Shown here: piece by piece, positions 1 through 64,000 of the stretch | How positions within the stretch are numbered: position 1 is the stretch's first letter | How the letters are laid out: the number at the start of each line of letters is the position of its first letter | Origin: a virus | Strand: one strand, 5' to 3' | Virus record (IMG/VR): IMGVR_UViG_3300028920_000061 | Location: 1 to 64,000 of that record | Length of the DNA: 64,000 nucleotides | Program-made: the position numbers and the translations under genes | The notes under the pieces: model-generated | What the model was told of the DNA's origin: nothing | Databases searched by the model: none | The model's input: only the letters and a program-made list of their open reading frames with translations

Positions 1-2
1 CC

Positions 3-1166
3 TCAAATGAATTTGTGAGTCATGCTGTCTTTTAAAATAACTTGTTCATAAATCTGATTGTGCGGCTGATAGGTGCAACGTGGACACTTTGACACTATGA
101 TGTCATCGTGCATTTGCCAGTGCGCCTTACTTCCCCACGCCAGCTTGATCTCCATGACATCCTGGCAGTTGTGTATGAGTTCAAGCTTTGGGTCACCACG
201 GCGGTCACAACAAAGACCAAGAGTAAATCCCTCTTTTGTATCTGAAGGTGGTTCGAATACTGCTGTCATGAATATGGCATAACATTTGTCAAAATAATTT
301 GCTCTTTTGAATTGGGAGTCGAATTTGTGAGTTACCCCATAGACGCCGAATTCAGGAGAATCTAATTCTTCTATAGCTACTTCAATTTGATTATTAAAAA
401 CTGTTACCATAACAGGGTCAAATTTGATAGCATTTGGATCTTCATTAATTTGATCCCAAGGGGTTCCGGCCGGTCGGAAGTGGATATTCTTGCACCCAAT
501 CTGTTTAGCTATTTTTGCGGCATCCAACACTTCTTTCATATTGTCCTTATAGAGCAAATACTTAAAACTGACACCGTACGCGGGACGATCGAGGCCAAGT
601 TGAGTACAATGATCTTTCGAATATTGAACCAGCTTACTGATATTTTCTATCACGGGCTTGAACGACGCTTGAAGGCTTTTTCCTCTTTTGTATTTGTCAT
701 AGGTCTGAGGATTTCCGGCATCAACTGAGACGCCAACCCATGTACATTTCGATAACGGCTCAATGAACTTATCTATCAATGTACCATTAGTGACCACACC
801 AACCTCGACACCGTTCTCAACAAGCCTGTCGATAAATTTTCCAGTATGAGGATTGATGAGTGGCTCACCACCCCCAGCAATGCAGACAGCACCTACGCCG
901 TCATTATGATCGTTCCAGTGAGGCAAAAAGTCGGCTATCTGCATCAAAGATTTTTCAGACAGTGACTGGTGGTTATGCTCCATAACATACGAAGCGTTGC
1001 ACCATTCACAATTAAGATTACAGGCGTTTGTGGGATCGACCGTTACAAGTATTGGAGCTGGAATCTTTCCGCCCCCTCTTTGGATTTTTCTCCATTTTTC
1101 TACATGGGTCAACAGCTTATAGCTATTGAACGGGTTCCATCTTTTGTTGTGATTCCATTCTTGCAT
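3..1166 (-). CDS. Radical SAM protein with C-terminal cysteine cluster
   Basis: A 387-aa protein. The radical-SAM cluster motif CX3CX2C is at C49/C53/C56 (CNLNCEWC), followed by a glycine-rich GGGEP motif that fits S-adenosylmethionine binding. The C-terminal part has more cysteines (a CC pair near residue 318 and CPRC near 362), as in SPASM/twitch radical-SAM enzymes that hold an auxiliary cluster. The start is well supported: AAGGAG lies 5 nt before the ATG. It overlaps the end of the upstream HTH gene by 44 nt, so the two probably form one leftward transcript. The substrate cannot be read from the sequence; phage homologues may act on nucleosides, peptides or sugars. The family call is firm and the reaction is unknown. 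Confidence 0.85.
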   Translation of the reverse strand: MQEWNHNKRWNPFNSYKLLTHVEKWRKIQRGGGKIPAPILVTVDPTNACNLNCEWCNASYVMEHNHQSLSEKSLMQIADFLPHWNDHNDGVGAVCIAGGGEPLINPHTGKFIDRLVENGVEVGVVTNGTLIDKFIEPLSKCTWVGVSVDAGNPQTYDKYKRGKSLQASFKPVIENISKLVQYSKDHCTQLGLDRPAYGVSFKYLLYKDNMKEVLDAAKIAKQIGCKNIHFRPAGTPWDQINEDPNAIKFDPVMVTVFNNQIEVAIEELDSPEFGVYGVTHKFDSQFKRANYFDKCYAIFMTAVFEPPSDTKEGFTLGLCCDRRGDPKLELIHNCQDVMEIKLAWGSKAHWQMHDDIIVSKCPRCTYQPHNQIYEQVILKDSMTHKFI

Positions 1167-1389
1167 CGTATCTCCTTATGGCTTCAAGGATATCATCAAT
1201 AAGACCCATTTTAATTTCAAGCCTTTTTGACTGTATGAAATTGTCAAGGTCATGTTTAATATAATATCTTCTATTTGTACTTGTCCTTCTAGCTATTAAT
1301 ACACATTCTCTATCAAGCCTTTGCAATGTTTTAGGATGAAGATTAAGAATTTTTGACGCTTCTGATAGTGTATATGTGGTTTTTCCCAT
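1123..1389 (-). CDS. Small MerR/excisionase-type helix-turn-helix protein
   Basis: About 88 aa from the chosen ATG (MGKTTYTL). A longer in-frame start at 1425 adds 12 hydrophobic residues and has no better ribosome site. The N-terminal segment TLSEASKILNLHPKTLQRLDRE reads as a MerR-like winged HTH, followed by a basic wing (RRTSTNRRYYIKHD). The C-terminus is amphipathic and could form a dimerisation helix. It is transcribed leftwards, divergent from the replication genes, and overlaps the radical-SAM gene. It may regulate the shared 1.4-1.55 kb intergenic region. That role is inferred from position only. Confidence 0.65.
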   Translation of the reverse strand: MGKTTYTLSEASKILNLHPKTLQRLDRECVLIARRTSTNRRYYIKHDLDNFIQSKRLEIKMGLIDDILEAIRRYDARMESQQKMEPVQ

Positions 1390-1425
1390 GTTCACAATAT
1401 AATTACAAAACATGCAAAACAACAA

Positions 1426-1563
1426 TAATTTTTGCAGTTATTTTTCATGGACTTACGGTATAAATACTATATATAGTGTTCACCTGCCACTACATGTTGC
1501 TATTGCTAGTACAGTGGCGATGACTATTTTTTATATCACACTTTTTTGAGAAAGGGTTACATC
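1426..1563. promoter_or_regulatory. Divergent intergenic region with likely promoter
   Basis: An AT-rich 138-nt gap lies between the leftward HTH gene and the rightward 87-aa gene. It contains TATAAATACTATATATAG around 1457-1475, a possible -10 region, but no clear -35 box. GAGAAAGG at 1549-1556 is the ribosome site of the rightward gene. It is the natural place for divergent promoters and an HTH operator. No obvious palindromic operator was recognised. Confidence 0.35.
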
Positions 1564-1827
1564 ATGGCTAAAGAACTCTTTGTTGGCAAATTGTCAAATG
1601 GAGTAACCGTTGAGTTGCTCGAAGCAGAATCATTCAGTGGAAAGACCGAATTTGCAGTCAAAGTTGGCGGAGAAGTCGCATCCGTATCTTCAGTCGGTAT
1701 CCTCAGAACTGGCGATGTTCAGGTTAAAACAACCTCAAAAGCCGTTCGAGTAAAGGCGAATAGCAAGAATATCCCAGAAGTCAAACCGGAAAAAGCCCCA
1801 ACCCTTGATGATGTAGCCGCTGAATAA
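1564..1827 (+). CDS. Hypothetical small protein, first gene of the replication block
   Basis: An 87-aa protein not recognised as any family. It starts at MAKELFVGKL behind GAGAAAGG; an upstream in-frame ATG at 1546 has no ribosome site. The sequence alternates hydrophobic and polar residues (VTVELLEAES, AVKVGGEVASV), suggesting a small beta-rich fold, and ends in an acidic tail (LDDVAAE). A strong terminator overlaps its stop codon, so it is probably a separately transcribed, well-expressed small protein. Function unknown. Confidence 0.7.
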   Translation: MAKELFVGKLSNGVTVELLEAESFSGKTEFAVKVGGEVASVSSVGILRTGDVQVKTTSKAVRVKANSKNIPEVKPEKAPTLDDVAAE

Positions 1828-1839
1828 GTGGCTTTTTTT
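1815..1839 (+). terminator. Rho-independent terminator overlapping a stop codon
   Basis: AGCCGCT pairs with AGTGGCT (one G-T wobble) across a 5-nt loop that contains the stop codon, followed by seven T. It should terminate the transcript of the 87-aa gene. Confidence 0.7.
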
Positions 1840-1856
1840 ATGCTACCAGTAATTGG

Positions 1857-1896
1857 AATCCCCCCGTGGCACGCTATGCCCATGGGGGATTTTTTA
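1857..1896 (+). terminator. Second GC-rich hairpin with T-run
   Basis: AATCCCCC and GGGGGATT form the arms of a hairpin followed by six T, just upstream of the primase ribosome site. It makes a tandem terminator with the one at 1815-1839, so the primase gene needs its own promoter or read-through. Confidence 0.55.
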
Positions 1897-1921
1897 TCCA
1901 AAATCAATTGAGGAGACTGTT

Positions 1922-4900
1922 ATGGGTTCAAAATATAAAATTCGAAAAGAAGATTTAAGGTCATTTTACAGAATGAGTGATCAGTACATGGAAACGATGG
2001 GTTATCACGAAGTGTACAAGAAGCTCGGGTGGCAGCAGGGCCCGAGCGGCAACTTCCACTGCTGGAACTCTGCAGCTCATGGCCGCGGTACCGACAACAA
2101 CCCTTCCTTATCAGTAAATGACAAGACCGGTCAATGGAATTGCTTCAGTTGCAACTGCGCCGGCAACTTCCAGTCTTACTGGAAAGAGGTTCTCAAGGGT
2201 GGTCAGTATGGAGATTCATATAGTGATTTCGTAATTGACCTGCTCAATCTAAATGTGCCGGATATCATGGGATTTTCTCAGGATTTTGATGAAAAAGAAT
2301 TTGAGGCCAATCGGGAGAAGATGGCTAAGTTTGCCGACGCTCTGAACAAGAGATTTGAAGAGCAGAAGGGCAGCAAATACCTCATGACATCAGAGCTTCA
2401 GGAGCTGATGAAAGAAGAAGCCTCCATCCCGAAAGAAGTGGTCGATGGGCTTGTCCAGAGGCTCAAAAATACCCCGCAGAAGATTAAATACCTCGAAGAG
2501 ACCAGGAACGTCACCGAGGACATTATAGACCGGCTCAGAATCGGCCTCACGGACCGTGGGGCTTATTCCATACCCATATTCGATCCGGAAGGAAACTGCC
2601 TTAACATCAAGAAATATGACCCGTTCACCGAGAAGACCGAGTACAAATGGCTGTATTGGGAGAAAGGCCTCCCAGTCCGCCCCATACCGATTGACAACTT
2701 CACCAAGCAGAAGATTTACATATTTGAGGGGGAACCCGATATGCTGTGTGCCCTGGGGTTTGGAATCGAGGGAGCGGTTACGATGGGGTCGAAGTCGAAT
2801 AAGGACGTGAATGTCGTTTTTGGGGCCGATATGGCCCGTCAAATCTTCTACAATAAGGAAGTAGTGATTGTATTCGATTCGGACAATGAGCCTGATAAGA
2901 CTGGCCGCACAAGCCAGCAGACGCTGGCACATTCATTGTACCCGTATGCAAAACAGATTAAAATCATTAATCTCGATCAGAGCGATATCAATCCGAAAGG
3001 CCTTGATCCAAATCTGATTAAAATCGTGAAAAACAAAAAAGGTCAGGAGAAAGAAAAGAGAATTGAGAAAGATTTCACAGATTTTATTCGTAGAAATGGC
3101 TTTGATGAACATGCAATTGAGGCATTTCACAGATTGGTAGAGTTAACTGAAGTGTATGTCGAGAATGAAGATCGTGTTCGTGAAACTGTTTGTAAAGTCA
3201 CCATACAGGAAGCTCGTATGGCAAAACAGTATTCTCCGGACGGATCTAAGGTTCTTGAACTTGTTGCTTCAGTATCGGATTTTGATTCAACTGCGTATCA
3301 ATACCCAAAAATATTCTGCGTCTCGTGTCCTCAAATGGGGCCTCAAGAAGATCGGGGTGGTACAAGCAAAATGCCGGGAGCATGTAAACGATGTATGATG
3401 CCGGCGTATCCTGGATTCTTCAAAGATAACAGTGTAGTTATACATTTTCACAGAAAAATCCCCAAAGAATTCTCCAACGATAGAAGGCACCTTAAGATTT
3501 CAGAACATAACATCCTTGGTCTGGTGCAAGTTACTGATTCTCAAAAACGTTACCACCATAAAAGAATGATTGGCATTAATCCACGGTGTGATCTTGTTGA
3601 TGTAACCGACCTGGCGTATGAAAAGCTTCTCCATGTCCGTTTGGTCAAGGACGTTTCTGAATATGGTGATCCGGCCACGTCAGCCATTCATATGGAAGCA
3701 TACATGGTGGGGGATCAAGATATTTATGCCAACAAGTCATACAAATTTAAAGCTGTTCATACAACGTCATGGAATGGTCAATATTCCGTCTTGTTCGCAC
3801 ATGAGGCTGAACCTATTGCCACTTCGATTGAGCGATTTAAAATGAATGAAGATATTCATAATATCCTTATGTCGTTCAGGAGAAAATCTGGCGAAAGTAT
3901 TGATGGCCACCTGGCTCGCAGATACAAGGTTCTTGGTGATGCTGCCGGTATAACTGGTCGAGATGATTTGTTTCTGGTAAATGATTTGACATTCTTTTCG
4001 GCTGCAGAAATTCATAATAAGACATTGTTACCAAGTGTTAATAGGGGCTATGTCGAATCCTTGATTGCTGGAGATTCACGATGTGGTAAGACCATCGTAT
4101 CTAAATTTCTTCACGATCATTATAAAATTGGTGAATTTGTTGCAGGCTCAGGTGCTGTTAGTAGAACGGGGCTCCTTGGTGGCATTACATCATTTAAGAA
4201 CAACCAGTCGATTTCATGGGGGAAAATACCACAAAACGACGGCGGTATCATTTCAATTGATGAGTTGACCAATATCAATTATGAGTCACTTGACAGTTTA
4301 ACCGCATGTCGATCAAGCGGTGTTGCTGATGTTCAAATGGCGAAATCAGGAAAGGTCCCTGCACGTACCAGAAAGATTATGCTGTCCAATGCTCGTGGAA
4401 ATGCTCAGACAAGGCCAAGCCACACATTCGGATTTGAAATGCTGAGAGATATTTGTTTCGGGAAAGATGAGATTCTTTCCCGTTTTGATGTTGCCTATAT
4501 TGTTAGGCAAGGTGATGTTGAATTTAAAGAATTCGCATCATCATATGATCAAATATCAACAGAATTCACCGAATTTCAATGTCAGACACTTATCAAATGG
4601 TGCTACTCTAGAAAACCTGATGATATAATCCTTGAATCAGAATTAGAAGAATATATCACCAGCAAATCTTCAGACCTTTTACAAAAATTTCATAGTTCAT
4701 CACAACTTGTCAATATAGAAATACGGGCTAAAATATTCAGAATGTCCGTTGCTCTTGCAACAATGTTATACTCAATTCCGCCCAATAACGATTGGAATAA
4801 AATTTACGTCAATCGTGAACATGTCGATTTTATATGCAAATTTCTTGATCGGGTTTATTGTCACCCAAACATGGCCCTTGATCGTTATTCGGAAATAAAA

Positions 4901-5380
4901 TTCAGAGAAGAGTCATTGGGTGATATGCGGTTCATGGAAGGCATTATGAGCCATATCGGAATCGATCAATTAATACGTGAAGATGAATTTACAGATGGCA
5001 GTATCAGGCAGATATTTTTTGATTATTTGCATGCCGTAACTGATGGTCGGGCGTTTATTGTAGATGCAAATGACGATAGCAACCGATGGTGCGGATTCAA
5101 ATACATTACTGACGCTTGCCAAAAACTAATAGGTGTTTTATGTGAAAGAAATTGCCTAAGAAGGGGCAAGCGAAACACATACAAAAAAACAGAAATGTTT
5201 TCAAAATGGCTTGTTTCCAAGAAGGATGAAAAATATGCCGGCTCGAATTATCTCGATGTTACTCCAGATGAACTCAATTCTCAAGTGGAGCAAAAGATCA
5301 AACGATTTGAGACGTTTAGTGAGCGATTTAGAAAGCGGAAGGGCGACGACGATCAAGTCGTGGGCTCATCGGGATCTTGA
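1922..5380 (+). CDS. Primase (zinc finger + Toprim) fused to MCM-like AAA+ helicase
   Basis: 1152 aa from the ATG behind GAGGAG; the reading frame is open further upstream but has no ribosome site there. The N-terminus has a primase-type zinc-binding region (C47, H53, C74, C77, C79). A Toprim domain follows, with E269 in IFEGEPD and the DxD pair D319/D321 (VFDSDNE). After a Cys-rich middle region (near residues 485-520) comes a P-loop ATPase: Walker A GDSRCGKT at 717-724, Walker B IISIDE ending at D780/E781, and a sensor-like RKIMLSNARGN. The GGIISIDEL style of Walker B resembles MCM helicases rather than the RecA-like DnaB fold of T7 gp4. Likely role: primer synthesis and unwinding at the phage fork. 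The zinc, Toprim and ATPase calls are seen directly; the MCM affinity is inferred. Confidence 0.8.
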   Translation: MGSKYKIRKEDLRSFYRMSDQYMETMGYHEVYKKLGWQQGPSGNFHCWNSAAHGRGTDNNPSLSVNDKTGQWNCFSCNCAGNFQSYWKEVLKGGQYGDSYSDFVIDLLNLNVPDIMGFSQDFDEKEFEANREKMAKFADALNKRFEEQKGSKYLMTSELQELMKEEASIPKEVVDGLVQRLKNTPQKIKYLEETRNVTEDIIDRLRIGLTDRGAYSIPIFDPEGNCLNIKKYDPFTEKTEYKWLYWEKGLPVRPIPIDNFTKQKIYIFEGEPDMLCALGFGIEGAVTMGSKSNKDVNVVFGADMARQIFYNKEVVIVFDSDNEPDKTGRTSQQTLAHSLYPYAKQIKIINLDQSDINPKGLDPNLIKIVKNKKGQEKEKRIEKDFTDFIRRNGFDEHAIEAFHRLVELTEVYVENEDRVRETVCKVTIQEARMAKQYSPDGSKVLELVASVSDFDSTAYQYPKIFCVSCPQMGPQEDRGGTSKMPGACKRCMMPAYPGFFKDNSVVIHFHRKIPKEFSNDRRHLKISEHNILGLVQVTDSQKRYHHKRMIGINPRCDLVDVTDLAYEKLLHVRLVKDVSEYGDPATSAIHMEAYMVGDQDIYANKSYKFKAVHTTSWNGQYSVLFAHEAEPIATSIERFKMNEDIHNILMSFRRKSGESIDGHLARRYKVLGDAAGITGRDDLFLVNDLTFFSAAEIHNKTLLPSVNRGYVESLIAGDSRCGKTIVSKFLHDHYKIGEFVAGSGAVSRTGLLGGITSFKNNQSISWGKIPQNDGGIISIDELTNINYESLDSLTACRSSGVADVQMAKSGKVPARTRKIMLSNARGNAQTRPSHTFGFEMLRDICFGKDEILSRFDVAYIVRQGDVEFKEFASSYDQISTEFTEFQCQTLIKWCYSRKPDDIILESELEEYITSKSSDLLQKFHSSSQLVNIEIRAKIFRMSVALATMLYSIPPNNDWNKIYVNREHVDFICKFLDRVYCHPNMALDRYSEIKFREESLGDMRFMEGIMSHIGIDQLIREDEFTDGSIRQIFFDYLHAVTDGRAFIVDANDDSNRWCGFKYITDACQKLIGVLCERNCLRRGKRNTYKKTEMFSKWLVSKKDEKYAGSNYLDVTPDELNSQVEQKIKRFETFSERFRKRKGDDDQVVGSSGS

Positions 5381-5879
5381 TAATGCTTTAAAGTATTATC
5401 AATCGATTGGATGGTGTCCTACTGCGGATGGATATTTGAATGAATTGAAGGCGCTTATGGTCACCTTTCGCAAAGTCAATAGGCATATAACAGAGATTTT
5501 GGATGGATTTATGAAAGATAAACATCTTCTTGTCTTTCTTATTATACATTCAACCTTTAATAGCGATGCTCGTACGGATGGGGACTTTATTGAAGTGTAT
5601 ATGGCGAATAAAATTCAAGTATCAGATAACCAGGTGATTAACGCATATACCAAAAAGATTCCTGACGATATTGCTAAAAAATTGTCTATATTCAATCCGA
5701 CAATAATACCATTTGAAGTTCTCAACTATAAGGTTGAATTTGGCTGTAGAAAAGATCTGGTCACAGGTAAATACCCACACGACCCGATACGCGTTATTGA
5801 TACAACACTTGATGTAGACCGAAAGCCAAATTTTAACCCTGAAGAATTTTTATCGCAATATGAGGACATTGCTCTGTAA
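5235..5879 (+). CDS. Hypothetical protein overlapping the primase-helicase gene
   Basis: About 214 aa. The chosen ATG follows AAGAAGG with 9-nt spacing and gives a 146-nt overlap with the preceding gene. Non-ATG starts nearer the end (GTG 5319) have no ribosome site. The body is mixed alpha/beta with charged segments and no motif I recognise (ALKYYQSIGW, DGDFIEVYMANKIQVSD). Its position between primase-helicase and SSB-like genes suggests a replication accessory role, which is unproven. Translational coupling with the upstream gene is likely. Confidence 0.6.
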   Translation: MPARIISMLLQMNSILKWSKRSNDLRRLVSDLESGRATTIKSWAHRDLDNALKYYQSIGWCPTADGYLNELKALMVTFRKVNRHITEILDGFMKDKHLLVFLIIHSTFNSDARTDGDFIEVYMANKIQVSDNQVINAYTKKIPDDIAKKLSIFNPTIIPFEVLNYKVEFGCRKDLVTGKYPHDPIRVIDTTLDVDRKPNFNPEEFLSQYEDIAL

Positions 5880-5968
5880 AGCATCTCAAAGACAGGTCCT
5901 ATGTTATTTCAAAATGATTTTTGTAACCATAATTGTGACAGGTACTTTACATCCCACATGGAGGAATT

Positions 5969-6766
5969 ATGAGTGTAGGAGGAATTGATCTTTCCGGTTT
6001 CCAGAACAATGAAGCTGTGTCGCAACAGTTTGATGACACTTCAGGCAAGGATCAGGTTCAAAGCAGGTTGATCACAACTTCCGGAACATACGTTATGGAG
6101 GTGTCTACCTTCTGTTTTCGGAATAAGAAACGCAACAATGAAGTAATTATCAGCCCAACTTTGGCAAAATCTTCCAAAGGCGGAATCAATCTTGTAGCAA
6201 GCATGCAAGTCTGCAAGGGGTTTGGAACATCACAAGTGTCAGAAGGTGATTATATCACCGTTAATGTGCCCGTGTGGCCGTCGCCAAAAGCAACAAAAGA
6301 TGACGTTTCCAACATGTTCAAGCTTTCAAAGCCACGCCTGTGCGCCCTTCTTGGAGTTGACAACTTCAAGTTGGAACTTGACAACGTTGTCGATAAATTC
6401 TCAACAGAGTGGTCCGAGAACGAAGACGGAAGCTTTGAACTTAAGAAAGACCATGCGCTCAAGGGTCGCGTGGTATGTACTTTCGACGATAGCGTGTACA
6501 ACAACCGACCGACCTTGAACCTCGTCAATATGCGCAGATTCAAAGAAGGTGACAAAAGCGTTTCGAACGGCCCAGCCGAACAAGCACCACAAAATGGTTT
6601 TGGAAGTTCGCAATCTGATTCTTCTCCTGAAGAACAGGAAGAGTTGAACTTTTCCAGTGCCGGAGAAACAGCATCATCGGGTCAGGCTCCTCAGCAGGAA
6701 ACTCCTGAGACAGCCCAGGATGTTATTACGCCCGACACTGTTCAAGAAGATACATTGCCATTCTAA
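5969..6766 (+). CDS. Single-stranded DNA-binding-like protein with acidic LPF tail
   Basis: 265 aa, starting 6 nt after a GGAGG. The first ~180 residues are beta-rich and fit an OB-fold (TYVMEVSTFCFRNKK, DYITVNVPVWPSP, KGRVVCTFDDSVY). The last ~75 residues are low-complexity Gln/Ser/Pro/Glu and end in EDTLPF. That ending strongly resembles the bacterial SSB C-terminal tip (DDDIPF), which docks replication and repair partners. Position directly after the primase-helicase supports an SSB role. Direct OB-fold homology was not tested. Confidence 0.65.
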   Translation: MSVGGIDLSGFQNNEAVSQQFDDTSGKDQVQSRLITTSGTYVMEVSTFCFRNKKRNNEVIISPTLAKSSKGGINLVASMQVCKGFGTSQVSEGDYITVNVPVWPSPKATKDDVSNMFKLSKPRLCALLGVDNFKLELDNVVDKFSTEWSENEDGSFELKKDHALKGRVVCTFDDSVYNNRPTLNLVNMRRFKEGDKSVSNGPAEQAPQNGFGSSQSDSSPEEQEELNFSSAGETASSGQAPQQETPETAQDVITPDTVQEDTLPF

Positions 6767-6774
6767 TTTGTCAA

Positions 6775-6866
6775 GCAGGGGTGGTCCAGTTGGCCGGTCC
6801 TTAGATCTATGCTGATATGAGCAATCTAAAGCATGGTGTACGATGGTTCAAGTCCATCCCCCTGCA
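6775..6866 (+). tRNA. tRNA-like gene with normal acceptor and T arms and an unusual anticodon region
   Basis: GCAGGGG at 6775-6781 pairs perfectly with CCCCTGC at 6859-6865. The T arm is canonical: GATGG, loop TTCAAGT, CCATC at 6842-6858. A D-arm-like segment (GTCC, AGTTGG) follows TG at 6782-6783. At 92 nt it has the length of a class II tRNA. I cannot place a normal 7-nt anticodon loop: the central part instead folds as one long hairpin (TTAGA with TCTAA, inner TGCT with AGCA). CCA is not encoded. It is either a degenerate or atypical tRNA or a tRNA mimic. It lies just before the next gene, which makes it part of that leader. Confidence 0.5.
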
Positions 6867-6894
6867 TTTCTTTTTTTTCCTGAGAGGTAAAAAA

Positions 6895-7968
6895 ATGATC
6901 AAAGGTCTTACGCACAATGTAGACGGTTCACTGAACCATGCTACCCGGTATCGCGGAAAGATATCAACAGGATATGGCCCAGGAGAACCGCCAAACACAA
7001 CCAATCATCCGGTTGCTGCAGGATTTTTCAGAATGCTGAAAGAGGTAACTGAAACACAACAGATTGGTGCGAGCAAAAAAGAGGTTGCCATCAAAAAATG
7101 GATAACCAATTCAGTAGCCCAATCATCTCTTGAAGCGCAAAACAAGAAAAGCAAAACTCCAAGAATATTGGAATTTGTCAGCTTGTTTCATTCCCCGAAA
7201 GATTTTTGGGAAAGTTCGTTGGCAATGTTCTCATCTACTGAAGGGTTATTGTGCCGAAGTGAAGGTGAAGGAACGCCGGCACGATACCTTACCTTTGATG
7301 GAAACAACGAGCGCGTATGGGTGGATAGGGAATTCGATGGTGTTTCAGGATGCCTATATCGAAATTGTCCTGATTTCGCTTCAGGAAAATGCAAACCTCT
7401 TGGTTTGATGAAAGTTTTCCCGACATGTGACTTGTCCACAATGCCGTATCGGTTCGAAACCAGAAGTATTAATACAATCATTGGTATGGAATCGGCCCTG
7501 CAGGACCTGTGGACGCTTCTGAACGCGGCTCACGCAATCAGACAGATGGAAGCCAACAAACAGTTGCCATTTGATGGATTCTTTGGCGCAAAACTGCTTT
7601 TGGTTCATCGCAAAATAAAATCTGGTGGCCGGGAAGTTTTTGTAACTGACCTGTTCCCAAGTGCAGATTTCAATGAGATGGTCATGCAACCTATCAAACG
7701 TGGATTGGATGAAAAGAAGAACAAAGCGCTTCTTGAGGGCGCAGCCGGCTCCGTTAGTCTACTTGAGCAAGCGGCTAATAATATGATTGCCGGTCCAATA
7801 GAGAGTGCTGAATCGTCTATACCTTTGGATGCCTCTGAGGAGAGAGATATCGCTGTCAACTTCGGCGCAGATGCAGAAGAAATTCCTGCTGAAGCGACAA
7901 GCGATGGCAATGCCCCTGAGCCAAACAAAGGGGCAGAAACGCTCATGTCAGAAGGCCCTGGCAAGTAA
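6895..7968 (+). CDS. Hypothetical protein of the replication block
   Basis: 357 aa from the ATG behind GAGAGG. An open frame extends upstream through the tRNA-like element, but that part reads as translated RNA gene and is discarded. Cysteines cluster at CLYRNCPDFASGKCKPLG and MKVFPTCD, which could bind zinc or an Fe-S centre. The last ~60 residues are acidic and Ala/Pro-rich. No family recognised. The gene follows the SSB-like gene and may belong to the same DNA-metabolism transcript. Confidence 0.7.
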   Translation: MIKGLTHNVDGSLNHATRYRGKISTGYGPGEPPNTTNHPVAAGFFRMLKEVTETQQIGASKKEVAIKKWITNSVAQSSLEAQNKKSKTPRILEFVSLFHSPKDFWESSLAMFSSTEGLLCRSEGEGTPARYLTFDGNNERVWVDREFDGVSGCLYRNCPDFASGKCKPLGLMKVFPTCDLSTMPYRFETRSINTIIGMESALQDLWTLLNAAHAIRQMEANKQLPFDGFFGAKLLLVHRKIKSGGREVFVTDLFPSADFNEMVMQPIKRGLDEKKNKALLEGAAGSVSLLEQAANNMIAGPIESAESSIPLDASEERDIAVNFGADAEEIPAEATSDGNAPEPNKGAETLMSEGPGK

Positions 7969-8052
7969 AAATTTTCCAAGCAGCTTTCTATTTTTAGAAA
8001 GCAATCTGGAGTTTCTCCAGAAGGGTAAATAATAACCTGATTCGAAACATTT

Positions 8053-8184
8053 TGAGATGAAAAGGTTGTCTAATCGGCTTTTTACAAAAATGTCGATAAG
8101 CACTTCATCTTCGTGTCCATCGGCACTCGATGAAGTGCGGCGAGACATTTTTCGAAAAAAGCCCAACGACAACCTTTCATCTCA
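8053..8184. ncRNA. Long structured hairpin in an intergenic region
   Basis: A 132-nt nearly continuous inverted repeat. TGAGATGAAAAGGTTGTC pairs with GACAACCTTTCATCTCA (one bulge), GGCTTTTT and AAAATGTC pair with GACATTTT and AAAAAAGCC, and GCACTTCATC pairs with GATGAAGTGC, closing on a ~19-nt apex. It is too long and lacks the T-run of a simple terminator. No ORF occupies it. It is a candidate structured RNA, processing site or regulatory leader for the small genes from 8221 on. Confidence 0.5.
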
Positions 8185-8220
8185 TTTAGTTTCTCACATC
8201 TATCAATAGTTGGAAAGCAA

Positions 8221-8415
8221 ATGAACTCAGTTACTGATCCATGGGTCGTTCATTACGAACGGCTCATGGATATTCTTACTAAAGCAGGTGTATCAAGGGA
8301 TCTCCCTCCTCGTATTCAAAGAAAGATACTTATTATGCATATGGGTACGATTTCAAACAAAGAGCTAAAAGAGGCTTTATCATTATTCAAAGTCGTATAT
8401 AAGGGAGAATTATGA
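8221..8415 (+). CDS. Hypothetical small protein
   Basis: 64 aa, mostly helical and charged (YERLMDILTKAG, NKELKEALSLFKVVYKG). No family recognised. The ribosome site is weak (GGAAAG). Its stop overlaps the next start by 4 nt, so it heads a tight operon of small genes leading to the nuclease fusion. Confidence 0.6.
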   Translation: MNSVTDPWVVHYERLMDILTKAGVSRDLPPRIQRKILIMHMGTISNKELKEALSLFKVVYKGEL

Positions 8416-8618
8416 GTATTGACAAGCCTGGTATATACAAATTGAAATTATTTCATCAAAATGGTTTTGAAGAGGTTGAGATAGAAATAGGTGATGATTA
8501 TGATAATACAAGGGCGTTTCTGGTCTCAAAATGGTATGTTGAATATTTCAATTATAAAAAGCAAGATCGTGAGCGTACTAACCTTCCATACATTTTAACA
8601 TTTGATCGAAAATTTTAA
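8412..8618 (+). CDS. Hypothetical small protein
   Basis: 68 aa, starting in an ATGA overlap with the preceding stop and preceded by AAGGGAG. Beta-rich N-terminus (GIYKLKLFHQNGFEEVEIEIGDD) with a charged C-terminus. No family recognised. Confidence 0.6.
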   Translation: MSIDKPGIYKLKLFHQNGFEEVEIEIGDDYDNTRAFLVSKWYVEYFNYKKQDRERTNLPYILTFDRKF

Positions 8619-8627
8619 GGAGTTGAT

Positions 8628-9032
8628 ATGGAAATCATTTTGATATTATTCATTGTGTTGTTTCTATCCTCTCTTGGATGTGCCATTTTTTTATTCAAGA
8701 AAAATTGCCACTATAGGAGAATTATTGATAATGAAGCAAAAGCCTCAAAAGATAGAATCAGAGGACTCAATGAAGAAAAGAAGGTTCTTATAGAAAGGGT
8801 ACGAGAGCTCGAAGACGGAATCAAAGAAACATTTAGCGTTTCAGTAAGAAATGACGTAACTAAAGTAGAATGTGTTTTTGACAAAACAGAAATGGCATTT
8901 ATTATGGCTGGTATCTGGAAATTAATTCAATCTCCTGATTCGGGCATTGAAGATAAAGAGTGGTACATCAAGCTGTACAAGAAGATACAGTCTCACATTG
9001 ACGATATGGAGGAACCCAAGGATGAATCCTGA
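8628..9032 (+). CDS. Membrane-anchored coiled-coil protein (spanin- or RzlA-like shape)
   Basis: 134 aa. One N-terminal membrane segment (residues ~2-24, ILILFIVLFLSSLGCAIFLF) is followed by a charged coiled coil (~35-65) and a small C-terminal domain. RBS AAGGAG precedes the ATG. The layout (short cytoplasmic end, TM, coiled coil) is seen in Rz-like spanins, but neighbours here are DNA-metabolism genes, so lysis is not supported. No family recognised. Confidence 0.6.
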   Translation: MEIILILFIVLFLSSLGCAIFLFKKNCHYRRIIDNEAKASKDRIRGLNEEKKVLIERVRELEDGIKETFSVSVRNDVTKVECVFDKTEMAFIMAGIWKLIQSPDSGIEDKEWYIKLYKKIQSHIDDMEEPKDES

Positions 9033-11112
9033 AATGTTTCCGCTTGTATGTGCGGATACTGAAACAAATGGTCTTGATTCACGAGTTGATGAAATTGTTG
9101 AAATCACATTGACAGAATTCAATATATCTGGAATACGCGGAGAAACATTCAGTACATTATGCTATCCAAAATCTGGTATAATTCCATTCGAGGTAACCAA
9201 TATTAATGGAATAACCATTGATATGGTTCAAGGGAAGCCGAACTATCTGGAAGATGGTGTGCGAGAAAAGGTGGCCGAAATTATTGGGTCGCGAACACTT
9301 GTCGGTCAAAATATAGAAAGCTTCGATTTGAAATTTATGAAAGTGAAACCGCAAAAGGTGGAAGATACTTTGATTATGGCACGGCGGCGCTTTCCCGGAA
9401 AATCAAACAAGTTGAAAACTCTTTGCAATCGTCTCAACATACCGTGGAACGATAAGGAATCTCATCGTGCAACATACGACGTTGACAGAACCATTGAGGC
9501 ATATCTAAAACTAAAAAATTTTGAAATCAAGCAAGCTGAGAGGTCAGCCGAAGCACCTATTTTTGCAGCTCACCTTGCTCAAAAAGTCAGCGAGGCTACT
9601 GACCCCTCAAATGTTGGCGTTGTTCCATCTGAAAAAGAAAAGAAACTAATAGCAACGCAGGCGTATTCTTATTCAAGAATAAACCTATACAAGCAGTGTC
9701 CACTCAAATGGTTTATACAATATGTCAAGGGTATTAAGCAGCCGGATGAGCCGTATCTGAAGGTTGGCAGCGTTGTTCATAAAATTGCTGAACGTTCAGG
9801 GGAATGGTGTTTTCGTGAATTGTTCGCTAACAAATTTGTAATTTTTGCAAAGAAAAAATCATTTGAAATCACTTCACCAACAATAACTGAGGTATCTCAA
9901 TATTATAATATTCCATTAGAAACCGTGACTATGCACGATTATGGGAGATTTATATTCGAGCATCCAGAGCTGATCAAAGACAGATTCAACATTCAAGGAC
10001 TGTACAAACTCATTTTCATAATCGAAAAAGAAGTGGCTGGTGAACCTGTCGAGGTTCCATCCATGCCGCCATTATCTGACTATGAGCTCATCATACAGCA
10101 ATGTGTGAATCAGTTCCAAGTAACAGATCCTGAAATCGTGGCTGACATTAGAAGATTGTCAGAACGATTCTATCGGAATGCAAATTTCTCCATGATGCCT
10201 GGAAATATGGTGCTGACAGAGAAAAGGATAGCGTTCGATCGTGAATGGAGAATTTTGTCCGACTTCTTTGCAAACAATACGTTCTTCAGAGCCATCATCG
10301 ACGTTATCTACTACTTTGGAAGAACAATTCTCATAAAAGATTACAAAACCTCACGCACAATGCTTTCAGAAAAAGATATGCCTGATGAGATCCAGCTTCT
10401 CATTTATGTTTTAATGGTGTACAAATTTATCCCTCGTGAAAGTTATGATAAGATTGTCATCGAAATTGATTACATTCGGTTTGGGAAACAGATTCAATTT
10501 GAAATAGACGATGTGGAATTCTATGCCAACAAAGCGTTGAAGTGGATATTGGACGCTATTCAGGATATAGAAAAAGAAATGCTCAAAGATGACGGGACAG
10601 CGTTTGCCCCGGTCCGAAATGAGTATTGCCACACATGCCACATCGCTGCGGATGGAATCTGCCCATTGTTCAATAAGCAGTGTATAAATCAGATTGACGA
10701 TCCTTTTAATTTCGTTGTAGACAATGCTGATGATTGCGTTAAGGCCTGGAAGCGGGTCGAAGCCAACAAATCAGAAAACTTGCGGCTAACCAAGCTCTGC
10801 AAAACGTTTGTGAAATCATCTGAACAGACTATTCGTGTTGACGAGCATGCAATCTTGGATTTCTACACTAAGAAAGATGTGTCGTACGACCCGGTAAAAA
10901 CAGTTCAGTTGCTTCTTGCCAAGAAAGTGCCTATTGAGCACATACTCAGTTGGATGAGCTTTCCGCCTTCACAAGTTCAGAAGTTCCTCGAATACAAAGA
11001 GCTGGAACTCACGGAAGAAGAATTGGAAAACATATCGACAGAGGGCACCAAGACTGAATTCAAGGCAGTAACCGAGAAGGAAGCCAAATCGAAAGGCTAC
11101 TTCAACTCATAA
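9022..11112 (+). CDS. DnaQ-like 3'-5' exonuclease fused to Cas4/AddB-like PD-(D/E)XK nuclease
   Basis: 696 aa from the ATG behind GGAGG; the open frame to 8947 lies inside the previous gene. N-terminal DEDDh exonuclease: D12/E14 (ADTETNGLD), the GQNIESFDLKF motif, and H148/D153 (HRATYD). The C-terminal half is a RecB-family nuclease: C226 in KQCPLKWF, GSVVHKIAE, the IKDYKTS catalytic strand, and C536, C539, C547 (YCHTCHIAADGIC). Four such cysteines are typical of the 4Fe-4S staple of Cas4 and AddB. Likely role: DNA end processing or degradation in phage recombination or replication. Domains are seen; the fusion's role is inferred. Confidence 0.8.
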   Translation: MNPEMFPLVCADTETNGLDSRVDEIVEITLTEFNISGIRGETFSTLCYPKSGIIPFEVTNINGITIDMVQGKPNYLEDGVREKVAEIIGSRTLVGQNIESFDLKFMKVKPQKVEDTLIMARRRFPGKSNKLKTLCNRLNIPWNDKESHRATYDVDRTIEAYLKLKNFEIKQAERSAEAPIFAAHLAQKVSEATDPSNVGVVPSEKEKKLIATQAYSYSRINLYKQCPLKWFIQYVKGIKQPDEPYLKVGSVVHKIAERSGEWCFRELFANKFVIFAKKKSFEITSPTITEVSQYYNIPLETVTMHDYGRFIFEHPELIKDRFNIQGLYKLIFIIEKEVAGEPVEVPSMPPLSDYELIIQQCVNQFQVTDPEIVADIRRLSERFYRNANFSMMPGNMVLTEKRIAFDREWRILSDFFANNTFFRAIIDVIYYFGRTILIKDYKTSRTMLSEKDMPDEIQLLIYVLMVYKFIPRESYDKIVIEIDYIRFGKQIQFEIDDVEFYANKALKWILDAIQDIEKEMLKDDGTAFAPVRNEYCHTCHIAADGICPLFNKQCINQIDDPFNFVVDNADDCVKAWKRVEANKSENLRLTKLCKTFVKSSEQTIRVDEHAILDFYTKKDVSYDPVKTVQLLLAKKVPIEHILSWMSFPPSQVQKFLEYKELELTEEELENISTEGTKTEFKAVTEKEAKSKGYFNS

Positions 11113-11305
11113 TAGGACTAGCTTGTGCCGTCCCGAAGGCTTTTTCCAAGCCTAGTCGGAGGTGTTGTGAGTTGGTTTCTAGCCTACTCAACATTTATCA
11201 TGTATGAGCAATATGTTGATAAAATATCGATTATTGCTTACAATGTGATGGAGGCAATGGTGGTCGAAGAGTAATCTTCGACCACCTCTTTCTAAAAGGA
11301 GAATT
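11113..11305. other. Structured non-coding gap ending in a hairpin
   Basis: 193 nt without a gene. GACTAGCTT near 11117 can pair with AAGCCTAGTC near 11149. GGTGGTCGAAGA and TCTTCGACCACC form a perfect hairpin at 11259-11286 with only a short pyrimidine tail, possibly a weak terminator. AAAGGAG at the end is the ribosome site of the next gene. Confidence 0.45.
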
Positions 11306-11524
11306 ATGACTAAAACTGAATTAGAGCAACAATTCCCTCAATCACAAAGAAGATGTCGCATCTTTGGGATTGATCATGCTCCTAAAAAGGATATGACTAT
11401 TGTTGCTATGTATGAATCGTGGAACGATGGCGCCGACTGGGATGTTGTTCTTGAGCTGAAAGAAGAATTCAGTAAGTATCCAGGCTTAGTAAAGGGGACA
11501 TTACGACAATATGGATATAAGTGA
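11306..11524 (+). CDS. Hypothetical small protein
   Basis: 72 aa, starting behind AAAGGAG. Motif-like stretch CRIFGIDHAPKKDMTIVAMYESWNDG near the centre; the GIDHA..D pattern hints at an RNase H/RuvC-like first strand, but the protein is too short to support this. Overlaps the next gene by 14 nt. Confidence 0.6.
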   Translation: MTKTELEQQFPQSQRRCRIFGIDHAPKKDMTIVAMYESWNDGADWDVVLELKEEFSKYPGLVKGTLRQYGYK

Positions 11525-12362
11525 AATTCTCAATACAATTACCTTTGAAGGTAACATTTTTTTTAAGGCTAACATTAAAGGCATTCAATACATAAAGCTG
11601 ACCCCATGCTACGATGTAGAGCATGGAATAGTTTTGAAAGCCATTACCCCCGGAATCAATGATGTAACTCTTGATAAGAAATGGCTCAAACTTGAATACA
11701 GCAAGGCGAACGAACTGTTTAGAATTAATTGTCCATCCTTTCTGAAGCAGTATCACGGATCAAGAGTTGTGGTATATGAAGATTGTTACGATTCAACAAA
11801 TGAGTTATGCCGTATTAGAAGAGAGAAAAGTGATTTTTCAAAAATTAAGCATCTCGTTAAGATACCAAAGTCAATCAAATACAAACCATTTTTTTCAAAT
11901 AATGCAAGATTACACATATCTTTATCATACGTCAGAAATAATTTCCCATCGTCTGTAAAGAACAATCCTTACATCATGGTATCTCTAATAGACAAGAATG
12001 TTATAAATCACAATATTGTGGTATCCATATTTAGTGGGAGTGATTTACGCAAAGGTGAGCTTGCATTCAAATTGAAACGGTATGAACATGAACTTGCCAC
12101 GCCTCCAATTAGAATTCTTCAAAAGCATTTGAACAATAGAATTCAAAATTTCATATATCAAAAATATGAATGGGCAAAGGATATGCTACTCATACATTTA
12201 CGCGAGGAGTTTATAATTGAAAGACGTAATAAAAGAACTAGACGACGTGTATCTAGCTTACGCAAAAGAGCTCAGCGAGCTCGTAGACAAGGAGATGCAA
12301 ATCGCGGAGCTGAGGCGGAGTATAGAAGACAAAAGAGAATCGTTAATTTCAAACGAAAGTGA
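11511..12362 (+). CDS. Hypothetical protein with strongly basic C-terminus
   Basis: 283 aa, no recognised family. The body is mixed alpha/beta. The last ~50 residues are very Arg/Lys-rich (RRNKRTRRRVSSLRKRAQRARR), suitable for nucleic-acid binding. That basic tail is encoded over the start of the next gene in another frame (146-nt overlap), so part of its composition may be imposed by the other frame. Sits directly upstream of the SNF2 helicase genes. Confidence 0.6.
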   Translation: MDISEILNTITFEGNIFFKANIKGIQYIKLTPCYDVEHGIVLKAITPGINDVTLDKKWLKLEYSKANELFRINCPSFLKQYHGSRVVVYEDCYDSTNELCRIRREKSDFSKIKHLVKIPKSIKYKPFFSNNARLHISLSYVRNNFPSSVKNNPYIMVSLIDKNVINHNIVVSIFSGSDLRKGELAFKLKRYEHELATPPIRILQKHLNNRIQNFIYQKYEWAKDMLLIHLREEFIIERRNKRTRRRVSSLRKRAQRARRQGDANRGAEAEYRRQKRIVNFKRK

Positions 12363-12711
12363 TGGAAGTCATGGTGTTGATATAAGTGCTCATGCATTCA
12401 AACAGATAAGTGAACGCTTAGAAATGCTGGCTCTTGATAACGATATTATATATCGTGATTTTGTAAATCTTAATGAGCCAACAAAGTCTCTATCAATACC
12501 ATCAAACCTAAAATCGTTTATCTTTACCCTTGTTGCAAGCGCTAAGAAAAAAGGCAGCTACAGCAAAGAAAATTCTAAAAATACTGAAGATGGTTTTGAG
12601 TTCAGATATAATATAGAAATAAAAAAATGGAGCAGCACAAAAAGCACTCTTCAGTTTGTATGTATTGTTGAGAATGGAAATATTAAAACAGGATATTTCA
12701 ACTGGTTATGA
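12217..12711 (+). CDS. Hypothetical coiled-coil protein with TTG start
   Basis: 164 aa. TTG start supported by GAGGAG with 7-nt spacing; the first in-frame ATG is 78 nt further on. The N-terminal ~45 residues are a charged coiled coil (KELDDVYLAYAKELSEL). The gene overlaps the previous one by 146 nt and its stop overlaps the SNF2 start by 4 nt, suggesting coupled translation with the helicase. Function unknown, possibly a helicase partner. Confidence 0.55.
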   Translation: MKDVIKELDDVYLAYAKELSELVDKEMQIAELRRSIEDKRESLISNESDGSHGVDISAHAFKQISERLEMLALDNDIIYRDFVNLNEPTKSLSIPSNLKSFIFTLVASAKKKGSYSKENSKNTEDGFEFRYNIEIKKWSSTKSTLQFVCIVENGNIKTGYFNWL

Positions 12712-14525
12712 GTATTAACGTATCATTCTACGATAAATACAGGTTGAAGGTTGAGTGCATTGATCGAGACATGCTCGATTCAATCAAAATGGCTACAGAT
12801 GGAAGGCTTATTAGAAATGAGCCGGCTGCATTGATTCATTACAAATCCTGCACAAAGCTGGCCATGTGGAAGCAGATTCCATTTAAATTTGCCCCTGGAG
12901 TTCTTGAATTTATTCAAAAAGTTCATAAAAACATCCGGGAAAGAATACAGACTGTATCAAAAATAAGAAACCAATATGGCAAAAACCCTCATTTCGACTA
13001 TGATTACAAAGGGGTATATGAAGCACCACTTGAACACCAGAAAGTCATGTTCAATGGCCTCGTATACACAGACGCCTGCGCTCTGCTTGCCGATCCTGGC
13101 ACCTGCAAGACCGGCTCTTACCTCTGGGCTATTGACAAGAGAATTCAAAGGGGTCAAGTAAAAAAGGCCCTTGTCGTTACACTCTCTCCCTTGAAAGAAA
13201 ATGTGCTTGAAGAGATGGGTGTTCAAGTTCCACACCTTCGCGGCGTTGTATTGAAAAATACGGCGCATTCTAAAAATGTCCTTTTGAAAAAATACAAACA
13301 GGAGAAAAACAATAAAGACTACGATATCTACATATCCAATTATGAGGCGGTATATGGGCTTTCTGATTTTCTTCCGCAAGGATATTTTGATATGGTAGTT
13401 CTTGATGAAGCCCATCGAGCCGGAACCCCCACCTCAAGGCAGACTAAATCAATTATTAAGGCTTTTGATTTTGTACCATACAAGTACATTATCACGGCAA
13501 CCCTTCATGCAAATCATTTGATGAGCTTCTTCATGCCATTCAGATTCCTCGGGCCTGATACGGTTCCATTTGCTAATTGGGTTGAATTCAGGCGTCGATA
13601 TATGTATTCTGTCGATAAAGAAGGGCATATATGGAAGCCATCCCCAGGTTCTATAAGAGAGGCCACCAAAATAACTGGCAAACTTTCATTCCTGTTCAGA
13701 AAAGAGGATTGTCTTGATCTTCCGCCTCTAATTAAAGAGACGGTGTATTGCGATATGGCTCCTGGCCAATCCAAACTGTATGAGCAAATGAAAGCTGACA
13801 TGGTTGCGATCATTGATGACATGTGTTCAAAATGTAACAAGCGTGGTCAGTGTGACATGTCATGTCGAGAGTCTGTTTCTGCAAAAAATGCACTTGTTCT
13901 ACTGACAAAGCTCAGACAGATATGCTGCGGATTCTATATCAACACCAGAATCAAGGTGAGTGATAGTGGCCGTGAAATCAATGACAGTAATATCATAACA
14001 CTGCCTGAGAATCCGAAGCTGGACTTGTTGATGAGTATGATATCCAATGTGCCCCAGGATAAAAAAATCATTATTTGGAGCACATATGTTCACGCTATCG
14101 AATTGATAAGAGATCGTCTTCGTGCAGCATATGGAAATAAGAGCACGTTGACATGCTACGGTAGCCAGGACGCCTACAAGGTGGTTCAGGAATTCAAAAA
14201 GCCTGAGCATTCATTCGTGGTCGCAATGACATCAAAACTGGGAGTTGGTCAGAATATGCAATATTCCAACTACCAGTTCTTTTTCAACAATTCATATTCA
14301 TCAATACAGAAAGAGCAGGCACTTGGTCGCCAGCATCGTCAAGGGCAGACAGAAAAAGTGACTGCCTTTGAATTCATTGTGAAAAAATCTATTGATGAGA
14401 TTGTACTTGGTGCTTTGAATTATAAAAAAGATTTGTCTATCACGTTGTCTCGTTTATCAGTGGTTATTCAGAAAGGAGGATATGACCCGGAAAACGACAA
14501 CAGTTCAATCTCACTCGAAGATTAA
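12708..14525 (+). CDS. SNF2-family (SF2) DNA-dependent ATPase/helicase
   Basis: 605 aa. Walker A is atypical, ADPGTCKTG with K134; the second motif is LDEAH at 233-236, then motif III TATLHANH. The C-terminal RecA lobe shows GVGQNMQYSN and motif VI QALGRQHRQGQ (near residue 537), the classic SNF2/RapA signature. A four-cysteine insertion (CSKCNKRGQCDMSC) lies near residue 370. Likely remodels protein-DNA complexes or branched DNA during phage replication. Coupled to the upstream gene by an ATGA overlap and followed by a terminator. Confidence 0.85.
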   Translation: MSINVSFYDKYRLKVECIDRDMLDSIKMATDGRLIRNEPAALIHYKSCTKLAMWKQIPFKFAPGVLEFIQKVHKNIRERIQTVSKIRNQYGKNPHFDYDYKGVYEAPLEHQKVMFNGLVYTDACALLADPGTCKTGSYLWAIDKRIQRGQVKKALVVTLSPLKENVLEEMGVQVPHLRGVVLKNTAHSKNVLLKKYKQEKNNKDYDIYISNYEAVYGLSDFLPQGYFDMVVLDEAHRAGTPTSRQTKSIIKAFDFVPYKYIITATLHANHLMSFFMPFRFLGPDTVPFANWVEFRRRYMYSVDKEGHIWKPSPGSIREATKITGKLSFLFRKEDCLDLPPLIKETVYCDMAPGQSKLYEQMKADMVAIIDDMCSKCNKRGQCDMSCRESVSAKNALVLLTKLRQICCGFYINTRIKVSDSGREINDSNIITLPENPKLDLLMSMISNVPQDKKIIIWSTYVHAIELIRDRLRAAYGNKSTLTCYGSQDAYKVVQEFKKPEHSFVVAMTSKLGVGQNMQYSNYQFFFNNSYSSIQKEQALGRQHRQGQTEKVTAFEFIVKKSIDEIVLGALNYKKDLSITLSRLSVVIQKGGYDPENDNSSISLED

Positions 14526-14553
14526 TTAATAATATTGTTACATTGTTACAGAG

Positions 14554-14584
14554 AAGGCGCTTATGATTAAGCGCCTTTTTTATT
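14554..14584 (+). terminator. Rho-independent terminator after the SNF2 gene
   Basis: AAGGCGCTTA and TTAAGCGCCTT form a strong hairpin followed by six T. It closes the transcript that includes the SNF2 helicase. Confidence 0.8.
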
Positions 14585-14594
14585 GGAGGAAAAA

Positions 14595-14978
14595 ATGTCA
14601 AGTTTAAAAAATTACGATGCCAAACTTTTACAACTCCGTAAAATGATTGGTAAAACAAAGACTTTCAAGGCCCTTCCGGTCAATGGTTCTTTTCAGAATT
14701 TTTTGGTCAAAAATGGCTATCTCACAAAAGTTGGAAAGAATTACAAAATTGAATCTTCTGTTAGTAAGTTGAAGCCTGAAGATGTGTCAATTGCCATAAA
14801 ATCTTACTGGAAGTCAAGAGGCAAACGTGCCGCAAAGAAAAGTTCTCCAATCAAAAATGATCAACATGAGGTTGATAATAGAAACGAGATAAAACAAATT
14901 CTCGAACAATTGGAAATAACCAACCACCGTTTAACGGCAATTGAATCGGCATTGTTTCGTATTGGCTCACAAATATAG
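14595..14978 (+). CDS. Hypothetical basic protein
   Basis: 127 aa from the ATG behind GGAGGAAAAA. N-terminal region rich in Lys and aromatic residues, basic centre (KSRGKRAAKKSS), and a C-terminal coiled-coil segment (IKQILEQLEITNHRLTAIE). The size and charge fit a small DNA-binding or architectural protein. No family recognised. Confidence 0.6.
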   Translation: MSSLKNYDAKLLQLRKMIGKTKTFKALPVNGSFQNFLVKNGYLTKVGKNYKIESSVSKLKPEDVSIAIKSYWKSRGKRAAKKSSPIKNDQHEVDNRNEIKQILEQLEITNHRLTAIESALFRIGSQI

Positions 14979-15024
14979 TGGGCCATCATTGGCCCTGTAT
15001 TAGCTCACAAATGTAAGGAGAGTT

Positions 15025-15612
15025 ATGAATCAAGAGCAAAGAAAATCGATTAATTCGTTTTTAGACAATTATACGTTACTTCATGTTAGACGCCACCCGA
15101 AGTCTAGCACAAAGAGCATATTTCTAAAAGCGATTGACAAAAATCCATTTGCGGCCCTTTCCATATTTTCACAATCACTTGATGTTATGATGAGCACAAG
15201 TGATTTAAAAGAACTTGAAAAAGCTCTTGAAAATAATGATGTGGTTGCAGGAAAAAAGATTGCCAAGAATGGAATAATTTCCTTTGACAATTACAAATGC
15301 ATGAGAATTGGCGTTATGAGAGATGTAAAAAAACGTCTTTCTGTAAGAAATGAAAGTATCGTTGGTGCCAGCACATTTGGTCAAATACATGAAAAAGACA
15401 TGACCCAGGAAGACGCGGCAGAATGGATGAAGCCGCAGCTTGCACGAATGAAAAATGAATCACCATTATGGCAAAGAATGTGCACAAAGATGGAAAAATC
15501 AAAACTTAAGAAAGCAGTTAGGACTATCAAACTGTTTTCAGAGCACATTCGCGATCAAGAGTTGGCTGACAATGCGTATGAAAGCGTAAAACTGTTTTTC
15601 AAGCGCCCATAA
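15025..15612 (+). CDS. Hypothetical alpha-helical protein
   Basis: 195 aa behind AAGGAGAG. Predominantly helical and charged, with no recognisable catalytic motif. It lies between a basic small protein and the RRM protein, so it may belong to the same nucleic-acid-handling group. Function unknown. Confidence 0.65.
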   Translation: MNQEQRKSINSFLDNYTLLHVRRHPKSSTKSIFLKAIDKNPFAALSIFSQSLDVMMSTSDLKELEKALENNDVVAGKKIAKNGIISFDNYKCMRIGVMRDVKKRLSVRNESIVGASTFGQIHEKDMTQEDAAEWMKPQLARMKNESPLWQRMCTKMEKSKLKKAVRTIKLFSEHIRDQELADNAYESVKLFFKRP

Positions 15613-15664
15613 CGTATTTTTGTTTCATTTGTTGTTACATTTCAATTTTAAGGAGTTACATAGC

Positions 15665-15961
15665 ATGGGAAAACTGTACGTTGGTAATCTGCCCTTCTCT
15701 TCCACCGATGAAGACCTTAAAGCGCATTTTGAACAGGCTGGCCCTGTTGATTCAGCTAAAGTAATTAAAGACTTTAGCGCTGATAAGGATAAGGGGCGGT
15801 CTCGCGGGTTTGGCTTTGTAGAGATGGAAAGTTCTGATGAGGCGATGGACCAACTTCAGGGATCTGATCTTGGTGGACGTAATATCAAGATCGACCTTGC
15901 GAGAGAAAAAGAAAGGCGTGAACCTCGCGGTGGTAAAGAAAAGAATTACCAAGGGCGATAG
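15665..15961 (+). CDS. RRM-domain RNA-binding protein
   Basis: 98 aa, a single RNA-recognition motif. RNP2 is LYVGNL (residues 4-9) and RNP1 is RSRGFGFVEM (about 45-54); the protein ends in a charged Arg/Glu/Gly tail (REKERREPRGG). It closely resembles the small Rbp proteins of cyanobacteria and other bacteria. The start is the ATG behind AAGGAG; an open frame further upstream has no such site. Likely binds RNA; in a phage that also encodes structured RNAs, an RNA-chaperone role is plausible but inferred. Confidence 0.9.
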   Translation: MGKLYVGNLPFSSTDEDLKAHFEQAGPVDSAKVIKDFSADKDKGRSRGFGFVEMESSDEAMDQLQGSDLGGRNIKIDLAREKERREPRGGKEKNYQGR

Positions 15962-15980
15962 CTTCGAACATGTTGATGAA

Positions 15981-16178
15981 ATGAAACGACTGTTGAACGA
16001 AATCAATAATCGTTCAACAGTCGTCTGTGGCTATATTTCTGAAGTCTGCTTAGTTCCAAATATTTTGCAAATTGAAGCTAACAGACTTCGGAATTCATTG
16101 AGTGAATTTTCAAGACACTTTGGAAGGTTTTATAATAATGTCAACACCGCTATCCAAGATGGGAAAGAATCAAATTGA
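15981..16178 (+). CDS. Hypothetical small protein
   Basis: 65 aa from the first ATG after the RRM gene; GTG starts upstream would overlap that gene and lack good ribosome sites. Helical with no recognised motif. Overlaps the start of the next HTH gene by 41 nt. Low confidence. Confidence 0.4.
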   Translation: MKRLLNEINNRSTVVCGYISEVCLVPNILQIEANRLRNSLSEFSRHFGRFYNNVNTAIQDGKESN

Positions 16179-16455
16179 ATTTCTTTTGAAAGACAACAAT
16201 GACCCGACGGTGGCAAAGCAATTTGGTATTACTAGACAGGCCGTTTATAACATCAGAAAGAAATTTGGGATCCCGTCCTCCAAATCTAAAGCTTCAGATA
16301 AGAAACAAAGAATTATTGAACTTCGCAATGAAGGGTTGTCAGTTACAAAAGTTTCATCTGTATGTAATGTTTCTCAGTCATATGTTTATAAGGTTTTGAA
16401 AGAGGCTTTCAATGCCCAGAAAAGAGAGAATTCTTCAGACCAAAATCCTTCGTGA
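16138..16455 (+). CDS. Helix-turn-helix protein with two HTH-like segments
   Basis: 105 aa behind GGAAGG. Two recogniser-like segments: DPTVAKQFGITRQAVYNIRKK (about 20-40) and LSVTKVSSVCNVSQSYVYK (about 66-85), both typical of homeodomain-like or resolvase-type HTHs. No catalytic domain. May be a small regulator or a terminase-small-subunit-like DNA-recognition protein; context favours a DNA-metabolism role. Overlaps the VRR-NUC gene by 44 nt. Confidence 0.6.
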   Translation: MSTPLSKMGKNQIEFLLKDNNDPTVAKQFGITRQAVYNIRKKFGIPSSKSKASDKKQRIIELRNEGLSVTKVSSVCNVSQSYVYKVLKEAFNAQKRENSSDQNPS

Positions 16456-16705
16456 CCTGTGCTCCCTCGGTAGATTCTGTGTTGCTTTTGATATTATAAA
16501 ATGTGGCGAAGATGGAGTTCCAGACATCTTTTTTACCACTGAGAACACAGGGGCCATTTTTATTGAAGCAAAGGATCCTGATGGCGTTCTCAGCAAAAAG
16601 CAAGAAGACATGGTAGCTAATCTAAAATCTTGCGGTGTCAAAGCTGCTGTAATATGGTCATGGCAGGAATGGGTTGAATTTAAAAGAAGGATTGGCCTTG
16701 GGTAA
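16412..16705 (+). CDS. VRR-NUC domain nuclease
   Basis: 97 aa. Shows the PD-(D/E)XK core of the VRR-NUC family: GVPDIFFT, then the FIEAKDPDG strand and LSKKQ helix. Stand-alone VRR-NUC proteins in phages are structure-specific nucleases, often next to helicases. The preceding gene supplies an HTH and the SNF2 helicase is nearby. Confidence in the family is good; the substrate is not known. Confidence 0.8.
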   Translation: MPRKERILQTKILRDLCSLGRFCVAFDIIKCGEDGVPDIFFTTENTGAIFIEAKDPDGVLSKKQEDMVANLKSCGVKAAVIWSWQEWVEFKRRIGLG

Positions 16706-17354
16706 GATATTGATAATTGGACATCCTCACGGGGCTACATCATATACTGCCTCCCTTCTTCAAAGTTTCGGTCTTGATATACGACATGAGGATCATCGTG
16801 GAAAAGACGGTGTTGTAAGCTGGCTATATGCTGTTGACGATTCGTATCTTAACGGCCGGCGCGGCCCGAGGCCTGAAAGAGTAGCCCTTAAACAAAGGGG
16901 TCCTTTAAATCAATACGATATCGTTCTGCACCAAGTTAGAGACCCTCTTAAATCAATAAGGTCAATATTTACATCGAGCATGTGGACCAGGAAATATCGC
17001 AAAAATCATATTCCAAACCTTGATGGAAGCGACATTGTAATGGGGATGATATCCTGGGTTGAGTGGCATAAGATTTGTGATAACGTATCCCAATGGACGT
17101 ATCGTGTAGAGTCTTTATCTGAAAAAATCATTTGGAACGAATTCAAGGCAAGATGCCAACTTCCAAATAACGCTGAGTTTCCAACCGATATCAGTACTAC
17201 ATGGAATAGTAAGCGTCATAAGATACCAATCGTATCTAATTATCCTGAAGAATGGACATGGAGAGAACTTTCTCAGATTGATCGCCACTGGGCCAAGCAA
17301 GCCTACCATTTAGCCAAATCCTACGGCTACGAATATGATAATTATTTGTTGTAG
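16698..17354 (+). CDS. Sulfotransferase-like protein
   Basis: 218 aa from a TTG start behind AAGAAGG (7-nt spacing), overlapping the previous gene by 8 nt. The N-terminus KILIIGHPHGATSYTASLL matches a P-loop-like 5'-phosphosulfate-binding motif, and LHQVRDPLKSIRSIF matches the second PAPS-binding motif (R..P....S). Conserved positions fit P-loop sulfotransferases. It may modify a host or virion glycan or small molecule. The family call is moderate; the substrate is unknown. Confidence 0.6.
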   Translation: MGKILIIGHPHGATSYTASLLQSFGLDIRHEDHRGKDGVVSWLYAVDDSYLNGRRGPRPERVALKQRGPLNQYDIVLHQVRDPLKSIRSIFTSSMWTRKYRKNHIPNLDGSDIVMGMISWVEWHKICDNVSQWTYRVESLSEKIIWNEFKARCQLPNNAEFPTDISTTWNSKRHKIPIVSNYPEEWTWRELSQIDRHWAKQAYHLAKSYGYEYDNYLL

Positions 17355-17428
17355 TGTTATTTCATTTTTGATTCTGTAATAATAATAGTAGAGATGTTTA
17401 TCCGCTATTTTTTTATGAAGGAGAAATG

Positions 17429-19237
17429 ATGTATGGATTTGTAGAAACGGATATTGCCGATATTTTGTTGGATCGTAACCTCATAGAGCCGTATGAAGAG
17501 TTTGCTACGACAAGCGGTGAGAGGGTAGCTATGCTTGAAAAGGAAGATTTTCTTCTTGTAAAACAAATTTTGGTTCGCATGTGTGGAGAAGAAAAAGTTC
17601 AATTACTCAGTAGCGATGTCGTTGGAATGTATATACTTCTTTATCCATATTGGATGCATGAGAATTTGTTTGACGCACTCACACCTGGCCCAGTAAAAGA
17701 ATCTCCATTATATCTTGAGATACGAACTGAACCATCAACTTCACGATTTAACTGGGATAGTTTCATAATCTCTTTTAAAGAACTTTTGGATATAATTTTA
17801 ACTGAAAATGAAGAATGTGACGATATTGATGAGGAAGAATCGACAGAAGAGGATCCAACGGAAGAAGAACAGGCCGTTCCGCCGAATTTCAATCCAGGCT
17901 ACAGTTTTGCCAAAGATTTTTTTAAATGTTATGATTTAGGATTCAGGGAAATAGAAATTGATAATATGCAATTTCTTATCCATTGGAATAGTAATATTCT
18001 GAACAAAACAGTGACGGAAATTGCTACACGGCTCAAGAAAAATGTAATTGTGCTTTCAGGATCGTGGTCTTCCAGAACTCAAGGTATTGAAAGGCATAAG
18101 GACGCGCTTAATCATGTTCTTATCATACATACCAATCCGGATCATTTAAAATTTCTCTACCCGCCAATGGAAATGGAACATACGCTATTTGGGTATGAGT
18201 TGAGAAAGCTCGCTCAGATTCATGGCAACAGTAGTGATATAAATCATGATCCAAACAATCCTCATCCTATCAGTCCTGTTTATTCTGATTTCGATTATGT
18301 ATATCGAGATTATAAAACGGGTATTGTCTGGGCGTTACAGAAGAATATGCAAATATTTTTCATGTTTGATTTGCTTGATGTTTCTGAAGACCTTCGATAT
18401 ATTGTACTTGAAGAATTGATTGATCGATTTAATGGTGCACTTTCGTATGAAGAAATGGTAAAAAGAGATATTGAACATTTCAATATGAAATCTCAGTATA
18501 TCAAGGAAGAGTTTCTGAGTATGGCCATTAAAAATTCTAATAGCCTTATAGAAGAATTAAAAAATCAATATCTTTACGCAAAAGAACAATATGCTGAAGC
18601 TCTTGACAAGGCTATGGAGTTTGGAAAAGTAGCCCAGCGTCTTGAAGAAAATCTTGTCAGCCTTGATGAAGACAAGATTAAAAATAAAGAAGCTGAACGT
18701 TGTGAAAAAATGTTTGATGACGTTCTTAACATACCTAAGGTTGCCGCGATCAAATTAAAAGGAAGTGCCGTTCATGTTTACACGAAAAATATATATGTGA
18801 AGCATGATAAAGAAGGCACTTGGCATGATGTTGGTACGTTCAATATCGAAATAGGAATGTATGGGAATACTTATAACCCATCTAAAACTGTCAAGATATT
18901 TAACACCAAACATCAAATGCATGCATTTAATTCACAAATGCAAGCCCCTCATGTATTCGATGATGGCCATTTATGTCATGGTAATTTAACTGCTGGTATG
19001 ATTGATGCCTACAAAAGACGAGATTTATACCAAATGATTTTGATGATTATCATGTTCCTTGAAAGTGCGAATCTTGACGATGCCGCTGGAGCCTATTTAC
19101 CACGATGGCCTGAGGTTTCTGAAGAAATTGCCACACAACCTGAATCAGATGATAATGAAACAACGGTTGTGTTCCAAGAACAGACAGAAGAAGAAAAAGA
19201 ATTTGATGAAATACTTGATATACCAATTCACATATAG
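17429..19237 (+). CDS. Large protein with C-terminal E2-like (UBC-fold) domain
   Basis: 602 aa, starting at the second ATG of ATGATG for best spacing from AAGGAG. Residues up to ~400 are not recognised and include an acidic stretch (~130-150) and a coiled coil (~355-430). The C-terminal ~150 residues have an E2-like pattern: beta strands (DVGTFNIEIGMYG), then APHVFDDGHLCHGN with candidate catalytic Cys516, and a helix ending in FLESANLDDAA. This resembles the HP-x-V...G-x-hC-h-G motif of E2 enzymes. It heads the operon with the JAMM, E1-like and beta-grasp genes, which is strong context. Inferred role: conjugating enzyme for the phage ubiquitin-like protein. Confidence 0.65.
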   Translation: MYGFVETDIADILLDRNLIEPYEEFATTSGERVAMLEKEDFLLVKQILVRMCGEEKVQLLSSDVVGMYILLYPYWMHENLFDALTPGPVKESPLYLEIRTEPSTSRFNWDSFIISFKELLDIILTENEECDDIDEEESTEEDPTEEEQAVPPNFNPGYSFAKDFFKCYDLGFREIEIDNMQFLIHWNSNILNKTVTEIATRLKKNVIVLSGSWSSRTQGIERHKDALNHVLIIHTNPDHLKFLYPPMEMEHTLFGYELRKLAQIHGNSSDINHDPNNPHPISPVYSDFDYVYRDYKTGIVWALQKNMQIFFMFDLLDVSEDLRYIVLEELIDRFNGALSYEEMVKRDIEHFNMKSQYIKEEFLSMAIKNSNSLIEELKNQYLYAKEQYAEALDKAMEFGKVAQRLEENLVSLDEDKIKNKEAERCEKMFDDVLNIPKVAAIKLKGSAVHVYTKNIYVKHDKEGTWHDVGTFNIEIGMYGNTYNPSKTVKIFNTKHQMHAFNSQMQAPHVFDDGHLCHGNLTAGMIDAYKRRDLYQMILMIIMFLESANLDDAAGAYLPRWPEVSEEIATQPESDDNETTVVFQEQTEEEKEFDEILDIPIHI

Positions 19238-19245
19238 GAGGTATC

Positions 19246-20370
19246 GTGCAAATACGATTTTCTCGTGGTACTGGTGTCACTATTGACACTGTTCCGACTC
19301 AACTTCTTACATGGGCACAGCGATGGTGGGTTGCGGATGATGGCGATTTCTGTCTTCGGTCAGCAATGCCTACAGAGCCTATCAGTAAAACTTTGACAGA
19401 AAATGGGTTCAACAATTTCTATTATGATGATATCACTAATGTGGTAGCCATCGGTCAAAACATCACTGAAGAACATGTCAATACAGCAAGAGCGGTTGCT
19501 GAGGGCGGTGAAGCCGCGCCGGCTACCCCAAGACCCGTCGCTGCTTTAGAAACTGATATGGGTGAAGTTGAGCCCCTCCAAAGAGAAGAGGAGCCAGTAG
19601 AAGGCGTTGATTACGAAATTGAACCGGAAGAAGAAGATGACCCCGATGGTGAGGATGAAGACGATCTCGAACGTCCATTCACTCCACATCTTGATCCGGT
19701 TGTTGACATCAATAACGATGAAATTCTCAAACGCCTTCCACCAATGCTTCGTATGGAAGAAGCAAGCGCAATCAAACTGTATTGTGACAAGCTTCGTGAA
19801 TACGAACGTGTCTGGAGTCAGGCGATCACAATGAAGAGAATAATTAACGAGATGATGACCAAAATCGATGAAAACGTCCTTCTGAAAACGGTACGTGACG
19901 ATATCTCGTATCTTCAGGAAAAATGCGATGATGTTGAATCAGTACGGTTTGGAACCGGTGTCAGAGAGTATAATCTGGTTATCACAACCAAAGAAATCAT
20001 TACAGACGACCAGGAAAAGTACGGTCGGCGCAGGCTTGGTGCAATGAGGATCACAATTGATTTGAGATACCTGTATGCTCAAACACCTCCTGGATCGAAC
20101 TATACCAAAGCGATTGAAATACAAAATCTCGACCGGCACCCAAGATTTGGTGGTACTTATTGGGATTGTGGCCATGTGCATCATGAAGATGAAGGTTCTA
20201 CAATGAGCGCCTGCTTCGGTGGATATTACCAACACATATTCGAAGCGTTCGTATCACGGAACCTTCCGATGCTGTTCGATACAATCATACGTTTTATCAA
20301 GCGTCCATACGAAATGGATGAATGGGGTTGTAAGGTACGCCTCTTTCCGGAGGTAACCAGTGAATCCTGA
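19246..20370 (+). CDS. Second E2-like protein of the conjugation operon
   Basis: 374 aa from a GTG start behind GGAGGT. N-terminal beta-rich part (~1-80), acidic linker (~105-150), a helical section (~160-240), then a C-terminal domain with RRRLGAMRITIDLRYLY, NLDRHPRFGG, GHVHHEDEG and SACFGG (Cys323). The strand order and the H...G...CFG signature again resemble a divergent UBC fold, with Cys323 as candidate active site. Two E2-like proteins in a row could mean one active and one structural partner. This domain call is less certain than for the neighbouring JAMM and E1-like genes. Confidence 0.5.
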   Translation: MQIRFSRGTGVTIDTVPTQLLTWAQRWWVADDGDFCLRSAMPTEPISKTLTENGFNNFYYDDITNVVAIGQNITEEHVNTARAVAEGGEAAPATPRPVAALETDMGEVEPLQREEEPVEGVDYEIEPEEEDDPDGEDEDDLERPFTPHLDPVVDINNDEILKRLPPMLRMEEASAIKLYCDKLREYERVWSQAITMKRIINEMMTKIDENVLLKTVRDDISYLQEKCDDVESVRFGTGVREYNLVITTKEIITDDQEKYGRRRLGAMRITIDLRYLYAQTPPGSNYTKAIEIQNLDRHPRFGGTYWDCGHVHHEDEGSTMSACFGGYYQHIFEAFVSRNLPMLFDTIIRFIKRPYEMDEWGCKVRLFPEVTSES

Positions 20371-21337
20371 TTCAAGAAAATGCTCATGGTCGTTTCTTTC
20401 CGAAAGGACGGAAACGGCCCCTAATATTCAATTTACACCAAAGGCCTTGAAATGGATCAAGGCGATGGTTGAAGAACATAGTGAAGAAGTTGGCTTTCTT
20501 GGTATTGTTAGAGAGGTTGATTCTTCATATGTCATTGATGAAATATTCTATCCGAAACATTGCCTTGCTACTTCATCAACATGTGAAATAGCGCCCGAAG
20601 GTGAAGTAGAATTGGCGCAATATCTGATTGATAATAACAGGGTAGAAGATGTTGCTCGAGTCAGATTTTGGGGTCATTCTCATCATACGATGGGAACAAC
20701 GCCGTCTGGCCAGGATGACGATCAGGCATTACAAAAAATGAATAATAACGGTGCGTATTTCGTTCGCGCCATATGCAACAAAAAAGGCGAAATGTCAGTT
20801 TCATTCTTTGATCATGAACGACAACTCAAATTTGAGAATGTCAAATGGTCGATATGTGAAAACTACGACGAAATTCTCGCCAATGTTATTTGCGCCACAA
20901 ATATGGAATCAAATAGTAAGGGGAAAGTTCAAGCCATACGTGCTGCTATCTCTGCACAAATTGATTACAAAGATGACGAATACAAAAAGATTACCGAAAA
21001 AGTGAAAGAGCTCAAAAAGAAAAATCTCCCGGCATCCGAAACAAGGGGGTTGGCTCGGCAACCATACCAGAGAGGGGTTATACATAGCCCCGGACATTAT
21101 CCAAACGACATCCTTCCCGGGTTCCAGCAAGATATGTTCGATGATGATTGGCCCCCGTATGGTCCTGAATTCTATCGGAACAACGCTGGGCAGATGCCTT
21201 ATCAACGCCGGCAAAGTAATTTTCCAAAAGTGAATGGTGCAAGAAAAAACAAAAGAAAAAAAAATCGAAACGGGGCTCTTTTGTCCGATAAGGAAATAGA
21301 TTCGGTTGTTTCAGAGGCATGGGAGGGTGGATTATGA
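20360..21337 (+). CDS. JAMM/JAB (MPN) metalloprotease, deubiquitinase-like
   Basis: 325 aa from a GTG behind GGAGGT, overlapping the previous stop. The JAMM zinc motif is intact: H106-S-H108-x7-S116-x2-D119 (GHSHHTMGTTPSGQDD), with a preceding glutamate in SEEVGFLG. This is the catalytic set of JAB isopeptidases that cleave ubiquitin-like proteins from targets or trim their C-termini. The rest (~200-325) is charged, Pro-rich and Lys-rich and may bind substrate. Its neighbour is the E1-like gene, with which it overlaps by 4 nt. Expected to mature the beta-grasp protein or remove it from targets. Confidence 0.85.
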   Translation: MNPDSRKCSWSFLSERTETAPNIQFTPKALKWIKAMVEEHSEEVGFLGIVREVDSSYVIDEIFYPKHCLATSSTCEIAPEGEVELAQYLIDNNRVEDVARVRFWGHSHHTMGTTPSGQDDDQALQKMNNNGAYFVRAICNKKGEMSVSFFDHERQLKFENVKWSICENYDEILANVICATNMESNSKGKVQAIRAAISAQIDYKDDEYKKITEKVKELKKKNLPASETRGLARQPYQRGVIHSPGHYPNDILPGFQQDMFDDDWPPYGPEFYRNNAGQMPYQRRQSNFPKVNGARKNKRKKNRNGALLSDKEIDSVVSEAWEGGL

Positions 21338-22092
21338 TCGACTATCTCAGGCAGCTTGATCTGCTAGACCCGAAACAGATCGGCAATCGTTCTGTCAGCC
21401 TGATTGGGGCAGGAGCTACGGGTTCGCACATTGCATGGTATCTCGCTCAGCTCGGGTGGGGTGCTTCAAATCAAGGTCAAGGCATTCTCAAGGTATTTGA
21501 TGACGACACAATTGAAGGTCACAATCTGGCTAACCAGATATACTGGCCGGAGCATGTCGGCAAGCTGAAAGTCGAAGCTCTCAAAGATATGATAATCAAG
21601 AAGTTTGGGTTTGAAATAGAAACCCATCCTGAAAAGGTTACTGACCAGAGAAACGACGTTGCAGCAAAATATGTATTTCTTCTTACGGACACCATGAGCA
21701 GCCGTGAAGAAATATTTGAGAAATGTCTTCATTTCCAATTCGCAACAGACTTGGTGATTGAAACCCGGATGGGTTTGCGAGACGGTCGGGTCTACGCATT
21801 CAATCCGAACGATCCTAACCATATTGAGGAATGGAAAAAAACGCTCTATAAGGATGAGGAGGCGTCTGCGTCACTCTGTGGTGCAAGCGCATCCATTATA
21901 TCCACTGTAACTTTCCTGTCATCGCTTGCGGTCTGCCGGCTTGTGCAGCATTTCAATTGCAACTATGGGAGCGACACTCTCCGTGAGGAGGGTAAACCAA
22001 TGAGGATGTGGAACGAAGTCCACTTCTCCCTGTACCCCGAAGCAATGATGTTGCGCCAATTCGGTGAGGCTAAAGAGCCAATAATTTTCTGA
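21334..22092 (+). CDS. ThiF/E1-like adenylating enzyme
   Basis: 252 aa from the ATG behind GGGAGGG; an ATG 15 nt upstream is less well placed. Rossmann ATP-binding loop LIGAGATGSH near residues 24-32, then KVFDDDTIEGHNLANQIY and a GKLKVEAL segment, the conserved adenylation signature of ThiF/MoeB/E1 proteins. Cys182 in ASLCGAS is a candidate thioester cysteine; zinc-binding CxxC pairs of MoeB are absent. It should adenylate the C-terminal glycine of the beta-grasp protein at 22109 and pass it to an E2-like partner. The family is clear; the partner is inferred from the operon. Confidence 0.88.
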   Translation: MIDYLRQLDLLDPKQIGNRSVSLIGAGATGSHIAWYLAQLGWGASNQGQGILKVFDDDTIEGHNLANQIYWPEHVGKLKVEALKDMIIKKFGFEIETHPEKVTDQRNDVAAKYVFLLTDTMSSREEIFEKCLHFQFATDLVIETRMGLRDGRVYAFNPNDPNHIEEWKKTLYKDEEASASLCGASASIISTVTFLSSLAVCRLVQHFNCNYGSDTLREEGKPMRMWNEVHFSLYPEAMMLRQFGEAKEPIIF

Positions 22093-22108
22093 CGGAAGGT
22101 TTTATCAG

Positions 22109-22576
22109 ATGGTTATCGTTCAGCTCGTTAAGGTCGGATCTGAGGTCCGTTCTTTCGACATTTCAGACAATCCCACTCTCGGCAACCTGCTTCGCATAGC
22201 TGATGAGTCTTTCACTCCCAATACCATTACTATCAATGCCCAGAACGTTGTCAGTGAAAACACCACCCTCCGTGATGGAGACCGTGTTTTTATTGGTAAC
22301 AAGGTCAAGGGAAATACTCCCTATATTGTTGAGTTTATCCGACTCGGGCAGGCTGAGGTCGTTCGCATATCCACTGAGGGTAGTGCAACCATTGGTGACT
22401 GCATCAATATGATGAGTGACACCAATCGGAACTATTTTATTGGTGGTGATGGAAACGATGTTTTTCAATACCAAATAAGCGGCGTTACCAAACAGTCCAG
22501 TGATATTGTTCCTTTGCCATCCCAGGAGGGCGGAACAGTTCGTGTTATCTGCGCGACGAAGGTAAAAGGCAATTAA
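22109..22576 (+). CDS. Tandem ubiquitin-like (beta-grasp) protein
   Basis: 155 aa. Two repeats of about 70-85 residues, each opening with a beta strand (MVIVQLVKVGSEV and PYIVEFIRLGQAEV) and ending in KVKGN (residues ~65-69 and at the C-terminus). The first matches the ubiquitin/ThiS-like order: strand, strand, NPTLGNLLRIAD helix, then LRDGDRVFI. The chain ends in Gly-Asn, not Gly-Gly, so one-residue removal by the adjacent JAMM protease would expose glycine at the repeat ends. It lies 16 nt after the E1-like gene in the same operon. Best candidate for the modifier of this system; the fold is inferred from pattern, not structure. Confidence 0.65.
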   Translation: MVIVQLVKVGSEVRSFDISDNPTLGNLLRIADESFTPNTITINAQNVVSENTTLRDGDRVFIGNKVKGNTPYIVEFIRLGQAEVVRISTEGSATIGDCINMMSDTNRNYFIGGDGNDVFQYQISGVTKQSSDIVPLPSQEGGTVRVICATKVKGN

Positions 22577-22599
22577 GTCGCCACTTTAATAAGCAGATT

Positions 22600-22627
22600 A
22601 ACCGGCGATGAGAAATCATCGCCGGTT
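22600..22627 (+). terminator. Hairpin after the conjugation operon
   Basis: AACCGGCGATGA and TCATCGCCGGTT form a 12-bp perfect hairpin with a 4-nt loop. The T-run is weak (CTATAC follows), so it may be a terminator or an RNA-stabilising hairpin at the end of the operon. Confidence 0.6.
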
Positions 22628-22650
22628 CTATACTGCAGAAAGGAGTAGGC

Positions 22651-22737
22651 ATGTTTCTAACTTTAACCCATCCTCGGAGGTATTGTGTTTCATCGAATTT
22701 TCCAAAGCGCAAAAGGGGAAAACAACAACCCTACTAG
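22651..22737 (+). CDS. Possible 28-aa peptide
   Basis: A very small ORF with a good ribosome site (GAAAGGAG, 5-nt spacing). The product is basic and aromatic (MFLTLTHPRRYC, then FPKRKRGKQQPY). It is too short to call with confidence; it may be a leader peptide or chance. GC-rich hairpin sequence follows at 22778-22800. Confidence 0.3.
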   Translation: MFLTLTHPRRYCVSSNFPKRKRGKQQPY

Positions 22738-22804
22738 ATTGGTGAAACTTGCTACAATTATAAAATCATTTGTGGGCCGCGGCCCCGCAAGGGGTCGCCC
22801 ATTT

Positions 22805-22845
22805 TAGCCGTTAGTTAAATAAAAAATATGGTATAATAATAATAG
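22805..22845 (+). promoter_or_regulatory. Phage promoter, copy 1 of a conserved motif
   Basis: TAGCCGTTAG, 12 nt, then TATGGTATAATAATAATAG: an extended -10 (TGGTATAAT). The same arrangement recurs at 35366 and 35831 with identical spacing. It precedes the secreted protein gene. Confidence 0.7.
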
Positions 22846-22868
22846 AAAACTTTAACAAAGGAGAAGTT

Positions 22869-23690
22869 ATGAAACGCCTTTTTATTATTCTTATGCTTGC
22901 TGCTACTGCATTTTCTTATGATTCAACATGGGCTCATGCCAAATTTGAATTATCCGCCGCAGTACCAGAATGGTTTTTTCGTCAACATGATACGCTGGTA
23001 ACATGGAATTACCCTGTTCATGAGTTTGATTCAGTATGGTACGTCAAAAAACATGTTAACAGCATATCATCATGTTTTGTATCAGATACTTATACACAAA
23101 TTACCATTAATATTTGTGATAGTATGGAATTTTCTCAGCGACTTTTTGATGAATCAATTAGTTATGATGAAGATGATTACGGTTTTCATTACAGATCAAT
23201 GGTCAAGTTATACTTTTTAAGAACCGATTTTCAAATGGATAAAGTTTGGTATTGGTTCAGAACAGTTCGTAAACCTCTCGAAAGTTCTCGAACAGATACT
23301 ATCCCATGGTATAATTATGGATGGAGTTGGGACAATAATATCTATGTTCAAGGATTGCGAATTGTTAATAACGACGACGATACGTTGTTATATAGAGTTC
23401 CAATAGGATGTAGAATTTGTGACCACCTTCTTGTCAAAGGCTTTGTAATGAATATTGATAGCGTTGGCGATCTCGTTTTTGTATATAATCGGTATAATGA
23501 TTTTCAAAAATTTGACGGCTGGGAAAATCGTCTTACCATTTTACCAAAAAGGGAAGATATAGTTTCCACCAGCATGCCACAGACGCTTGCACCGTATCGT
23601 TTTCAAAATATTTTTCATGAATTTGACGCTTTAGGTAGATTAGTTAGAGAAAAGCGTCAATGGCAAATCGTTTTTAAAAAGGCGCATTGA
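22869..23690 (+). CDS. Secreted or periplasmic protein
   Basis: 273 aa behind AAAGGAGAAG, with its own promoter. The N-terminus KRLFIILMLAATAFS is a good signal peptide (about residues 1-17). The mature part is rich in Trp, Tyr and Asp (WYVKKHV, WYWFRTVRK, YNYGWSWDNN), with beta-strand periodicity, like a secreted binding or surface protein. No catalytic motif. It may act in the periplasm or host envelope, for example as a superinfection-exclusion factor, but that is only inferred from the signal peptide and the dedicated promoter and terminator. Confidence 0.7.
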   Translation: MKRLFIILMLAATAFSYDSTWAHAKFELSAAVPEWFFRQHDTLVTWNYPVHEFDSVWYVKKHVNSISSCFVSDTYTQITINICDSMEFSQRLFDESISYDEDDYGFHYRSMVKLYFLRTDFQMDKVWYWFRTVRKPLESSRTDTIPWYNYGWSWDNNIYVQGLRIVNNDDDTLLYRVPIGCRICDHLLVKGFVMNIDSVGDLVFVYNRYNDFQKFDGWENRLTILPKREDIVSTSMPQTLAPYRFQNIFHEFDALGRLVREKRQWQIVFKKAH

Positions 23691-23704
23691 TATGCGCCTT
23701 TTTT
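23679..23704 (+). terminator. Rho-independent terminator
   Basis: AAGGCGCAT and ATGCGCCTT form a perfect stem with a TGAT loop that contains the gene's stop codon, then a run of T. Confidence 0.8.
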
Positions 23705-23754
23705 AGTTATTTGTCAATAGATTGTGGTATAGAAATTATGAAAGGAGATTAGCT

Positions 23755-24030
23755 ATGCCAACAGCGTATATTATTTGTGATAACGATTCGGCACTTCATG
23801 TTGTTATGGGTAATGACAAGGATAAGGCCGCCGACGATCATTATGCTGAACAAGTCAAGAAGAAAATAGCTGACCACGAACGGGAGCAATGCAAGAAGCA
23901 TTATGGCAATAGTGGTTGGGAAGAGGTATTCAAACGACATTTTTTTCATATTAACAGGGTTACTGCAGAGGAAGCGCCTAATGAACAAGACTCTCATCAT
24001 CAACATAAGCATGAGAATACGATTGGATGA
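23755..24030 (+). CDS. Hypothetical small protein with His-rich tail
   Basis: 91 aa from the ATG behind GAAAGGAG. N-terminal beta strand (TAYIICDNDSALHVVMG) and helix with charges (KKKIADHEREQCKK). The C-terminal tail is His-rich (DSHHQHKHEN), a possible metal-binding segment. Overlaps the next small gene by 50 nt. Function unknown. Confidence 0.55.
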   Translation: MPTAYIICDNDSALHVVMGNDKDKAADDHYAEQVKKKIADHEREQCKKHYGNSGWEEVFKRHFFHINRVTAEEAPNEQDSHHQHKHENTIG

Positions 24031-24145
24031 AGATGTGCAAATCCATGAAGTACTCCAAAACGCCGCCATCAGCTTTCAAGATACTACTGGGAAAGCAGAT
24101 ATCGACGAAGCACATATTTTAGATTATTCAGAAGTAGAACACTAG
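23981..24145 (+). CDS. Hypothetical 54-aa protein
   Basis: Starts MNKTLIINISMRIRLDED. The in-frame extension to 23903 lies inside the previous gene and lacks a ribosome site. Pattern suggests one beta-hairpin and a helix. It stops just before the tmRNA. No family recognised. Confidence 0.5.
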   Translation: MNKTLIINISMRIRLDEDVQIHEVLQNAAISFQDTTGKADIDEAHILDYSEVEH

Positions 24146-24161
24146 AGTGTATTCAAACTAT

Positions 24162-24565
24162 GGGCCCGCACTTGGGTTTCGATGTGGGTACTGAATCATA
24201 TGTAGCATGCCGAGGACGACGGTTGGCCTCGTTAATCATCCGTCAAAACAACAACTGCCAAAAACGACGGTTGTGCAATGGGCGCTGAGTTCGCAATCCA
24301 GTTCGCTGAGATTTGCAACCTGGCGACCGCACCAGCGCTGGTCTAAAGACCGGCAAACATCACTGATTGACGCCGATATGGCAGTGGTGTAAAACATCGG
24401 CTGGACGGAGAGAGGGTCGAACTCTCTGTTGAGATAAGACTAGAGTTCCAGTATAGCTGCCGTGTTCAGTAGACGGAACTGACAATAGAAATGGACCGGA
24501 TAAGCATGTAGAAGCGTGTGTGGATGTATTTACAGACATCGGTTCGATTCCGATCGGGTCCACCA
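24162..24565 (+). ncRNA. ssrA: tmRNA (transfer-messenger RNA)
   Basis: A 404-nt RNA with the tmRNA plan. Acceptor stem: GGGCCCG (24162-24168) pairs with CGGGTCC (24555-24561), then discriminator A and encoded CCA. A T arm (ATCGG, TTCGATT, CCGAT) precedes the 3' acceptor strand. The D-like TTTCGATG near the 5' end is present. GCATGCCGAGG and GGTTGGCCTCG match the 5' conserved part, and AAGCATGTAG matches the 3' conserved part, of bacterial tmRNAs. The best tag frame begins GCC at 24257 (AKND...) and runs 29 codons to TAA at 24344, ending APALV. That is long; most tags are ~10-15 residues. Rescue of stalled ribosomes during infection is the likely role. tmRNA identity is strong; resume codon inferred. 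Confidence 0.9.
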
Positions 24566-24569
24566 ACTC

Positions 24570-24598
24570 AAAGGCTGTCTTCGGACAGCCTTTTTTTT
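24570..24598 (+). terminator. Rho-independent terminator after tmRNA
   Basis: AAAGGCTGTC and GACAGCCTTT with a TTCG tetraloop, followed by a T-run. It ends the tmRNA transcript. Confidence 0.9.
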
Positions 24599-24610
24599 GA
24601 AAGGAGTATT

Positions 24611-25030
24611 ATGCCACCATGCTCAACATGTAACGGCGCATGCTGTTACCTATTTATGTTACGATGGTCGAAAAGGGATCTTCTGTTAAGACTGTCCGGA
24701 AAAGGTATGTTTCGAAATCTTAAAGTTTCAACTTTTGAAATAATCAAACAGCTAACCTTTCTTCGCGATGCAACCAGTCAATTTGAAAAGAATCGGGATC
24801 CATCGGTAAGATTTTTCACCTGTCTCGCCTTCTCTAATAACAGATGTTCTATTTATAAATACAGAATGGCCTTTTGTGAACCATACGATTGCAAAGGAAC
24901 CAAACAAATAGCTCATACTATGTCACTTGATGGAAAACCGCCGCTCCCAATAATGAATCAGGAGGTGGATATTGACAGACAAACAGATTATAGCCTGCAA
25001 GTTGCCCGGCGACCTGTTCTCATCTCCTGA
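24611..25030 (+). CDS. YkgJ/UPF0153-like cysteine-cluster protein
   Basis: 139 aa from the ATG behind AAAGGAG; the reading frame extends upstream into the tmRNA, which is not coding. Cysteines are arranged CSTCNGACC near the N-terminus, then CLAF, CSIY and CEPYDC further on, the pattern of YkgJ (Fe-S or zinc-binding) proteins. Its biochemical role is poorly known. It overlaps the next gene's TTG start by 59 nt, so the two are likely coupled. Confidence 0.7.
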   Translation: MPPCSTCNGACCYLFMLRWSKRDLLLRLSGKGMFRNLKVSTFEIIKQLTFLRDATSQFEKNRDPSVRFFTCLAFSNNRCSIYKYRMAFCEPYDCKGTKQIAHTMSLDGKPPLPIMNQEVDIDRQTDYSLQVARRPVLIS

Positions 25031-25976
25031 AAACATGGAGAAGGAATTCACCGAGCTTGCCCAGCGTTGGCATCCGGACAAGATGGGCGGCAACAGCATT
25101 GTTATGGCTCATGTGAATTCTCTTCATGCGCAGGGGAGGGAGATGGTTGCATCCGGCAATTGGAAATCATCCAATAAACGATTTTTCACCCTCTCTAATG
25201 GCAGAACTGTTCGTATAAGCTTTCTGTCTGAAAATGATTTTGAACTCGGCAAATGGTACCTCTGCGAATCGGTTTGTGTCTATGCTTTCAATACTGGCTC
25301 TGCAATAAATTTCAAACTTCCGAAATTCAGATTTCGCAATACCAGTATGACAGATGAATTTACCGCATATTTGCCAAGAATTATCGACCAGTATGAAGTA
25401 AACAACGGGAAAAAGCTCATTGTCATTAATCGTGAGAAAGACCTTGTTCTTCTACGCGATTTGTTGGCATGGTTTGGAAATGCAGTACCGCCAAAGCATG
25501 TAGCGTGGATTCTCAGCTCCCTTTACAACCTTTGTGCTTTCTTCAAATATAATGGAATTGTTCACCATTCCATTAATCTGAATACATATTTTATTTCCCC
25601 AGCAAAACATAAAGGGGTCTTGCTTGGCGGGTGGTGGTATCACAAAGGGTTCGACCGTCGAATGAAAGTAGTACCAAAATCAACATACGACGTGATGACT
25701 CTAGACACGAAAAAGTCCAAAAAAGCCACGCCCATTACCGATCTCGAATGTGTAAAACTTATAGGTCGTCAGCTTCTTGGAAGTGCCAGTGGGAGCACGC
25801 TATATTCCAATCCTGATATACCGAAGCCAATGATACAATTCCTGAGAACCATCTCGTCTGAGAATGCCTACAAGGAATATGAGGCCTGGACGAATGTTCT
25901 ACAAGAAAGTTTCGGCCCAAAAAAATTCATTGAGATGGATTGCAACGCGGACGAAATTTACAAGAAGCCATCCTAA
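24972..25976 (+). CDS. J-domain protein fused to a kinase-like domain
   Basis: 334 aa from a TTG behind CAGGAGG (6-nt spacing). The N-terminus is a DnaJ J-domain-like segment with the HPD tripeptide at 34-36 (QRWHPDKMGGN). After ~70 residues comes a protein-kinase-like fold: small beta strands, a lysine-bearing strand, VHHSINLNTYFISP resembling a catalytic loop with His/Asn (HxxxxxN), and KGVLLGGWWY in the place of the metal-binding DFG. The usual HRD aspartate is absent, so it may be a pseudokinase. It precedes an acidic protein and a vWA protein, a context reminiscent of vWA-kinase stress systems. The J-domain call is good; the kinase relation is inferred. Confidence 0.6.
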   Translation: MTDKQIIACKLPGDLFSSPENMEKEFTELAQRWHPDKMGGNSIVMAHVNSLHAQGREMVASGNWKSSNKRFFTLSNGRTVRISFLSENDFELGKWYLCESVCVYAFNTGSAINFKLPKFRFRNTSMTDEFTAYLPRIIDQYEVNNGKKLIVINREKDLVLLRDLLAWFGNAVPPKHVAWILSSLYNLCAFFKYNGIVHHSINLNTYFISPAKHKGVLLGGWWYHKGFDRRMKVVPKSTYDVMTLDTKKSKKATPITDLECVKLIGRQLLGSASGSTLYSNPDIPKPMIQFLRTISSENAYKEYEAWTNVLQESFGPKKFIEMDCNADEIYKKPS

Positions 25977-26016
25977 CAGGTGGATAATCAATAACTTATA
26001 ACAAAAGGAGTGTTTC

Positions 26017-26271
26017 ATGGGTGAAGCACCAAAGGGCTTCGAGCCCGAAACTGCCGTTGAAAAAACTGCGGACACCACCACAGAAGAAGCCCAGGCGGCC
26101 CCAGAATCCACTGGAGGGCAGCGGTCTGAAGAAGCTGCCGAAGAGGTTGCGTCGGAAGAGGCACCTGCAGAAGGCGGCTCAGAGGGCGCCGCAGAGCCTA
26201 CAGCAGAAGATCCTGACGATGAACCCTCTTCCGAGGTGCCTGAAGAGGACGAAAAAGCAGATTCCGAATAA
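26017..26271 (+). CDS. Very acidic low-complexity protein
   Basis: 84 aa behind AAAGGAG. About one third Glu/Asp with Ala, Pro and Ser (EEAAEEVASEEAPAEGG, DDEPSSEVPEED). Almost certainly disordered. Acidic small proteins in phages often mimic DNA or bind basic partners; here it sits between the J-domain/kinase-like and vWA genes and may be their partner. Function unknown. Confidence 0.6.
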   Translation: MGEAPKGFEPETAVEKTADTTTEEAQAAPESTGGQRSEEAAEEVASEEAPAEGGSEGAAEPTAEDPDDEPSSEVPEEDEKADSE

Positions 26272-26312
26272 AAATCCAAGTAACTCCTTGATTCCAAGGC
26301 GGTTATTGTATC

Positions 26313-26334
26313 GGGAGACCCGAATGGGTCTCCC
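26313..26334 (+). terminator. Hairpin before the vWA gene
   Basis: GGGAGACC and GGTCTCCC, perfect 8-bp stem with a CGAAT loop, in the gap after the acidic gene. No strong T-run, so it may be an attenuator or mRNA-stabilising hairpin. Confidence 0.5.
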
Positions 26335-26360
26335 TTCACCATTTCAGAGAGGAATTCCAC

Positions 26361-27287
26361 ATGGGAAGTGGAAGAATGACAGCCGATGACTGGGGGGCAT
26401 ACTCGACCACCCATTTCGTAGATCGTACAGTAGACAAGATCTACACCTCATCAACCATCGATTCCCGGTTCGATCCCAAGAAAATCACCATGAGAGAGTC
26501 GTGCGACTCTGATGACAATCCCGAATCAACAGCTGCTATCATCGCCCTGGATGTCACCGGTTCGATGTCTTATGTTCTGGAGGCAACTGCAAAGAACCTT
26601 GGCGTCCTGGTTCAGGAAGTCTACGACCGGAAACCCATCACCGACCCCCACATGATGTTCATGGGAATCGGAGATGCGGAGATGAGAGACGAATATCCAC
26701 TTCAGGTGACTCAGTTCGAAGCCGACATCCGGATTGCCGAACAACTCAAAAACATCTATTTCGAACGTCATGGCGGCGGCAACTCTTATGAGTCATATGC
26801 GCTGGCGTGGTATTTCGCGGCTCTGAGGACCAAAATTGACTGCTTCGAGAAGAGGGGCAAGAAAGGCACCCTGTTCACCATCGGTGATGAGGGTCCCACG
26901 CCATACCTGAAAGCAGACGACATCGAGTACACTCTCGGGGAACGTCCTCAGAAGGACTTCACCGACAAAGAGCTGCTCGAAATGGTCTCACGGCAGTACG
27001 ACGTGTTCCATCTCATCGTTGAAGAAGGCGACTTCGCCAGCCGGCACGGCGGGGAAGTGATCAAGAAGTGGACGGAGCTTCTTGGCCAGAGAGCTATCCC
27101 GATATCCGACTGTACCAAAGTTGCCGAAGTGATCGTGTCCGTTCTTCAAGCCAATGCGGGTGAAGACAAGGATAAAATCATTTCCAGTTGGGATGGCGAC
27201 ACATCAGTCGTTGTTTCAAAAGCAATCAACGGTCTCACTAAATCCGATGGGGTGGCCTCCTCATCGGATGGCGTTGTGGAACTATAG
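26361..27287 (+). CDS. von Willebrand factor A (vWA) domain protein
   Basis: 308 aa. The MIDAS metal site is D64-V-T-G-S68 (IALDVTGSMSYV), followed by a Thr/Asp-containing strand (HMMFMGIGDAEMRDE) and later GGGNSYESY and LFTIGDEG, typical of vWA folds. The last ~40 residues are Ser/Asp-rich. The start ATG has GAGAGGAA nearby. vWA proteins commonly assemble complexes; the neighbours are the J-domain/kinase-like and acidic genes. No enzymatic activity is apparent. Confidence 0.75.
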   Translation: MGSGRMTADDWGAYSTTHFVDRTVDKIYTSSTIDSRFDPKKITMRESCDSDDNPESTAAIIALDVTGSMSYVLEATAKNLGVLVQEVYDRKPITDPHMMFMGIGDAEMRDEYPLQVTQFEADIRIAEQLKNIYFERHGGGNSYESYALAWYFAALRTKIDCFEKRGKKGTLFTIGDEGPTPYLKADDIEYTLGERPQKDFTDKELLEMVSRQYDVFHLIVEEGDFASRHGGEVIKKWTELLGQRAIPISDCTKVAEVIVSVLQANAGEDKDKIISSWDGDTSVVVSKAINGLTKSDGVASSSDGVVEL

Positions 27288-27304
27288 TTTCACTTCGCCC
27301 GACT

Positions 27305-27343
27305 GCGCCCAGGTTTCGTTAGGGTTTCCTGGGCGCTTTTTTT
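27305..27343 (+). terminator. Rho-independent terminator after the vWA gene
   Basis: GCGCCCAGG and CCTGGGCGC, 9-bp stem, then seven T. Closes the acidic/vWA transcript before the thioredoxin gene. Confidence 0.85.
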
Positions 27344-27359
27344 CTGGAGGATTTGTTAT

Positions 27360-27698
27360 ATGACTTACCCACATCCAGGAGTCGATGCCTGGGAAAGCTA
27401 CAAAGAGGAAAATCCCATGGAACTGAAAGTTCTTTTCTTCTGGGCCCCATGGTGCGCCCCATGCAAACTTATGAGTCCAGGATTTGATGATGCCTCAAAA
27501 GCAAATCCGAATATAAAATTCGAAAAAATAAATGTTGATCAGGATGACGCAACTCCAAACAGATATGGGGTATATGTTATCCCGTCAATATGTTTTTGCA
27601 TCAATGGGCTTCTCTATCATACTCATATCGGTATAATGACAGAATCTTCAATAAATGATGAAATTATGAAAATGAAAAAAGAAATCGAAAGTGGATAG
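27360..27698 (+). CDS. Thioredoxin-like protein
   Basis: 112 aa behind GGAGG. Active site W31-C-A-P-C35 (APWCAPCKLMSP) and the cis-proline segment VIPSICF. Size and order fit a stand-alone thioredoxin that reduces ribonucleotide reductase or other phage or host proteins. An internal Met at residue 20 could also serve as start. It is followed by adenylosuccinate synthetase, both supporting nucleotide metabolism. Confidence 0.85.
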   Translation: MTYPHPGVDAWESYKEENPMELKVLFFWAPWCAPCKLMSPGFDDASKANPNIKFEKINVDQDDATPNRYGVYVIPSICFCINGLLYHTHIGIMTESSINDEIMKMKKEIESG

Positions 27699-27719
27699 AT
27701 TATTTGAAAGGAAGAATTT

Positions 27720-28895
27720 ATGAGAATCAAAGCAATAATTGGAAGTGGCATGGGTGATGAAGGTAAGGGTCGCATGACCGAATACTTTTCCGACAGCAAA
27801 TCAATTGTTGTACGATTCAACGGAGGGGCACAAGCTGGTCATACTGTCGTACTTTCTGACTGGGCGCGTCATGTATTTCATCATTTTGGAAGTGGGAGCC
27901 TGCATGGTGCTCAAACATATCTGAGCAAATTTTTTATTGCCAATCCGATGTTCTTCTGTCGAGAGCGTAGAGAACTTCTGGCGAATTTTCAATGTAATCC
28001 TGATGTTTATATCAGTCCGTTTTGTTTTGTTACGACACCATGGGATATGATCATTAATGATCTAACAAATCAGAAAAACCAACATGGTACCTGTGGATTT
28101 GGCATTAACGAGACTGTTGAACGATGTCAGAAGATGACATTAAATGTCAGTACGCTTCAGGCGGACTACTTTGACGACCTTCTCATGCACATCGTCAATG
28201 ACTGGGTTCCGGTAAGAATTGAAGAGCTTGGGCTTGAGCCCGACGCAACATACCGCAAATGGCTTTCAAGCGAGAAGATGATAGACAATTTCAAAGATGA
28301 TGTCAAATCATTTCTCAATTGGGTAACGATAGGAGACCCAAACTTTGACTTTGCCGAACAAGTCATTTTTGAAGGCGCTCAGGGACTCATGCTCGATCAG
28401 AATCATGAAAATTTCCCATATGTTACCAGGTCGAATACGGGAACCGGAAATGTCCGCGAACTGATTGAGGATTTTCATCTTCACGATGAACTGGAAGTGA
28501 CATACGTTACCCGGTCATATGCGACCAGGCATGGGGCCGGACCTTTACTTCATGAGGATAAGACTCTCCAATATGGCGACCCAACAAACGTTCCAAACAG
28601 GTTTCAGGGAAGTCTACGATATGGCCTTCTCGATATAAATCAAATTGTTCATGAAATCAATCAAGATATGGTAAATCTAAACGGCCTGGAGTACAATCCA
28701 AGTATTGCAGTCACCTGCCTGGACCAAAATCCCGGATATTGTATCTGGGATGGTAAGGAAGAGCGCTTGTCACACAGTGAGCTATGCAAGCACGCTCTTG
28801 CGGACAATCTCCAGTTTAGCAAGGCGTATGGGTCCATTGGCCCCAGAACAACTGATCACATGAAAGTGTGGGAAAGGAAAGGGGTGCCAGTATAA
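27720..28895 (+). CDS. purA: Adenylosuccinate synthetase
   Basis: 391 aa, slightly shorter than the usual ~430. GMGDEGKG carries D13, and NGGAQAGH carries H41, exactly the catalytic pair of E. coli PurA. EGAQGLMLD, NTGTGN and TRHGAG fit further PurA motifs. The enzyme ligates aspartate to IMP in AMP synthesis. Phage PurZ enzymes that make 2-aminoadenine are PurA relatives in which D13 is replaced, whereas here D13 is kept, so an ordinary purine role is more likely. Start behind GAAAGGAAG. The next gene starts by 1-nt overlap. Confidence 0.88.
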   Translation: MRIKAIIGSGMGDEGKGRMTEYFSDSKSIVVRFNGGAQAGHTVVLSDWARHVFHHFGSGSLHGAQTYLSKFFIANPMFFCRERRELLANFQCNPDVYISPFCFVTTPWDMIINDLTNQKNQHGTCGFGINETVERCQKMTLNVSTLQADYFDDLLMHIVNDWVPVRIEELGLEPDATYRKWLSSEKMIDNFKDDVKSFLNWVTIGDPNFDFAEQVIFEGAQGLMLDQNHENFPYVTRSNTGTGNVRELIEDFHLHDELEVTYVTRSYATRHGAGPLLHEDKTLQYGDPTNVPNRFQGSLRYGLLDINQIVHEINQDMVNLNGLEYNPSIAVTCLDQNPGYCIWDGKEERLSHSELCKHALADNLQFSKAYGSIGPRTTDHMKVWERKGVPV

Positions 28896-29248
28896 TGGCT
28901 GAAGTAGCGCTGGTCAAAATCACTTGTTGCGCCGAAGGTTACCATGTTCCATTCTGGATATCGGCAGCGCACAATTCGCATCTTCATGATACGCATGAAT
29001 GGTTCTATTGTCCGAATGGTCATCAACAGCATTACCCGCAGGAGACCGACGAAGAAAAATTCAAGCGACTCTACGAATTCGAAAAGAAAAATCGGGTTCA
29101 GGTAGAGCGTAGAGCAGAAAGAAATTACCAGAATTTTGAACAACAGATTCGATATACAGCGGCGCAGAAAGGGCTCGTTACAAAACTTCGCAAACAACTG
29201 AGGGAAAAGAATGAAAGAGATAATCTACCCAAACGGGGAAACGCTTGA
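28895..29248 (+). CDS. Hypothetical protein with Cys/His pairs and coiled-coil tail
   Basis: 117 aa, starting inside the preceding stop (TAATG). The first half has CCAEGYHVPFW and WFYCPNGHQQHY, a possible zinc site. The second half is a charged coiled coil (KFKRLYEFEKKNRVQVERRAE). No family recognised. Overlaps the next gene by 38 nt. Confidence 0.6.
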   Translation: MAEVALVKITCCAEGYHVPFWISAAHNSHLHDTHEWFYCPNGHQQHYPQETDEEKFKRLYEFEKKNRVQVERRAERNYQNFEQQIRYTAAQKGLVTKLRKQLREKNERDNLPKRGNA

Positions 29249-29474
29249 CTTTGAAACAAAAAAAGAGAAGCCAAGTCTTAAAGAACTGCAGAAAGCGGTT
29301 GGGGGGTACATTGAGTTGGTTCAGCTTCTTGATGGCAATATCATGATCATAAATGAAGAAGGGAAGCTCAACGATCTTGAGCCGAACCATGTTGCTACTG
29401 AAAAAGCGTTTCCTAAAGGTGGTGATATTATTGTCGGGAATGCTGTCGTACTTTCACCGGAGTTGATGATCTAA
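29211..29474 (+). CDS. Hypothetical small protein (DUF-type, beta-rich)
   Basis: 87 aa. Contains LKELQKAVGGYIELVQLLDGNIMIINEEGKLN and GDIIVGNAVVLSPELM, resembling the small phage/plasmid DUF3846-type domain: a two-strand unit with NEEGKL and GNAV motifs. The start is inside the previous gene behind AGGGAAAAG. Function unknown. Confidence 0.65.
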   Translation: MKEIIYPNGETLDFETKKEKPSLKELQKAVGGYIELVQLLDGNIMIINEEGKLNDLEPNHVATEKAFPKGGDIIVGNAVVLSPELMI

Positions 29475-29698
29475 TGCCAGAAATTATTATAACCATAGCA
29501 GCCAAAGAGCTGGATCATGAGCAGCTTGATGAGGTTCGATATACAATTGAAAAGGTGGCTTCTTTGTTAGCAAATTCAAAGCCACCAAGCTTAAATGAAG
29601 TTATGGCGAATGCGTTAACAGGCACATTACCTGAGATGAGAACTCCAACCATGGTAATGAAAGCCACTTATGATTACATGCGGGGGAATCGTGGGTGA
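29474..29698 (+). CDS. Hypothetical small protein
   Basis: 74 aa, starting in a 1-nt overlap with the previous stop (TAATG). One beta strand then helices (AAKELDHEQLDEVRYTIEKV). No family recognised. Part of a tight run of tiny genes. Confidence 0.55.
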   Translation: MPEIIITIAAKELDHEQLDEVRYTIEKVASLLANSKPPSLNEVMANALTGTLPEMRTPTMVMKATYDYMRGNRG

Positions 29699-29702
29699 AT
29701 AC

Positions 29703-29846
29703 ATGATACCAGCAGATGAGTTTATTGACGGGTTCGAAGACTTCCTTCGTAACTTTGAAGGTAATGTGTCAGCGGAATGTGTAGCCGAAGCGTGGAACAG
29801 GCTGGCTGAAAAATACGAATGGTCTGATAAGTTATTTGCCAAATGA
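29703..29846 (+). CDS. Hypothetical 47-aa protein
   Basis: Short acidic, aromatic protein (FIDGFEDFLRNFEGN, AEAWNRLAEKYEW). Starts 4 nt after the previous stop and overlaps the next start by ATGA, so it is likely part of the run. Weak ribosome site (GGGTGA). Confidence 0.5.
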   Translation: MIPADEFIDGFEDFLRNFEGNVSAECVAEAWNRLAEKYEWSDKLFAK

Positions 29847-30049
29847 AAAGAAAAAGAATTGATATACCCAATGACGCGGTTCGGTCACTTGACTGGTTAT
29901 GTGAAAAATGTGGCGAATCGCGTCCTGGGTGTATTTTAAGATTAATAGCAATGGGAGTTCGTGAAACAGAACTTTTTCTTCAAAGAAAGAAGTATCAAGA
30001 AGTTATCAATCGGTGGGGAGAACCTACTCGAAAGATGGTCAAAAAATGA
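29843..30049 (+). CDS. Hypothetical small protein, possible DNA-binding
   Basis: 68 aa, overlapping the previous stop (ATGA). Basic ends (KRKRIDIP; KMVKK) around LDWLCEKCGESRPGCILRL; the spaced cysteines could bind zinc. Last gene before the cassette array. No family recognised. Confidence 0.55.
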   Translation: MKRKRIDIPNDAVRSLDWLCEKCGESRPGCILRLIAMGVRETELFLQRKKYQEVINRWGEPTRKMVKK

Positions 30050-30113
30050 AAGTTTGTAATACAAGGAGTTATGCAAAACTCTAGTCATGCTTTTTATTGA
30101 TCGGAGGTTGCTT

Positions 30114-30344
30114 GTGTTTCAAATAATGTTAGCATCATTCATAACAGGGTTTGTGTGTTTCTTGCTTGGTTGCTGGTATCAGCAACGCAACAGTAACACT
30201 AAGGTAGGCACTCCTTCCGCATCGCACAACAGGCCAATTATGCAAGTTTGCCCTGTGTGCGGTAGTAGCGTTTCTTTACAACCATCTTTGGGTGCAAATA
30301 TATACGGCTGTTGCAAGTGCGAGTGGTACGGCAAACCAGCATAA
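30114..30344 (+). CDS. Cassette gene 1: membrane-anchored zinc-ribbon protein
   Basis: 76 aa from the GTG behind CGGAGG; an ATG at 30087 has no ribosome site. Transmembrane segment (MLASFITGFVCFLLGCWY) then a short zinc ribbon CPVCGSS...CCKCEW. The 3' coding half overlaps the R'' and L'' parts of the first attC-like site. Function unknown. Confidence 0.6.
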   Translation: MFQIMLASFITGFVCFLLGCWYQQRNSNTKVGTPSASHNRPIMQVCPVCGSSVSLQPSLGANIYGCCKCEWYGKPA

Positions 30345-30363
30345 GTTGGCCGAACCGTTGTCG
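30224..30363 (+). repeat. attC-like site 1
   Basis: CAAC (30227-30230), A, GGCCAA (30232-30237) on the left; TTGGCC (30346-30351), GAACC, GTTG (30357-30360) on the right. The inner stem is a perfect 6 bp and the outer arm ACAAC/GTTGT is 5 bp. Confidence 0.7.
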
Positions 30364-30400
30364 GCAATATCTGTTGAACCATAATGTAAAGGAGTGCCTA

Positions 30401-30718
30401 ATGGCAAATTTTCGTAATCAACTTACCGACCTTATCAACTGTCACTCGCTAGAGAACGGCAGTGATACTCCAGACTACATCTTGGCAGCATACTTGGATG
30501 GTTGCCGCAAAGAATTTGACGCTGCCGTTAACGCCCGTGCTCGGCACTCCTCAGAACAAGAGGTGTCAACAGAGAAAGCCGACAACAGCGACTATGCGGC
30601 GGCGCTTGAAGTGTGGGGCGAGTTTTTGAACACGTTCGTGATAACAGAAAGCGATAATAAGGTTTTTCCAGAGTGGTGTCGTAAGCGCCTCAATTCGGAG
30701 AAACCGAACTGCGCATAA
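30401..30718 (+). CDS. Cassette gene 2: small helical protein
   Basis: 105 aa behind AAAGGAG. Helical with ILAAYLDGCRKEFDAAVN. The C-terminal part (YAAALEVWGEFLN...W..KRLN) is clearly related to cassette gene 8 (YATALEVLNEYEE...W.K.RLN). The DNS of this gene and NNR of gene 8 are encoded by the CAAC part of the attC-like site. Function unknown. Confidence 0.7.
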   Translation: MANFRNQLTDLINCHSLENGSDTPDYILAAYLDGCRKEFDAAVNARARHSSEQEVSTEKADNSDYAAALEVWGEFLNTFVITESDNKVFPEWCRKRLNSEKPNCA

Positions 30719-30732
30719 TCGCAAACGTTGTA
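30581..30732 (+). repeat. attC-like site 2
   Basis: ACAAC (30582-30586), A, GCGA then TATGCG; on the right CGCATA, A, TCGC (30719-30722), AAAC, GTTGT (30727-30731). Ten inner base pairs with one C-A mismatch. Confidence 0.75.
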
Positions 30733-30767
30733 CAAAATTTGTGCGCTTTTGAATTGGAGGTTGCGCC

Positions 30768-30971
30768 GTGAAATATTGTAAGGTTGAATTTATGTGCGAT
30801 TGGTATCCGAACGATACGAGTAAATGCCCTCACCGTGTTTTAGATAAGTACCGTGATTGCATTTACGAAAATATTATTGCCGAAAACTATGCTATTTGTG
30901 GCAGCGAAGAGGCGCAACGGGAAGCTATGGAAGCGCACAAACTTCGTACAACAGGCCAAGTGTCGCAATAG
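30768..30971 (+). CDS. Cassette gene 3: small cysteine-rich protein
   Basis: 67 aa from a GTG behind GGAGG. Six Cys in 45 residues (YCKVEFMCDWYP, KCPHRV, DCIYEN, ICGSEE), a likely zinc or disulfide fold, then a helical tail. No family recognised. Confidence 0.65.
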   Translation: MKYCKVEFMCDWYPNDTSKCPHRVLDKYRDCIYENIIAENYAICGSEEAQREAMEAHKLRTTGQVSQ

Positions 30972-31007
30972 TCAAAGCACTACTGCGCACGTTGGCCGGA
31001 ACGTTGC
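30948..31007 (+). repeat. attC-like site 3
   Basis: ACAAC (30948-30952), A, GGCCAA(30954-30959), GTG, CGCA; on the right TGCG, CAC, G, TTGGCC (30992-30997), GGAAC, GTTG (31003-31006). The compact 60-nt form and an inner stem that nearly matches site 1 make this one of the clearest examples. The gene's stop codon lies in the apical part. Confidence 0.8.
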
Positions 31008-31042
31008 AGGCCATAGGGGCTGAACCATATTGGAGGTTGGTA

Positions 31043-31324
31043 GTGGTGCAAGTAAAGTGGTTGCAGATATACAAGTGTCGTGACTGTTGGCACCTTGAGC
31101 CGAGTTACGGAACTGGTGATAGGCGTTGCGGATTAACTGGGCGCAAGTGTGAATATGTCCCCGGCGTTGGGTGGTATGAGGATGTGCCGGAATGGTGTCC
31201 ACTACCAACAGCAGAATCGGAGTCAGCCCCAACAGGCCAACAACAGTCCGCAGGAACGCCATTGTCGCAGGATTATGGAATAAATAAACGGTTGGAGCGC
31301 GAACAACAGCGTCCGTGCGGCTAA
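31043..31324 (+). CDS. Cassette gene 4: small cysteine-containing protein
   Basis: 93 aa from GTG (31043 or 31046) behind GGAGG. Contains KCRDCWHLEP, RCGLTGRKC and WCPLP, a possible zinc-binding fold of the ribbon type. The C-terminal third is Gln/Ser-rich and is encoded within the attC-like site. No family recognised. Confidence 0.6.
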   Translation: MVQVKWLQIYKCRDCWHLEPSYGTGDRRCGLTGRKCEYVPGVGWYEDVPEWCPLPTAESESAPTGQQQSAGTPLSQDYGINKRLEREQQRPCG

Positions 31325-31331
31325 TCGTTGT
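31240..31331 (+). repeat. attC-like site 4
   Basis: ACAAC (31240-31244), A, then CCGCA, GG, ACG on the left; CGT, CC, G, TGCGG (31316-31320), CTAATC, GTTGT (31327-31331) on the right. Confidence 0.7.
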
Positions 31332-31370
31332 AGGTCATAGCTGGTGAACCATATTGTAAAGGCGGTCAAC

Positions 31371-31661
31371 ATGGATTTTGAAAATAGAAAGAAGTTGCGC
31401 GAGAAGTACCGAGAAGAAACTGGATTTATGTGGAAGGTTCCACACCCAAAGTTTCTGCTTGCATCAGAGGGGTATGTCATGTGGCTTGAAGACCGCCTTG
31501 AAAAGGCGGAGTCACCAGCAACGAACCCACAACAAACGCAGCCTGCCATTGCTCAACTCTGGGAACGGTATTCTGGTATTATGCCTGACGATACTCTGGA
31601 GAAACGTGCTTGTATTGCTAATTTTGTCAGATATGTTGAGCAACAACAGGCGGGTGCGTAA
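31371..31661 (+). CDS. Cassette gene 5: small helical protein
   Basis: 96 aa behind AAAGG. Charged helix (RKKLREKYREE) with WKVPHPKFLLASEGYV. Gln-rich C-terminus (EQQQAGA). No family recognised. Confidence 0.65.
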   Translation: MDFENRKKLREKYREETGFMWKVPHPKFLLASEGYVMWLEDRLEKAESPATNPQQTQPAIAQLWERYSGIMPDDTLEKRACIANFVRYVEQQQAGA

Positions 31662-31669
31662 TCAGTTGT
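31529..31669 (+). repeat. attC-like site 5
   Basis: ACAAC (31529-31533), AAA, CGCA, G, CCTGCC on the left; GGCGGG, TGCG (31655-31658), TAATCA, GTTGT (31665-31669) on the right. The CCTGCC/GGCGGG pairing includes one T-G wobble. Confidence 0.7.
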
Positions 31670-31718
31670 GCGCAATCAACTGGCGAGTCTACATTGTAGG
31701 CCGCCGAAGGAGGTAAAG

Positions 31719-31922
31719 ATGAAAGGATTTATCGGTTTGATTATTGTGGTTCAAATTGTAGTGTACATCGGGATGGTGTCACTGGTCGGATGGGGCCTCT
31801 GGACTGGCGCAAGATATGTGTCAAAGCACGGCGTAAAATCAATTGTAGAGGAAATGTGGAACGGGTCGGCGGCAGAAAAAGAGGGTTCGCCAGTTGACAA
31901 CACACAACAGCCGCAGCACTAA
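31719..31922 (+). CDS. Cassette gene 6: small single-pass membrane protein
   Basis: 67 aa behind GAAGGAGG. Transmembrane segment (FIGLIIVVQIVVYIGMVSLVG) with a short polar tail (EEMWNGSAAEKEGSP). No family recognised. The stop codon falls in the apical loop of the attC-like site. Confidence 0.65.
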   Translation: MKGFIGLIIVVQIVVYIGMVSLVGWGLWTGARYVSKHGVKSIVEEMWNGSAAEKEGSPVDNTQQPQH

Positions 31923-31964
31923 ATACTATCGTACTTCGTGCGAGTGCGGCGATACGTTGTGTGT
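31900..31964 (+). repeat. attC-like site 6
   Basis: ACACACAAC (31900-31908), A, GCCGCA, GCAC; on the right GTGC, GAG, TGCGGC (31945-31950), GATAC, GTTGTGTGT (31956-31964). Nine outer and ten inner base pairs with unequal spacers (1 vs 5 nt). The best-formed site. Confidence 0.85.
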
Positions 31965-31999
31965 TCGCTTCGCAAATTTTAACCTTTGGAGTATTGTAA

Positions 32000-32272
32000 A
32001 TGGAAATACATTGTTGCGGTTGCGTTGCTGAAGATATTTGTGAGGCTGTTCAGGGCGATAATAGATGTCTTGATTTCCATAAGGCTTTGGAAGCGGTTAA
32101 AACGTCACACAACAGCGCTAGTACGCAATATTTTCCCGATGAAAAGGAGATGAAACATGCCGCGAGTCAGTGGATTGATTACCTAAGCACTATAGATTCA
32201 ACATACTCTGACTTAGAGCAAACTTTTATACAGGGAGTACGATGGGGTATCGGCCAACTGCCGGGCAAGTAG
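32000..32272 (+). CDS. Cassette gene 7: small protein with N-terminal cysteines
   Basis: 90 aa preceded by TTTGGAG. N-terminus MEIHCCGCVAEDICEAVQ holds clustered Cys; the rest is helical (KHAASQWIDYLST). No family recognised. Confidence 0.65.
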   Translation: MEIHCCGCVAEDICEAVQGDNRCLDFHKALEAVKTSHNSASTQYFPDEKEMKHAASQWIDYLSTIDSTYSDLEQTFIQGVRWGIGQLPGK

Positions 32273-32288
32273 TGCGAGACGTTTTGTG
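32106..32288 (+). repeat. attC-like site 7
   Basis: CACACAAC (32106-32113), A, GCGCT; on the right AGTGC (32271-32275), GAGAC, GTTTTGTG (32281-32288). Shorter inner stem (5 bp, one G-T wobble) and the longest span (183 nt), so less certain. Confidence 0.5.
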
Positions 32289-32399
32289 AATATGCCGATG
32301 TAAAATGCAAATGGAGGTGTGATTAAACATGAAAGCTATAGTATTCGGATCAGAAGGTTGTGTGAAAGTCCAGTCAGCTTTTTAACAATTGGAGGCGGC

Positions 32400-32639
32400 A
32401 TGCCACATTTCAGCGAAGAAGAAACGATTTCGATAATCAAACGTCTGATTGAGTTAGCAGAAATCAAGGAAGGGCGCCTCAAATCTAAGGAGTTGGCTAC
32501 TTCACCCAACAACCGCTATGCGACGGCGCTTGAGGTGTTGAATGAGTATGAAGAGGATGATTCATATTCTCCCAACGAACCGCCGTTTGAGATATGGCTC
32601 AAGTTGCGCCTAAATGCCGATGGCACTTCGCATAGCTAA
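32400..32639 (+). CDS. Cassette gene 8: small protein related to cassette gene 2
   Basis: 79 aa behind TTGGAGG. Helical N-terminus (EEETISIIKRLIELAE). C-terminal half (NNRYATALEVLNEYEEDD...W.K.RLN) parallels cassette gene 2. Function unknown. Confidence 0.65.
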   Translation: MPHFSEEETISIIKRLIELAEIKEGRLKSKELATSPNNRYATALEVLNEYEEDDSYSPNEPPFEIWLKLRLNADGTSHS

Positions 32640-32649
32640 ATCGTTATAG
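32504..32649 (+). repeat. attC-like site 8
   Basis: ACCCAAC (32504-32510), which fits the canonical R'' RYYYAAC, then AACC, GCTATGCG (32515-32522); on the right CGCATAGC (32629-32636), TAAATC, GTTATAG (32643-32649). The inner stem is a perfect 8 bp. Confidence 0.85.
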
Positions 32650-32701
32650 TCAATAAATTTGCCTTCTGATAGTATAGTCAGCTGGTAAGAAAGGAATTAT
32701 T

Positions 32702-32854
32702 ATGCCATTGTATACAGTATCAGCAGATTGTCCAATCACGGAGTACGAAGCTGATGATGAAATGGGTGCTATCGAACAGTATTCTGAGAATTATCGTGTT
32801 AATTACAAGTTTTGTTCAGCAACAAAGTGTGATGAACCCGCTGAAGAAGAATAA
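32702..32854 (+). CDS. Cassette gene 9: 50-aa acidic peptide
   Basis: Small acidic protein (MPLYTVSADCPITEYEADDE...KCDEPAEEE) behind AAAGGAA. Very short, so support comes from the ribosome site and cassette position. No family recognised. Confidence 0.55.
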   Translation: MPLYTVSADCPITEYEADDEMGAIEQYSENYRVNYKFCSATKCDEPAEEE

Positions 32855-32872
32855 GGTGGGCAAATTTACAGC

Positions 32873-32941
32873 AACCAACAACCGTATGGTGTTCGTTTCA
32901 CGAATGCGGGTATGCACTTCACCATACTTTCCCGTTATAGG
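32873..32941 (+). repeat. attC-like site 9
   Basis: CAAC (32876-32879), AACC, GTATGGTG (32884-32891); on the right CACCATAC (32920-32927), TTTCCC, GTTATAG (32934-32940). A perfect 8-bp inner stem with the same R' as site 8. Confidence 0.85.
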
Positions 32942-32959
32942 CTGTTTGAGGAGGCTTTT

Positions 32960-33226
32960 ATGGATATAGCAAATTTGACCCGATACACTATTGATTATGT
33001 TCCAGACTCTTGTGATGGTGATTATGTTCAGCATAATGTAAGCAAGGATGGCGAGTATGTCAAATTTGAGGAAGCTATGGAAGCCTCCTCAAACAGCCTA
33101 CAACAGCTAAAGGCTGAAATTTTAGCACTACGCAAAGATGGTGTAGTTGCAGACGATATGTATTGGATTGGTTGGAACATGGCCCTTGAACGTACTGCTG
33201 GTATGCTAAAACAATCAGCCGTTTAG
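32960..33226 (+). CDS. Cassette gene 10: small acidic protein
   Basis: 88 aa behind GAGGAGG. DIANLTRYTIDYVPDSCDGD then a helical part (LQQLKAEILALRKDG) and a Trp-rich motif (MYWIGWNMALERTAG). No family recognised. Confidence 0.65.
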   Translation: MDIANLTRYTIDYVPDSCDGDYVQHNVSKDGEYVKFEEAMEASSNSLQQLKAEILALRKDGVVADDMYWIGWNMALERTAGMLKQSAV

Positions 33227-33236
33227 CAAACATTGT
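33100..33236 (+). repeat. attC-like site 10
   Basis: ACAAC (33100-33104), A, GCTAAA, GGCTG on the left; CAGCC, G, TTTAGC (33222-33227), AAAC, ATTGT (33232-33236) on the right. The inner stem is 11 bp with one bulge. The outer right arm reads ATTGT, not GTTGT. Confidence 0.7.
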
Positions 33237-33272
33237 CGGTAATCGGTTGTCAAATTATAGAAGGGCGGCAAA

Positions 33273-33584
33273 ATGAAGTTGAAAATGCACTCGTTTGATT
33301 TTGGTGAAAACACTCTGACATTTAGTATTCCCGCTGCTACTATGGAGTCCCATGCTTGGGGTAATGTCCCTGATGGTGTAGATGTAGACCTGTCCAAGGT
33401 GACTAATGACGTTGCCCTTGGGACTAATGGAACAACCGACTCCGCTGGCGCTACCGACAACATCGCAAGGGACGAAATATTGCGCTGTATCACGTACATA
33501 GATAATTATTTATCGGCTGGCAATATTGAATCGGCTCGCAAATGGTGCAACGAAGTACGCGCAATACTATCGCCCGTTGCGTAA
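33273..33584 (+). CDS. Cassette gene 11: hypothetical protein
   Basis: 103 aa preceded by AAGGGCGG. Beta-rich N-terminus (MHSFDFGENTLTFSIPAATM), then a helical C-terminus (DEILRCITYIDNYLS). No family recognised. Confidence 0.65.
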   Translation: MKLKMHSFDFGENTLTFSIPAATMESHAWGNVPDGVDVDLSKVTNDVALGTNGTTDSAGATDNIARDEILRCITYIDNYLSAGNIESARKWCNEVRAILSPVA

Positions 33585-33593
33585 CCGTTGCAC
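33457..33593 (+). repeat. attC-like site 11
   Basis: ACAAC (33457-33461), AT, CGCAA, GGG on the left; CCC, G, TTGCG (33577-33581), TAACC, GTTG (33587-33590) on the right. Good inner stem; last site of the array. Confidence 0.7.
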
Positions 33594-33621
33594 GCCAGTT
33601 TTGATTTTGGAGATTTGTATT

Positions 33622-33804
33622 ATGTCAATATTGCCTAAACGTTGCAAATGTGGCAGATGGTCGTGGAGTATTCGGCGTAGAAGATTAAACACAGCCTACG
33701 TTGACGAGGAAAGAAATTATATGTACTCGTGTCGCGAGTGCTATGAAGAGGCTTACGAATACTACGCCGAACGATGGGCGGATTATTATGCTAATTGCAT
33801 GTAG
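33622..33804 (+). CDS. Cassette gene 12: small basic-aromatic protein
   Basis: 60 aa behind TTGGAG. CKCGRWSWSIRRRR and CRECYEEAYEYY suggest a zinc-ribbon with an aromatic tail. No attC-like site is recognisable after it; TTGCATG...CATGCAA forms a different short hairpin there. Confidence 0.55.
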   Translation: MSILPKRCKCGRWSWSIRRRRLNTAYVDEERNYMYSCRECYEEAYEYYAERWADYYANCM

Positions 33805-33845
33805 GAAGTGCAAAACCAGCATGCAACAACAGCCGGAGGTAAAAA

Positions 33846-34088
33846 ATGCAAGAACAAAGAGAAAAAGCCCATTCGATATTACGCAAGGCATTCGATGAGG
33901 CTGGAATAGCAGATGGGTTTTATTGTGGTGTTTTAATGGATGGAACTGATGTATCCGCGTACAGTGTCGGACGTGAGAATAAGGCAGAGTATTCTAACGT
34001 AGAGCGGTATCAACGCCTTCTCGGTGTTGTTGAATCGTGCAAATACTCATTATTGGTCAAAGCTCACGAAAAGCAGGAAAAATCATGA
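33846..34088 (+). CDS. Cassette gene 13 (last small gene): hypothetical
   Basis: 80 aa behind CCGGAGG. Helical with a glycine/aspartate centre (FYCGVLMDGTDVSAYSVG). No attC-like site follows, so it may be a fixed gene or a cassette with a lost site. No family recognised. Confidence 0.55.
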   Translation: MQEQREKAHSILRKAFDEAGIADGFYCGVLMDGTDVSAYSVGRENKAEYSNVERYQRLLGVVESCKYSLLVKAHEKQEKS

Positions 34089-34197
34089 AAGGTTTTGTCA
34101 CCCCACAACAATGATGTTATTTTTTTTCACTTTGTGGAATAGTAATAATATACAGATCTTTTGAAATATCATATATTCTACAACAAAGGAGGAATTC

Positions 34198-34959
34198 ATG
34201 GCAAAGGTCCATGAAATTGTTGCTGTCGAGAAAGACGTGAAGGGCACATTCAATAAGATGCTGGGTGAAACTCGCATGACATTCCTGAAGGGTGAGCATT
34301 TCGATGAGCACCTGAAAGAATACCAGCCGCTCAATGCTGACGATCGTGAACAGCTCGATGCCGAACACAAGCCCATGGCTGACACTGTCCCCAGCAAGTT
34401 GTCATATTTCATGGGGCATATGAAGAGAATGTTCGACTTGGTGATACAGAAAGAAGTATCCAATCTGGACGCCAAAGCTGATGTCACTGTTCAAACAGAC
34501 AGTGGTGATGAAGTTGTTTTGTACGAACAGGCTCCGGTTGCGGCTATTGTTCAGCTTACCAATCTGATGGAAAGCGTTCGGATTCAGGTTCTTTTGAATA
34601 TCCCCACGCTTGATCCGGCAAGATCCTGGGCATCCGACGGAAATCGTCAGGACGTGTTTGTCACCCCCGAAGTCAGACGCGCCAGAACCAAGAAGGTGCA
34701 GGTCCCTATCGAATTGTCGCCGGCTACAGACAGACACCCGGCGCAGGTTCAGCTTGTCACGGAAGATGTGACTACCGGCCACTGGGTGCAGAAGTACTGG
34801 TCCGGTAAGATATCTTCGGCTGACAAGTCAATGATTCTGAAACGAACCGACGCCCTCATAGCAGGCCTCAAAAGAGCCAAGTCGAGGGCTAATGAGAGTG
34901 AGGCGAAGAAGGTTGCCATAGGCGATCGCTGCGCCAAATGGATTTTGACAGGAGAATAA
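34198..34959 (+). CDS. Hypothetical protein, possibly DUF7873-like
   Basis: 253 aa behind AAAGGAGG. Alpha/beta with conserved-looking blocks (GETRMTFLKGEHFDEHLKEYQPL, DRHPAQVQLVTEDVTTGHW). A Lys/Ala-rich C-terminal region. I do not recognise the family with certainty. It is well separated from the array and from the permuted RNA unit. Function unknown. Confidence 0.7.
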   Translation: MAKVHEIVAVEKDVKGTFNKMLGETRMTFLKGEHFDEHLKEYQPLNADDREQLDAEHKPMADTVPSKLSYFMGHMKRMFDLVIQKEVSNLDAKADVTVQTDSGDEVVLYEQAPVAAIVQLTNLMESVRIQVLLNIPTLDPARSWASDGNRQDVFVTPEVRRARTKKVQVPIELSPATDRHPAQVQLVTEDVTTGHWVQKYWSGKISSADKSMILKRTDALIAGLKRAKSRANESEAKKVAIGDRCAKWILTGE

Positions 34960-35345
34960 TCAATTGGACGTATACTGAATTCGGGCTGGGGGACCAAATG
35001 AACCCGGCCCCGTCATATTCAGATTCATGTTGATGGGAGTAGTTTTTACGAAACCGCTCATGTTATTGCGTCCTATGTTCAGGTTTATAACCTCAAAAAC
35101 TTTTGATGCCGACACTAACACCTGTAACGAGAGTTCAAATCTCTCCCCGCCATCCAGAAATCAAAAATCATTTTTGGTTTCTCGATGGCGGGTAGTCCAG
35201 TGGTAAGACACAGGCATGATGTTTATGCTCGGTACGTCGATAGTCAAGAGGTGAAAAAAAATTCGTAATGAATACCAACACTTGAACTGTTGATTTATTC
35301 AATAAGTGGCGGGGTGGCAGGATACGTCTGCCCCGCCTTTTTTTA
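34960..35345 (+). ncRNA. Candidate circularly permuted tRNA / tRNA-like RNA unit
   Basis: No ORF of note occupies this 386-nt stretch. The 3' part of a tRNA comes first: CCTGT (35121-35125), T stem GAGAG (35129-35133), loop TTCAAAT, CTCTC, CCCGCCA (35146-35152), discriminator T, CCA (35154-35156). A 29-nt spacer follows, then the 5' part: TGGCGGG (35186-35192), TA, D-arm-like GTCCAGTGGTAAGAC (35195-35209), ACAGG (35210-35214). TGGCGGG is the exact complement of CCCGCCA and ACAGG of CCTGT, although the 5' part is downstream. A terminator ends the unit at 35337. This is a circularly permuted tRNA gene or two tRNA halves. The pairing is seen directly; processing and anticodon are not established. 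Confidence 0.55.
35308..35343 (+). terminator. Rho-independent terminator of the permuted RNA unit
   Basis: GGCGGGG and CCCCGCC stem with inner CAG/CTG pairs, then a run of T. Confidence 0.85.
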
Positions 35346-35365
35346 TTTTGGTTACAACATTTTTT

Positions 35366-35406
35366 TAGCCGTTAGACTAACGGAAAATCTGGTATAACTA
35401 TAATAG
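35366..35406 (+). promoter_or_regulatory. Phage promoter, copy 2 of a conserved motif
   Basis: TAGCCGTTAG, 12 nt, TCTGGTATAACTATAATAG. Followed by hairpin GCAAGAG/CTCTTGT (35407-35426) and GGAGG, all nearly identical to copy 3. Confidence 0.75.
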
Positions 35407-35447
35407 GCAAGAGAATTCACTCTTGTCTATTTCCGTCGGAGGAAATA

Positions 35448-35756
35448 ATGGTAGCCCTTATCACAAAAACAATAAAATACGAATGCCACATTTATGAAGA
35501 GTCTGATGACGCGGCTGAAGAATTAGTTAAGATGGTTGATGAATGTCAACCTCATATTATTAAAATCCCCAAAGATATTGAAAAGTTTGCTAATGATTAT
35601 AATATTTTTATTATATACAAACTTCCCGGGGAAGGAAATCCAACTATAAAAGAATTTCTGTCAAAACCTGATGAATTTCGGCGATTTGAATGGCATGATA
35701 CCATTCATGAGATGGGGCTTCGTAATCGCTTAAAAAATGGCGTTGGGGAATCGTAA
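35448..35756 (+). CDS. Hypothetical small protein behind a dedicated promoter
   Basis: 102 aa. The 5' UTR carries the conserved promoter, hairpin and CGGAGGA ribosome site shared with the gene at 35915. The protein is acidic and mixed alpha/beta (ITKTIKYECHIYEESDD, IIKIPKDIEKFA). No family recognised. The strong individual promoter suggests high early expression. Confidence 0.7.
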   Translation: MVALITKTIKYECHIYEESDDAAEELVKMVDECQPHIIKIPKDIEKFANDYNIFIIYKLPGEGNPTIKEFLSKPDEFRRFEWHDTIHEMGLRNRLKNGVGES

Positions 35757-35788
35757 ATCCCCCGGTCCGAAAGGCCCGTTAACCGGCT

Positions 35789-35830
35789 GCCCTCCACAGA
35801 TACTGACATATCTGTGAAGGGCTTTTTTTT
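35789..35830 (+). terminator. Rho-independent terminator
   Basis: GCCCT...CACAGATA pairs with TATCTGTG...AGGGC, followed by eight T; separates the two promoter-led small genes. Confidence 0.85.
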
Positions 35831-35870
35831 ACCCGTTAGAATAGAAGAAAATATGGTATAACTATAATAG
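35831..35870 (+). promoter_or_regulatory. Phage promoter, copy 3 of a conserved motif
   Basis: ACCCGTTAG, 12 nt, TATGGTATAACTATAATAG, then hairpin GACAAGAG/CTCTTGTC (35870-35891). Same layout and spacing as copies 1 and 2. Confidence 0.75.
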
Positions 35871-35914
35871 ACAAGAGAATTCGCTCTTGTCTATTTCCGT
35901 CGGAGGAATTCATT

Positions 35915-36079
35915 ATGTCACAATATTTTTATAACCAATTCTATTTTAATGCGCAATTTCTTCCACATCTTCTAATAGATGATTATGTAGACGGTGGTAG
36001 CAGACGAAAGAGGAAAACCGACCCAGTCGATATGGCTGACAAATTCATCGCGAGAATGGAGATTGACTGGAGGGAATGA
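35915..36079 (+). CDS. Hypothetical 54-aa protein behind copy-3 promoter
   Basis: Short aromatic, acidic protein (MSQYFYNQFYFNAQFLPHLL, then RRKRKTDPVDMADKF) with the same leader as the 35448 gene (CCGTCGGAGG). Support comes from promoter, hairpin and ribosome site. Convergent with the structural block. Confidence 0.55.
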   Translation: MSQYFYNQFYFNAQFLPHLLIDDYVDGGSRRKRKTDPVDMADKFIARMEIDWRE

Positions 36080-36123
36080 TTTCTCTCCTTTTTATCCATC
36101 AGGTTGGCAAACCCTTTGCCCAT

Positions 36124-36155
36124 AAAAAACCCCTCCCGAGGGAAAACGGGAGGGG
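36124..36155 (-). terminator. Terminator of the structural gene block
   Basis: On the minus strand CCCCTCCCG and CGGGAGGGG form a 9-bp hairpin followed by six T (A-run on the plus strand at 36124-36129). It ends the long leftward structural transcript. Confidence 0.85.
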
Positions 36156-36210
36156 CCGGAGGTCGCACCTCAAGAAGAATAGAAAAGGTGCGTGGCCAGC
36201 AACAGGCTGG

Positions 36211-38283
36211 TTAAATCTGCGAACTCACTTTCGACCCAGGCGGTCGCTGTTCAGGAAGAGCTGCAATATCAACTCCAGCTTCCGCCGGACCTGGCGGCTC
36301 TTCTCCATACGTGTCCCCCTGAGTTGTTGAAGGTATCTGCCCAGGTGTGTATTTCTGGACAGTCTCCATATCTGGTTTTGTATCTGCAAGAATAACATTC
36401 ATCTCCTTCAGGTTCGAATAGACCTCCTGATAGAGAGATGGCATGGAATTCTTCATGGCAAGCATTCTAATCTTGAATTCTTCAGGATTAATATCAGCAA
36501 GTCTTGCAAATCGCTGTGTAATAATCATTATCAGGTTCGGAACTGAGATTTTGCCCGGATCCATACCTCTCTGCTGACTAAGTGCGGCAGTTTCCTGCGC
36601 AACCCCTTCAGCGTTCATCATTCTCTGCTCTTCAATCTGCTGCTCACGAGTAGCCTGATACTCTCGCTCGTTTTGTTCCATACGGCTACGATTGGCAAGC
36701 TCAGCATCAGCAGCATACATCGCATTTACAACTGTGGCACCACCAGCAGCCTCAGCCTCACCTTCAGCGGCTTTGACCTTCATTTCAATCATTCTCTTGA
36801 GTTCCTGCTCTTTGAGATTGTATTCTTTCTCAGGATCAAGACCAAGCTCTTTTTGCATGGATGTACGGGAAATAAGCGATGTCGCCGGGTCATCCCCTGC
36901 GTTTCTCATCATCATTTCCTTCTTCTGAAGATCGTCAGCCATTTTGAAGTCTGACATTTTGATATCAATTGTCGGTATACTGAAATAGGCTGAAGTCTTA
37001 TTCTTCACCCAGTCTATAAACTCGATCATATCATTACGATGATTGAGAAACGTGTTCTCAACAACACGCAGGGATACGTTACTTCCAGACCATGATGCTC
37101 CACCACGAATAATTTCAGGTATCATCCCAACACCGGTAATGATATCATCTTCAACGAATTTCAACTCTTGAGAAATCAAAAGTAGTTTTGCATCGCCGCT
37201 GAAATTTTGCATTCCAAGAGGTAACGGTACGATTGACACGTAGTTCGGGTCTGCTCTCCACTTTCGTATCTCATCCTCGACTTTGGTTCTCCAGCTACCA
37301 AGGTTCATTATGGCATGAGGACTGACATCGCCTTGAGACATTGGAAACAGAATTCGAAGAGGCACGATATGATCAAACGCAATCATCTCGTTGCCCTTCT
37401 TAAGAACCCTGACGTGGAATATGTCTTTCAAAACAGGCATAACCGCGGGTATTCCCCAACCTCTCTGACCGGGTATGAGATATTGGGGCCCTGGGCGCTT
37501 GAGGTGATACACGTTGTCTGAAAGAAGCTTCAGCTGCTTACGCTTCTGAACCGCTTCAATAACTTCAAGCCTGAGAGTGCTGACAATATCCATATCCCCC
37601 TGACGAACCGCTGTAGCAATAGATGGCGGTATAGTATAGTAATAGAAATGGTCGTCAGAAATGGGATTGTATTTAATGTCAATAAATGTGAGATCCCAGG
37701 AAATGATAGACATCTTGGACATCTCTCGACTGTTCACATCACGGGCTTCCATTACCCCGTTGTATCCACAGTCTTTTTTGATGCACTTCGCGACAAACTT
37801 GAAATTCTTGAAAGAAGCGTTGAGACCTTCCGCCGTATGCTCTTCATTGCATTTTGGGCATTTCAGCATGCGTTTGAACGGATAGTGAATTGACATTATC
37901 GAATTGCCATAAGCGTAATAATCCATTCCACACTGTTTGAGAACGCGAGTCATTTTCATATGATCTTCAAACAGTTTTTTCCACTTATCGACAGTCTTGT
38001 CATTTTCCAGATTAGCCGGCTTTTCCTCATCACCATATATGAGGTCGGTGATGGGATATTCAGACATCTTATTGACGCATTGTGATATCAGACCATCGCC
38101 AAGAACAAAAGAAGCAATAAATGATATGAGACTCTTGATGGTCTTAGGAAGGAACGTGGATGTCATATCAAGAAACGGGCTATCGTACTTGATAGAACCA
38201 CGATGAAACGTAACCGGCGTAGTGGTAGAAGTACTTGTACTGGTGGCCGCGGTAACCAGCCCCTGTCCTGACAAATCAGCCAT
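36211..38283 (-). CDS. Portal-like protein
   Basis: 690 aa. Ser/Thr-rich N-terminus, then helical and beta segments and GIPAVMPVLKDIFHVR, DPNYVSIVPLPLGMQNFSGD and IIRGGASWSGSNVSLRVVENTF, which look like the clip and stem regions of large-phage portals. A zinc-like CPKCNEEH...CIKKDCGYN insertion lies near residue 143-175, unusual for a portal. The C-terminal third is a Met/Gln/Glu-rich coiled coil. It is the last gene of the leftward structural transcript. Portal is the best guess from length and context; no definitive motif is known. Confidence 0.6.
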   Translation of the reverse strand: MADLSGQGLVTAATSTSTSTTTPVTFHRGSIKYDSPFLDMTSTFLPKTIKSLISFIASFVLGDGLISQCVNKMSEYPITDLIYGDEEKPANLENDKTVDKWKKLFEDHMKMTRVLKQCGMDYYAYGNSIMSIHYPFKRMLKCPKCNEEHTAEGLNASFKNFKFVAKCIKKDCGYNGVMEARDVNSREMSKMSIISWDLTFIDIKYNPISDDHFYYYTIPPSIATAVRQGDMDIVSTLRLEVIEAVQKRKQLKLLSDNVYHLKRPGPQYLIPGQRGWGIPAVMPVLKDIFHVRVLKKGNEMIAFDHIVPLRILFPMSQGDVSPHAIMNLGSWRTKVEDEIRKWRADPNYVSIVPLPLGMQNFSGDAKLLLISQELKFVEDDIITGVGMIPEIIRGGASWSGSNVSLRVVENTFLNHRNDMIEFIDWVKNKTSAYFSIPTIDIKMSDFKMADDLQKKEMMMRNAGDDPATSLISRTSMQKELGLDPEKEYNLKEQELKRMIEMKVKAAEGEAEAAGGATVVNAMYAADAELANRSRMEQNEREYQATREQQIEEQRMMNAEGVAQETAALSQQRGMDPGKISVPNLIMIITQRFARLADINPEEFKIRMLAMKNSMPSLYQEVYSNLKEMNVILADTKPDMETVQKYTPGQIPSTTQGDTYGEEPPGPAEAGVDIAALPEQRPPGSKVSSQI

Positions 38284-38295
38284 TATGTCTACTTT

Positions 38296-39042
38296 CTATT
38301 CAAAGTATGTTAAAGCCGCTGCTTCTGCATTTACAAGCCGCTTGGCTTGAATATCAACCATTTCTTCTTTTATCACAGTATCTTTTTCAGTTACAATCTC
38401 ATTGTATCGCTTTAGTATCTTCAGCCAGTTCTTTTTCGTTTCTTCAGAAACAAGTTTGGACATTCTTTTTTTAATCAGAAGTAAAATTGATGGTGGCGGA
38501 ATATACAGCCCATCATCAATCAAAGCTATGCTGGCATATTTGAGAACATCATCACCAAAAAAACCTTCACGGTCAGGTCTGATATGAATCATTGCCTTGA
38601 AAGTATTGATAACCATTCCAGGAGATGGTTTTCTCAACATCTCAAAATCGGCTATAGCCCCGGCAAATGACAGAGCTATTTGATTGAACTCGAACCAGTC
38701 ATGAAATGCCCGGTCGCTCTGACAGAGGTGCCTGATAGCCTGAATCTTGTCACGGTTCACATCCTCGAGAGCGACGCCGTATTTGATGAACAACATCTTC
38801 TCAATCGTTTCCCATTCCCATTCCCACCAGTCAGTACCAAGCGCTTTATTGAGAAAATCATAGACTTTGATTACTGACGCCTTCTCGTTATTGAGAACGG
38901 TATTAAGCTGTATCACATCTCTTTTTTTAGCCGTCAAGTGAGACTTTTGAAAATCAGAAATCTCCCGACGGACAGATTCGATGTCTTCAGGAGTTCCGCC
39001 CATGTAGGCGTTCATGAGACGCTGTGAGAGTTGTGATGGCAC
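38296..39042 (-). CDS. Hypothetical structural or packaging protein
   Basis: 248 aa, 12 nt upstream of the portal-like gene in the same transcript. Helical with aromatic clusters (KALGTDWWEWEWETIEKML, LIDDGLYIPPP). No family recognised. Position suggests a head-completion, small-terminase or portal-partner protein. Confidence 0.6.
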   Translation of the reverse strand: MPSQLSQRLMNAYMGGTPEDIESVRREISDFQKSHLTAKKRDVIQLNTVLNNEKASVIKVYDFLNKALGTDWWEWEWETIEKMLFIKYGVALEDVNRDKIQAIRHLCQSDRAFHDWFEFNQIALSFAGAIADFEMLRKPSPGMVINTFKAMIHIRPDREGFFGDDVLKYASIALIDDGLYIPPPSILLLIKKRMSKLVSEETKKNWLKILKRYNEIVTEKDTVIKEEMVDIQAKRLVNAEAAALTYFE

Positions 39043-39096
39043 TTAATGATCCTTTTCACCTGCCACGCTTTTTTCCGGTGCTTTTGAATAAATGAT

Positions 39097-39675
39097 TCAC
39101 GTTATTGCTCTCTTTAATAGATAGGACCCATTAATAAACTCTATAATATCTTTTTGCAAAAGTGAAACAATTAATTTTTCTATGGAATGATGCCCTTTTA
39201 TATGATCGCTTTCATTTTTATATAACCAAAGATTTTCAATGTTATTATTTTCTTTATTCAAATCAATGTGATGCACTGTCTCATTTGAACTTAATTGTCT
39301 TCCAATTTTTTGTTCAATTAAATATCGATGTATGTATATTCTTCTTCCTTTTGACGTTACCAGTTGTGGTCGCCATTTTTTAAATTTATTAGAACTTTTT
39401 TTTCGACCTTTCTTTTTTTTACCCCTATTAAATTCAATACCACATTCAAAAGAACAAAATTTCTTTTTTTTCCATTTTTCAATTTGAAAAATCACCCTAC
39501 ACTGTGGGCATTTTCTCGATTCATAAAATACGTGCCTAGGTTTTAACCCACATTTTATAGAACAAAATTTTTGCTTATTCCATTTTTGAGTAAAAAATGT
39601 TTTTTTACAACTTGGACAAACCCTTTGATCGTTTTTATACGATCCATATTTTGCTACAGATTCTTTTGTTGGCAT
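39097..39675 (-). CDS. HNH homing endonuclease with zinc fingers
   Basis: 192 aa from the ATG behind AAGGAGG; an upstream ATG lacks a ribosome site. Two CxxC...CxxxC zinc fingers (residues ~20-40 and ~55-75), a Lys-rich linker, then the HNH catalytic motif (TVHHIDLNKENNNIENLW). AT-rich and intergenic, as is usual for free-standing homing endonucleases inserted in structural operons. It probably promotes its own spread. Confidence 0.85.
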   Translation of the reverse strand: MPTKESVAKYGSYKNDQRVCPSCKKTFFTQKWNKQKFCSIKCGLKPRHVFYESRKCPQCRVIFQIEKWKKKKFCSFECGIEFNRGKKKKGRKKSSNKFKKWRPQLVTSKGRRIYIHRYLIEQKIGRQLSSNETVHHIDLNKENNNIENLWLYKNESDHIKGHHSIEKLIVSLLQKDIIEFINGSYLLKRAIT

Positions 39676-39734
39676 AACATCATCCTCCTTGACAACATTA
39701 TACATCCAAGGTAATGGTTAAGGCAAAGGAAAAT

Positions 39735-39989
39735 CTAATTTGTTCTATTACGACCTTGACCAGACCCTTTTCCTTCTCCGCCACCAGGACCGTCAGCTTC
39801 GCACTCTTCTTCATTCTTGTTGCGACGCATACCACCCGGCATTCCTTTGCCTTTACCGGCTCCGCTTTTGAGACCACGGCCCAGGCGAGCCATACGAGAA
39901 ACGACTTCATCATCGCTTTCGGCAAGCTTGTTCATTTCATCCTCGAATGCTGCCTGCCGAACCTCTTCCAATAAGGCTTGCTTGTTCAT
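39735..39989 (-). CDS. Gly-rich small protein
   Basis: 84 aa. Acidic helix (LLEEVRQAAFEDEMNKLAES) then a Gly/Lys-rich tail (GKGKGMPGGMRRNKNEEE...GGGEGKGSGQG). No family recognised. 4-nt overlap with the upstream gene at 39986. Confidence 0.6.
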   Translation of the reverse strand: MNKQALLEEVRQAAFEDEMNKLAESDDEVVSRMARLGRGLKSGAGKGKGMPGGMRRNKNEEECEADGPGGGEGKGSGQGRNRTN

Positions 39990-40285
39990 TTTTTTTCCTT
40001 CCCGAGCTTCTTCTTAGCCCATTCATTAAATGTTTCGAGCGACCGCTCGATGACGGTTGTGACTTTCAGCACCTTCGGTAGGTATGCATGAATTACCCCT
40101 CCGCTCCAGATAACAGTGCCGACACCGAACAGGATATTCAGAAGGTCGTCATCGATCTCAAAATCGGTTCCGGCCTGAGCGTTTGATATCCTGATGACGT
40201 ACTTCACGATCATGGGGATCATGACGATGAGTGCGCCGAGGCCACGTTTCTTGCCGGTGCTTTTGGTCAATGATTTGAAATTCAT
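39986..40285 (-). CDS. Small membrane protein, possible holin
   Basis: 99 aa. Two hydrophobic stretches (ALIVMIPMIVKYVI; ILFGVGTVIWSGGVIHAY), a positive N-terminus and a Lys-rich C-terminus (KKKLGKEKK). This size and topology fit a class II holin, but no lysin is in the window, so the call is tentative. Overlaps its neighbours by 4 nt on both sides. Confidence 0.55.
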   Translation of the reverse strand: MNFKSLTKSTGKKRGLGALIVMIPMIVKYVIRISNAQAGTDFEIDDDLLNILFGVGTVIWSGGVIHAYLPKVLKVTTVIERSLETFNEWAKKKLGKEKK

Positions 40286-40950
40286 ATTACCTCCCCAAGG
40301 GCAGCCCTCTCAGCTGCACCTAATGCTGAAACAGTACCCAAAGGGTCCTTACCGAAAGCGTCGGCGAACTTCTTCCCAAGTGACTTGGCGACCTTCTCCA
40401 GCGTCTCAGGCGTTCGTGAGGCCCTCGTAAGGTCATACTGGGTCTTATCACCCGCCAGCTTCACCGCGTCGTATTCCGGGTTTGTATAGCCACCAAACAC
40501 AGCCATGTACGGGTCAGGGATGAGAGTATCATAATGATGTTCCAGATTTGCCAGCTTATCAAACTCCTGAACAGCGCTGAGGACCTCAAGAGGGGAAAGA
40601 TCTGACGCCTGCTTTACGAGGGCTTCAACAACGCCAGTTCCTTCAACCTGCTTGCCACCAACATTTACTTTCACTTTATGGGTAAGACAGGCCTGTTTAC
40701 GCATTTCCATAGAACGCCTGAAATCGGGCGAAATTGGAGACCCCTCTTTCAAAGGGCGTGAATAGTTGGTTACCCAGTCTTCCGACAAGGCAACGCCGAG
40801 GTCGGCAGCACGTTTCTCGATATTACACGCCGCGGTTACACGGTCGTTAGGGGAGAACCGATGCAGGTTCTTCTTGAAATAGACACAGGCCGTCTTGACC
40901 TGACGGTCTGTTTCGATTGGATACCTGTTTTTCAGTGCGTAATGCATCAT
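40282..40950 (-). CDS. Hypothetical structural protein
   Basis: 222 aa, helical, no family recognised. Contains a Leu/Val/Lys-rich centre (KVKVNVGGKQVEGTGVVEALVKQASDL) and a C-terminal Ala-rich helix (GTVSALGAAERAALGEVI). A minor capsid or chaperone role is possible from context. Confidence 0.55.
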   Translation of the reverse strand: MMHYALKNRYPIETDRQVKTACVYFKKNLHRFSPNDRVTAACNIEKRAADLGVALSEDWVTNYSRPLKEGSPISPDFRRSMEMRKQACLTHKVKVNVGGKQVEGTGVVEALVKQASDLSPLEVLSAVQEFDKLANLEHHYDTLIPDPYMAVFGGYTNPEYDAVKLAGDKTQYDLTRASRTPETLEKVAKSLGKKFADAFGKDPLGTVSALGAAERAALGEVI

Positions 40951-40958
40951 AACTCCCT

Positions 40959-41981
40959 TTAATAGTCTGTTATTGTTGATATAGTCAAATAACGATCGTT
41001 ATTATTTGAAGCTGGAATTGTCTGATTATTTCCTGAATTTTGATAAATATTCAATTTAACATAATCGCCGGCTGATAGATATACAAGAGCACTACCAATA
41101 GATTCTCTCTCTATAACACCCTCAGCATTGTTTGCAAAACCTCTATATGACCCCTTAAAACAATAATTGGAATCAATATTGTCATTGATACATATGTACG
41201 TTTTACAAAATTCTTGAACTGCCCAATTTGAAGAGTCTTGCAAAGAAATTTTCCATGATATCTGACGAAAACCATTTGTTCTTGCAGTATAATAATTCGG
41301 GGTCCCGTCGCTCCATTCTTCAGCAGTATCTTGAAGAACTGTTCCAAATGATAGATGAAAATCGTTGCCAGAAGTTATCGTTAGCTCGCTTCCGCCAACA
41401 ACAATAACTTGCCCTCTAGATGCGCCACTTCTTGTTATTCCTGTAATTGATCCACTCGCCATTGTTATTGTGGCAATATGAACCAAATCATGATCTGCTT
41501 GTATTTGTGATATTGATGATTTTACTTCAAGAATGTTGCTATTAACTGGTGATGATGCGAATCCAAGTTCATCAAAAACTATTTGCTCATTTGCTGCCCC
41601 AATAAGCGGTGTAAACTTTCCATATGAAAGTGTATTATCAACAGATGATAAACTATATCTTAGACACAAATAATTGTCAGCATCGTCAGTCAGATCGCCA
41701 CTTAAATCCTTTTCAAGTGAGCTTTCAAGCGATATAATTCCACCATTTAGGGTAACGGCATATCCAGACGCAACAGTAACAACCAATCCGGAATTTGTAA
41801 CTGTAAGTCCTGATAGAATTTTACCTATACTTGATCCTGAATTGAGCGCTTTGGCAATCCTTTCAAAATTACTGAGCATTGCTGATTGAATAGACCACGC
41901 GGTCAGGTCACCGTCAGTTCCCTGACCGAGTATTTCATTAATCCTTTGCTTAATTCCAGTAACGATATTGACACGTCTCAT
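40959..41981 (-). CDS. Tail- or baseplate-associated beta-rich protein
   Basis: 340 aa. N-terminal helix (RINEILGQGTDGDLTAWSI), then mostly beta strands with Ser/Thr/Asn/Gly (TVTNSGLVVTVASGYAVTL). Resembles a tail-fibre or baseplate wedge segment. It overlaps the 41978 gene by 4 nt. No specific family recognised. Confidence 0.6.
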   Translation of the reverse strand: MRRVNIVTGIKQRINEILGQGTDGDLTAWSIQSAMLSNFERIAKALNSGSSIGKILSGLTVTNSGLVVTVASGYAVTLNGGIISLESSLEKDLSGDLTDDADNYLCLRYSLSSVDNTLSYGKFTPLIGAANEQIVFDELGFASSPVNSNILEVKSSISQIQADHDLVHIATITMASGSITGITRSGASRGQVIVVGGSELTITSGNDFHLSFGTVLQDTAEEWSDGTPNYYTARTNGFRQISWKISLQDSSNWAVQEFCKTYICINDNIDSNYCFKGSYRGFANNAEGVIERESIGSALVYLSAGDYVKLNIYQNSGNNQTIPASNNNDRYLTISTITDY

Positions 41982-42367
41982 TTTACCAACCCTTGAGGTG
42001 GCGTGATAATTGTCGATTTAGGAGCTGTTGCGCCAGCCATGTCGGCTGGTGCATTTTCAGGAACCTGAAACTGTTTCGGTTCGAACTTACTGGCAAACTC
42101 ATCAATCTGTTCCGGGGTCATTTTTTCCCCAATAAGTTCAAAAAGCATTTTTGCTCCGCCAAGCTTCTGACCAAGCTCAGCATCGAGAGCTTCCATTTGT
42201 GCCTTTATGGACTGAATTTGTTTGACAATATCCATTCCCTCGGAATTAATTTTGATGAGCTTTTCAAGCTCTTTTTGAGTTCCATCAGGAGCGAGTTCTG
42301 GATTCTTTGAAAGAAAAGCTACGGCCGCTGAGGCCTTCTGCTCACGAGAAGCGTTCGAAATGTCCAT
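41978..42367 (-). CDS. Small coiled-coil protein
   Basis: 129 aa, helical (REQKASAAVAFLSKNPEL; IKAQMEALDAELGQKLGGAK) with a flexible Ala/Pro C-terminus. Possibly a chaperone for the adjacent fibre protein. No family recognised. Confidence 0.55.
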   Translation of the reverse strand: MDISNASREQKASAAVAFLSKNPELAPDGTQKELEKLIKINSEGMDIVKQIQSIKAQMEALDAELGQKLGGAKMLFELIGEKMTPEQIDEFASKFEPKQFQVPENAPADMAGATAPKSTIITPPQGLVK

Positions 42368-43458
42368 TAAATATACCTTCCACTATAGTTATACAATTCA
42401 GTTCCAACAGTTTGCTGATACAAATTCTCAGCAACAGTAAAGTAATCACTCACCGTTGATGACAATGATGCCATCCCCTGGAATATGCCATGATACGCTC
42501 TGATTTTTAGAACATCAGTTCCAGCAACAGGAGCTGTACCACTCGTAAATCTTGAACTATTCCATTTTTCAAGAGCGATATTATACGCGCTTCCTGAAAT
42601 AGTTTTTGATAGAACGATACCATAACATGTCACGTCTGGAGTGTCGTCAAAAACGACTTTAAGAATGTCTCCAATCCCAACATTGTTGTATATCGTTAAA
42701 TAATCAGCAACACTCGCGTCCCCGGTAATTGTGAACGTATAAGCGTTGCTTGATTGCATTTCAACTTCGTCAGTAGAAAACTCGTCGCCCTCTTTTGAGA
42801 TCAAAAATGGATTGTTTGTTGTGATCGAAAAATAATCGAGAGGTACGACGAGTTTTGAATCTGACTTGAACCGTATGCCGGGAACACCGGCCCATTTAAT
42901 TCTTCGGTACGCTGTCTGCGAAGCGGTAAGAGGTTGGTAATATTCTATATCAAAACGTGGAATTGTGATTCTAGCATTGGCTGAAAATCCAAAAAATTGA
43001 GATAACTCATACAAGTCACTGTCGTCATCATGCAGACTCGATAACAATTTATTATAGATTGGAAATGAGCTACCAAGAAGGTCAACACTCATGCTCTCCG
43101 GCTCTATCTGAAGAAAATACTTGTATTTCTGCAGACGCTCTTCTTCAACAAGGGTAGAAAAAGGAGTAATATCAGAATCAAAATAGTTGTATGCATCAGC
43201 CTTGAATGCTGGAATTGATACACGGTCAGGCGTATGAATAATTCTTGAAGTGACAATGCCTGACTCTATTATATCGTAGGTTCCATTTGGTAGTGGGGAA
43301 CTGACAAAATATCCTTGATCGTCAGATGATACAGAGTCAACAGTAACTGACCCGGAAGGGTCGTTTCTGGCTATTGAAATTGTAGTATTACGAATGACAT
43401 TACCGGCACTGTCGGTAATAAATCCTTGTATCGGGCTGGATCGAAGATTTGATATCAT
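42367..43458 (-). CDS. Fibre or baseplate protein with carboxypeptidase-like Ig domain
   Basis: 363 aa. The N-terminal ~75 residues (QGFITDSAGNVIRNTTISI, DDQGYFVSSPLPNGTYDI) match the carboxypeptidase-regulatory/CNA-B Ig fold common in phage tails. The rest is beta-rich. Probably a tail adhesin or connector. No catalytic motif seen. Confidence 0.65.
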   Translation of the reverse strand: MISNLRSSPIQGFITDSAGNVIRNTTISIARNDPSGSVTVDSVSSDDQGYFVSSPLPNGTYDIIESGIVTSRIIHTPDRVSIPAFKADAYNYFDSDITPFSTLVEEERLQKYKYFLQIEPESMSVDLLGSSFPIYNKLLSSLHDDDSDLYELSQFFGFSANARITIPRFDIEYYQPLTASQTAYRRIKWAGVPGIRFKSDSKLVVPLDYFSITTNNPFLISKEGDEFSTDEVEMQSSNAYTFTITGDASVADYLTIYNNVGIGDILKVVFDDTPDVTCYGIVLSKTISGSAYNIALEKWNSSRFTSGTAPVAGTDVLKIRAYHGIFQGMASLSSTVSDYFTVAENLYQQTVGTELYNYSGRYI

Positions 43459-43462
43459 AATA

Positions 43463-46400
43463 TCATCTGGAAAGGAGTGAAAAATAGCTCAAACCGAACC
43501 TGCGTATATATTCTACAATGTCGATCTTAGACCAGTCAAGGCCGTCATCCCAGTCTCCTGAAGGGGGCGTTATCGGATTCCACCATGGCATATTTGTATA
43601 ATCATTTACTACACCGGTAACCCTACTATCAATATACTGCATGGTATCCGATCCGGTCCCAAAATTCCCATAGGAAACCGGGTAGGTTCTCGCCTTTAAA
43701 GGTCTTATTCGAATATATATTTTGCTGTTTTCATCCACATATCTATCAAAATCGCTATCGTCACCCCTTGATCCAAAATCCATGTGTCTTGTTTTAAAAA
43801 GCGTATCCACAGCTGAAGATGAAAACTGTGTTTCACAGCTCTTAAACTCAAAATCAGTTTTCTTATTCAATTTCGAATAGGGCTTATGAAGGGAAACGGG
43901 CCCTTCCCAGTCATATATATTTGCTGGTATGCCAGAGCCGTCAGTGATATTGTATGAGGCGCTTGGTGTTGTGAAATACACCTTTAAGCGTGTATTGTTC
44001 GGGTAGACGGTGTCCTGCTCCACATAGGCAACATGATACATTCTTCCAGTTTCACTGTCATACATGACGAGGTTTGATTTTTCATCAACTTCAGCTGCCT
44101 CTTCGTCTGTTAATCCATAATCAATTGCTGAAGAGTCGTATTTTTCCAATATGACAAAATAAAGATTATTATGCACTAAAACTTTTGAAACTGCTGCATG
44201 AAGTCCTGAGACAAGGGTTTTAGCAGTGTATTTCTTATTGTCATACAGAGTCATTGAAAACGGTCGCCACATTGCCCTTGTTGAACCATTGACTGGGTAA
44301 GCAGTATCCCATACTTCAATTATCACATCCGACAGAGATTCTTCAGTTGGTTTGTACCTGGTCCCATCCGTATAATCTTCATTGCTTGTTGCGGGTGGCC
44401 AGTATGCGGTATGACAAAACGCTGACACTTTTGAATAAATCCATCGTTTAATATCAGGAATCCCAGCATATTCATCCTGCTTTCGTCCTGTTGTACTTGA
44501 CAACTCAGCAGTATCAAGCTCAAGCACATAAGATGGATACTCACGGTTGATATACGAACTGAATTTATTGTCTCCATATTTCCAGACGCGATTATCAACA
44601 TTCCAAACCATTTTCATATCGGCTGGATTATGTGAAAAAAGCGAATCATCAATATCAATATCAAACGTACCAAATGTTGGATAAGTCTGTCTTGGTTTTG
44701 TCATTGATATGAAAATGGATGTCTCATCAACTCGATAATAACATAGATGCGCAGGATATATCAGACGATTAGCCGGTCGTGACACCATTTGTGTCAGATG
44801 ACCGCCGGCGGATTCTGGGTCGCTTTCAATGGTGTCCTCAGTTGGTGAATCCATTCCTTTGAAATAATCTATTCGACAAAATGCGTCATCACCTTCAGGG
44901 GCATACCTGGCGTTGTAGGAATCATAATGATTGTTGGAATCCAACGCCCATGATCCGGCGTTAATATAGGATGATTTTTTGAATATTTGAGTTTTCTTGA
45001 ATTCAGACTGCCCTGCTACTCTGACCTGATATGAGCCGGCGCAAAATGGAAATTCCACTTCATACATTATTTCTTCACGGCCATCACTTAGCAATACCGG
45101 TTCGATATATGGGTCCCTTCTAATGATTTTAACATACCCATGTATTCCAGGTATTCTCAGCATTGGTCTGAAAAGTTCATAATTGTCTATTTGGTGAATC
45201 CATTGAGGCATTGTTATGAGGGAGTCGCTTACAGTATCAGGACCGCCGGGTACATAATTAGTACAATAGAGTTTCGCATACACAGACGCTGAGCCCATTC
45301 CATTTTTTTTAGAATAATGACCGGCACCACAAATTCTAATCTTTTGGTCGGTGTAATAGCTTTCTATATCAGCAACTTCAGGACTGGCTGCTGAATTAGT
45401 ATAAAAACTAAAACGTTTTACTCCTGTATCACCAACAAGTCCGCCAAGTAAATCATCAAGGGCATATTCTTCTCTTTTGAAATAGTCATTTAAAGAGGCT
45501 CCCTTGAAAGTATCATATGCCTCCGTGTCTTCACCTTCCATTTTCATTTCTGGGCCGTTCAAATGAAGAACATGAAGAATATCAGTATTATATTCTTCTC
45601 TATCAAGTTCACGGTCAAGTTCACGAATATATGCTCTTGGCGCACGTATTTTAACACATGCTGTCCAAGCTTTTGGCCAACTAAAACTTATGTCACCCCC
45701 ATCAGCTCCAACGATTTTGTAATCTATCGCCTGTCCGTTCGCAAGGGGTCTCACTTTCATGTACGGCTCTGTTGTAACGATAGAGGAATACCGGCGATTT
45801 CGTTCTGTCTGTACATCTATACCGCGTATGAAATTTGAACTATCATACATTTCCTGACCAATCACATAATTTCCACCGCCTTCATCGTATACGTTATTGC
45901 GAGAAATATGAAAGGCTATTTGTGACTGATCATCCTCTTCATATGATAAGCCTGGAGCATGAAAAAATGATTTTCCTTCTGGGGTAACAGGCCCCGAATG
46001 TGCCAATTTTTGTTTTTCAATAACATTTTTCTGAGACAATTGAGGCAATAGGCGCGTAGTTAATAGTGCAATAGTTGCTTCCTGAAATTGGCCATCAACT
46101 TTATCGTCTCCATCGTAAACTTGATTATAGAAAAGTGGCAATCCGATATACGGATGGCACGTCCATGGTTCTTCCGATTTGAAATCATACGGATAGTGAA
46201 TAAATTCTACTATTCCGCCATCGCAAAAACCCCAGTTGATGTCAGTTGGTACAACTTTATAATCAAGTAGTCTTGTAGTGTGTGCGATATCTGCATTAGC
46301 TACAAGGGCCTGTGCGGCACTCGTACAGTCCGCGTTGTATGTCCCCATTACCACAGAGAAACTGTAATCCTTCAGGGTTAATGGGCTGAATGATCGGTGT

Positions 46401-46927
46401 GCCCATATATAAAGGTCATAACCGGGTTTTGAAGTATATGGTAAGCTTAAATATTCCTGATCGATTTTGTATCCGGTTTCATAAATTACAGGAGCAAAAT
46501 AAAAAGAATGATACCTGCTGATTGTCCCATCTGCGTCAGTAACCAGCTCAGATTGATTAATGAATTCGATAATATCAAAAGCAGCGTGCCTTTGTCCTAC
46601 TTTGGAATACTGTTTGGTAGAAAGTTCATGCTCATATCCAAGCTTTTCATCTGCTATCAGAAGTATAATACCGTATACATCTGTAAGCTGCGTCACATTG
46701 GCGTATTCACTAATGAATATGTCATGGTTGCTGAAAAATGAGACGTATCCGACGTGCGGATTGAATGATGTATTGTTATTGAACTTGTGAAGAAAGTCGG
46801 CAAACCAGACATACCTCTCCGCAACAAACCCCTTGGCTGCCCCGGAGGCAAGAAAGCGTGACGACTCTGAAAAATCATTTATCAAAGCGTGGTGATACGA
46901 TTCTTTATCTGGATTTATGCATTTCAT
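43463..46927 (-). CDS. Large virion protein, probable baseplate or tail-fibre component
   Basis: 1154 aa. Beta-rich with many aromatic residues and no catalytic motif. The end of the gene overlaps the 2441-aa gene start by 4 nt. Likely a large structural or host-recognition protein; the exact role is not visible from sequence. Confidence 0.6.
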   Translation of the reverse strand: MKCINPDKESYHHALINDFSESSRFLASGAAKGFVAERYVWFADFLHKFNNNTSFNPHVGYVSFFSNHDIFISEYANVTQLTDVYGIILLIADEKLGYEHELSTKQYSKVGQRHAAFDIIEFINQSELVTDADGTISRYHSFYFAPVIYETGYKIDQEYLSLPYTSKPGYDLYIWAHRSFSPLTLKDYSFSVVMGTYNADCTSAAQALVANADIAHTTRLLDYKVVPTDINWGFCDGGIVEFIHYPYDFKSEEPWTCHPYIGLPLFYNQVYDGDDKVDGQFQEATIALLTTRLLPQLSQKNVIEKQKLAHSGPVTPEGKSFFHAPGLSYEEDDQSQIAFHISRNNVYDEGGGNYVIGQEMYDSSNFIRGIDVQTERNRRYSSIVTTEPYMKVRPLANGQAIDYKIVGADGGDISFSWPKAWTACVKIRAPRAYIRELDRELDREEYNTDILHVLHLNGPEMKMEGEDTEAYDTFKGASLNDYFKREEYALDDLLGGLVGDTGVKRFSFYTNSAASPEVADIESYYTDQKIRICGAGHYSKKNGMGSASVYAKLYCTNYVPGGPDTVSDSLITMPQWIHQIDNYELFRPMLRIPGIHGYVKIIRRDPYIEPVLLSDGREEIMYEVEFPFCAGSYQVRVAGQSEFKKTQIFKKSSYINAGSWALDSNNHYDSYNARYAPEGDDAFCRIDYFKGMDSPTEDTIESDPESAGGHLTQMVSRPANRLIYPAHLCYYRVDETSIFISMTKPRQTYPTFGTFDIDIDDSLFSHNPADMKMVWNVDNRVWKYGDNKFSSYINREYPSYVLELDTAELSSTTGRKQDEYAGIPDIKRWIYSKVSAFCHTAYWPPATSNEDYTDGTRYKPTEESLSDVIIEVWDTAYPVNGSTRAMWRPFSMTLYDNKKYTAKTLVSGLHAAVSKVLVHNNLYFVILEKYDSSAIDYGLTDEEAAEVDEKSNLVMYDSETGRMYHVAYVEQDTVYPNNTRLKVYFTTPSASYNITDGSGIPANIYDWEGPVSLHKPYSKLNKKTDFEFKSCETQFSSSAVDTLFKTRHMDFGSRGDDSDFDRYVDENSKIYIRIRPLKARTYPVSYGNFGTGSDTMQYIDSRVTGVVNDYTNMPWWNPITPPSGDWDDGLDWSKIDIVEYIRRFGLSYFSLLSR

Positions 46928-49900
46928 AGGTTGAAAATTGGCCCTCCGCCAAATTTGACATTCTTAATCGGATTCTTTGCCCCGGAGATACAAAGGGTCA
47001 CAGCCTCATTCAAAAGAAGCTGAAGCTTATTCTCCTGTTCATTAAAATAGAGTGAATACCTGTCATCATCAAGCATTCTACCAAGAATGAATGGGGATTC
47101 GCTGTTTATCTTTGTTGCAATAATTGTCATTGATTCCGCATCATAATACGCAGTAAATTCTTCCACTACTTTTCTAACCTTATCGGTTTTCAAAAGAATA
47201 GAAGGTTCAGCCTTTAATTGAATTGCGATTTTCTGTTCACGTATGAACTCTTCAAGCTCATCCTGATTGTATTGAAATCTTGCATACAAATCTTCATACA
47301 CTGTATCATTTTTCAGACAAATAAGACGCTTATTTTCTCGATCAAGGTCAATTCGTATTTGATCAACAGACCGCACATCAGATGATTCAAGATCAAAAAT
47401 GTGAATAGCCAGCTCATAAGGGCCTATATCAATAAATCCACCCCTGAATTGCCTATCGCTTCCTTCTATATCAGTCGTCATTGAATACAAGGTAACGGCA
47501 GAATCGTTTCCAGTATTGGCAACAATACTTGTAAGAAGTGGCTTGAGGTTTGATTGAGTCATAACTGTTGATGGAGCTGAAAAACTTTCAATTTCTGTGA
47601 ACTCAGGATCTTCGTTTTCTTGAGGATTAACAACTCTCGAAGACGTTATACCTATATCAAAGTCACCAGATCCGATATTGTATGTTAAACCATTGTACAT
47701 GTAATCATCAAGAGAGCCTGTGCATGTTTTAAATGTGAGAGTGCTTGACTCGTCACAAATGAATATCGAATTGTAATTTTTGTGACCTGTCAGTGTGGTT
47801 TTGGCCAAATACATCGTTGATAAAGAACCGTCATTAAAATATAAAACTATCGAATTCACGATTTCGATATTGGTATCAGAATTGACAAGTGTATCATTGT
47901 TTACCTGAACGATGCAATTGATTAAAATGATTTTTGACGTAAGTGCAGAGTGCGATTCGTTCAGACTGTAATTTCCACTTGAGTCAACACTGTAAATTTT
48001 TATGTTTTCAAAAGTCAAACTGCCTTGTTTGCTGTCATCATCGAAAAGGCCATCTGAATTATACCGTATTGATGCCGGGCCCTCAGCCGCCTCGTTTGGA
48101 TCAGTCATCACCTTAACGGTTCTATCTTCACGATTGTCAAATTCGAACATTCCTTCAAATGTCTTATTGGCTTCTACATATATGAGTATGTTATCAATTG
48201 TGTTTGTTGCCAGATATGCATTAAGAGTTGTTATAGTGTGAAACTGATAAATGGTTGAAACGCTGTCATAAAAATTATCTCTTAAATAAAGAGTTTGCGT
48301 TGGAAATTCGTCAGTTGCTATTCCAAATTGATTTGATATACTGACGGGGCCTATTTGCAGGGACCCTGTTCCTATTAACTGACTTTGTTCTATGGCACCC
48401 CTATCCCATTGCTCCTCTTCACGATCTACACCGCGGCAGTCTTCAAAGAAATAATATGGTGAGGTTTCTCGGAGATCATAAGCTGAATTGATTGCGACAG
48501 AATCTACATCCAAGTCAGGGGTGTAATCTTCAGTTAATCGGTCAATGAATTTTATATATTGCTTGTTGATATTTCCATTATTAGTTCCGGCAGTCACGTC
48601 TCGGCTGATGTTGTACAACAAAAGGAATTTGCCGGTATTCTCAGGATGATCTTCTATGAAATCTCCAGCAACATTGTCTTGACATATGTTATTGTACATC
48701 TGCACAATAGTAGAAAGTCCAGAACTTTTAATTTGATAAATTCCATAATAGCAATTGACAATTGTGTTATTCATCACCCAAACATAATTGGTATAACCGC
48801 CTTCCATTGAGATGCCGCCTATGCATCTGCTTAGAATATTATTGACGATTACATAGATTATACCATTGACCATTCCATCGTCGCAATCACAATGAATGGC
48901 TTTGGCGCCACATTCATGAATTATGTTTGAATCAATTAAGAACCCTTTTGAATATTGTATGTATATACCGCCACCGTTTGCATTACTATTTTCAAGAATA
49001 ATTCCAGAAATTTCAATATACCTTGCATTATTAACATTAATGGCATAGCCTAAATCGTTCAAAAGAACTTCGGATCCAGAGCTGGGGTTCCCTTTGTGCC
49101 TGTGAGGCACATTGCAGTGTTTTGTAATATCAATTGGTGAGAATATGCGTATGAAATAATCAACATCGCATGTGTACCCGGAAATCGTACATGCACTTGA
49201 AACAAGACCGACGCTGTCATCTGAAACAACAATATTGACCTGTACTTCAGCAGAAGTTAAATCACTTCCTACAATTGTTTCAATCCCACCGGAAAATGCA
49301 CTTGGAAGATTACTGAATTTTCTCTTTATAATAGTAATCAGATGTTCACCAGAAACAGCATCATCACCATTTTCATCAGATATATACCAGTTTAAACTGT
49401 CAATTTTTTCTCCAAGATATCCAATAACAGTGGAGACGCCCGTTATAACCACATCACCTGATGCAATTTTATCGTTTGTTTGAGGGGTCCCAAACGTAAT
49501 GATGGAACCGATTACGGTGGCCTTTGCGGCAGATGCTGTGTGATAATTCTGTGTAATATCTCCAACAGAAAAGAACACTTTTTTTGCTTGATACTCAAGG
49601 GCACCCATGTCCCAGAATCTGCCACGGGCATTTCCAACGGCGTCTGTATCAAAAGGATATGTGGTATCACCGTTAAGCTGTGTGCCAACCCCTCGAGGAG
49701 AGTCTTTTGTTAGATTATAATTTCTGTTTGGAACATCTTCAAATTCCGCTGTAGTTGAATCAAGATCCCCAGTTCCGCCACCGGTACTCGCATCTTCAGC
49801 CATACAGTATCTCGTATTGGGAACGCCACCATAACATCCTGAAGGGCAATTCTGAACAATATTATTTGTCAAGTTGCACAATACTGTAGAGTATATCCCC

Positions 49901-52900
49901 ACATCGCAATCGTCTATGGTGTTGCTGTAGATGTAATCAGTAAGTGATGCTAATATTCCTTTATTTAAAAAATCATAAATTATGTTATTTACGATTTTTG
50001 ATTTCAAATCTGACGAAACACATTCAATTCCATGTTTACCATTGAAAATGATATTGTTTATGATCTTACAATTTGATGCGTTTACATATATACAAGAAAG
50101 GGTGCTTGCCCCACTTACTGATATTAAAATTCCATCTATTTCTGTGTAATCGCATGATATGTCTACCATTGGTTGTAAAGTGGTAGAACTGTAAATCATT
50201 CTTGCATACGAATCGTATACACCATCGTGTCTTTGGGTAGAATAGCATTCATCAGTTTCATATGGGGCATACAATCTTAGATAATTATCTTCATCAGTTG
50301 TGAATCCTGAAATGACTGCAGGTTCAATATTATTTGACCCTTTGTCCATAGCAATGCTTATTTGAAGCTTTGCTTTAACAAGGTCGGTCATTGGATTGGT
50401 AGCGTCTCCGTATGGAGAAAATTGAGCAATACTTTCGGAATCAGTTGAATCATAAACTTTTTCAACATAATTGAATGTTCGCTTGATTGATATAACCAAA
50501 ACGCCCGATGCCGCTTCCGGAATTTCACCAACATCGTTCACAACGGTCCATGATGTATCTGAAATTTTATTTTTTAGATAAGCTGTTTTAGTGCTTGGCG
50601 CAATATCATATAGAAGAGTATCTCCAATAATAACACCGCTATCGGAAATATCCGTTGAAAATGTAGCCACATTTCCTGAAATGGTTACTGTCAACCCGGT
50701 TAAAGACAGTACTTTATTGTCTGTTGATGTACCACAAGAAAAAGTTTGAACCGTCGTAGTCAAATCTTGACAGTCAGCACCAATACTGTATTCCGGTATC
50801 AATTCCGAATCTATGTCCCGAGTGGGGTTGTTACTGTCAATCGCCCCCTGATTGAGTGCTTCAAAATCATTTCTAGCCAAATGGTAATCATCGGTACCGG
50901 CAAATGATAAAGTGACACTTGTAATTGTGCCTGTTGCATCTTCACTAATACAATTTGAAATTGAGCCTCCACCGGAGTAACCTGTTGCAGACCCTTGAGC
51001 AATATCGTTATTCAATGCGGCTGTCGCCTGGGTTGTATAGGCTGTCCCATTGTCAGAAACAATAGTATTATTATTGCTGTAACCATTCTTAATATCGAGC
51101 CCAACGGTGGTGGTATCGTAAATAATATTTGCTTTTGCATATATCACATATGCATTCGTGTCCTGCGTTACTCCATCGGTGCTATCCTTGATGATACATC
51201 GCTTTACAGATGATCCGCCGGCAGACGAAAAAGCGACACCAGTACTGCTGGCTGCTTTGATTTGCAAACCATCAATATGTATGTATTGATTTGAAACTGC
51301 AATTGCAACTGCAGCTGAAGTTTCGATTCGATATCTCGTATCAAGCCATGCGCCTGAATGCCTTTGCCTTGTATTGCATTGGGTTAGAGTATCAAAAGGG
51401 GCTTCAATGGTCATGAAATATGTGGAGCTTGTCGTCCACCCCGAAACAGTGACTGTTGATGTATCTGCTGAAGCATCGTCCTGGTAGCACTCGATTTTGA
51501 TATCAGCAGTATTCGTAACAAGATCTTTGGACCCAAACTCAGCAGAGATATCGGTGCTCAAAGCTGTATGAAGGGCGTTCGAGACGCGTTTGATATCTGT
51601 AACAGTGTTAGAAAAATTTGCGACAGTTCCACCGGTATTGTCTACAACCCTCCAGATACTCGCTGAGCCCTTTTCTGCCAGATAAACGTCCCCTCCAGGA
51701 GTTGTTACTTTATCACCTATGCCAATTCCGCTATCGAGAGATGCGCTGAATGTAGCAATACCGCCCACAACGTCAATGTTTACTGAGCCAGATTGAAGAT
51801 CTGATGAATTATGACCGACTGAAAAATATGCAGCATTCTTTGTTGGTAACGAGTACTGATCAGCCCCAATGCTCCACCCATAAGGCTCATTATAGTATGT
51901 CTCGGGCCTTGTTTCACTGTCAATATCAATATATGCCTGAAAGAAATGATCAACATTTGCGGCATAACCTGAACTCATCAAAATCTGTTGAGCAAAAGGT
52001 ATATGAAAATCCCGAACATCTCTGAATGTAACCGTTTTTAAGGCGTCGTTATTCCGATCGAGCTTCAGCGAAAGTCCGGTAGAGTCAGAAGTCCAGTTTG
52101 ATTCTGAGGTTATGTAATCTGATGTTGGCTCATCACCCTCCAAATCAATTCCGTTTTGAAGCATCAAATTGTTAAGAAGTCGTATCTGATTAATTGCGCT
52201 GGAATCTACTGATCCTCTTGCAAGATATTTGATACCGTATCCGCAATTGTAAACAGTATTGTTGAAAATGGCAAATAGATAACCACCACTATCTGTGTTG
52301 TAATTATCAATCAATATTCCAGCATTCGTATTGTCATACACCACATTACTGAGAACAGCAATTTTTGAATCCTGTCCAGTTTCAGAAATAACTTGAATCC
52401 CTGCTTCTTTAACTATGTTGGCTTCAACTCTGGAAATTGCGTTCAGCAAATAGATATCATCATCGAGTTGCATTCCAATAATTTTGAAATATCCACCTGT
52501 TGAACTTGCTTGTATTCCACTCACATACATCAAATCATTATCCCACACCCCTGCATGACGACGGTTCGAGTTTGATTTAGAGTCAGAACCTGTCGGGGTA
52601 TAAATAGTAATACCTCTTGTTTCATCGCATGTGTATCCAGTAAAAGAAGCGTAAGAATCCGATGTCGCAGTTTTTTCAACACACACAAGTTCAATCTGAA
52701 TATCGCTACTAACAAGATTGGTCGGTGCACCGCTTAATATGAAAGCTGCCAAACTATTAAATTGAGGAAGGATAGATGTAATAGCTGACGGGCCTGCGAC
52801 ATCTGCAGGTGCCAATCCGTTTGTTGCTGTAGTCCTCCATTGGGTGGAACTTATTTTTTCAGTGAGTATGCAGCTTCCAGACGCATGAGTCAGAACGTAG

Positions 52901-54249
52901 CCTGCCGATACCAGTGGGTTCAATTGGTCGGTGCTGAATGTCACAACCCCATTTGATATGCTGATACTGGCGGCGGTATGAACACTGCCACCTAATGTGT
53001 TTCCAATTCCATACGGAACAACCCGAACAAACTCAAGAGCACCCATTGTCGGGGTACTGTCGACCGGGTTTCCTTCGATATCTTCGCTAATCGCGAATAG
53101 CGAATACTTTGAAAGGTCGAGGGCCGCATCCATGACGCTCGTGTTGTTGGCGTTGGTAAGCCTGAAATCACCATTGGCGGCGTCGTAGAAATCAAGCGCG
53201 GCACTTGTTACGCAGTTGGTGCCTGTTGCCGTCGCATCATCACTGGCTGAATTGTAGAATGCGGCTGGAGGGGTTACAAAACCATTTGTGGCGTTACTTG
53301 CCGCCAAACAATTGGCACAATATGTACTGGCTCCCGCGGCGGTAAATTCGTATCCAACTGGATACCCATGAACGGTGTTCTGAATCACTTTTGAAGATGC
53401 GTTTGCGCCAATACCTTTCCCCGCACTTCCATGTACAATATTTCTAGCTACTACCACATCATCAGACGATTCAGTGACAAGTATGCCATATCCTGTAAAA
53501 TCTTTTAATTTGCAATCAGAAACAACCCCTGTACCTTGCATGTCAATTCCGTTAGTGCAGGCACCATTCTTCTGCAGGTGGAGGCCTTCAACAAGCACAT
53601 TGTCGTCTGAGCATTGAAGGAGCGTCGTGACAGCGTTCGACTCGATAACAAACCCGTCAGACGAATGGGTGTGACGTTGAGACTTGTTGCATTCTTTGGC
53701 AATGCTGGTTGGCGTGTATATCTTTATGAATGACGAATTGGATGTGGTCCAGCCGGTAACGTCAATAGTATTGCTTGTGTACGATGACTTTTCGTAACAC
53801 GGGAAATATACTGTATAACCATTTGATGCAATGTTGGCGCCTATTTCAGATTTTGTGTCACTCAAGGCGTCTATGAGATTGGAATAGACCTTATCTATTC
53901 TTTCGATATTACCTGAATGGTCGTATGGGACTTCACCATTATAAGTGCTAACTTCCCATTGCCGTGTGGATATCTTCCTTGTAAGATATACATACGGTCC
54001 AACAGATTTGTGAACGATATCCCCAATTCCAATATACGGATGTGTTTGAGGGCAGGAAAAAGTAAGTACACCGTTTTCTAACGAAAAGGTAGGTAAGCTG
54101 CCGTCGGTTTCTCGCGTAACATATGTACTGTTTAAAACCTGATCGCCAACCGACCTGGCAATAATTGTTCCTGATGGCTTATATCCATAGGTGGAGTATG
54201 CAGCGCCCTGAATTGGATTTGCAGGGCTGTATATGCGCCCGAAGAACAT
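46924..54249 (-). CDS. Giant modular beta-helix protein (five repeated modules)
   Basis: 2441 aa with five tandem modules of about 400 residues. Each opens with a beta-strand block (for example YFSVGH, SISISNGVVTFS, TFSCGTS), has a conserved histidine motif RHxG (QRHTHSS, RRHAGVW, RQRHSGAW, TQRHDGVY, PHRHKGNP), then Asn-rich parallel beta-helix turns with YxSIGA or MGALE endings. A C-terminal ~400-residue domain differs. Long beta-helix proteins of this kind in phages are tailspike or fibre adhesins. The repeats could have grown by unequal recombination. No catalytic motif recognised. Confidence 0.75.
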   Translation of the reverse strand: MFFGRIYSPANPIQGAAYSTYGYKPSGTIIARSVGDQVLNSTYVTRETDGSLPTFSLENGVLTFSCPQTHPYIGIGDIVHKSVGPYVYLTRKISTRQWEVSTYNGEVPYDHSGNIERIDKVYSNLIDALSDTKSEIGANIASNGYTVYFPCYEKSSYTSNTIDVTGWTTSNSSFIKIYTPTSIAKECNKSQRHTHSSDGFVIESNAVTTLLQCSDDNVLVEGLHLQKNGACTNGIDMQGTGVVSDCKLKDFTGYGILVTESSDDVVVARNIVHGSAGKGIGANASSKVIQNTVHGYPVGYEFTAAGASTYCANCLAASNATNGFVTPPAAFYNSASDDATATGTNCVTSAALDFYDAANGDFRLTNANNTSVMDAALDLSKYSLFAISEDIEGNPVDSTPTMGALEFVRVVPYGIGNTLGGSVHTAASISISNGVVTFSTDQLNPLVSAGYVLTHASGSCILTEKISSTQWRTTATNGLAPADVAGPSAITSILPQFNSLAAFILSGAPTNLVSSDIQIELVCVEKTATSDSYASFTGYTCDETRGITIYTPTGSDSKSNSNRRHAGVWDNDLMYVSGIQASSTGGYFKIIGMQLDDDIYLLNAISRVEANIVKEAGIQVISETGQDSKIAVLSNVVYDNTNAGILIDNYNTDSGGYLFAIFNNTVYNCGYGIKYLARGSVDSSAINQIRLLNNLMLQNGIDLEGDEPTSDYITSESNWTSDSTGLSLKLDRNNDALKTVTFRDVRDFHIPFAQQILMSSGYAANVDHFFQAYIDIDSETRPETYYNEPYGWSIGADQYSLPTKNAAYFSVGHNSSDLQSGSVNIDVVGGIATFSASLDSGIGIGDKVTTPGGDVYLAEKGSASIWRVVDNTGGTVANFSNTVTDIKRVSNALHTALSTDISAEFGSKDLVTNTADIKIECYQDDASADTSTVTVSGWTTSSTYFMTIEAPFDTLTQCNTRQRHSGAWLDTRYRIETSAAVAIAVSNQYIHIDGLQIKAASSTGVAFSSAGGSSVKRCIIKDSTDGVTQDTNAYVIYAKANIIYDTTTVGLDIKNGYSNNNTIVSDNGTAYTTQATAALNNDIAQGSATGYSGGGSISNCISEDATGTITSVTLSFAGTDDYHLARNDFEALNQGAIDSNNPTRDIDSELIPEYSIGADCQDLTTTVQTFSCGTSTDNKVLSLTGLTVTISGNVATFSTDISDSGVIIGDTLLYDIAPSTKTAYLKNKISDTSWTVVNDVGEIPEAASGVLVISIKRTFNYVEKVYDSTDSESIAQFSPYGDATNPMTDLVKAKLQISIAMDKGSNNIEPAVISGFTTDEDNYLRLYAPYETDECYSTQRHDGVYDSYARMIYSSTTLQPMVDISCDYTEIDGILISVSGASTLSCIYVNASNCKIINNIIFNGKHGIECVSSDLKSKIVNNIIYDFLNKGILASLTDYIYSNTIDDCDVGIYSTVLCNLTNNIVQNCPSGCYGGVPNTRYCMAEDASTGGGTGDLDSTTAEFEDVPNRNYNLTKDSPRGVGTQLNGDTTYPFDTDAVGNARGRFWDMGALEYQAKKVFFSVGDITQNYHTASAAKATVIGSIITFGTPQTNDKIASGDVVITGVSTVIGYLGEKIDSLNWYISDENGDDAVSGEHLITIIKRKFSNLPSAFSGGIETIVGSDLTSAEVQVNIVVSDDSVGLVSSACTISGYTCDVDYFIRIFSPIDITKHCNVPHRHKGNPSSGSEVLLNDLGYAINVNNARYIEISGIILENSNANGGGIYIQYSKGFLIDSNIIHECGAKAIHCDCDDGMVNGIIYVIVNNILSRCIGGISMEGGYTNYVWVMNNTIVNCYYGIYQIKSSGLSTIVQMYNNICQDNVAGDFIEDHPENTGKFLLLYNISRDVTAGTNNGNINKQYIKFIDRLTEDYTPDLDVDSVAINSAYDLRETSPYYFFEDCRGVDREEEQWDRGAIEQSQLIGTGSLQIGPVSISNQFGIATDEFPTQTLYLRDNFYDSVSTIYQFHTITTLNAYLATNTIDNILIYVEANKTFEGMFEFDNREDRTVKVMTDPNEAAEGPASIRYNSDGLFDDDSKQGSLTFENIKIYSVDSSGNYSLNESHSALTSKIILINCIVQVNNDTLVNSDTNIEIVNSIVLYFNDGSLSTMYLAKTTLTGHKNYNSIFICDESSTLTFKTCTGSLDDYMYNGLTYNIGSGDFDIGITSSRVVNPQENEDPEFTEIESFSAPSTVMTQSNLKPLLTSIVANTGNDSAVTLYSMTTDIEGSDRQFRGGFIDIGPYELAIHIFDLESSDVRSVDQIRIDLDRENKRLICLKNDTVYEDLYARFQYNQDELEEFIREQKIAIQLKAEPSILLKTDKVRKVVEEFTAYYDAESMTIIATKINSESPFILGRMLDDDRYSLYFNEQENKLQLLLNEAVTLCISGAKNPIKNVKFGGGPIFNL

Positions 54250-54261
54250 TGACAGCCTTCC

Positions 54262-54804
54262 TTATATCGCTTCAATTGGGCCACGGTGAGTAACCTTTGT
54301 GGCATCAGTGGCTGCTGTAGTACCAGTCGAACCTTCGTATATTTCAGCACGAAATTTGGCCACAGCCCATGTCGTGTCTTCATACCATGTGATATATGAG
54401 GGTGTTCCAAAACTGTATTTGAACGGGAGTCTCATCAGTGTCTCTTCGAACGAATTGTTATCTACACCGAATTCAGTAAGATAGAAATCTCTCATATTAG
54501 CTGTTCCACCAGAATGTTCTGATATTTTGGCGACATATTTATGCCTGTCCGTCAATGCTGAAGAAATACTTGAAACGGGTATGGACCAGAAACCAGATGC
54601 AGAATTGTATGTCATTGTGACAGACGAAACGGTAGCAACAGCGCTTCCAGCAGTAACATCGTAAAAATCAATATCAATTGTTATTGGGGAAACGGCAACT
54701 GTAAGCGCGGTCTGAGTTGTATCATCAATAACATCTGCACCAATAACAACCAGGGAAGTGTCAGGGTTTGCTCCGGCAATTGAAATAGTCTGTGGGTATT
54801 TCAT
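54262..54804 (-). CDS. Beta-sandwich virion protein
   Basis: 180 aa, beta-rich (TALTVAVSPITIDIDFYDV; SVTMTYNSASGFWSIPVSS), Ig- or C-type-like. Immediately before the giant protein in the same transcript. No family recognised. Confidence 0.55.
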   Translation of the reverse strand: MKYPQTISIAGANPDTSLVVIGADVIDDTTQTALTVAVSPITIDIDFYDVTAGSAVATVSSVTMTYNSASGFWSIPVSSISSALTDRHKYVAKISEHSGGTANMRDFYLTEFGVDNNSFEETLMRLPFKYSFGTPSYITWYEDTTWAVAKFRAEIYEGSTGTTAATDATKVTHRGPIEAI

Positions 54805-54814
54805 AATTTTTCCT

Positions 54815-56188
54815 TTATGTATCCATGACGTGAATTCTTCCCGTCATAAACATGCTCCATTCACTTGTTGACAAACCATTGTATATAAAGGCTATTCCAT
54901 CAGCTTTAGCAATCACACTGACCGGCCCTTCAGGAGTATTATCAAAATCAAAAAATGTTCCAGAGGCATATTGACTGCTATTAATTGCTGTGGATTTTGG
55001 CGTGATAGTATATGCGCTATCATAACGTCGTGAAATCACCTCATCCGCCGGCCATGTACCCTCTCCAGAAATATTAAAGGCAGAATCTAAACGATGCAAA
55101 TATATTGTAGAACCAACTCTTACTTTTATGAATAAATCAAAAGCCATTAATGCATCTGAAGCCGGTATAGAAATTCCAACATTTGCATATTCAAAAAACC
55201 ATGCTGCGCTTAAAACTGGCGTTATTGCAGCAGAACCTGTTTTTTTCAAGGATGCGAAAACATCATGAGATGACATATCGTCAGAATCCCAACCTGTTAA
55301 TGAGTATACAGGGGTTTGATGTTTTACTGAAACATATACCGTTCCAAGATTATTAGCCAATACTTGGGTCCAATTAGTTGTTGCTTCAGCAATAGATACG
55401 CTTCCACCGGAAGGTTGAAACCTGACTGATGGTCCTATAAAATTTCCAGCTTGCGCTTGAACATCACCCACTGTTGCTATAATATCACCAGAAGAAGATG
55501 TTATAGCACCGCCGGCATCTATATCACCGCTTGCATCAACTTCGTCAGTTGTGACAGTGTTGGCAATTATTTCATCACAATTTTCGATATCCTGACCGCT
55601 CATATCAAGAGATCCGCCCCATCCAGAAAGTATGGTCAACCCTCGAAATGATGGGGAAGAATTGATTCCAACATTTTGTAAATTAGCAACATAGTCCCAT
55701 TCTGCTTGCGTAATCGAAGAGGCAATGCCGGTCATATTTACAAGGTTTTCTGCCGTGCCATAACTTATTTCAGAAAGCTTTTCCCATGTTCTCCAGGGGT
55801 TCGCCGGCCACGCAGGGTTACAGTTATCATAGAATTTTATGAACTGGTCACATAATGGACCAAGAACAAACGCTCTTGCAGTGTCGCTCGATGTAAGAGT
55901 GGCGTCACCCGTCATTAAAGCCTGTTCTATGAAGGATGTTTTATACTTGAATTCATAACGAGCGCCGGCGGTTGCAACTGAAGTGCCACCAAAAACAAAT
56001 GTCCGTGAACCCGATGGGTTGAAATATGAATTACCAAGATCCGTTATGAGAATATTCGTTCCAACATAAATACGTGACGTTGTAATAGAATAGATTAAAT
56101 CTATACTGTTAGAGGACGCTGAACTATTCAGAATCTTCTTAGCTGAAATAGAATGATCAAGAGTTTCGGTTGGAACAAAGCTTTCCAT
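54815..56188 (-). CDS. Beta-helix tail protein
   Basis: 457 aa. Gly/Asn/Ser-rich with regular short beta turns (LDMSGQDIENCDEIIA, ASGDIDAGGAITSSSG) of the phage appendage type, then a beta-sandwich C-terminus. No specific family recognised. Confidence 0.6.
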   Translation of the reverse strand: MESFVPTETLDHSISAKKILNSSASSNSIDLIYSITTSRIYVGTNILITDLGNSYFNPSGSRTFVFGGTSVATAGARYEFKYKTSFIEQALMTGDATLTSSDTARAFVLGPLCDQFIKFYDNCNPAWPANPWRTWEKLSEISYGTAENLVNMTGIASSITQAEWDYVANLQNVGINSSPSFRGLTILSGWGGSLDMSGQDIENCDEIIANTVTTDEVDASGDIDAGGAITSSSGDIIATVGDVQAQAGNFIGPSVRFQPSGGSVSIAEATTNWTQVLANNLGTVYVSVKHQTPVYSLTGWDSDDMSSHDVFASLKKTGSAAITPVLSAAWFFEYANVGISIPASDALMAFDLFIKVRVGSTIYLHRLDSAFNISGEGTWPADEVISRRYDSAYTITPKSTAINSSQYASGTFFDFDNTPEGPVSVIAKADGIAFIYNGLSTSEWSMFMTGRIHVMDT

Positions 56189-56189
56189 A

Positions 56190-56576
56190 TTATGACCCCG
56201 TAGGAAATGCGAATTTGAGCTGAGAAATAATCACGATTTGATTTGCCTGCCATTCCACTTCGTTGAATTCTATATCGCTTCCTGAATTAATTAAACCTAC
56301 TGTTCCGGACACGATAATTGCGGGTGTTGAATCGTAAATATTGAATTTACTGACAGTTCCGGTAGAACTTACAATTCCACGTATTATTCTTGAATCAGAG
56401 GAATCCTGAAAATAAAATTCGTTCGGAAAGCTGCCATCTGCTTCAATATCATCAAATGCTACATTACAAAGAGCCGTGCCATTAGATGTGGTGAAATAGA
56501 CACGCTTATCTCCAGCGACTATCTCATCGTGGAGCACATCAAACATATCTGCAATAATGGCAAGAGTCAGATTCAT
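56190..56576 (-). CDS. Small beta-rich virion protein
   Basis: 128 aa from the ATG behind AGAGGT; the frame reads further upstream but without a ribosome site. Beta strands (RVYFTTSNGTALCNVAFDDIE) with a polar loop. Possibly a head-tail or fibre accessory protein. No family recognised. Confidence 0.55.
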   Translation of the reverse strand: MNLTLAIIADMFDVLHDEIVAGDKRVYFTTSNGTALCNVAFDDIEADGSFPNEFYFQDSSDSRIIRGIVSSTGTVSKFNIYDSTPAIIVSGTVGLINSGSDIEFNEVEWQANQIVIISQLKFAFPTGS

Positions 56577-56604
56577 ATGTACCTCTATTATACAATATAA
56601 TTGG

Positions 56605-59295
56605 TCACAGGACAATATACCCAGATGGGAAATATTGTCCAAATTTTGCCGATGAATCAGCAAAGACCAGCTCCACAATGTCAGTATCCACATTGATACC
56701 GGGCGACCGTCTAAAATTCATGTATTGGTTCCAGTGTGGAAACAGGCCGCCATTCAAAACTGACGCATTTCTACAAATAATTTGATATTGCTGCAATGTA
56801 TCCCCGGCGTCATAAATAGTGTCCATGGGAGAATCCATATAAGCTCGATAAAGCCGGTCGCTTTCCATCATATACAGATACAGGAACTTATGCGTCGGCC
56901 AGCACATATGGGCAAACCCAAGAGTCAAGCTTTCATTAAGACATGTGCCAGTCGGAGGCTCGCTCAAATACGTTGTTTCAACATAATCGTTATACAATGG
57001 GTCTGTCGCTTCGTCAGGAGCGTACAGCGTTATTCTGACAACATTAGCAAACCCAAGCGGATGAGTTGCGGCGTTCGTCGCATGATACAGGCCATTATAG
57101 TTTATATCATTGCTTTCAGTACCGTGAATTATTAATTCAGGATATTTCCCATAAAGACCGTAGACAGTGTCAATAATATGCTGGACCGGCTTGTAACCTT
57201 CGGGAATGTACACGTCAATATACGGCGCCGAACTGCCTGAATTCGCATAAATATTTTTTATCGGGAATCGGTTGTTCAATCTCAAATACAGATGGTCACC
57301 ATACGACAGCTCATCAAAATCTCCCGAAAGCTGAATCTTACCCGACGTTCTTGGGTTGATAACGTTTTCAATGGAAAACCCTTTACCCGAATCATTAATC
57401 ATGGTGCAATGATTCTGAATAAACGGATGAAGCTCTTCATCATCTTTAATTTCAAGAGTCACTATCGGATTTGAAACATCAATAATCTTGTACCCGTAGG
57501 ATTCGAAGAGCCCGACAGTCTTACACTTTTCAGGAGAGACCGGGAGCCCGTAGTAGACATTGAGCGCTTTTTGATATTCAGATATCGTACTCGAATCTCT
57601 CATAGAGGAGAGAAGCGTGTTGAGAGCAGCTTTTCCTGGGATATTTTTGTATTCGTACTGAGCCCACTGGTTGATACCAACCATGCCACCATGCTGGTCA
57701 AACAGGTAACGTTCAATGATAGGTGTTTTCTTGCTATACAGATAAGAATCAATTTCGACACTATCGTTAACAAATATATCTCTATTAAATTCAAGGACAT
57801 ACGAGTTTATGACAAAATCAGTCTCTTTATCAAATTGCGTTCCTGGTATCTCAATCCCGGTTGTCAGATATGGAATATCCAGAACCTCGTTGTTGATATC
57901 ATAGGACTTCCCGGTCGTGAGATATATCGAGAACGTCTCAACGCCAAGATAGTTCAGACTTCCTTCAACTTCAATCATATATTTGAACTTGGCACGACTT
58001 TCTGCCCAATAACCCTGACTATCTGTACCAACAGTTCCGGTACTGTCAGACCATCCGGGGTACCACTTCCATACCTTCGCCGTGTCAGGATAATAGCGCC
58101 CTTCGCCGGTTTGAGCATTCACATAGCTGTCAAGATCCTCGAAATCCTCATTGGCGACTTCAGGACAGTCTGTTTTCAATGTCGATGGGTCGCTTGGGTC
58201 AACTGGGTCTGAAATGTCTGACAAGGTAGCCCACGGTGTCCCCGTAGCAACCGCGGCAAGAACATCTGCTATCTGTGTCAAGCTCGTATTATCAAACGTA
58301 ATATCAAGAGATGTTGCCGTCCATGCAACCGCTGTCGGGCCGCCAGCAGATCCTGTAATCGTAATTTTGTATTGCGACACATCGGTTGTATCAACAGACT
58401 CAATTCTGAGAGCTCCCTGGGAACTTGTCCCACTTATTATAGCCCAAGCCTCACGGTCATATGCTTCAGAAGAAGCATAGAAATCAGTAACAGGAAACCA
58501 TTTTGTATCAAGAGAAGTGTCTTTTGGAGTGATTACAACATAGCATTCACTGACAATCTTGCCACCGCTCCGGTATCCAAGGTATCGAATCTGTTCATAA
58601 TCATTGCCACGCACTTCAATCAAGTCATTATATATTGGACTAAGGTCAGAGTCATATGTTGGCTCTATGAGAACTGTCCCAATAGGATTGATAATTGATT
58701 TTGGGGACTTGAGTGTCGGGTCAAGAAATACTGGCCTTGAATATAATGGCCCTACCTGAAGGTCATAATAATCTTCAAATGGGCAAACGCCAGGCTCCTC
58801 AGGATTGACCGCAGCCAGGAAGCGCAGCCCTTTCTTAACAAGCGATCCGCCGGCTATGACAAGTCCAAACCAGAAATTTTCAGTCATGTCTCTGGAATCA
58901 TCTTCAAGGAAATTCCAGAATGTGCTGAGATAGTCCCAGAATTGAACTCGTTCAAAATCATCTTCAGTACATGCTTCTGGAGCATCTATTGATTCATATT
59001 CGCTTCCAGGGAGTGTCGTGTAAAAATAGAAGAACCCTATTCCGTCACGAAGAGTATTGTAAATTCCATAGTTATAATTATTCGCAAGCCATGTTGATAC
59101 CCCAGACCCAGAATTAACAAATCCGAATATGGCATAAATGAAATCAATCTCATTGAAATCTGCGGCATCGAAGTAGTCCGGAAGCAAATCTGTCGGATCT
59201 GTTGAATCAAATGTACAGTCAGTTATAATAGTAGATGTCAAATCGGAACTTGGCCGATTTGTTTCTACATGCGTCCAGTTAACTGTACCTGCCAT
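56605..59295 (-). CDS. Large tail protein, first of a related pair
   Basis: 896 aa. The N-terminal ~110 residues (NWTHVETN, ITDCTFDS, GSGVSTWLANN) are clearly related to a section of the 59298 gene (TWDHCETN, KTDCTFSN, GNGSVFWIANG). The remainder is beta-rich with Tyr/Asp/Asn. Likely tail fibre, baseplate wedge or spike; a shared domain implies duplication. No catalytic motif. Confidence 0.6.
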   Translation of the reverse strand: MAGTVNWTHVETNRPSSDLTSTIITDCTFDSTDPTDLLPDYFDAADFNEIDFIYAIFGFVNSGSGVSTWLANNYNYGIYNTLRDGIGFFYFYTTLPGSEYESIDAPEACTEDDFERVQFWDYLSTFWNFLEDDSRDMTENFWFGLVIAGGSLVKKGLRFLAAVNPEEPGVCPFEDYYDLQVGPLYSRPVFLDPTLKSPKSIINPIGTVLIEPTYDSDLSPIYNDLIEVRGNDYEQIRYLGYRSGGKIVSECYVVITPKDTSLDTKWFPVTDFYASSEAYDREAWAIISGTSSQGALRIESVDTTDVSQYKITITGSAGGPTAVAWTATSLDITFDNTSLTQIADVLAAVATGTPWATLSDISDPVDPSDPSTLKTDCPEVANEDFEDLDSYVNAQTGEGRYYPDTAKVWKWYPGWSDSTGTVGTDSQGYWAESRAKFKYMIEVEGSLNYLGVETFSIYLTTGKSYDINNEVLDIPYLTTGIEIPGTQFDKETDFVINSYVLEFNRDIFVNDSVEIDSYLYSKKTPIIERYLFDQHGGMVGINQWAQYEYKNIPGKAALNTLLSSMRDSSTISEYQKALNVYYGLPVSPEKCKTVGLFESYGYKIIDVSNPIVTLEIKDDEELHPFIQNHCTMINDSGKGFSIENVINPRTSGKIQLSGDFDELSYGDHLYLRLNNRFPIKNIYANSGSSAPYIDVYIPEGYKPVQHIIDTVYGLYGKYPELIIHGTESNDINYNGLYHATNAATHPLGFANVVRITLYAPDEATDPLYNDYVETTYLSEPPTGTCLNESLTLGFAHMCWPTHKFLYLYMMESDRLYRAYMDSPMDTIYDAGDTLQQYQIICRNASVLNGGLFPHWNQYMNFRRSPGINVDTDIVELVFADSSAKFGQYFPSGYIVL

Positions 59296-59297
59296 AA

Positions 59298-61193
59298 TTA
59301 CGCCCCCATTGGCGGACCACCGCCGCCACCAAGAGTATCATACAATTCACCAGCCTTGACGACAGAATCAATTAAATCGACTATAGATCCGGTTTCTGCA
59401 GTCGTAATAAAATCTCCAGGAGTTTTTATTGTTAAGCCTTCTCCTGACACATCCATGTTCCCATCAAAACTTGAAAAGAAAATATCTGCTGATTTGCAAT
59501 ATAACATTGCATTTTTAATATGAACATAAGATTTTTGAGAGACGCCCAATGAATCTACAGTAACAATTGTATTTGTATCTTCCGTGTTTTGCGTAAGAAT
59601 AAAATCCTTAACTATAAGCTTTTTCATATTGGTAGATGTATCTATTTGTATAATTATGAATTCATCCGCTGGTGCATAGTCTTTCGTTTCTATGAACCAG
59701 GCTTTATCACGACCAATATCAGCAGCTTTAATGAAGGAATATCCGCCAATTTCTTCGTTTACATTAATAAAGAAATTATCAACCGGAGTAAATATGTTTT
59801 TCAAAAGAAATGTATCATATCCGGTTGGTGACACGCCGCATGAATCGCCTTCCGTATTATCAAAATAATTTCTCAATTGTCTGAACATGAACTGGTCGGA
59901 TTCGCTACCGTCTCCTGAAAACCCCTTTTCCCCATCTACATAATAAGAATACGCTTCAAACCTGAATGCGCCAATACCAGCCCTGGTATATCCTTTAATA
60001 TCGAGCAGTATGCCATTAGCAATCCAGAATACTGAACCGTTACCGGAATTAGTAATTTCATAGATGTAGTAATTAAAATCATTTTCAAGAAATGTGGTAG
60101 CCGTCAAGCTTGTCGGCATATCATCAATGGAACTGTTACTGAAGGTACAATCAGTTTTTGTACCCGGTATCAAACCTGTCACAACGTTTGTTTCACAATG
60201 ATCCCATGTCAGGGTTCCGCCAGAGTCGTTAATCGAAGCCGTTCCCTGCAGATTGATAACAGAATCGTATACCAAAGTGGTATCTGAATATTCATTGATT
60301 TCAAATGCGGCGTCCTCGAATGAGAAGTTGCATCCGTAAGCGGTAATGTTAGTCTTCTCAGTAGTGCTTGCTCCAGTCATATGCACTTCTTGATCACTGA
60401 TAATCATTGACCCTCTTAGAATAACACTATTCGGACCAGAAGTATTATCAGTTGATTTGGCTATGATTAAATCAGATGGTCCGGAGCCGGCTGTATCTTG
60501 AGGTATTACTACCATATCGCTTACATTAAGCGTTACATCGGAAGACGCGATTCTGAATATTTCATGCCCCGAATTTGGGGTGGTAACTGTCCACAAACCA
60601 TTTGTAGACTTGTCCCATGCTCTTAAAGTAATCTCTATGCTATCCCCAGGATCAACCAGAAACATGTATGCATTGACAGTGTCAATCGGTATGTCACCTT
60701 TAATATTGACAATATCCCCATCAACTGGGAAATATGTCGGAGCATCGGCCAGGTACAATTTAAGCTGTGCAAGATTCCACGGGCTTGCCTCTGTTCCAGC
60801 ACCGGTCGCCACTTGGTTTACATCAACGTAATAGTCGCTGGATGTTGAGGGATCGACATCAAATGCATTAAGAAGAGTGTCCTCTTGAGCATCAGATCGG
60901 ACGACCTTGAGATCATATGTGCCATACAACAGTGCTAATGGCACACTCATGATAATTTGACCGTTCGTCCATGTATCATAAACCCCGGTTGTTACCCATG
61001 GGCCGCCATCTTTACGATAATATAACACACCCGGATACAGGAAAAAATTCTCTCCAGATGCAGTGATATCAAGAGTAATTGGATTGTAAGCACCTGATAT
61101 GATATTAGGTGCTCCAAGCTCTGTTAGCCAGATATGTGGGTCAACAAACCCGTCTTCCCACATATCGGATTCAAGGTAGCCGGATTGATACAT
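59298..61193 (-). CDS. Large tail protein, related to the 56605 gene
   Basis: 631 aa. Begins with a beta-sandwich region (~20-115), then a segment with conserved TWDHCETN...TDCTF...FWIANG (about 330-400) shared with the downstream gene, and ends in a beta-helix-like part with a Gly-rich tip. Ends 2 nt from the next gene start. Virion role likely; not otherwise recognised. Confidence 0.6.
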   Translation of the reverse strand: MYQSGYLESDMWEDGFVDPHIWLTELGAPNIISGAYNPITLDITASGENFFLYPGVLYYRKDGGPWVTTGVYDTWTNGQIIMSVPLALLYGTYDLKVVRSDAQEDTLLNAFDVDPSTSSDYYVDVNQVATGAGTEASPWNLAQLKLYLADAPTYFPVDGDIVNIKGDIPIDTVNAYMFLVDPGDSIEITLRAWDKSTNGLWTVTTPNSGHEIFRIASSDVTLNVSDMVVIPQDTAGSGPSDLIIAKSTDNTSGPNSVILRGSMIISDQEVHMTGASTTEKTNITAYGCNFSFEDAAFEINEYSDTTLVYDSVINLQGTASINDSGGTLTWDHCETNVVTGLIPGTKTDCTFSNSSIDDMPTSLTATTFLENDFNYYIYEITNSGNGSVFWIANGILLDIKGYTRAGIGAFRFEAYSYYVDGEKGFSGDGSESDQFMFRQLRNYFDNTEGDSCGVSPTGYDTFLLKNIFTPVDNFFINVNEEIGGYSFIKAADIGRDKAWFIETKDYAPADEFIIIQIDTSTNMKKLIVKDFILTQNTEDTNTIVTVDSLGVSQKSYVHIKNAMLYCKSADIFFSSFDGNMDVSGEGLTIKTPGDFITTAETGSIVDLIDSVVKAGELYDTLGGGGGPPMGA

Positions 61194-61194
61194 A

Positions 61195-62061
61195 TCAGTA
61201 CGTTTCTATTTTAATGTAATCCGTCATGCCGACAGCAGTATCGAGAGTTGTTGTTACAGTCTCGTCCGTGCCAGTAGCCGCGTCTCCAACGTCAATTAAT
61301 TGAGGTTTACCATTGGCGTGGCGATTAGTAACATTTCTCTTGAACAACAGGTCTTTCATCTGAACAAGAGTTACGTTATCTGATTCAGAATCCGCAAGCC
61401 CCTCTTGAGAATCGTACAGACGATTGTATGAAGCAGCCCCGGCAGTCTTACCAGCCATCGCGGTCAGCATGGACACAATGTCAGTGTCACCGTCACCCAA
61501 ATCTATTGGCGCACCAACCCGACCATAAACATTATTTATGGCCGTATCAATATCTGAATTGTTATCTCCAAGAGTTGCCCCACTTCCAAGGTCGGAAGGT
61601 GTTCCAATTCTGGCATAGTTATAATTTAAAATGGAGTTAATATCAACAACATTTTGAGAAATTGTTGCCCCGCCACCAATATCAGATGGTATTCCAATAT
61701 GTCCATATAAATAATTTATAAGTGGATCGTAAGATCCGTCTCTCATTTGAAATGATTTTAATTCAGTCATTCCAACTGATGAAATTTCATAATAGACATA
61801 TATATTATAACATTTTGCCTTTTCGAAACCGGCCGCAGCAGTCAATTGTATTTTTTCCGAATAAAATCCGATAGTGCCGGCGTCATCAAGCTTTGTCATT
61901 GTTCCTGTGAGAATTGGCGTTGCCGTCTCTTCTTCATAAATACGATAAGACGGATTAGAATCAGCGTCAACAGCCTGACCACCACCAGCAAATGTTGTTG
62001 GTGATTTTGCACATATTGCGAATGTCAGATATTGATTTATTACACATTCTCCCAGGTACAT
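61195..62061 (-). CDS. Beta-rich tail protein with repeated segments
   Basis: 288 aa. Contains three spaced copies of a short motif (YGHIGIPSDIGGGATI, YARIGTPSDLGSGATL, YGRVGAPIDLGDGDTD), a likely trimeric-coil or collar repeat. Preceded by a beta domain. No family recognised. Confidence 0.6.
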   Translation of the reverse strand: MYLGECVINQYLTFAICAKSPTTFAGGGQAVDADSNPSYRIYEEETATPILTGTMTKLDDAGTIGFYSEKIQLTAAAGFEKAKCYNIYVYYEISSVGMTELKSFQMRDGSYDPLINYLYGHIGIPSDIGGGATISQNVVDINSILNYNYARIGTPSDLGSGATLGDNNSDIDTAINNVYGRVGAPIDLGDGDTDIVSMLTAMAGKTAGAASYNRLYDSQEGLADSESDNVTLVQMKDLLFKRNVTNRHANGKPQLIDVGDAATGTDETVTTTLDTAVGMTDYIKIETY

Positions 62062-62062
62062 A

Positions 62063-62215
62063 TTATTCCCCTTTATCTATTTCATTATTTAATTGCTTCA
62101 TTTGAGCAATCTCATCTTCTAATTCTTTAATTCTTTTGCCACGTAATATTATTTCTTGACGCAAAATGCTTAATTCTTCATTTATAGATATAATGATATC
62201 GTTAACGGATTTCAC
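62063..62215 (-). CDS. Small coiled-coil protein with GTG start
   Basis: 50 aa from a GTG behind GGAGG (7-nt spacing), previously easy to miss because it is short. Highly charged coiled coil (IILRGKRIKELEDEIAQMKQ). Ends 1 nt before the 61195 gene. Possibly a chaperone of that tail protein. Confidence 0.6.
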   Translation of the reverse strand: MKSVNDIIISINEELSILRQEIILRGKRIKELEDEIAQMKQLNNEIDKGE

Positions 62216-62216
62216 T

Positions 62217-62717
62217 CTAATGCCTCCAATTAATTCCAATACTTTTTAAAAGATCAATATCCCTATCAAATGTAAACTGATTATCAAATACGGAATCATC
62301 AATAAAGTTAACTTTTTTAATACGAAGAATTTTTCTGAACCCCCACAAATTATTGAATAAATTTCTTTCTTTAATTTGTTGAAGCATTTTCTTAAAAAAT
62401 TTAATATTTTCACCATTATAACAAAGCATTTCATCACCAACGCCGCTCGAATGTCTGGCAAAATATGGTCGATTATTTTCAGAATCAAATAATGGCCAAG
62501 ATTTCAAAACAATATCACGATCGATATAAAAAGTATTCGAAAAATTTGACATGATATCAAAAATAATTTCATGCCTATCTTTTATTTCATTTTCACAATT
62601 GCCACGATATATACGTTCGTATTCAGCGCCATTAGTATGAGCAATGGCCTCAGTCCCATTCAACCTTTCTACCGTTTGCTCCGACAGATTCCCATGGATG
62701 ATCTGAACCACTTTCAT
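62217..62717 (-). CDS. Glycosyltransferase-like protein, DxD type (pair member 1)
   Basis: 166 aa behind GGAGG. N-terminal KVVQIIHGNLSEQTVER and the FYIDRDI motif (DRD as DxD), as in OCH1-/capsular glycosyltransferases. Shares layout and several motifs with the 62650 gene (for example RPYFARHSSG versus RPYFGHGIKG). Overlaps that gene by 68 nt. The acceptor may be a virion or host glycan. Function inferred. Confidence 0.6.
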   Translation of the reverse strand: MKVVQIIHGNLSEQTVERLNGTEAIAHTNGAEYERIYRGNCENEIKDRHEIIFDIMSNFSNTFYIDRDIVLKSWPLFDSENNRPYFARHSSGVGDEMLCYNGENIKFFKKMLQQIKERNLFNNLWGFRKILRIKKVNFIDDSVFDNQFTFDRDIDLLKSIGINWRH

Positions 62718-63201
62718 ATTTCCTCCATATTTCAGTACTTGTATAACAATGATGATTATATAAATTTTTTGGTATTACGTTAACTTTCTTTTTTCGTATT
62801 ATCTTCATCGGCCACCCATGCACATATGGAAGATTTCTATCATTTCTTTCATCAATAATTTTTTGAAAAAATTTTGTATTATTATTCACATAAAATAGAC
62901 AATGGTTTATCTTTCCCTTTATTCCATGCCCAAAGTATGGTCTACCATTTCCAGTTTCAAAATCTGGAATTTTTTTAAATTCAATATCGCAATCGGCATA
63001 CAACATTTCCGGCTCTTGCGTGGCATATTCTATTCTGACAGTATCTGTAACAATTATTGGACTAAAAAAACCTTTCATGTCCTTTATAATAATTCTTTCA
63101 TAATTAGGTAAAAACATTTCACGAACCATATCCATAGATCGTTCATATTTTTTATACAAGTCAGTATTAGTTTCTCCGCACCAAATCTGAATCAATTTCA
63201 T
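62650..63201 (-). CDS. Glycosyltransferase-like protein, DxD type (pair member 2)
   Basis: 183 aa from the internal ATG (MKLIQIWCGETN). Contains YADCDIEF (DCD as DxD) in the place of DRD of its partner, and KIIRKKKVNVIP. IWCGE at the start resembles the OCH1/mannosyltransferase family. Paralogue of the 62217 gene, pointing to tandem duplication within the tail block. Confidence 0.6.
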   Translation of the reverse strand: MKLIQIWCGETNTDLYKKYERSMDMVREMFLPNYERIIIKDMKGFFSPIIVTDTVRIEYATQEPEMLYADCDIEFKKIPDFETGNGRPYFGHGIKGKINHCLFYVNNNTKFFQKIIDERNDRNLPYVHGWPMKIIRKKKVNVIPKNLYNHHCYTSTEIWRKYESGSDHPWESVGANGRKVEWD

Positions 63202-63202
63202 G

Positions 63203-63949
63203 TTATGCAGCTTGGCAAGGTATTTTATATGATGTACCACTTGAATCTTTAATAGTGAGATATCCGTCAGGTGTCGGCGCTCCGGCCTGTCTTGCGTTAC
63301 CTAATTGTAAAGATTTGCCAGATGCTATTTCTAAATTAACAGATGTATATAACTGATATTCACTATTATTGTACCCAAGGCAAACATATGCATTTTCAGA
63401 ATCATCAAAAGAACTATATGTTGACATACGAAGAAGGCCTTGAGGAATTCCGCCGCCATCTTGAGTTTGAACGCATTGTATTCTTGCCGATTTAGTTAAA
63501 CCTCCGGGCTCAGAATCGCCAGAACCTTCTGTTATAAAATCCATACCAACAGCTTTATTAACATACCCCCATGCCGTATCACTATGACATAACGTAAGAA
63601 GAATCTTAAGATCGTCATCACCATCTTCTACACCAATGAATAATTGTGGAGGGCTGCTTAATGATGTTGCTGGATCTCCAATTACTATACTGTCATGTAT
63701 TTTTAAGTAATCTTCATCTTCCATCCACGACATCTGGCCAATTGATGAATTCGCAGAAAATATTAGTAGAACATCATCATCTGTTCCACCTCCGATTGTC
63801 ATACTATTACTTTTACATACTATTGCACCAGATGCATCAACAGTAATACTTTCCACTGGTGCCGAAACATCTGATGCTATAATTCTATGTAAAGCAGAAT
63901 GATCTGGTGATGATAAAGGATCTGTTGCGGTTGGTTGGGATATCGCCAT
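63203..63949 (-). CDS. Tail-fibre-like protein
   Basis: 248 aa. N-terminal Ser/Pro-rich segment then a beta-rich body (AIVCKSNSMTIGGG; LQLGNARQAGAPTPDG), typical of short fibre or attachment proteins. RBS GAGGT precedes the ATG. It leads the leftward structural transcript in this window. Confidence 0.6.
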   Translation of the reverse strand: MAISQPTATDPLSSPDHSALHRIIASDVSAPVESITVDASGAIVCKSNSMTIGGGTDDDVLLIFSANSSIGQMSWMEDEDYLKIHDSIVIGDPATSLSSPPQLFIGVEDGDDDLKILLTLCHSDTAWGYVNKAVGMDFITEGSGDSEPGGLTKSARIQCVQTQDGGGIPQGLLRMSTYSSFDDSENAYVCLGYNNSEYQLYTSVNLEIASGKSLQLGNARQAGAPTPDGYLTIKDSSGTSYKIPCQAA

Positions 63950-64000
63950 AGTGTTACCTCATATTTTTAAAACTGTTAGATTGTCAATACGAAAAAACTC
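63950..64000 (-). promoter_or_regulatory. Possible promoter for the structural block
   Basis: On the minus strand TTGACA (near 63987-63992) followed ~17 nt later by an AT-rich AAATATGA before GAGGT and the ATG. The -35 is good, the -10 poor. It would drive the leftward structural transcript or part of it. Confidence 0.35.

Follow-up and report, generated by a model that had tools for sequence, protein, structure and literature searches.

A complete phage-encoded tmRNA gene with a 29-residue tag ending in -ALV

tmRNA rescues ribosomes that have become stuck and puts a tag on their incomplete proteins, and the tags of bacterial tmRNAs are short and uniform. Overall, the most frequent tag length is 10 amino acids (PMC11915505). 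tmRNA is present in 402 of 18,146 phage genomes (PMC9004378), so the word 'rare', used for phage tmRNAs in a first-pass annotation of the DNA described here, was overstated. A 2014 list holds ten phages with ssrA, Bxz1 relatives among them (PMC4131195), and in the mycobacteriophage Wildcat the tmRNA is the most highly expressed lytic gene (PMC7474061). The named phages that come closest to the present case are mycobacteriophage Momo (Bxz1 species, KR080196), with the 25-residue tag ATDTDATVTDAEIEAFFAEEAAALV, and Gordonia phage GodonK (MK620899), with the 25-residue tag AEADVVVSDSDIAEIEAYANEAALV; both tags end in -ALV. The GodonK tmRNA, from a phage of an actinobacterial host, lies within a tRNA cluster in a record that has no tmRNA annotation. 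The gene is complete at positions 204-732 (complement) of our locus L306 and scores 90 bits with the Rfam tmRNA model RF00023; ARAGORN misses it, and an annotated tRNA-His (283-344 of the same locus) lies within it.

The stretch analysed here, the window, comprises 64,000 nucleotides (positions 1 to 64,000) of the 81,022-bp IMG/VR phage contig IMGVR_UViG_3300028920_000061, from an uncultured virus of bacteria. ARAGORN called one tmRNA, and the RF00023 covariance model returned the same bounds, aligned over its full length (model positions 1-374) at 141 bits (E 3.4e-55; the gathering cut-off of the family is 47 bits). Chance origin of this RNA is excluded, and it is confirmed as a complete phage-encoded one-piece tmRNA, with the bounds and the hallmarks, encoded CCA included, that the first-pass annotation had given it. 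Its parts are as follows.

24162-24565, plus strand: tmRNA (ssrA) gene, one-piece, 404 nt, CCA encoded (ARAGORN; Rfam RF00023)
24162-24168, plus strand: 5' strand of the acceptor stem, GGGCCCG (read from sequence)
24211-24244, plus strand: pseudoknot 1, CGAGG/CCTCG and GACGG/CCGTC (sequence; RF00023 alignment; bacterial tmRNAs with the same pattern)
24257-24259, plus strand: resume codon GCC, with A at -4 and -3 (covariance-model alignment)
24257-24346, plus strand: tag frame, 29 codons and TAA, encoding AKNDGCAMGAEFAIQFAEICNLATAPALV (ARAGORN; frame comparison)
24337-24354, plus strand: hairpin GCTGGTC-TAAA-GACCGGC, 7 bp with a four-base loop, holding the stop codon (24344-24346)
24538-24554, plus strand: T arm, ATCGG TTCGATT CCGAT, intact (covariance-model alignment; sequence)
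24555-24565, plus strand: 3' strand of the acceptor stem, CGGGTCC, discriminator A and encoded CCA (24563-24565) (covariance-model alignment; read from sequence)

The RNA shares with the one-piece tmRNAs of RF00023 the G3.U70 pair, the CCA end, pseudoknot 1, the resume consensus and the looped stop. It differs from them in being phage-encoded, in the length of its tag (29 residues against the commonest 10) and in a C terminus of ALV rather than LAA or MAA. G3.U70 is the pair that marks tmRNA for alanine, and as read from the DNA it is present here as G 24164 facing U (T) 24559. The resume codon aligns with the family consensus AAUAAuUGCa at high posterior, the conserved A falling at -4. The UAA in the hairpin loop occupies the stop-codon place of the family model, with alignment posteriors that are low across this hairpin. 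The minimum free energy of the whole RNA was only mildly better than that of shuffles (z -1.6), as is expected when a pseudoknotted RNA is folded without pseudoknots.

About one in three shuffles of an 87-nt stretch of this composition has an open frame by chance, so that openness alone is weak evidence for the tag. Three other things taken together, namely where the resume codon falls, the looped stop and the lack of an ALAA-like tag elsewhere, identify the 29-codon frame as the predicted tag. Frame -1 from the resume site reads CQKRRLCNGR and stops, and frame +1 runs for 44 codons to MAVV and a stop. Neither is ALAA-like, and a short ALAA-like tag in another frame is thus rejected. The frame first proposed, from GCC at 24257 over 29 codons to APALV, stands, as does the statement that it lacks the usual ALAA-like ending: the C terminus is neutral and hydrophobic and is not the canonical LAA. 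Helical amphipathicity of the tag showed no excess over shuffles.

The tag is roughly three times as long as is usual in bacteria, and the earlier description of it as unusually long holds against the commonest 10 residues; it is not singular, since long tags recur in phages. To compare lengths we picked tmRNAs by their pseudoknot-1 pattern. In these pattern-selected samples, which are not phylogenetically independent, 12 of 19 phage contigs (a further one, L086, was left out as it sits at a prophage end) carry tags of 17-46 residues by ARAGORN or a hand-placed resume codon, whereas 94 of 98 ARAGORN calls on bacterial contigs with a closely similar pattern give tags of 9-11. Phage tags in the sample examined here are often two to four times longer than bacterial ones. 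The bacterial exceptions include two Omnitrophota and a Chthoniobacter with tags of 18-26 residues, each the sole over-threshold tmRNA in its genome; long tags are therefore not exclusive to phages. What is new here is a further phage tmRNA with a long tag, of a kind that is already known and not unique. The wider pattern of long phage tags deserves a proper survey.

Among the other phage contigs, tags measure 28 (L172), 30 (L138), 32 (L159), 33 (L139), 35 (L130) and 46 (L136) residues, and most long phage tags finish in LAA, MAA or VAA. The 46-residue tag, ANTAVDAEVDASVESLLAQADYIINNADEFLTEGGALVAETEAAVA, is the longest in the comparison and occurs at L136 2823-3282, L133 99-558 and L134 8237-8696, genes that ARAGORN misses. 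L138, L139, L136, L159 and L172 resemble the window in the length of their tags (28-46 residues) but end in LAA, VAA, LA or VA, and their interiors are unlike that of the window tag. The RNA ends of L138 are the nearest to the window of all compared (77% at the 5' end, 71% at the 3' end). On a further contig (L144 5907-6534; IMG/VR 3300014819_000034) the phage tmRNA is split near the T-loop region by a group I intron (RF00028, 5931-6143), and its tag is of the same 33-residue type as that of L139, with one residue different.

Two pairs of phage tags could be compared codon by codon, in blocks that were chosen for peptide similarity and whose numbers are accordingly indicative. Between L136 and L141 (blocks LLAQADYIINNADEFL and LLAEATYIINNADEFL) 14 of 48 nucleotides differ, 10 of them at third positions; between L159 and L130, 12 of 19 differences fall at third positions. 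In both pairs the tag frame gives a far higher amino-acid identity than do shifted frames. This pattern suggests that the added peptide is under selection, the interior being apparently conserved as peptide in two other phage families. No close relative was found with which the window tag could be compared in this way, and no paper on the subject turned up in the literature searched.

The -ALV end links the window tag to those of Momo and GodonK, and beyond it the likeness fades. The score of the window and Momo tags was reached by 97 of 2000 shuffles in which the ALV end was kept, compared with 8 of 2000 for Momo and GodonK. From these shuffles, the Momo and GodonK tags appear to be related to each other, and the window tag appears to have only the ALV end convincingly in common with them. 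Moreover, the Momo tmRNA has a different pseudoknot 1 and diverges from the window tmRNA at the 5' end (61% across the first 106 nt), and its tag is strongly acidic (-7, against -2 in the window). A tblastn search of named phages with the window tag found no match. L314, a lead that came from scanning for the degenerate pattern AEIEA...AALV, was rejected as a protein gene.

Four further features set the gene in its surroundings.

23676-23703, plus strand: intrinsic terminator that ends the preceding gene and bounds the tmRNA transcription unit on its upstream side
23711-23739, plus strand: promoter-like site TTGTCA-17-AATTAT, weak, of a type found at chance frequency here
23903-24145, plus strand: 80-aa ORF with no assigned function (position only)
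24570-24593, plus strand: intrinsic terminator with a 10-bp stem, UUCG loop and T run, starting 4 nt past the CCA

Bounded by the two terminators, the tmRNA and the 80-aa ORF probably form a unit of their own, and from its position the ORF is probably co-transcribed with the tmRNA. The same record encodes a phage primase, exonuclease, helicase, baseplate wedge and sigma factor; the tmRNA gene sits among phage genes and, by this context, is no prophage att fragment. At the DNA level the 3-kb neighbourhood of the tmRNA had no match in named phages, whose closest primases are ~25% identical to that of this record. A search of IMG/VR for relatives by the kinase and helicase proteins confirmed none.

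The pseudoknot-1 pattern is found for the most part in Verrucomicrobiota, Lentisphaerota and Fibrobacterota. Together with the RNA ends it resembles tmRNAs of Fibrobacterota and Verrucomicrobiota, a likeness that does not settle the host; the exact resume-site pattern, sought in bacterial genomes, was not found. Primase matches reach 38% identity in Fibrobacterota. The best of them is a helicase-primase that shares only part of the protein, and no host is therefore assigned on this basis. No homologue of SmpB, SspB or ClpP was found in the 81-kb record, which is possibly incomplete; the same searches detected SmpB and ClpP in most control genomes and SspB in two. We therefore take SmpB, AlaRS and proteases to be supplied by the host, on whose proteases the tag would rely.

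Taken as a whole, we put the probability at roughly 0.85 that this is a functional phage one-piece tmRNA, performing trans-translation via host factors and marking products with a long -ALV tag. Ordinary trans-translation with host SmpB is the most likely mode of action. For transcription, charging, tagging, degradation and the role of the long segment in this phage, we infer the following course. Host AlaRS would charge the phage tmRNA with alanine through G3.U70, host SmpB would bind it, and during infection it would enter ribosomes that have stalled on mRNA that is broken or lacks a stop codon. Translation would resume at the GCC, add alanine and the 29-residue tag, and end at the looped UAA; such rescue would free ribosomes for phage protein synthesis. 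The neutral hydrophobic C terminus would mark the truncated product, most likely for host proteolysis, and -ALV may still be a degron. The extra ~19 residues would be an extension of the phage type; through it, recognition of the tag by the host protease or its adaptor may be tuned or re-routed.

The alternative that survives best accepts the rescue of ribosomes and differs over the fate of the product: the long -ALV tag would be no degron of the host ClpXP type, and tagged proteins would be spared or re-routed through the tag interior. A C terminus of ALV in place of LAA or MAA, the recurrence of that end in Momo (Bxz1-type) and GodonK, and the retention of interiors as peptides in other long phage tags all speak for it. 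However, the window tag starts A-K-N-D and has a neutral end of small and hydrophobic residues, as degron tags do; most long phage tags keep LAA, MAA or VAA ends; and the interior likeness to Momo falls short of significance when the ALV end is discounted. We consider this alternative rather unlikely. A broader proposal, which we hold only tentatively, is that phage tmRNAs form a functional class carrying an extra selected peptide of ~15-35 residues that binds a phage or host factor and re-routes rescued chains, the window tag being one lineage. The length of phage tags and the peptide-level conservation of their interior in two families turn the question of why phages carry tmRNA into a testable one, namely by what protease or partner the additional stretch is recognised.

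Far less probable is an RNA whose main role is to titrate SmpB or to obstruct trans-translation by the host. An RNA of mycobacteriophage DS6A that has only the tRNA-like domain (TLD) has been proposed to inhibit tmRNA (PMC4131195, PMC11915505), and the record has no detected SmpB, but the window RNA keeps a complete mRNA-like domain, pseudoknot 1, resume site and looped stop, all needless in a decoy. A gene newly acquired from a host, or what is left of a prophage att site, with no phage function is very improbable too, and the prophage remnant was rejected: temperate phages do integrate at ssrA and carry host fragments, and most matches in one search resemble prophage ends, with ANDENYALAA tags near contig ends, but this gene is complete, lies inside an array of phage genes at a distance of 24 kb from the end of the contig, has its own terminator, and has a tag unlike the 9-11-residue tags of nearly all bacterial relatives sampled.

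Several other loci in the window merit mention. A tRNA-like gene at 6775-6866, with a CTA anticodon and a long variable arm, is called Pyl by ARAGORN and has no match to the Rfam tRNA model at the gathering threshold; it is a possible amber suppressor tRNA. Amber recoding of the phage was rejected, as TAG ends 9 of 59 ORFs and reading TAG as Gln gives no higher coding coverage. At 19246-22576 a ThiF-family E1-like adenylyltransferase (21319-22092) lies between genes without family matches, in what is possibly a ubiquitin-like conjugation operon. The adenylosuccinate synthetase-like protein encoded at 27720-28895 (Pfam PF00709, E 5e-43) reaches neither the PurA nor the PurZ cut-off of NCBIfam and possibly belongs to a modified-purine pathway. 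Finally, one of the 51 window ORFs scanned has a match to RRM_1, the RNA recognition motif (E 8e-18), which is unusual in a phage.

Follow-up and report, generated by a model that had tools for sequence, protein, structure and literature searches.

A probable integron-type cassette array in a phage genome, with hairpins of a family that appears to circulate among phages

Introduction

Does a row of twelve small genes separated by palindromes form an integron-like array in a phage, and if so, which system moves the cassettes? This question is raised by a locus in the window, i.e. the 64,000 nucleotides of viral DNA analyzed here. The first-pass annotation had read it as a phage-borne cassette array, supplied either by a host integron or by a phage-specific capture system. 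Phage arrays without intI (phage CALINs) have been published by Qi et al. 2023 (PMC9892861); in the parts of that article considered here the sites were detected with bacterial attC models, integron integrases are given for complete integrons, and one phage site, P12002L_attC2, recombines with IntI1.

Results and Discussion

Architecture of the sites

Eleven palindromes (CAAC...GTTG) and twelve same-strand open reading frames are present where they had been annotated, with sites spanning 30.2-33.6 kb (Table 1). The sites have the arrangement of an attC-type imperfect inverted repeat, R''-spacer-L''...L'-spacer-R', with short and unequal spacers of 1-4 nt on the left and 4-6 nt on the right. 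The outer arms are CAAC/GTTG as described: R' reads GTTG in 7 out of 11 sites, GTTA twice, GTTT once and ATTG once. The reported deviation from GTTRRRY was also found, as 0 out of 11 boxes fit at position 5, which is always T or C; several Vibrio R' boxes (e.g. GTTATGC) likewise depart from it. The site length had been given as 60-183 nt and was measured as 55-175 nt. The inner L''/L' arms are indeed cassette-specific, with a matched pairing of 176 compared to 108 ± 10 if arms are shuffled among sites (0 out of 200,000). At least two attC-like sites on a phage record without intI make a phage CALIN, and eleven were found here.

Table 1. Positions of cassette bodies, genes and hairpin sites in the window.
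Feature	Coordinates	Strand	Description
Cassette 1 gene	30087..30344	+	listed with 85 aa; uncertain start, possible alternative GTG near 30117; transmembrane product whose CxxC zinc-ribbon-like tail is translated through site 1
Site 1	30227..30360	+	R'' CAAC - A - L'' GGCCAA...L' TTGGCC - GAACC - R' GTTG
Cassette 2 body	30357..30586	+	R' (GTTGTCGGCAAT) to R'' (CCGACAAC); arms match 9/9, 9/10
Cassette 2 gene	30401..30718	+	105 aa; first half similar to phrog_18819 (unknown function); stop codon inside L' arm
Site 2	30583..30730	+	
Cassette 3 body	30727..30952	+	arms match 8/9, 10/10
Cassette 3 gene	30768..30971	+	67 aa
Site 3	30949..31006	+	
Cassette 4 body	31003..31241	+	arm pairing requires gap
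Cassette 4 gene	31043..31324	+	93 aa, cysteine-rich
Site 4	31238..31330	+	
Cassette 5 body	31327..31533	+	inner arm 8/9; match over first box only
Cassette 5 gene	31371..31661	+	96 aa
Site 5	31530..31668	+	
Cassette 6 body	31665..31908	+	arms match 7/9, 10/10
Cassette 6 gene	31719..31922	+	67 aa; membrane protein with sub-threshold similarity to DUF7248
Site 6	31905..31959	+	
Cassette 7 body	31956..32113	+	inner arm 8/9; match over first box only
Cassette 7 gene	32000..32272	+	90 aa
Site 7	32110..32284	+	
Cassette 8 body	32281..32510	+	inner arm 7/9; match over first box only
Cassette 8 gene	32400..32639	+	79 aa
Site 8	32507..32646	+	4/6-nt spacers; encoded tail same kind as at site 2
Cassette 9 body	32643..32879	+	outer arm 10/10, inner 4/9
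Cassette 9 gene	32702..32854	+	50 aa
Site 9	32876..32937	+	
Cassette 10 body	32934..33104	+	arms match 8/9, 10/10
Cassette 10 gene	32960..33226	+	88 aa; C-terminal tail QQLKAEI... hairpin-encoded
Site 10	33101..33235	+	CAACAGCTAAAGGCTGAAATT...TCAGCCGTTTAGC; hairpin type common to 17 viral contigs
Cassette 11 body	33232..33461	+	inner arm 8/9; match over first box only
Cassette 11 gene	33273..33584	+	103 aa
Site 11	33458..33590	+	
Cassette 12 body	33587..33827	+	R'' at 33824-33827, no hairpin downstream
Cassette 12 gene	33622..33804	+	60 aa; matches phrog_28125 (unknown function)

If the start of each cassette is compared to its own end, the summed complementarity in the window array is 264, against 118 ± 18 in permutations (0 out of 200,000), while the start compared to the end of the linear neighbour scores only 114. 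This is the strongest feature of the array, and the first-pass annotation had not noted it. As each start pairs with its own end and not with that of the neighbour, the full bulged hairpin would arise only in a circular cassette. The 14 Vibrio integron cassettes taken as positive control carry the same signature (258 compared to 155 ± 13).

The arms in the window are longer and bipartite, consisting of 9 bp, a two-base mismatch and 10 bp. These R arms of 21 nt differ from the 9-11 nt of integrons (PMC2727003). The full outer arm is kept in only about half of the cassettes, and part of the array may therefore be decayed. Since a low-threshold chain finder returned many chance chains, a strict detector of bipartite arms was used instead, with 0 matches in 223 kb of shuffled sequence and matches in most array contigs. 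In the Vibrio and class 1 arrays that were scanned, no bipartite 21-nt arms were found. Inspection by eye places the single extra base on the L' arm at most sites, whereas canonical attC has its extrahelical bases on the L'' arm (PMC2727003). This position, together with the missing hairpin after the last R'', prompted a mirror-image reading in which the hairpin belongs to the downstream gene. It was set aside as the less probable reading because each gene usually reads through its own hairpin and stops just before R'.

Cassette differences between relatives

The same genes in the same order in related phages would have spoken against the annotation, and this was not seen; the sister phage (G001) has its own array, with genes different from those of the window. 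In the lytic Polaribacter phages P12002L and P12002S the flanks are 99.6% identical and the cassette blocks differ at GTT cores, a third junction lying a few bases before the core. Two further contigs (L089 and L090) with flanks 99.1-99.3% identical differ by a cassette of 255 or 438 bp, which adjoins a recombinase gene and has GTTAG at both borders. In such near-identical phage pairs, compared at the sequence level, the differences thus comprise whole cassettes and fall at GTT cores.

Spread among viruses

The hairpin type of site 10 was found in 17 viral contigs of IMG/VR, the majority of which carry arrays, and a search of 84,980 prokaryote species genomes gave no credible locus. The single genome match lies inside a SPOR-domain gene and was rejected as a chance match. 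The entry L072 (Nautiliaceae) was put down to chance. Long arrays were found on contigs without relationship to the phage of the window, and the sequence in common is mostly limited to the hairpins, about 140-150 bp in length. The arm family of the window array includes P12002L, and some cassettes of the array family encode DNA methyltransferases. This distribution points to circulation of one cassette family among phages that are otherwise unrelated, several of which carry a recombinase gene beside the array.

A second hairpin pattern matched only contigs already known, a pattern of 22 nt derived from sites 2 and 8 had no match among viruses, the 6-kb array of the window had no blastn match as a whole among phages, and neither the PurA-like nor the DUF7873 protein gave a match when scanned singly. 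The sole Rfam match was a tmRNA.

Recombinases beside the arrays

The search for intI and attI proposed with the annotation ended negatively, with neither a tyrosine recombinase nor attI on the window's own 81-kb record, and the same holds for most array contigs, including those of 213 and 219 kb. In contig G020 and phage Leef_1, on the other hand, a tyrosine recombinase abuts the array. Both enzymes lack the I2 insertion of integron integrases, fall outside the IntI clade and score best against an XerA-type model; by structure prediction, the G020 enzyme is similar to XerA and VchIntIA. Among viral contigs, close homologues of the G020 recombinase were limited to G020 itself. A motif resembling attI, GTTAGC..AAT, is found upstream in Leef_1, Freya_10, Ingeline_1 and L086, and a cassette difference lies beside such a motif in relatives. 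A further candidate (L092) was rejected, as the inverted repeat next to its XerD-like gene is unrelated. Unlike XerA, XerC and XerD, the enzymes of G020 and Leef_1 adjoin cassette arrays and attI-like sites and not chromosomal dif; a scan of the window for the dif core, with up to 3 mismatches, gave no match.

Comparison with integrons and competing explanations

With mobile and chromosomal integrons the window array shares single-gene cassettes arranged head to tail, imperfect palindromes, a GTT core at the junction and cassette-specific R''/R' pairing, and the family shares cassette exchange beside a recombinase gene. In addition to arm length, bulge position and recombinase type, it differs in that the tail of the gene is encoded within the hairpin. 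The circle-closing complementarity, the Vibrio control and the cassette differences between near-identical relatives support the annotated reading of an integron-like array in a phage, i.e. a virus of bacteria.

Could the locus be an ordinary CALIN, a piece of a host chromosomal integron taken up by the phage, with cassettes moved by the host IntI? Phages with such host-derived pieces have been described, IntI1 can use phage attC sites including that of P12002L (PMC9892861), and the window's record has no recombinase. Against this stand the viral hairpin type without a credible place in bacterial genomes, the bipartite arms undetected in Vibrio and class 1 arrays, and the non-IntI recombinases adjoining phage arrays, and we regard a host origin as unlikely. 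Between the two sources first proposed, phage-specific capture is thus favored and the host integron disfavored, based on the hairpin distribution and the recombinases beside the G020 and Leef_1 arrays.

The complementary unit ends of up to about 26 nt would also suit small elements of transposon type that a transposase moves by their terminal inverted repeats (GTTG...CAAC), with the palindromes as incidental features. The units are, however, ordered head to tail with one hairpin each, and swaps fall at GTT cores. Moreover, L'' and L' pair with each other across the inter-unit gap, so that only a circle gives an uninterrupted hairpin; this explanation is very improbable. The same low standing is given to a reading of the palindromes as terminators or attenuators, i.e. 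non-recombining hairpins in the RNA between the small genes. Some sites do fold stably, but in most sites the gene extends through the loop to a stop codon close to R', terminator-like tails are few (6 compared to 3.8 expected), and the start/end complementarity spans a whole gene. The gain and loss of whole units in relatives already contradicts this explanation.

We therefore consider it highly probable that this locus functions as a CALIN, i.e. as an integron-type cassette array that lacks a local recombinase, and that its cassettes belong to a family circulating among phages. The recombination of P12002L_attC2 with IntI1 lends this indirect support.

Proposed mechanism

The site geometry, the circle-closing arms, the recurrence across the family, the cassette differences between near-identical phages and the adjacency of recombinases can be read from the DNA itself. 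A cassette unit consists of GTTR..., one gene and a hairpin at the 3' end; the C-terminal tail of the gene product is usually encoded in the hairpin loop. Once released as a circle, the cassette would bring its two ends together, and one strand could fold into a long bulged hairpin. In order, this would comprise the outer arm of 10 bp, the mismatch of 2 nt, the R arm of 9 bp, an asymmetric spacer, the L stem with a single extra base, and the loop. Some phages encode, beside an attI-like site, a tyrosine recombinase that belongs to the XerA/IntI superfamily and lacks I2; this enzyme might act on the folded site and recombine it at the GTT core with attI or another site, so that whole cassettes are inserted, removed or swapped. 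We infer that the single strand folds in the cell and that the array-adjacent recombinase is the catalyst. The outer arm could stabilize the circle form and thereby favor insertion over loss. The window's phage may obtain the enzyme from a missing part of its genome, from the host or from a co-infecting phage.

Conclusions

Phage arrays without intI, methyltransferase cargo and P12002L are common to our analysis and to Qi et al. (PMC9892861). The portions of their article considered here do not contain the arm architecture, the array-adjacent non-IntI recombinases or the P12002L/P12002S cassette differences. The bipartite arms, the phage-restricted hairpin family and the non-IntI recombinase look new. 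A more far-reaching proposal, which we put forward tentatively and hold somewhat short of an even chance, is a separate phage-owned gene capture system, in which an XerA-type recombinase turned cassette integrase without an IntI stage and, with its own attI and bipartite folded sites, is common to unrelated phages.

The I2 helix is regarded as the innovation by which IntI became able to use single-stranded DNA (PMC7790495). As the array-adjacent recombinases lack this helix, the question of the origin of integrons becomes directly testable. P12002L and P12002S, both cultured, described and lytic, and the cultured, described, potentially temperate phages with recombinase, Leef_1, Freya and Ingeline, are possible laboratory systems. 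If phages run their own cassette system, it would provide a dedicated site-specific route for gene exchange between unrelated phages, and the DNA methyltransferases in the cassettes could then be traded as counter-defence parts.

Structure of the array and its surroundings

The array comprises 12 small genes on one strand with 11 palindromic sites between them (30.1-33.8 kb of the window). Each site has the form CAAC, short spacer, L''...L', longer spacer, GTTR, with L'' pairing with the L' of the same site. Pfam and PHROG searches assigned almost no function to the cassette genes. Together with a tmRNA and a PurA-like gene the array lies in a variable island of 13.6 kb between two syntenic genes. 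Among the relatives, the same interval measures approximately 0.6 kb in L008 and in L004 (sister phage G001), and 6.1 kb in L006, where it holds no array. An array with different genes occurs in G001; its portal and that of the window share 60% identity. The window corresponds to positions 1 to 64,000 of a virus record of 81,022 bp, which may well be a fragment, because its portal protein is approximately 30% identical to those of two phages with genomes of 180-187 kb, Vibrio phage D181 and Salmonella phage Arash. Further features of the record are listed in the table.

Features of the record and of compared sequences
Feature	Sequence	Position	Strand	Remark
tRNA, anticodon CTA	window	6775-6866		92 nt, labelled Pyl by ARAGORN; possible amber-suppressor tRNA in a phage
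Variable island	window	22577-36211
tmRNA	window	24162-24565		phage-encoded, complete; predicted tag peptide unusually long
Adenylosuccinate synthetase-like phage gene	window	27720-28895		PF00709; 2 kb upstream of the array
Long inverted repeat	L001	14810-15050 (record 78810-79050)		encloses 240 bp of AT-rich DNA close to the right end of the record; pairs over 26 nt with a score of 48
C5-type methyltransferase cassette gene	L056	6374-7063		just below Pfam cut-off
MT-A70 methyltransferase cassette gene	L063	8331-8972	-
N6_N4 methyltransferase cassette gene	L055	2028-2741	-
Block exchanged relative to P12002S	P12002L	~37,266-39,212

Complementarity of cassette ends

An integron cassette moves as a circle, and its first bases (R') must therefore pair with the last bases before the hairpin (R''). 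Every cassette of the window array begins with bases that are complementary to its own end; the summed score is 264. Shuffled partners scored 118 ± 18, none of 200,000 reaching the observed value, and the neighbour in the linear array scored just 114 as pairing partner. Only in the circular cassette do the R and L stems merge into a single bulged hairpin. A Vibrio chromosomal-integron array put through the same test showed the same pattern; most exact runs were 8-11 nt long, in agreement with the R pairing of 9-11 nt reported for integron sites (PMC2727003). We infer folding, strand choice and catalysis.

A bipartite site family in phages

Comparing the cassettes of approximately 12 viral contigs yielded a common plan: GTTRNNNNN comes first, followed by AAT at the cassette start opposite TGT at the complemented end, and by approximately ten further paired bases before pairing ends. 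A detector for this bipartite-arm plan had no match in either 223 kb of shuffled sequence or the Vibrio array; that one array and one class 1 region made up the bacterial integrons used for comparison. The outer arm in the window has 9-10 of 10 bases paired in cassettes 2, 3, 6, 9 and 10, seven in cassette 12 and fewer in the remaining ones. By eye, the alignments show a single-base bulge on the L' arm. At 8 of the 11 sites the reading frame of the gene continues across the hairpin for 26-52 codons, with the stop codon 3-13 nt ahead of R', so that gene and hairpin appear to be a single unit. The cassette genes of the window follow the site polarity, unlike those of P12002L, P12002S and Leef_1 (L165, L166 and L167), which are oriented opposite to it, with AAT at the other end.

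A 21-nt motif of site 10 matched 18 stretches in 17 IMG/VR contigs, most of which contain arrays. Judged by this one motif of one hairpin type, the sites are absent from bacterial genomes: 84,980 species genomes gave a single match, inside a SPOR-domain-like gene of the opposite strand. The flanks of the motif-bearing contigs are not clearly homologous to the window's phage, and, two near-identical pairs aside, these contigs mostly share with one another only hairpins (approximately 140-150 bp, 72% identity). G001 and L060 each have a homologous cassette. Methyltransferase genes occur as cassette cargo in three compared sequences (table).

Recombinases next to the arrays

The viral contig G020 carries a 268-aa tyrosine recombinase gene that ends approximately 7 bp before the first R', and in Leef_1 the annotated integrase begins 55 bp beyond the last cassette, a weaker one. 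Upstream of the gene, in array polarity, attI-like motifs occur in Leef_1 (TATAGGGGC-GTTAGC) and in the cultured phages Freya_10 (TATAGGGGT-GTTAGC) and Ingeline_1 (TATGTGGGT-GTTAGC), each with AAT at the expected place after GTTAGC; L086 has a similar motif. Freya_10 and Ingeline_1 are weaker cases, because the former has one strong cassette and the latter none passing the strict test. No recombinase of this kind was found on the window's record, on the parts of its relatives that were read, or in 14 of 16 motif-bearing viral contigs searched.

The I2 region of the Vibrio integrase (approximately 46 residues) is missing in all four proteins, which also score under the NCBIfam cut-off for integron integrase and fall outside a supported IntI clade. 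Those of Leef_1, Freya_10 and Ingeline_1 cluster (98/96), while the tree does not resolve the placement of the G020 protein. The predicted structure of the latter (mean pLDDT 91.9) resembles XerA and VchIntIA. Because Leef_1, Freya_10 and Ingeline_1 carry an integrase, the authors who isolated them regarded them as "potentially temperate" (PMC8776804); the enzyme might thus serve to integrate the phage, either in addition or instead.

Cassette differences between near-identical phages

Bipartite arms as in the window family also occur in the arrays of the lytic Polaribacter phages P12002L and P12002S. The two phages are 99.6% identical across 5,044 and 7,750 bp, and differ in whole cassette blocks. 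One exchanged block has a GTT core at both sides; another, of approximately 1.08 kb in P12002S, is missing in P12002L, with the junction a few bases before GTT. The IMG/VR contigs L089 and L090 match at 99.1-99.3% identity on either side, the recombinase gene included. In the position adjoining that gene they differ in the cassette present (255 and 438 bp), which is bounded on each side by GTTAG. Insertion at an attI site would be expected to produce such a difference.
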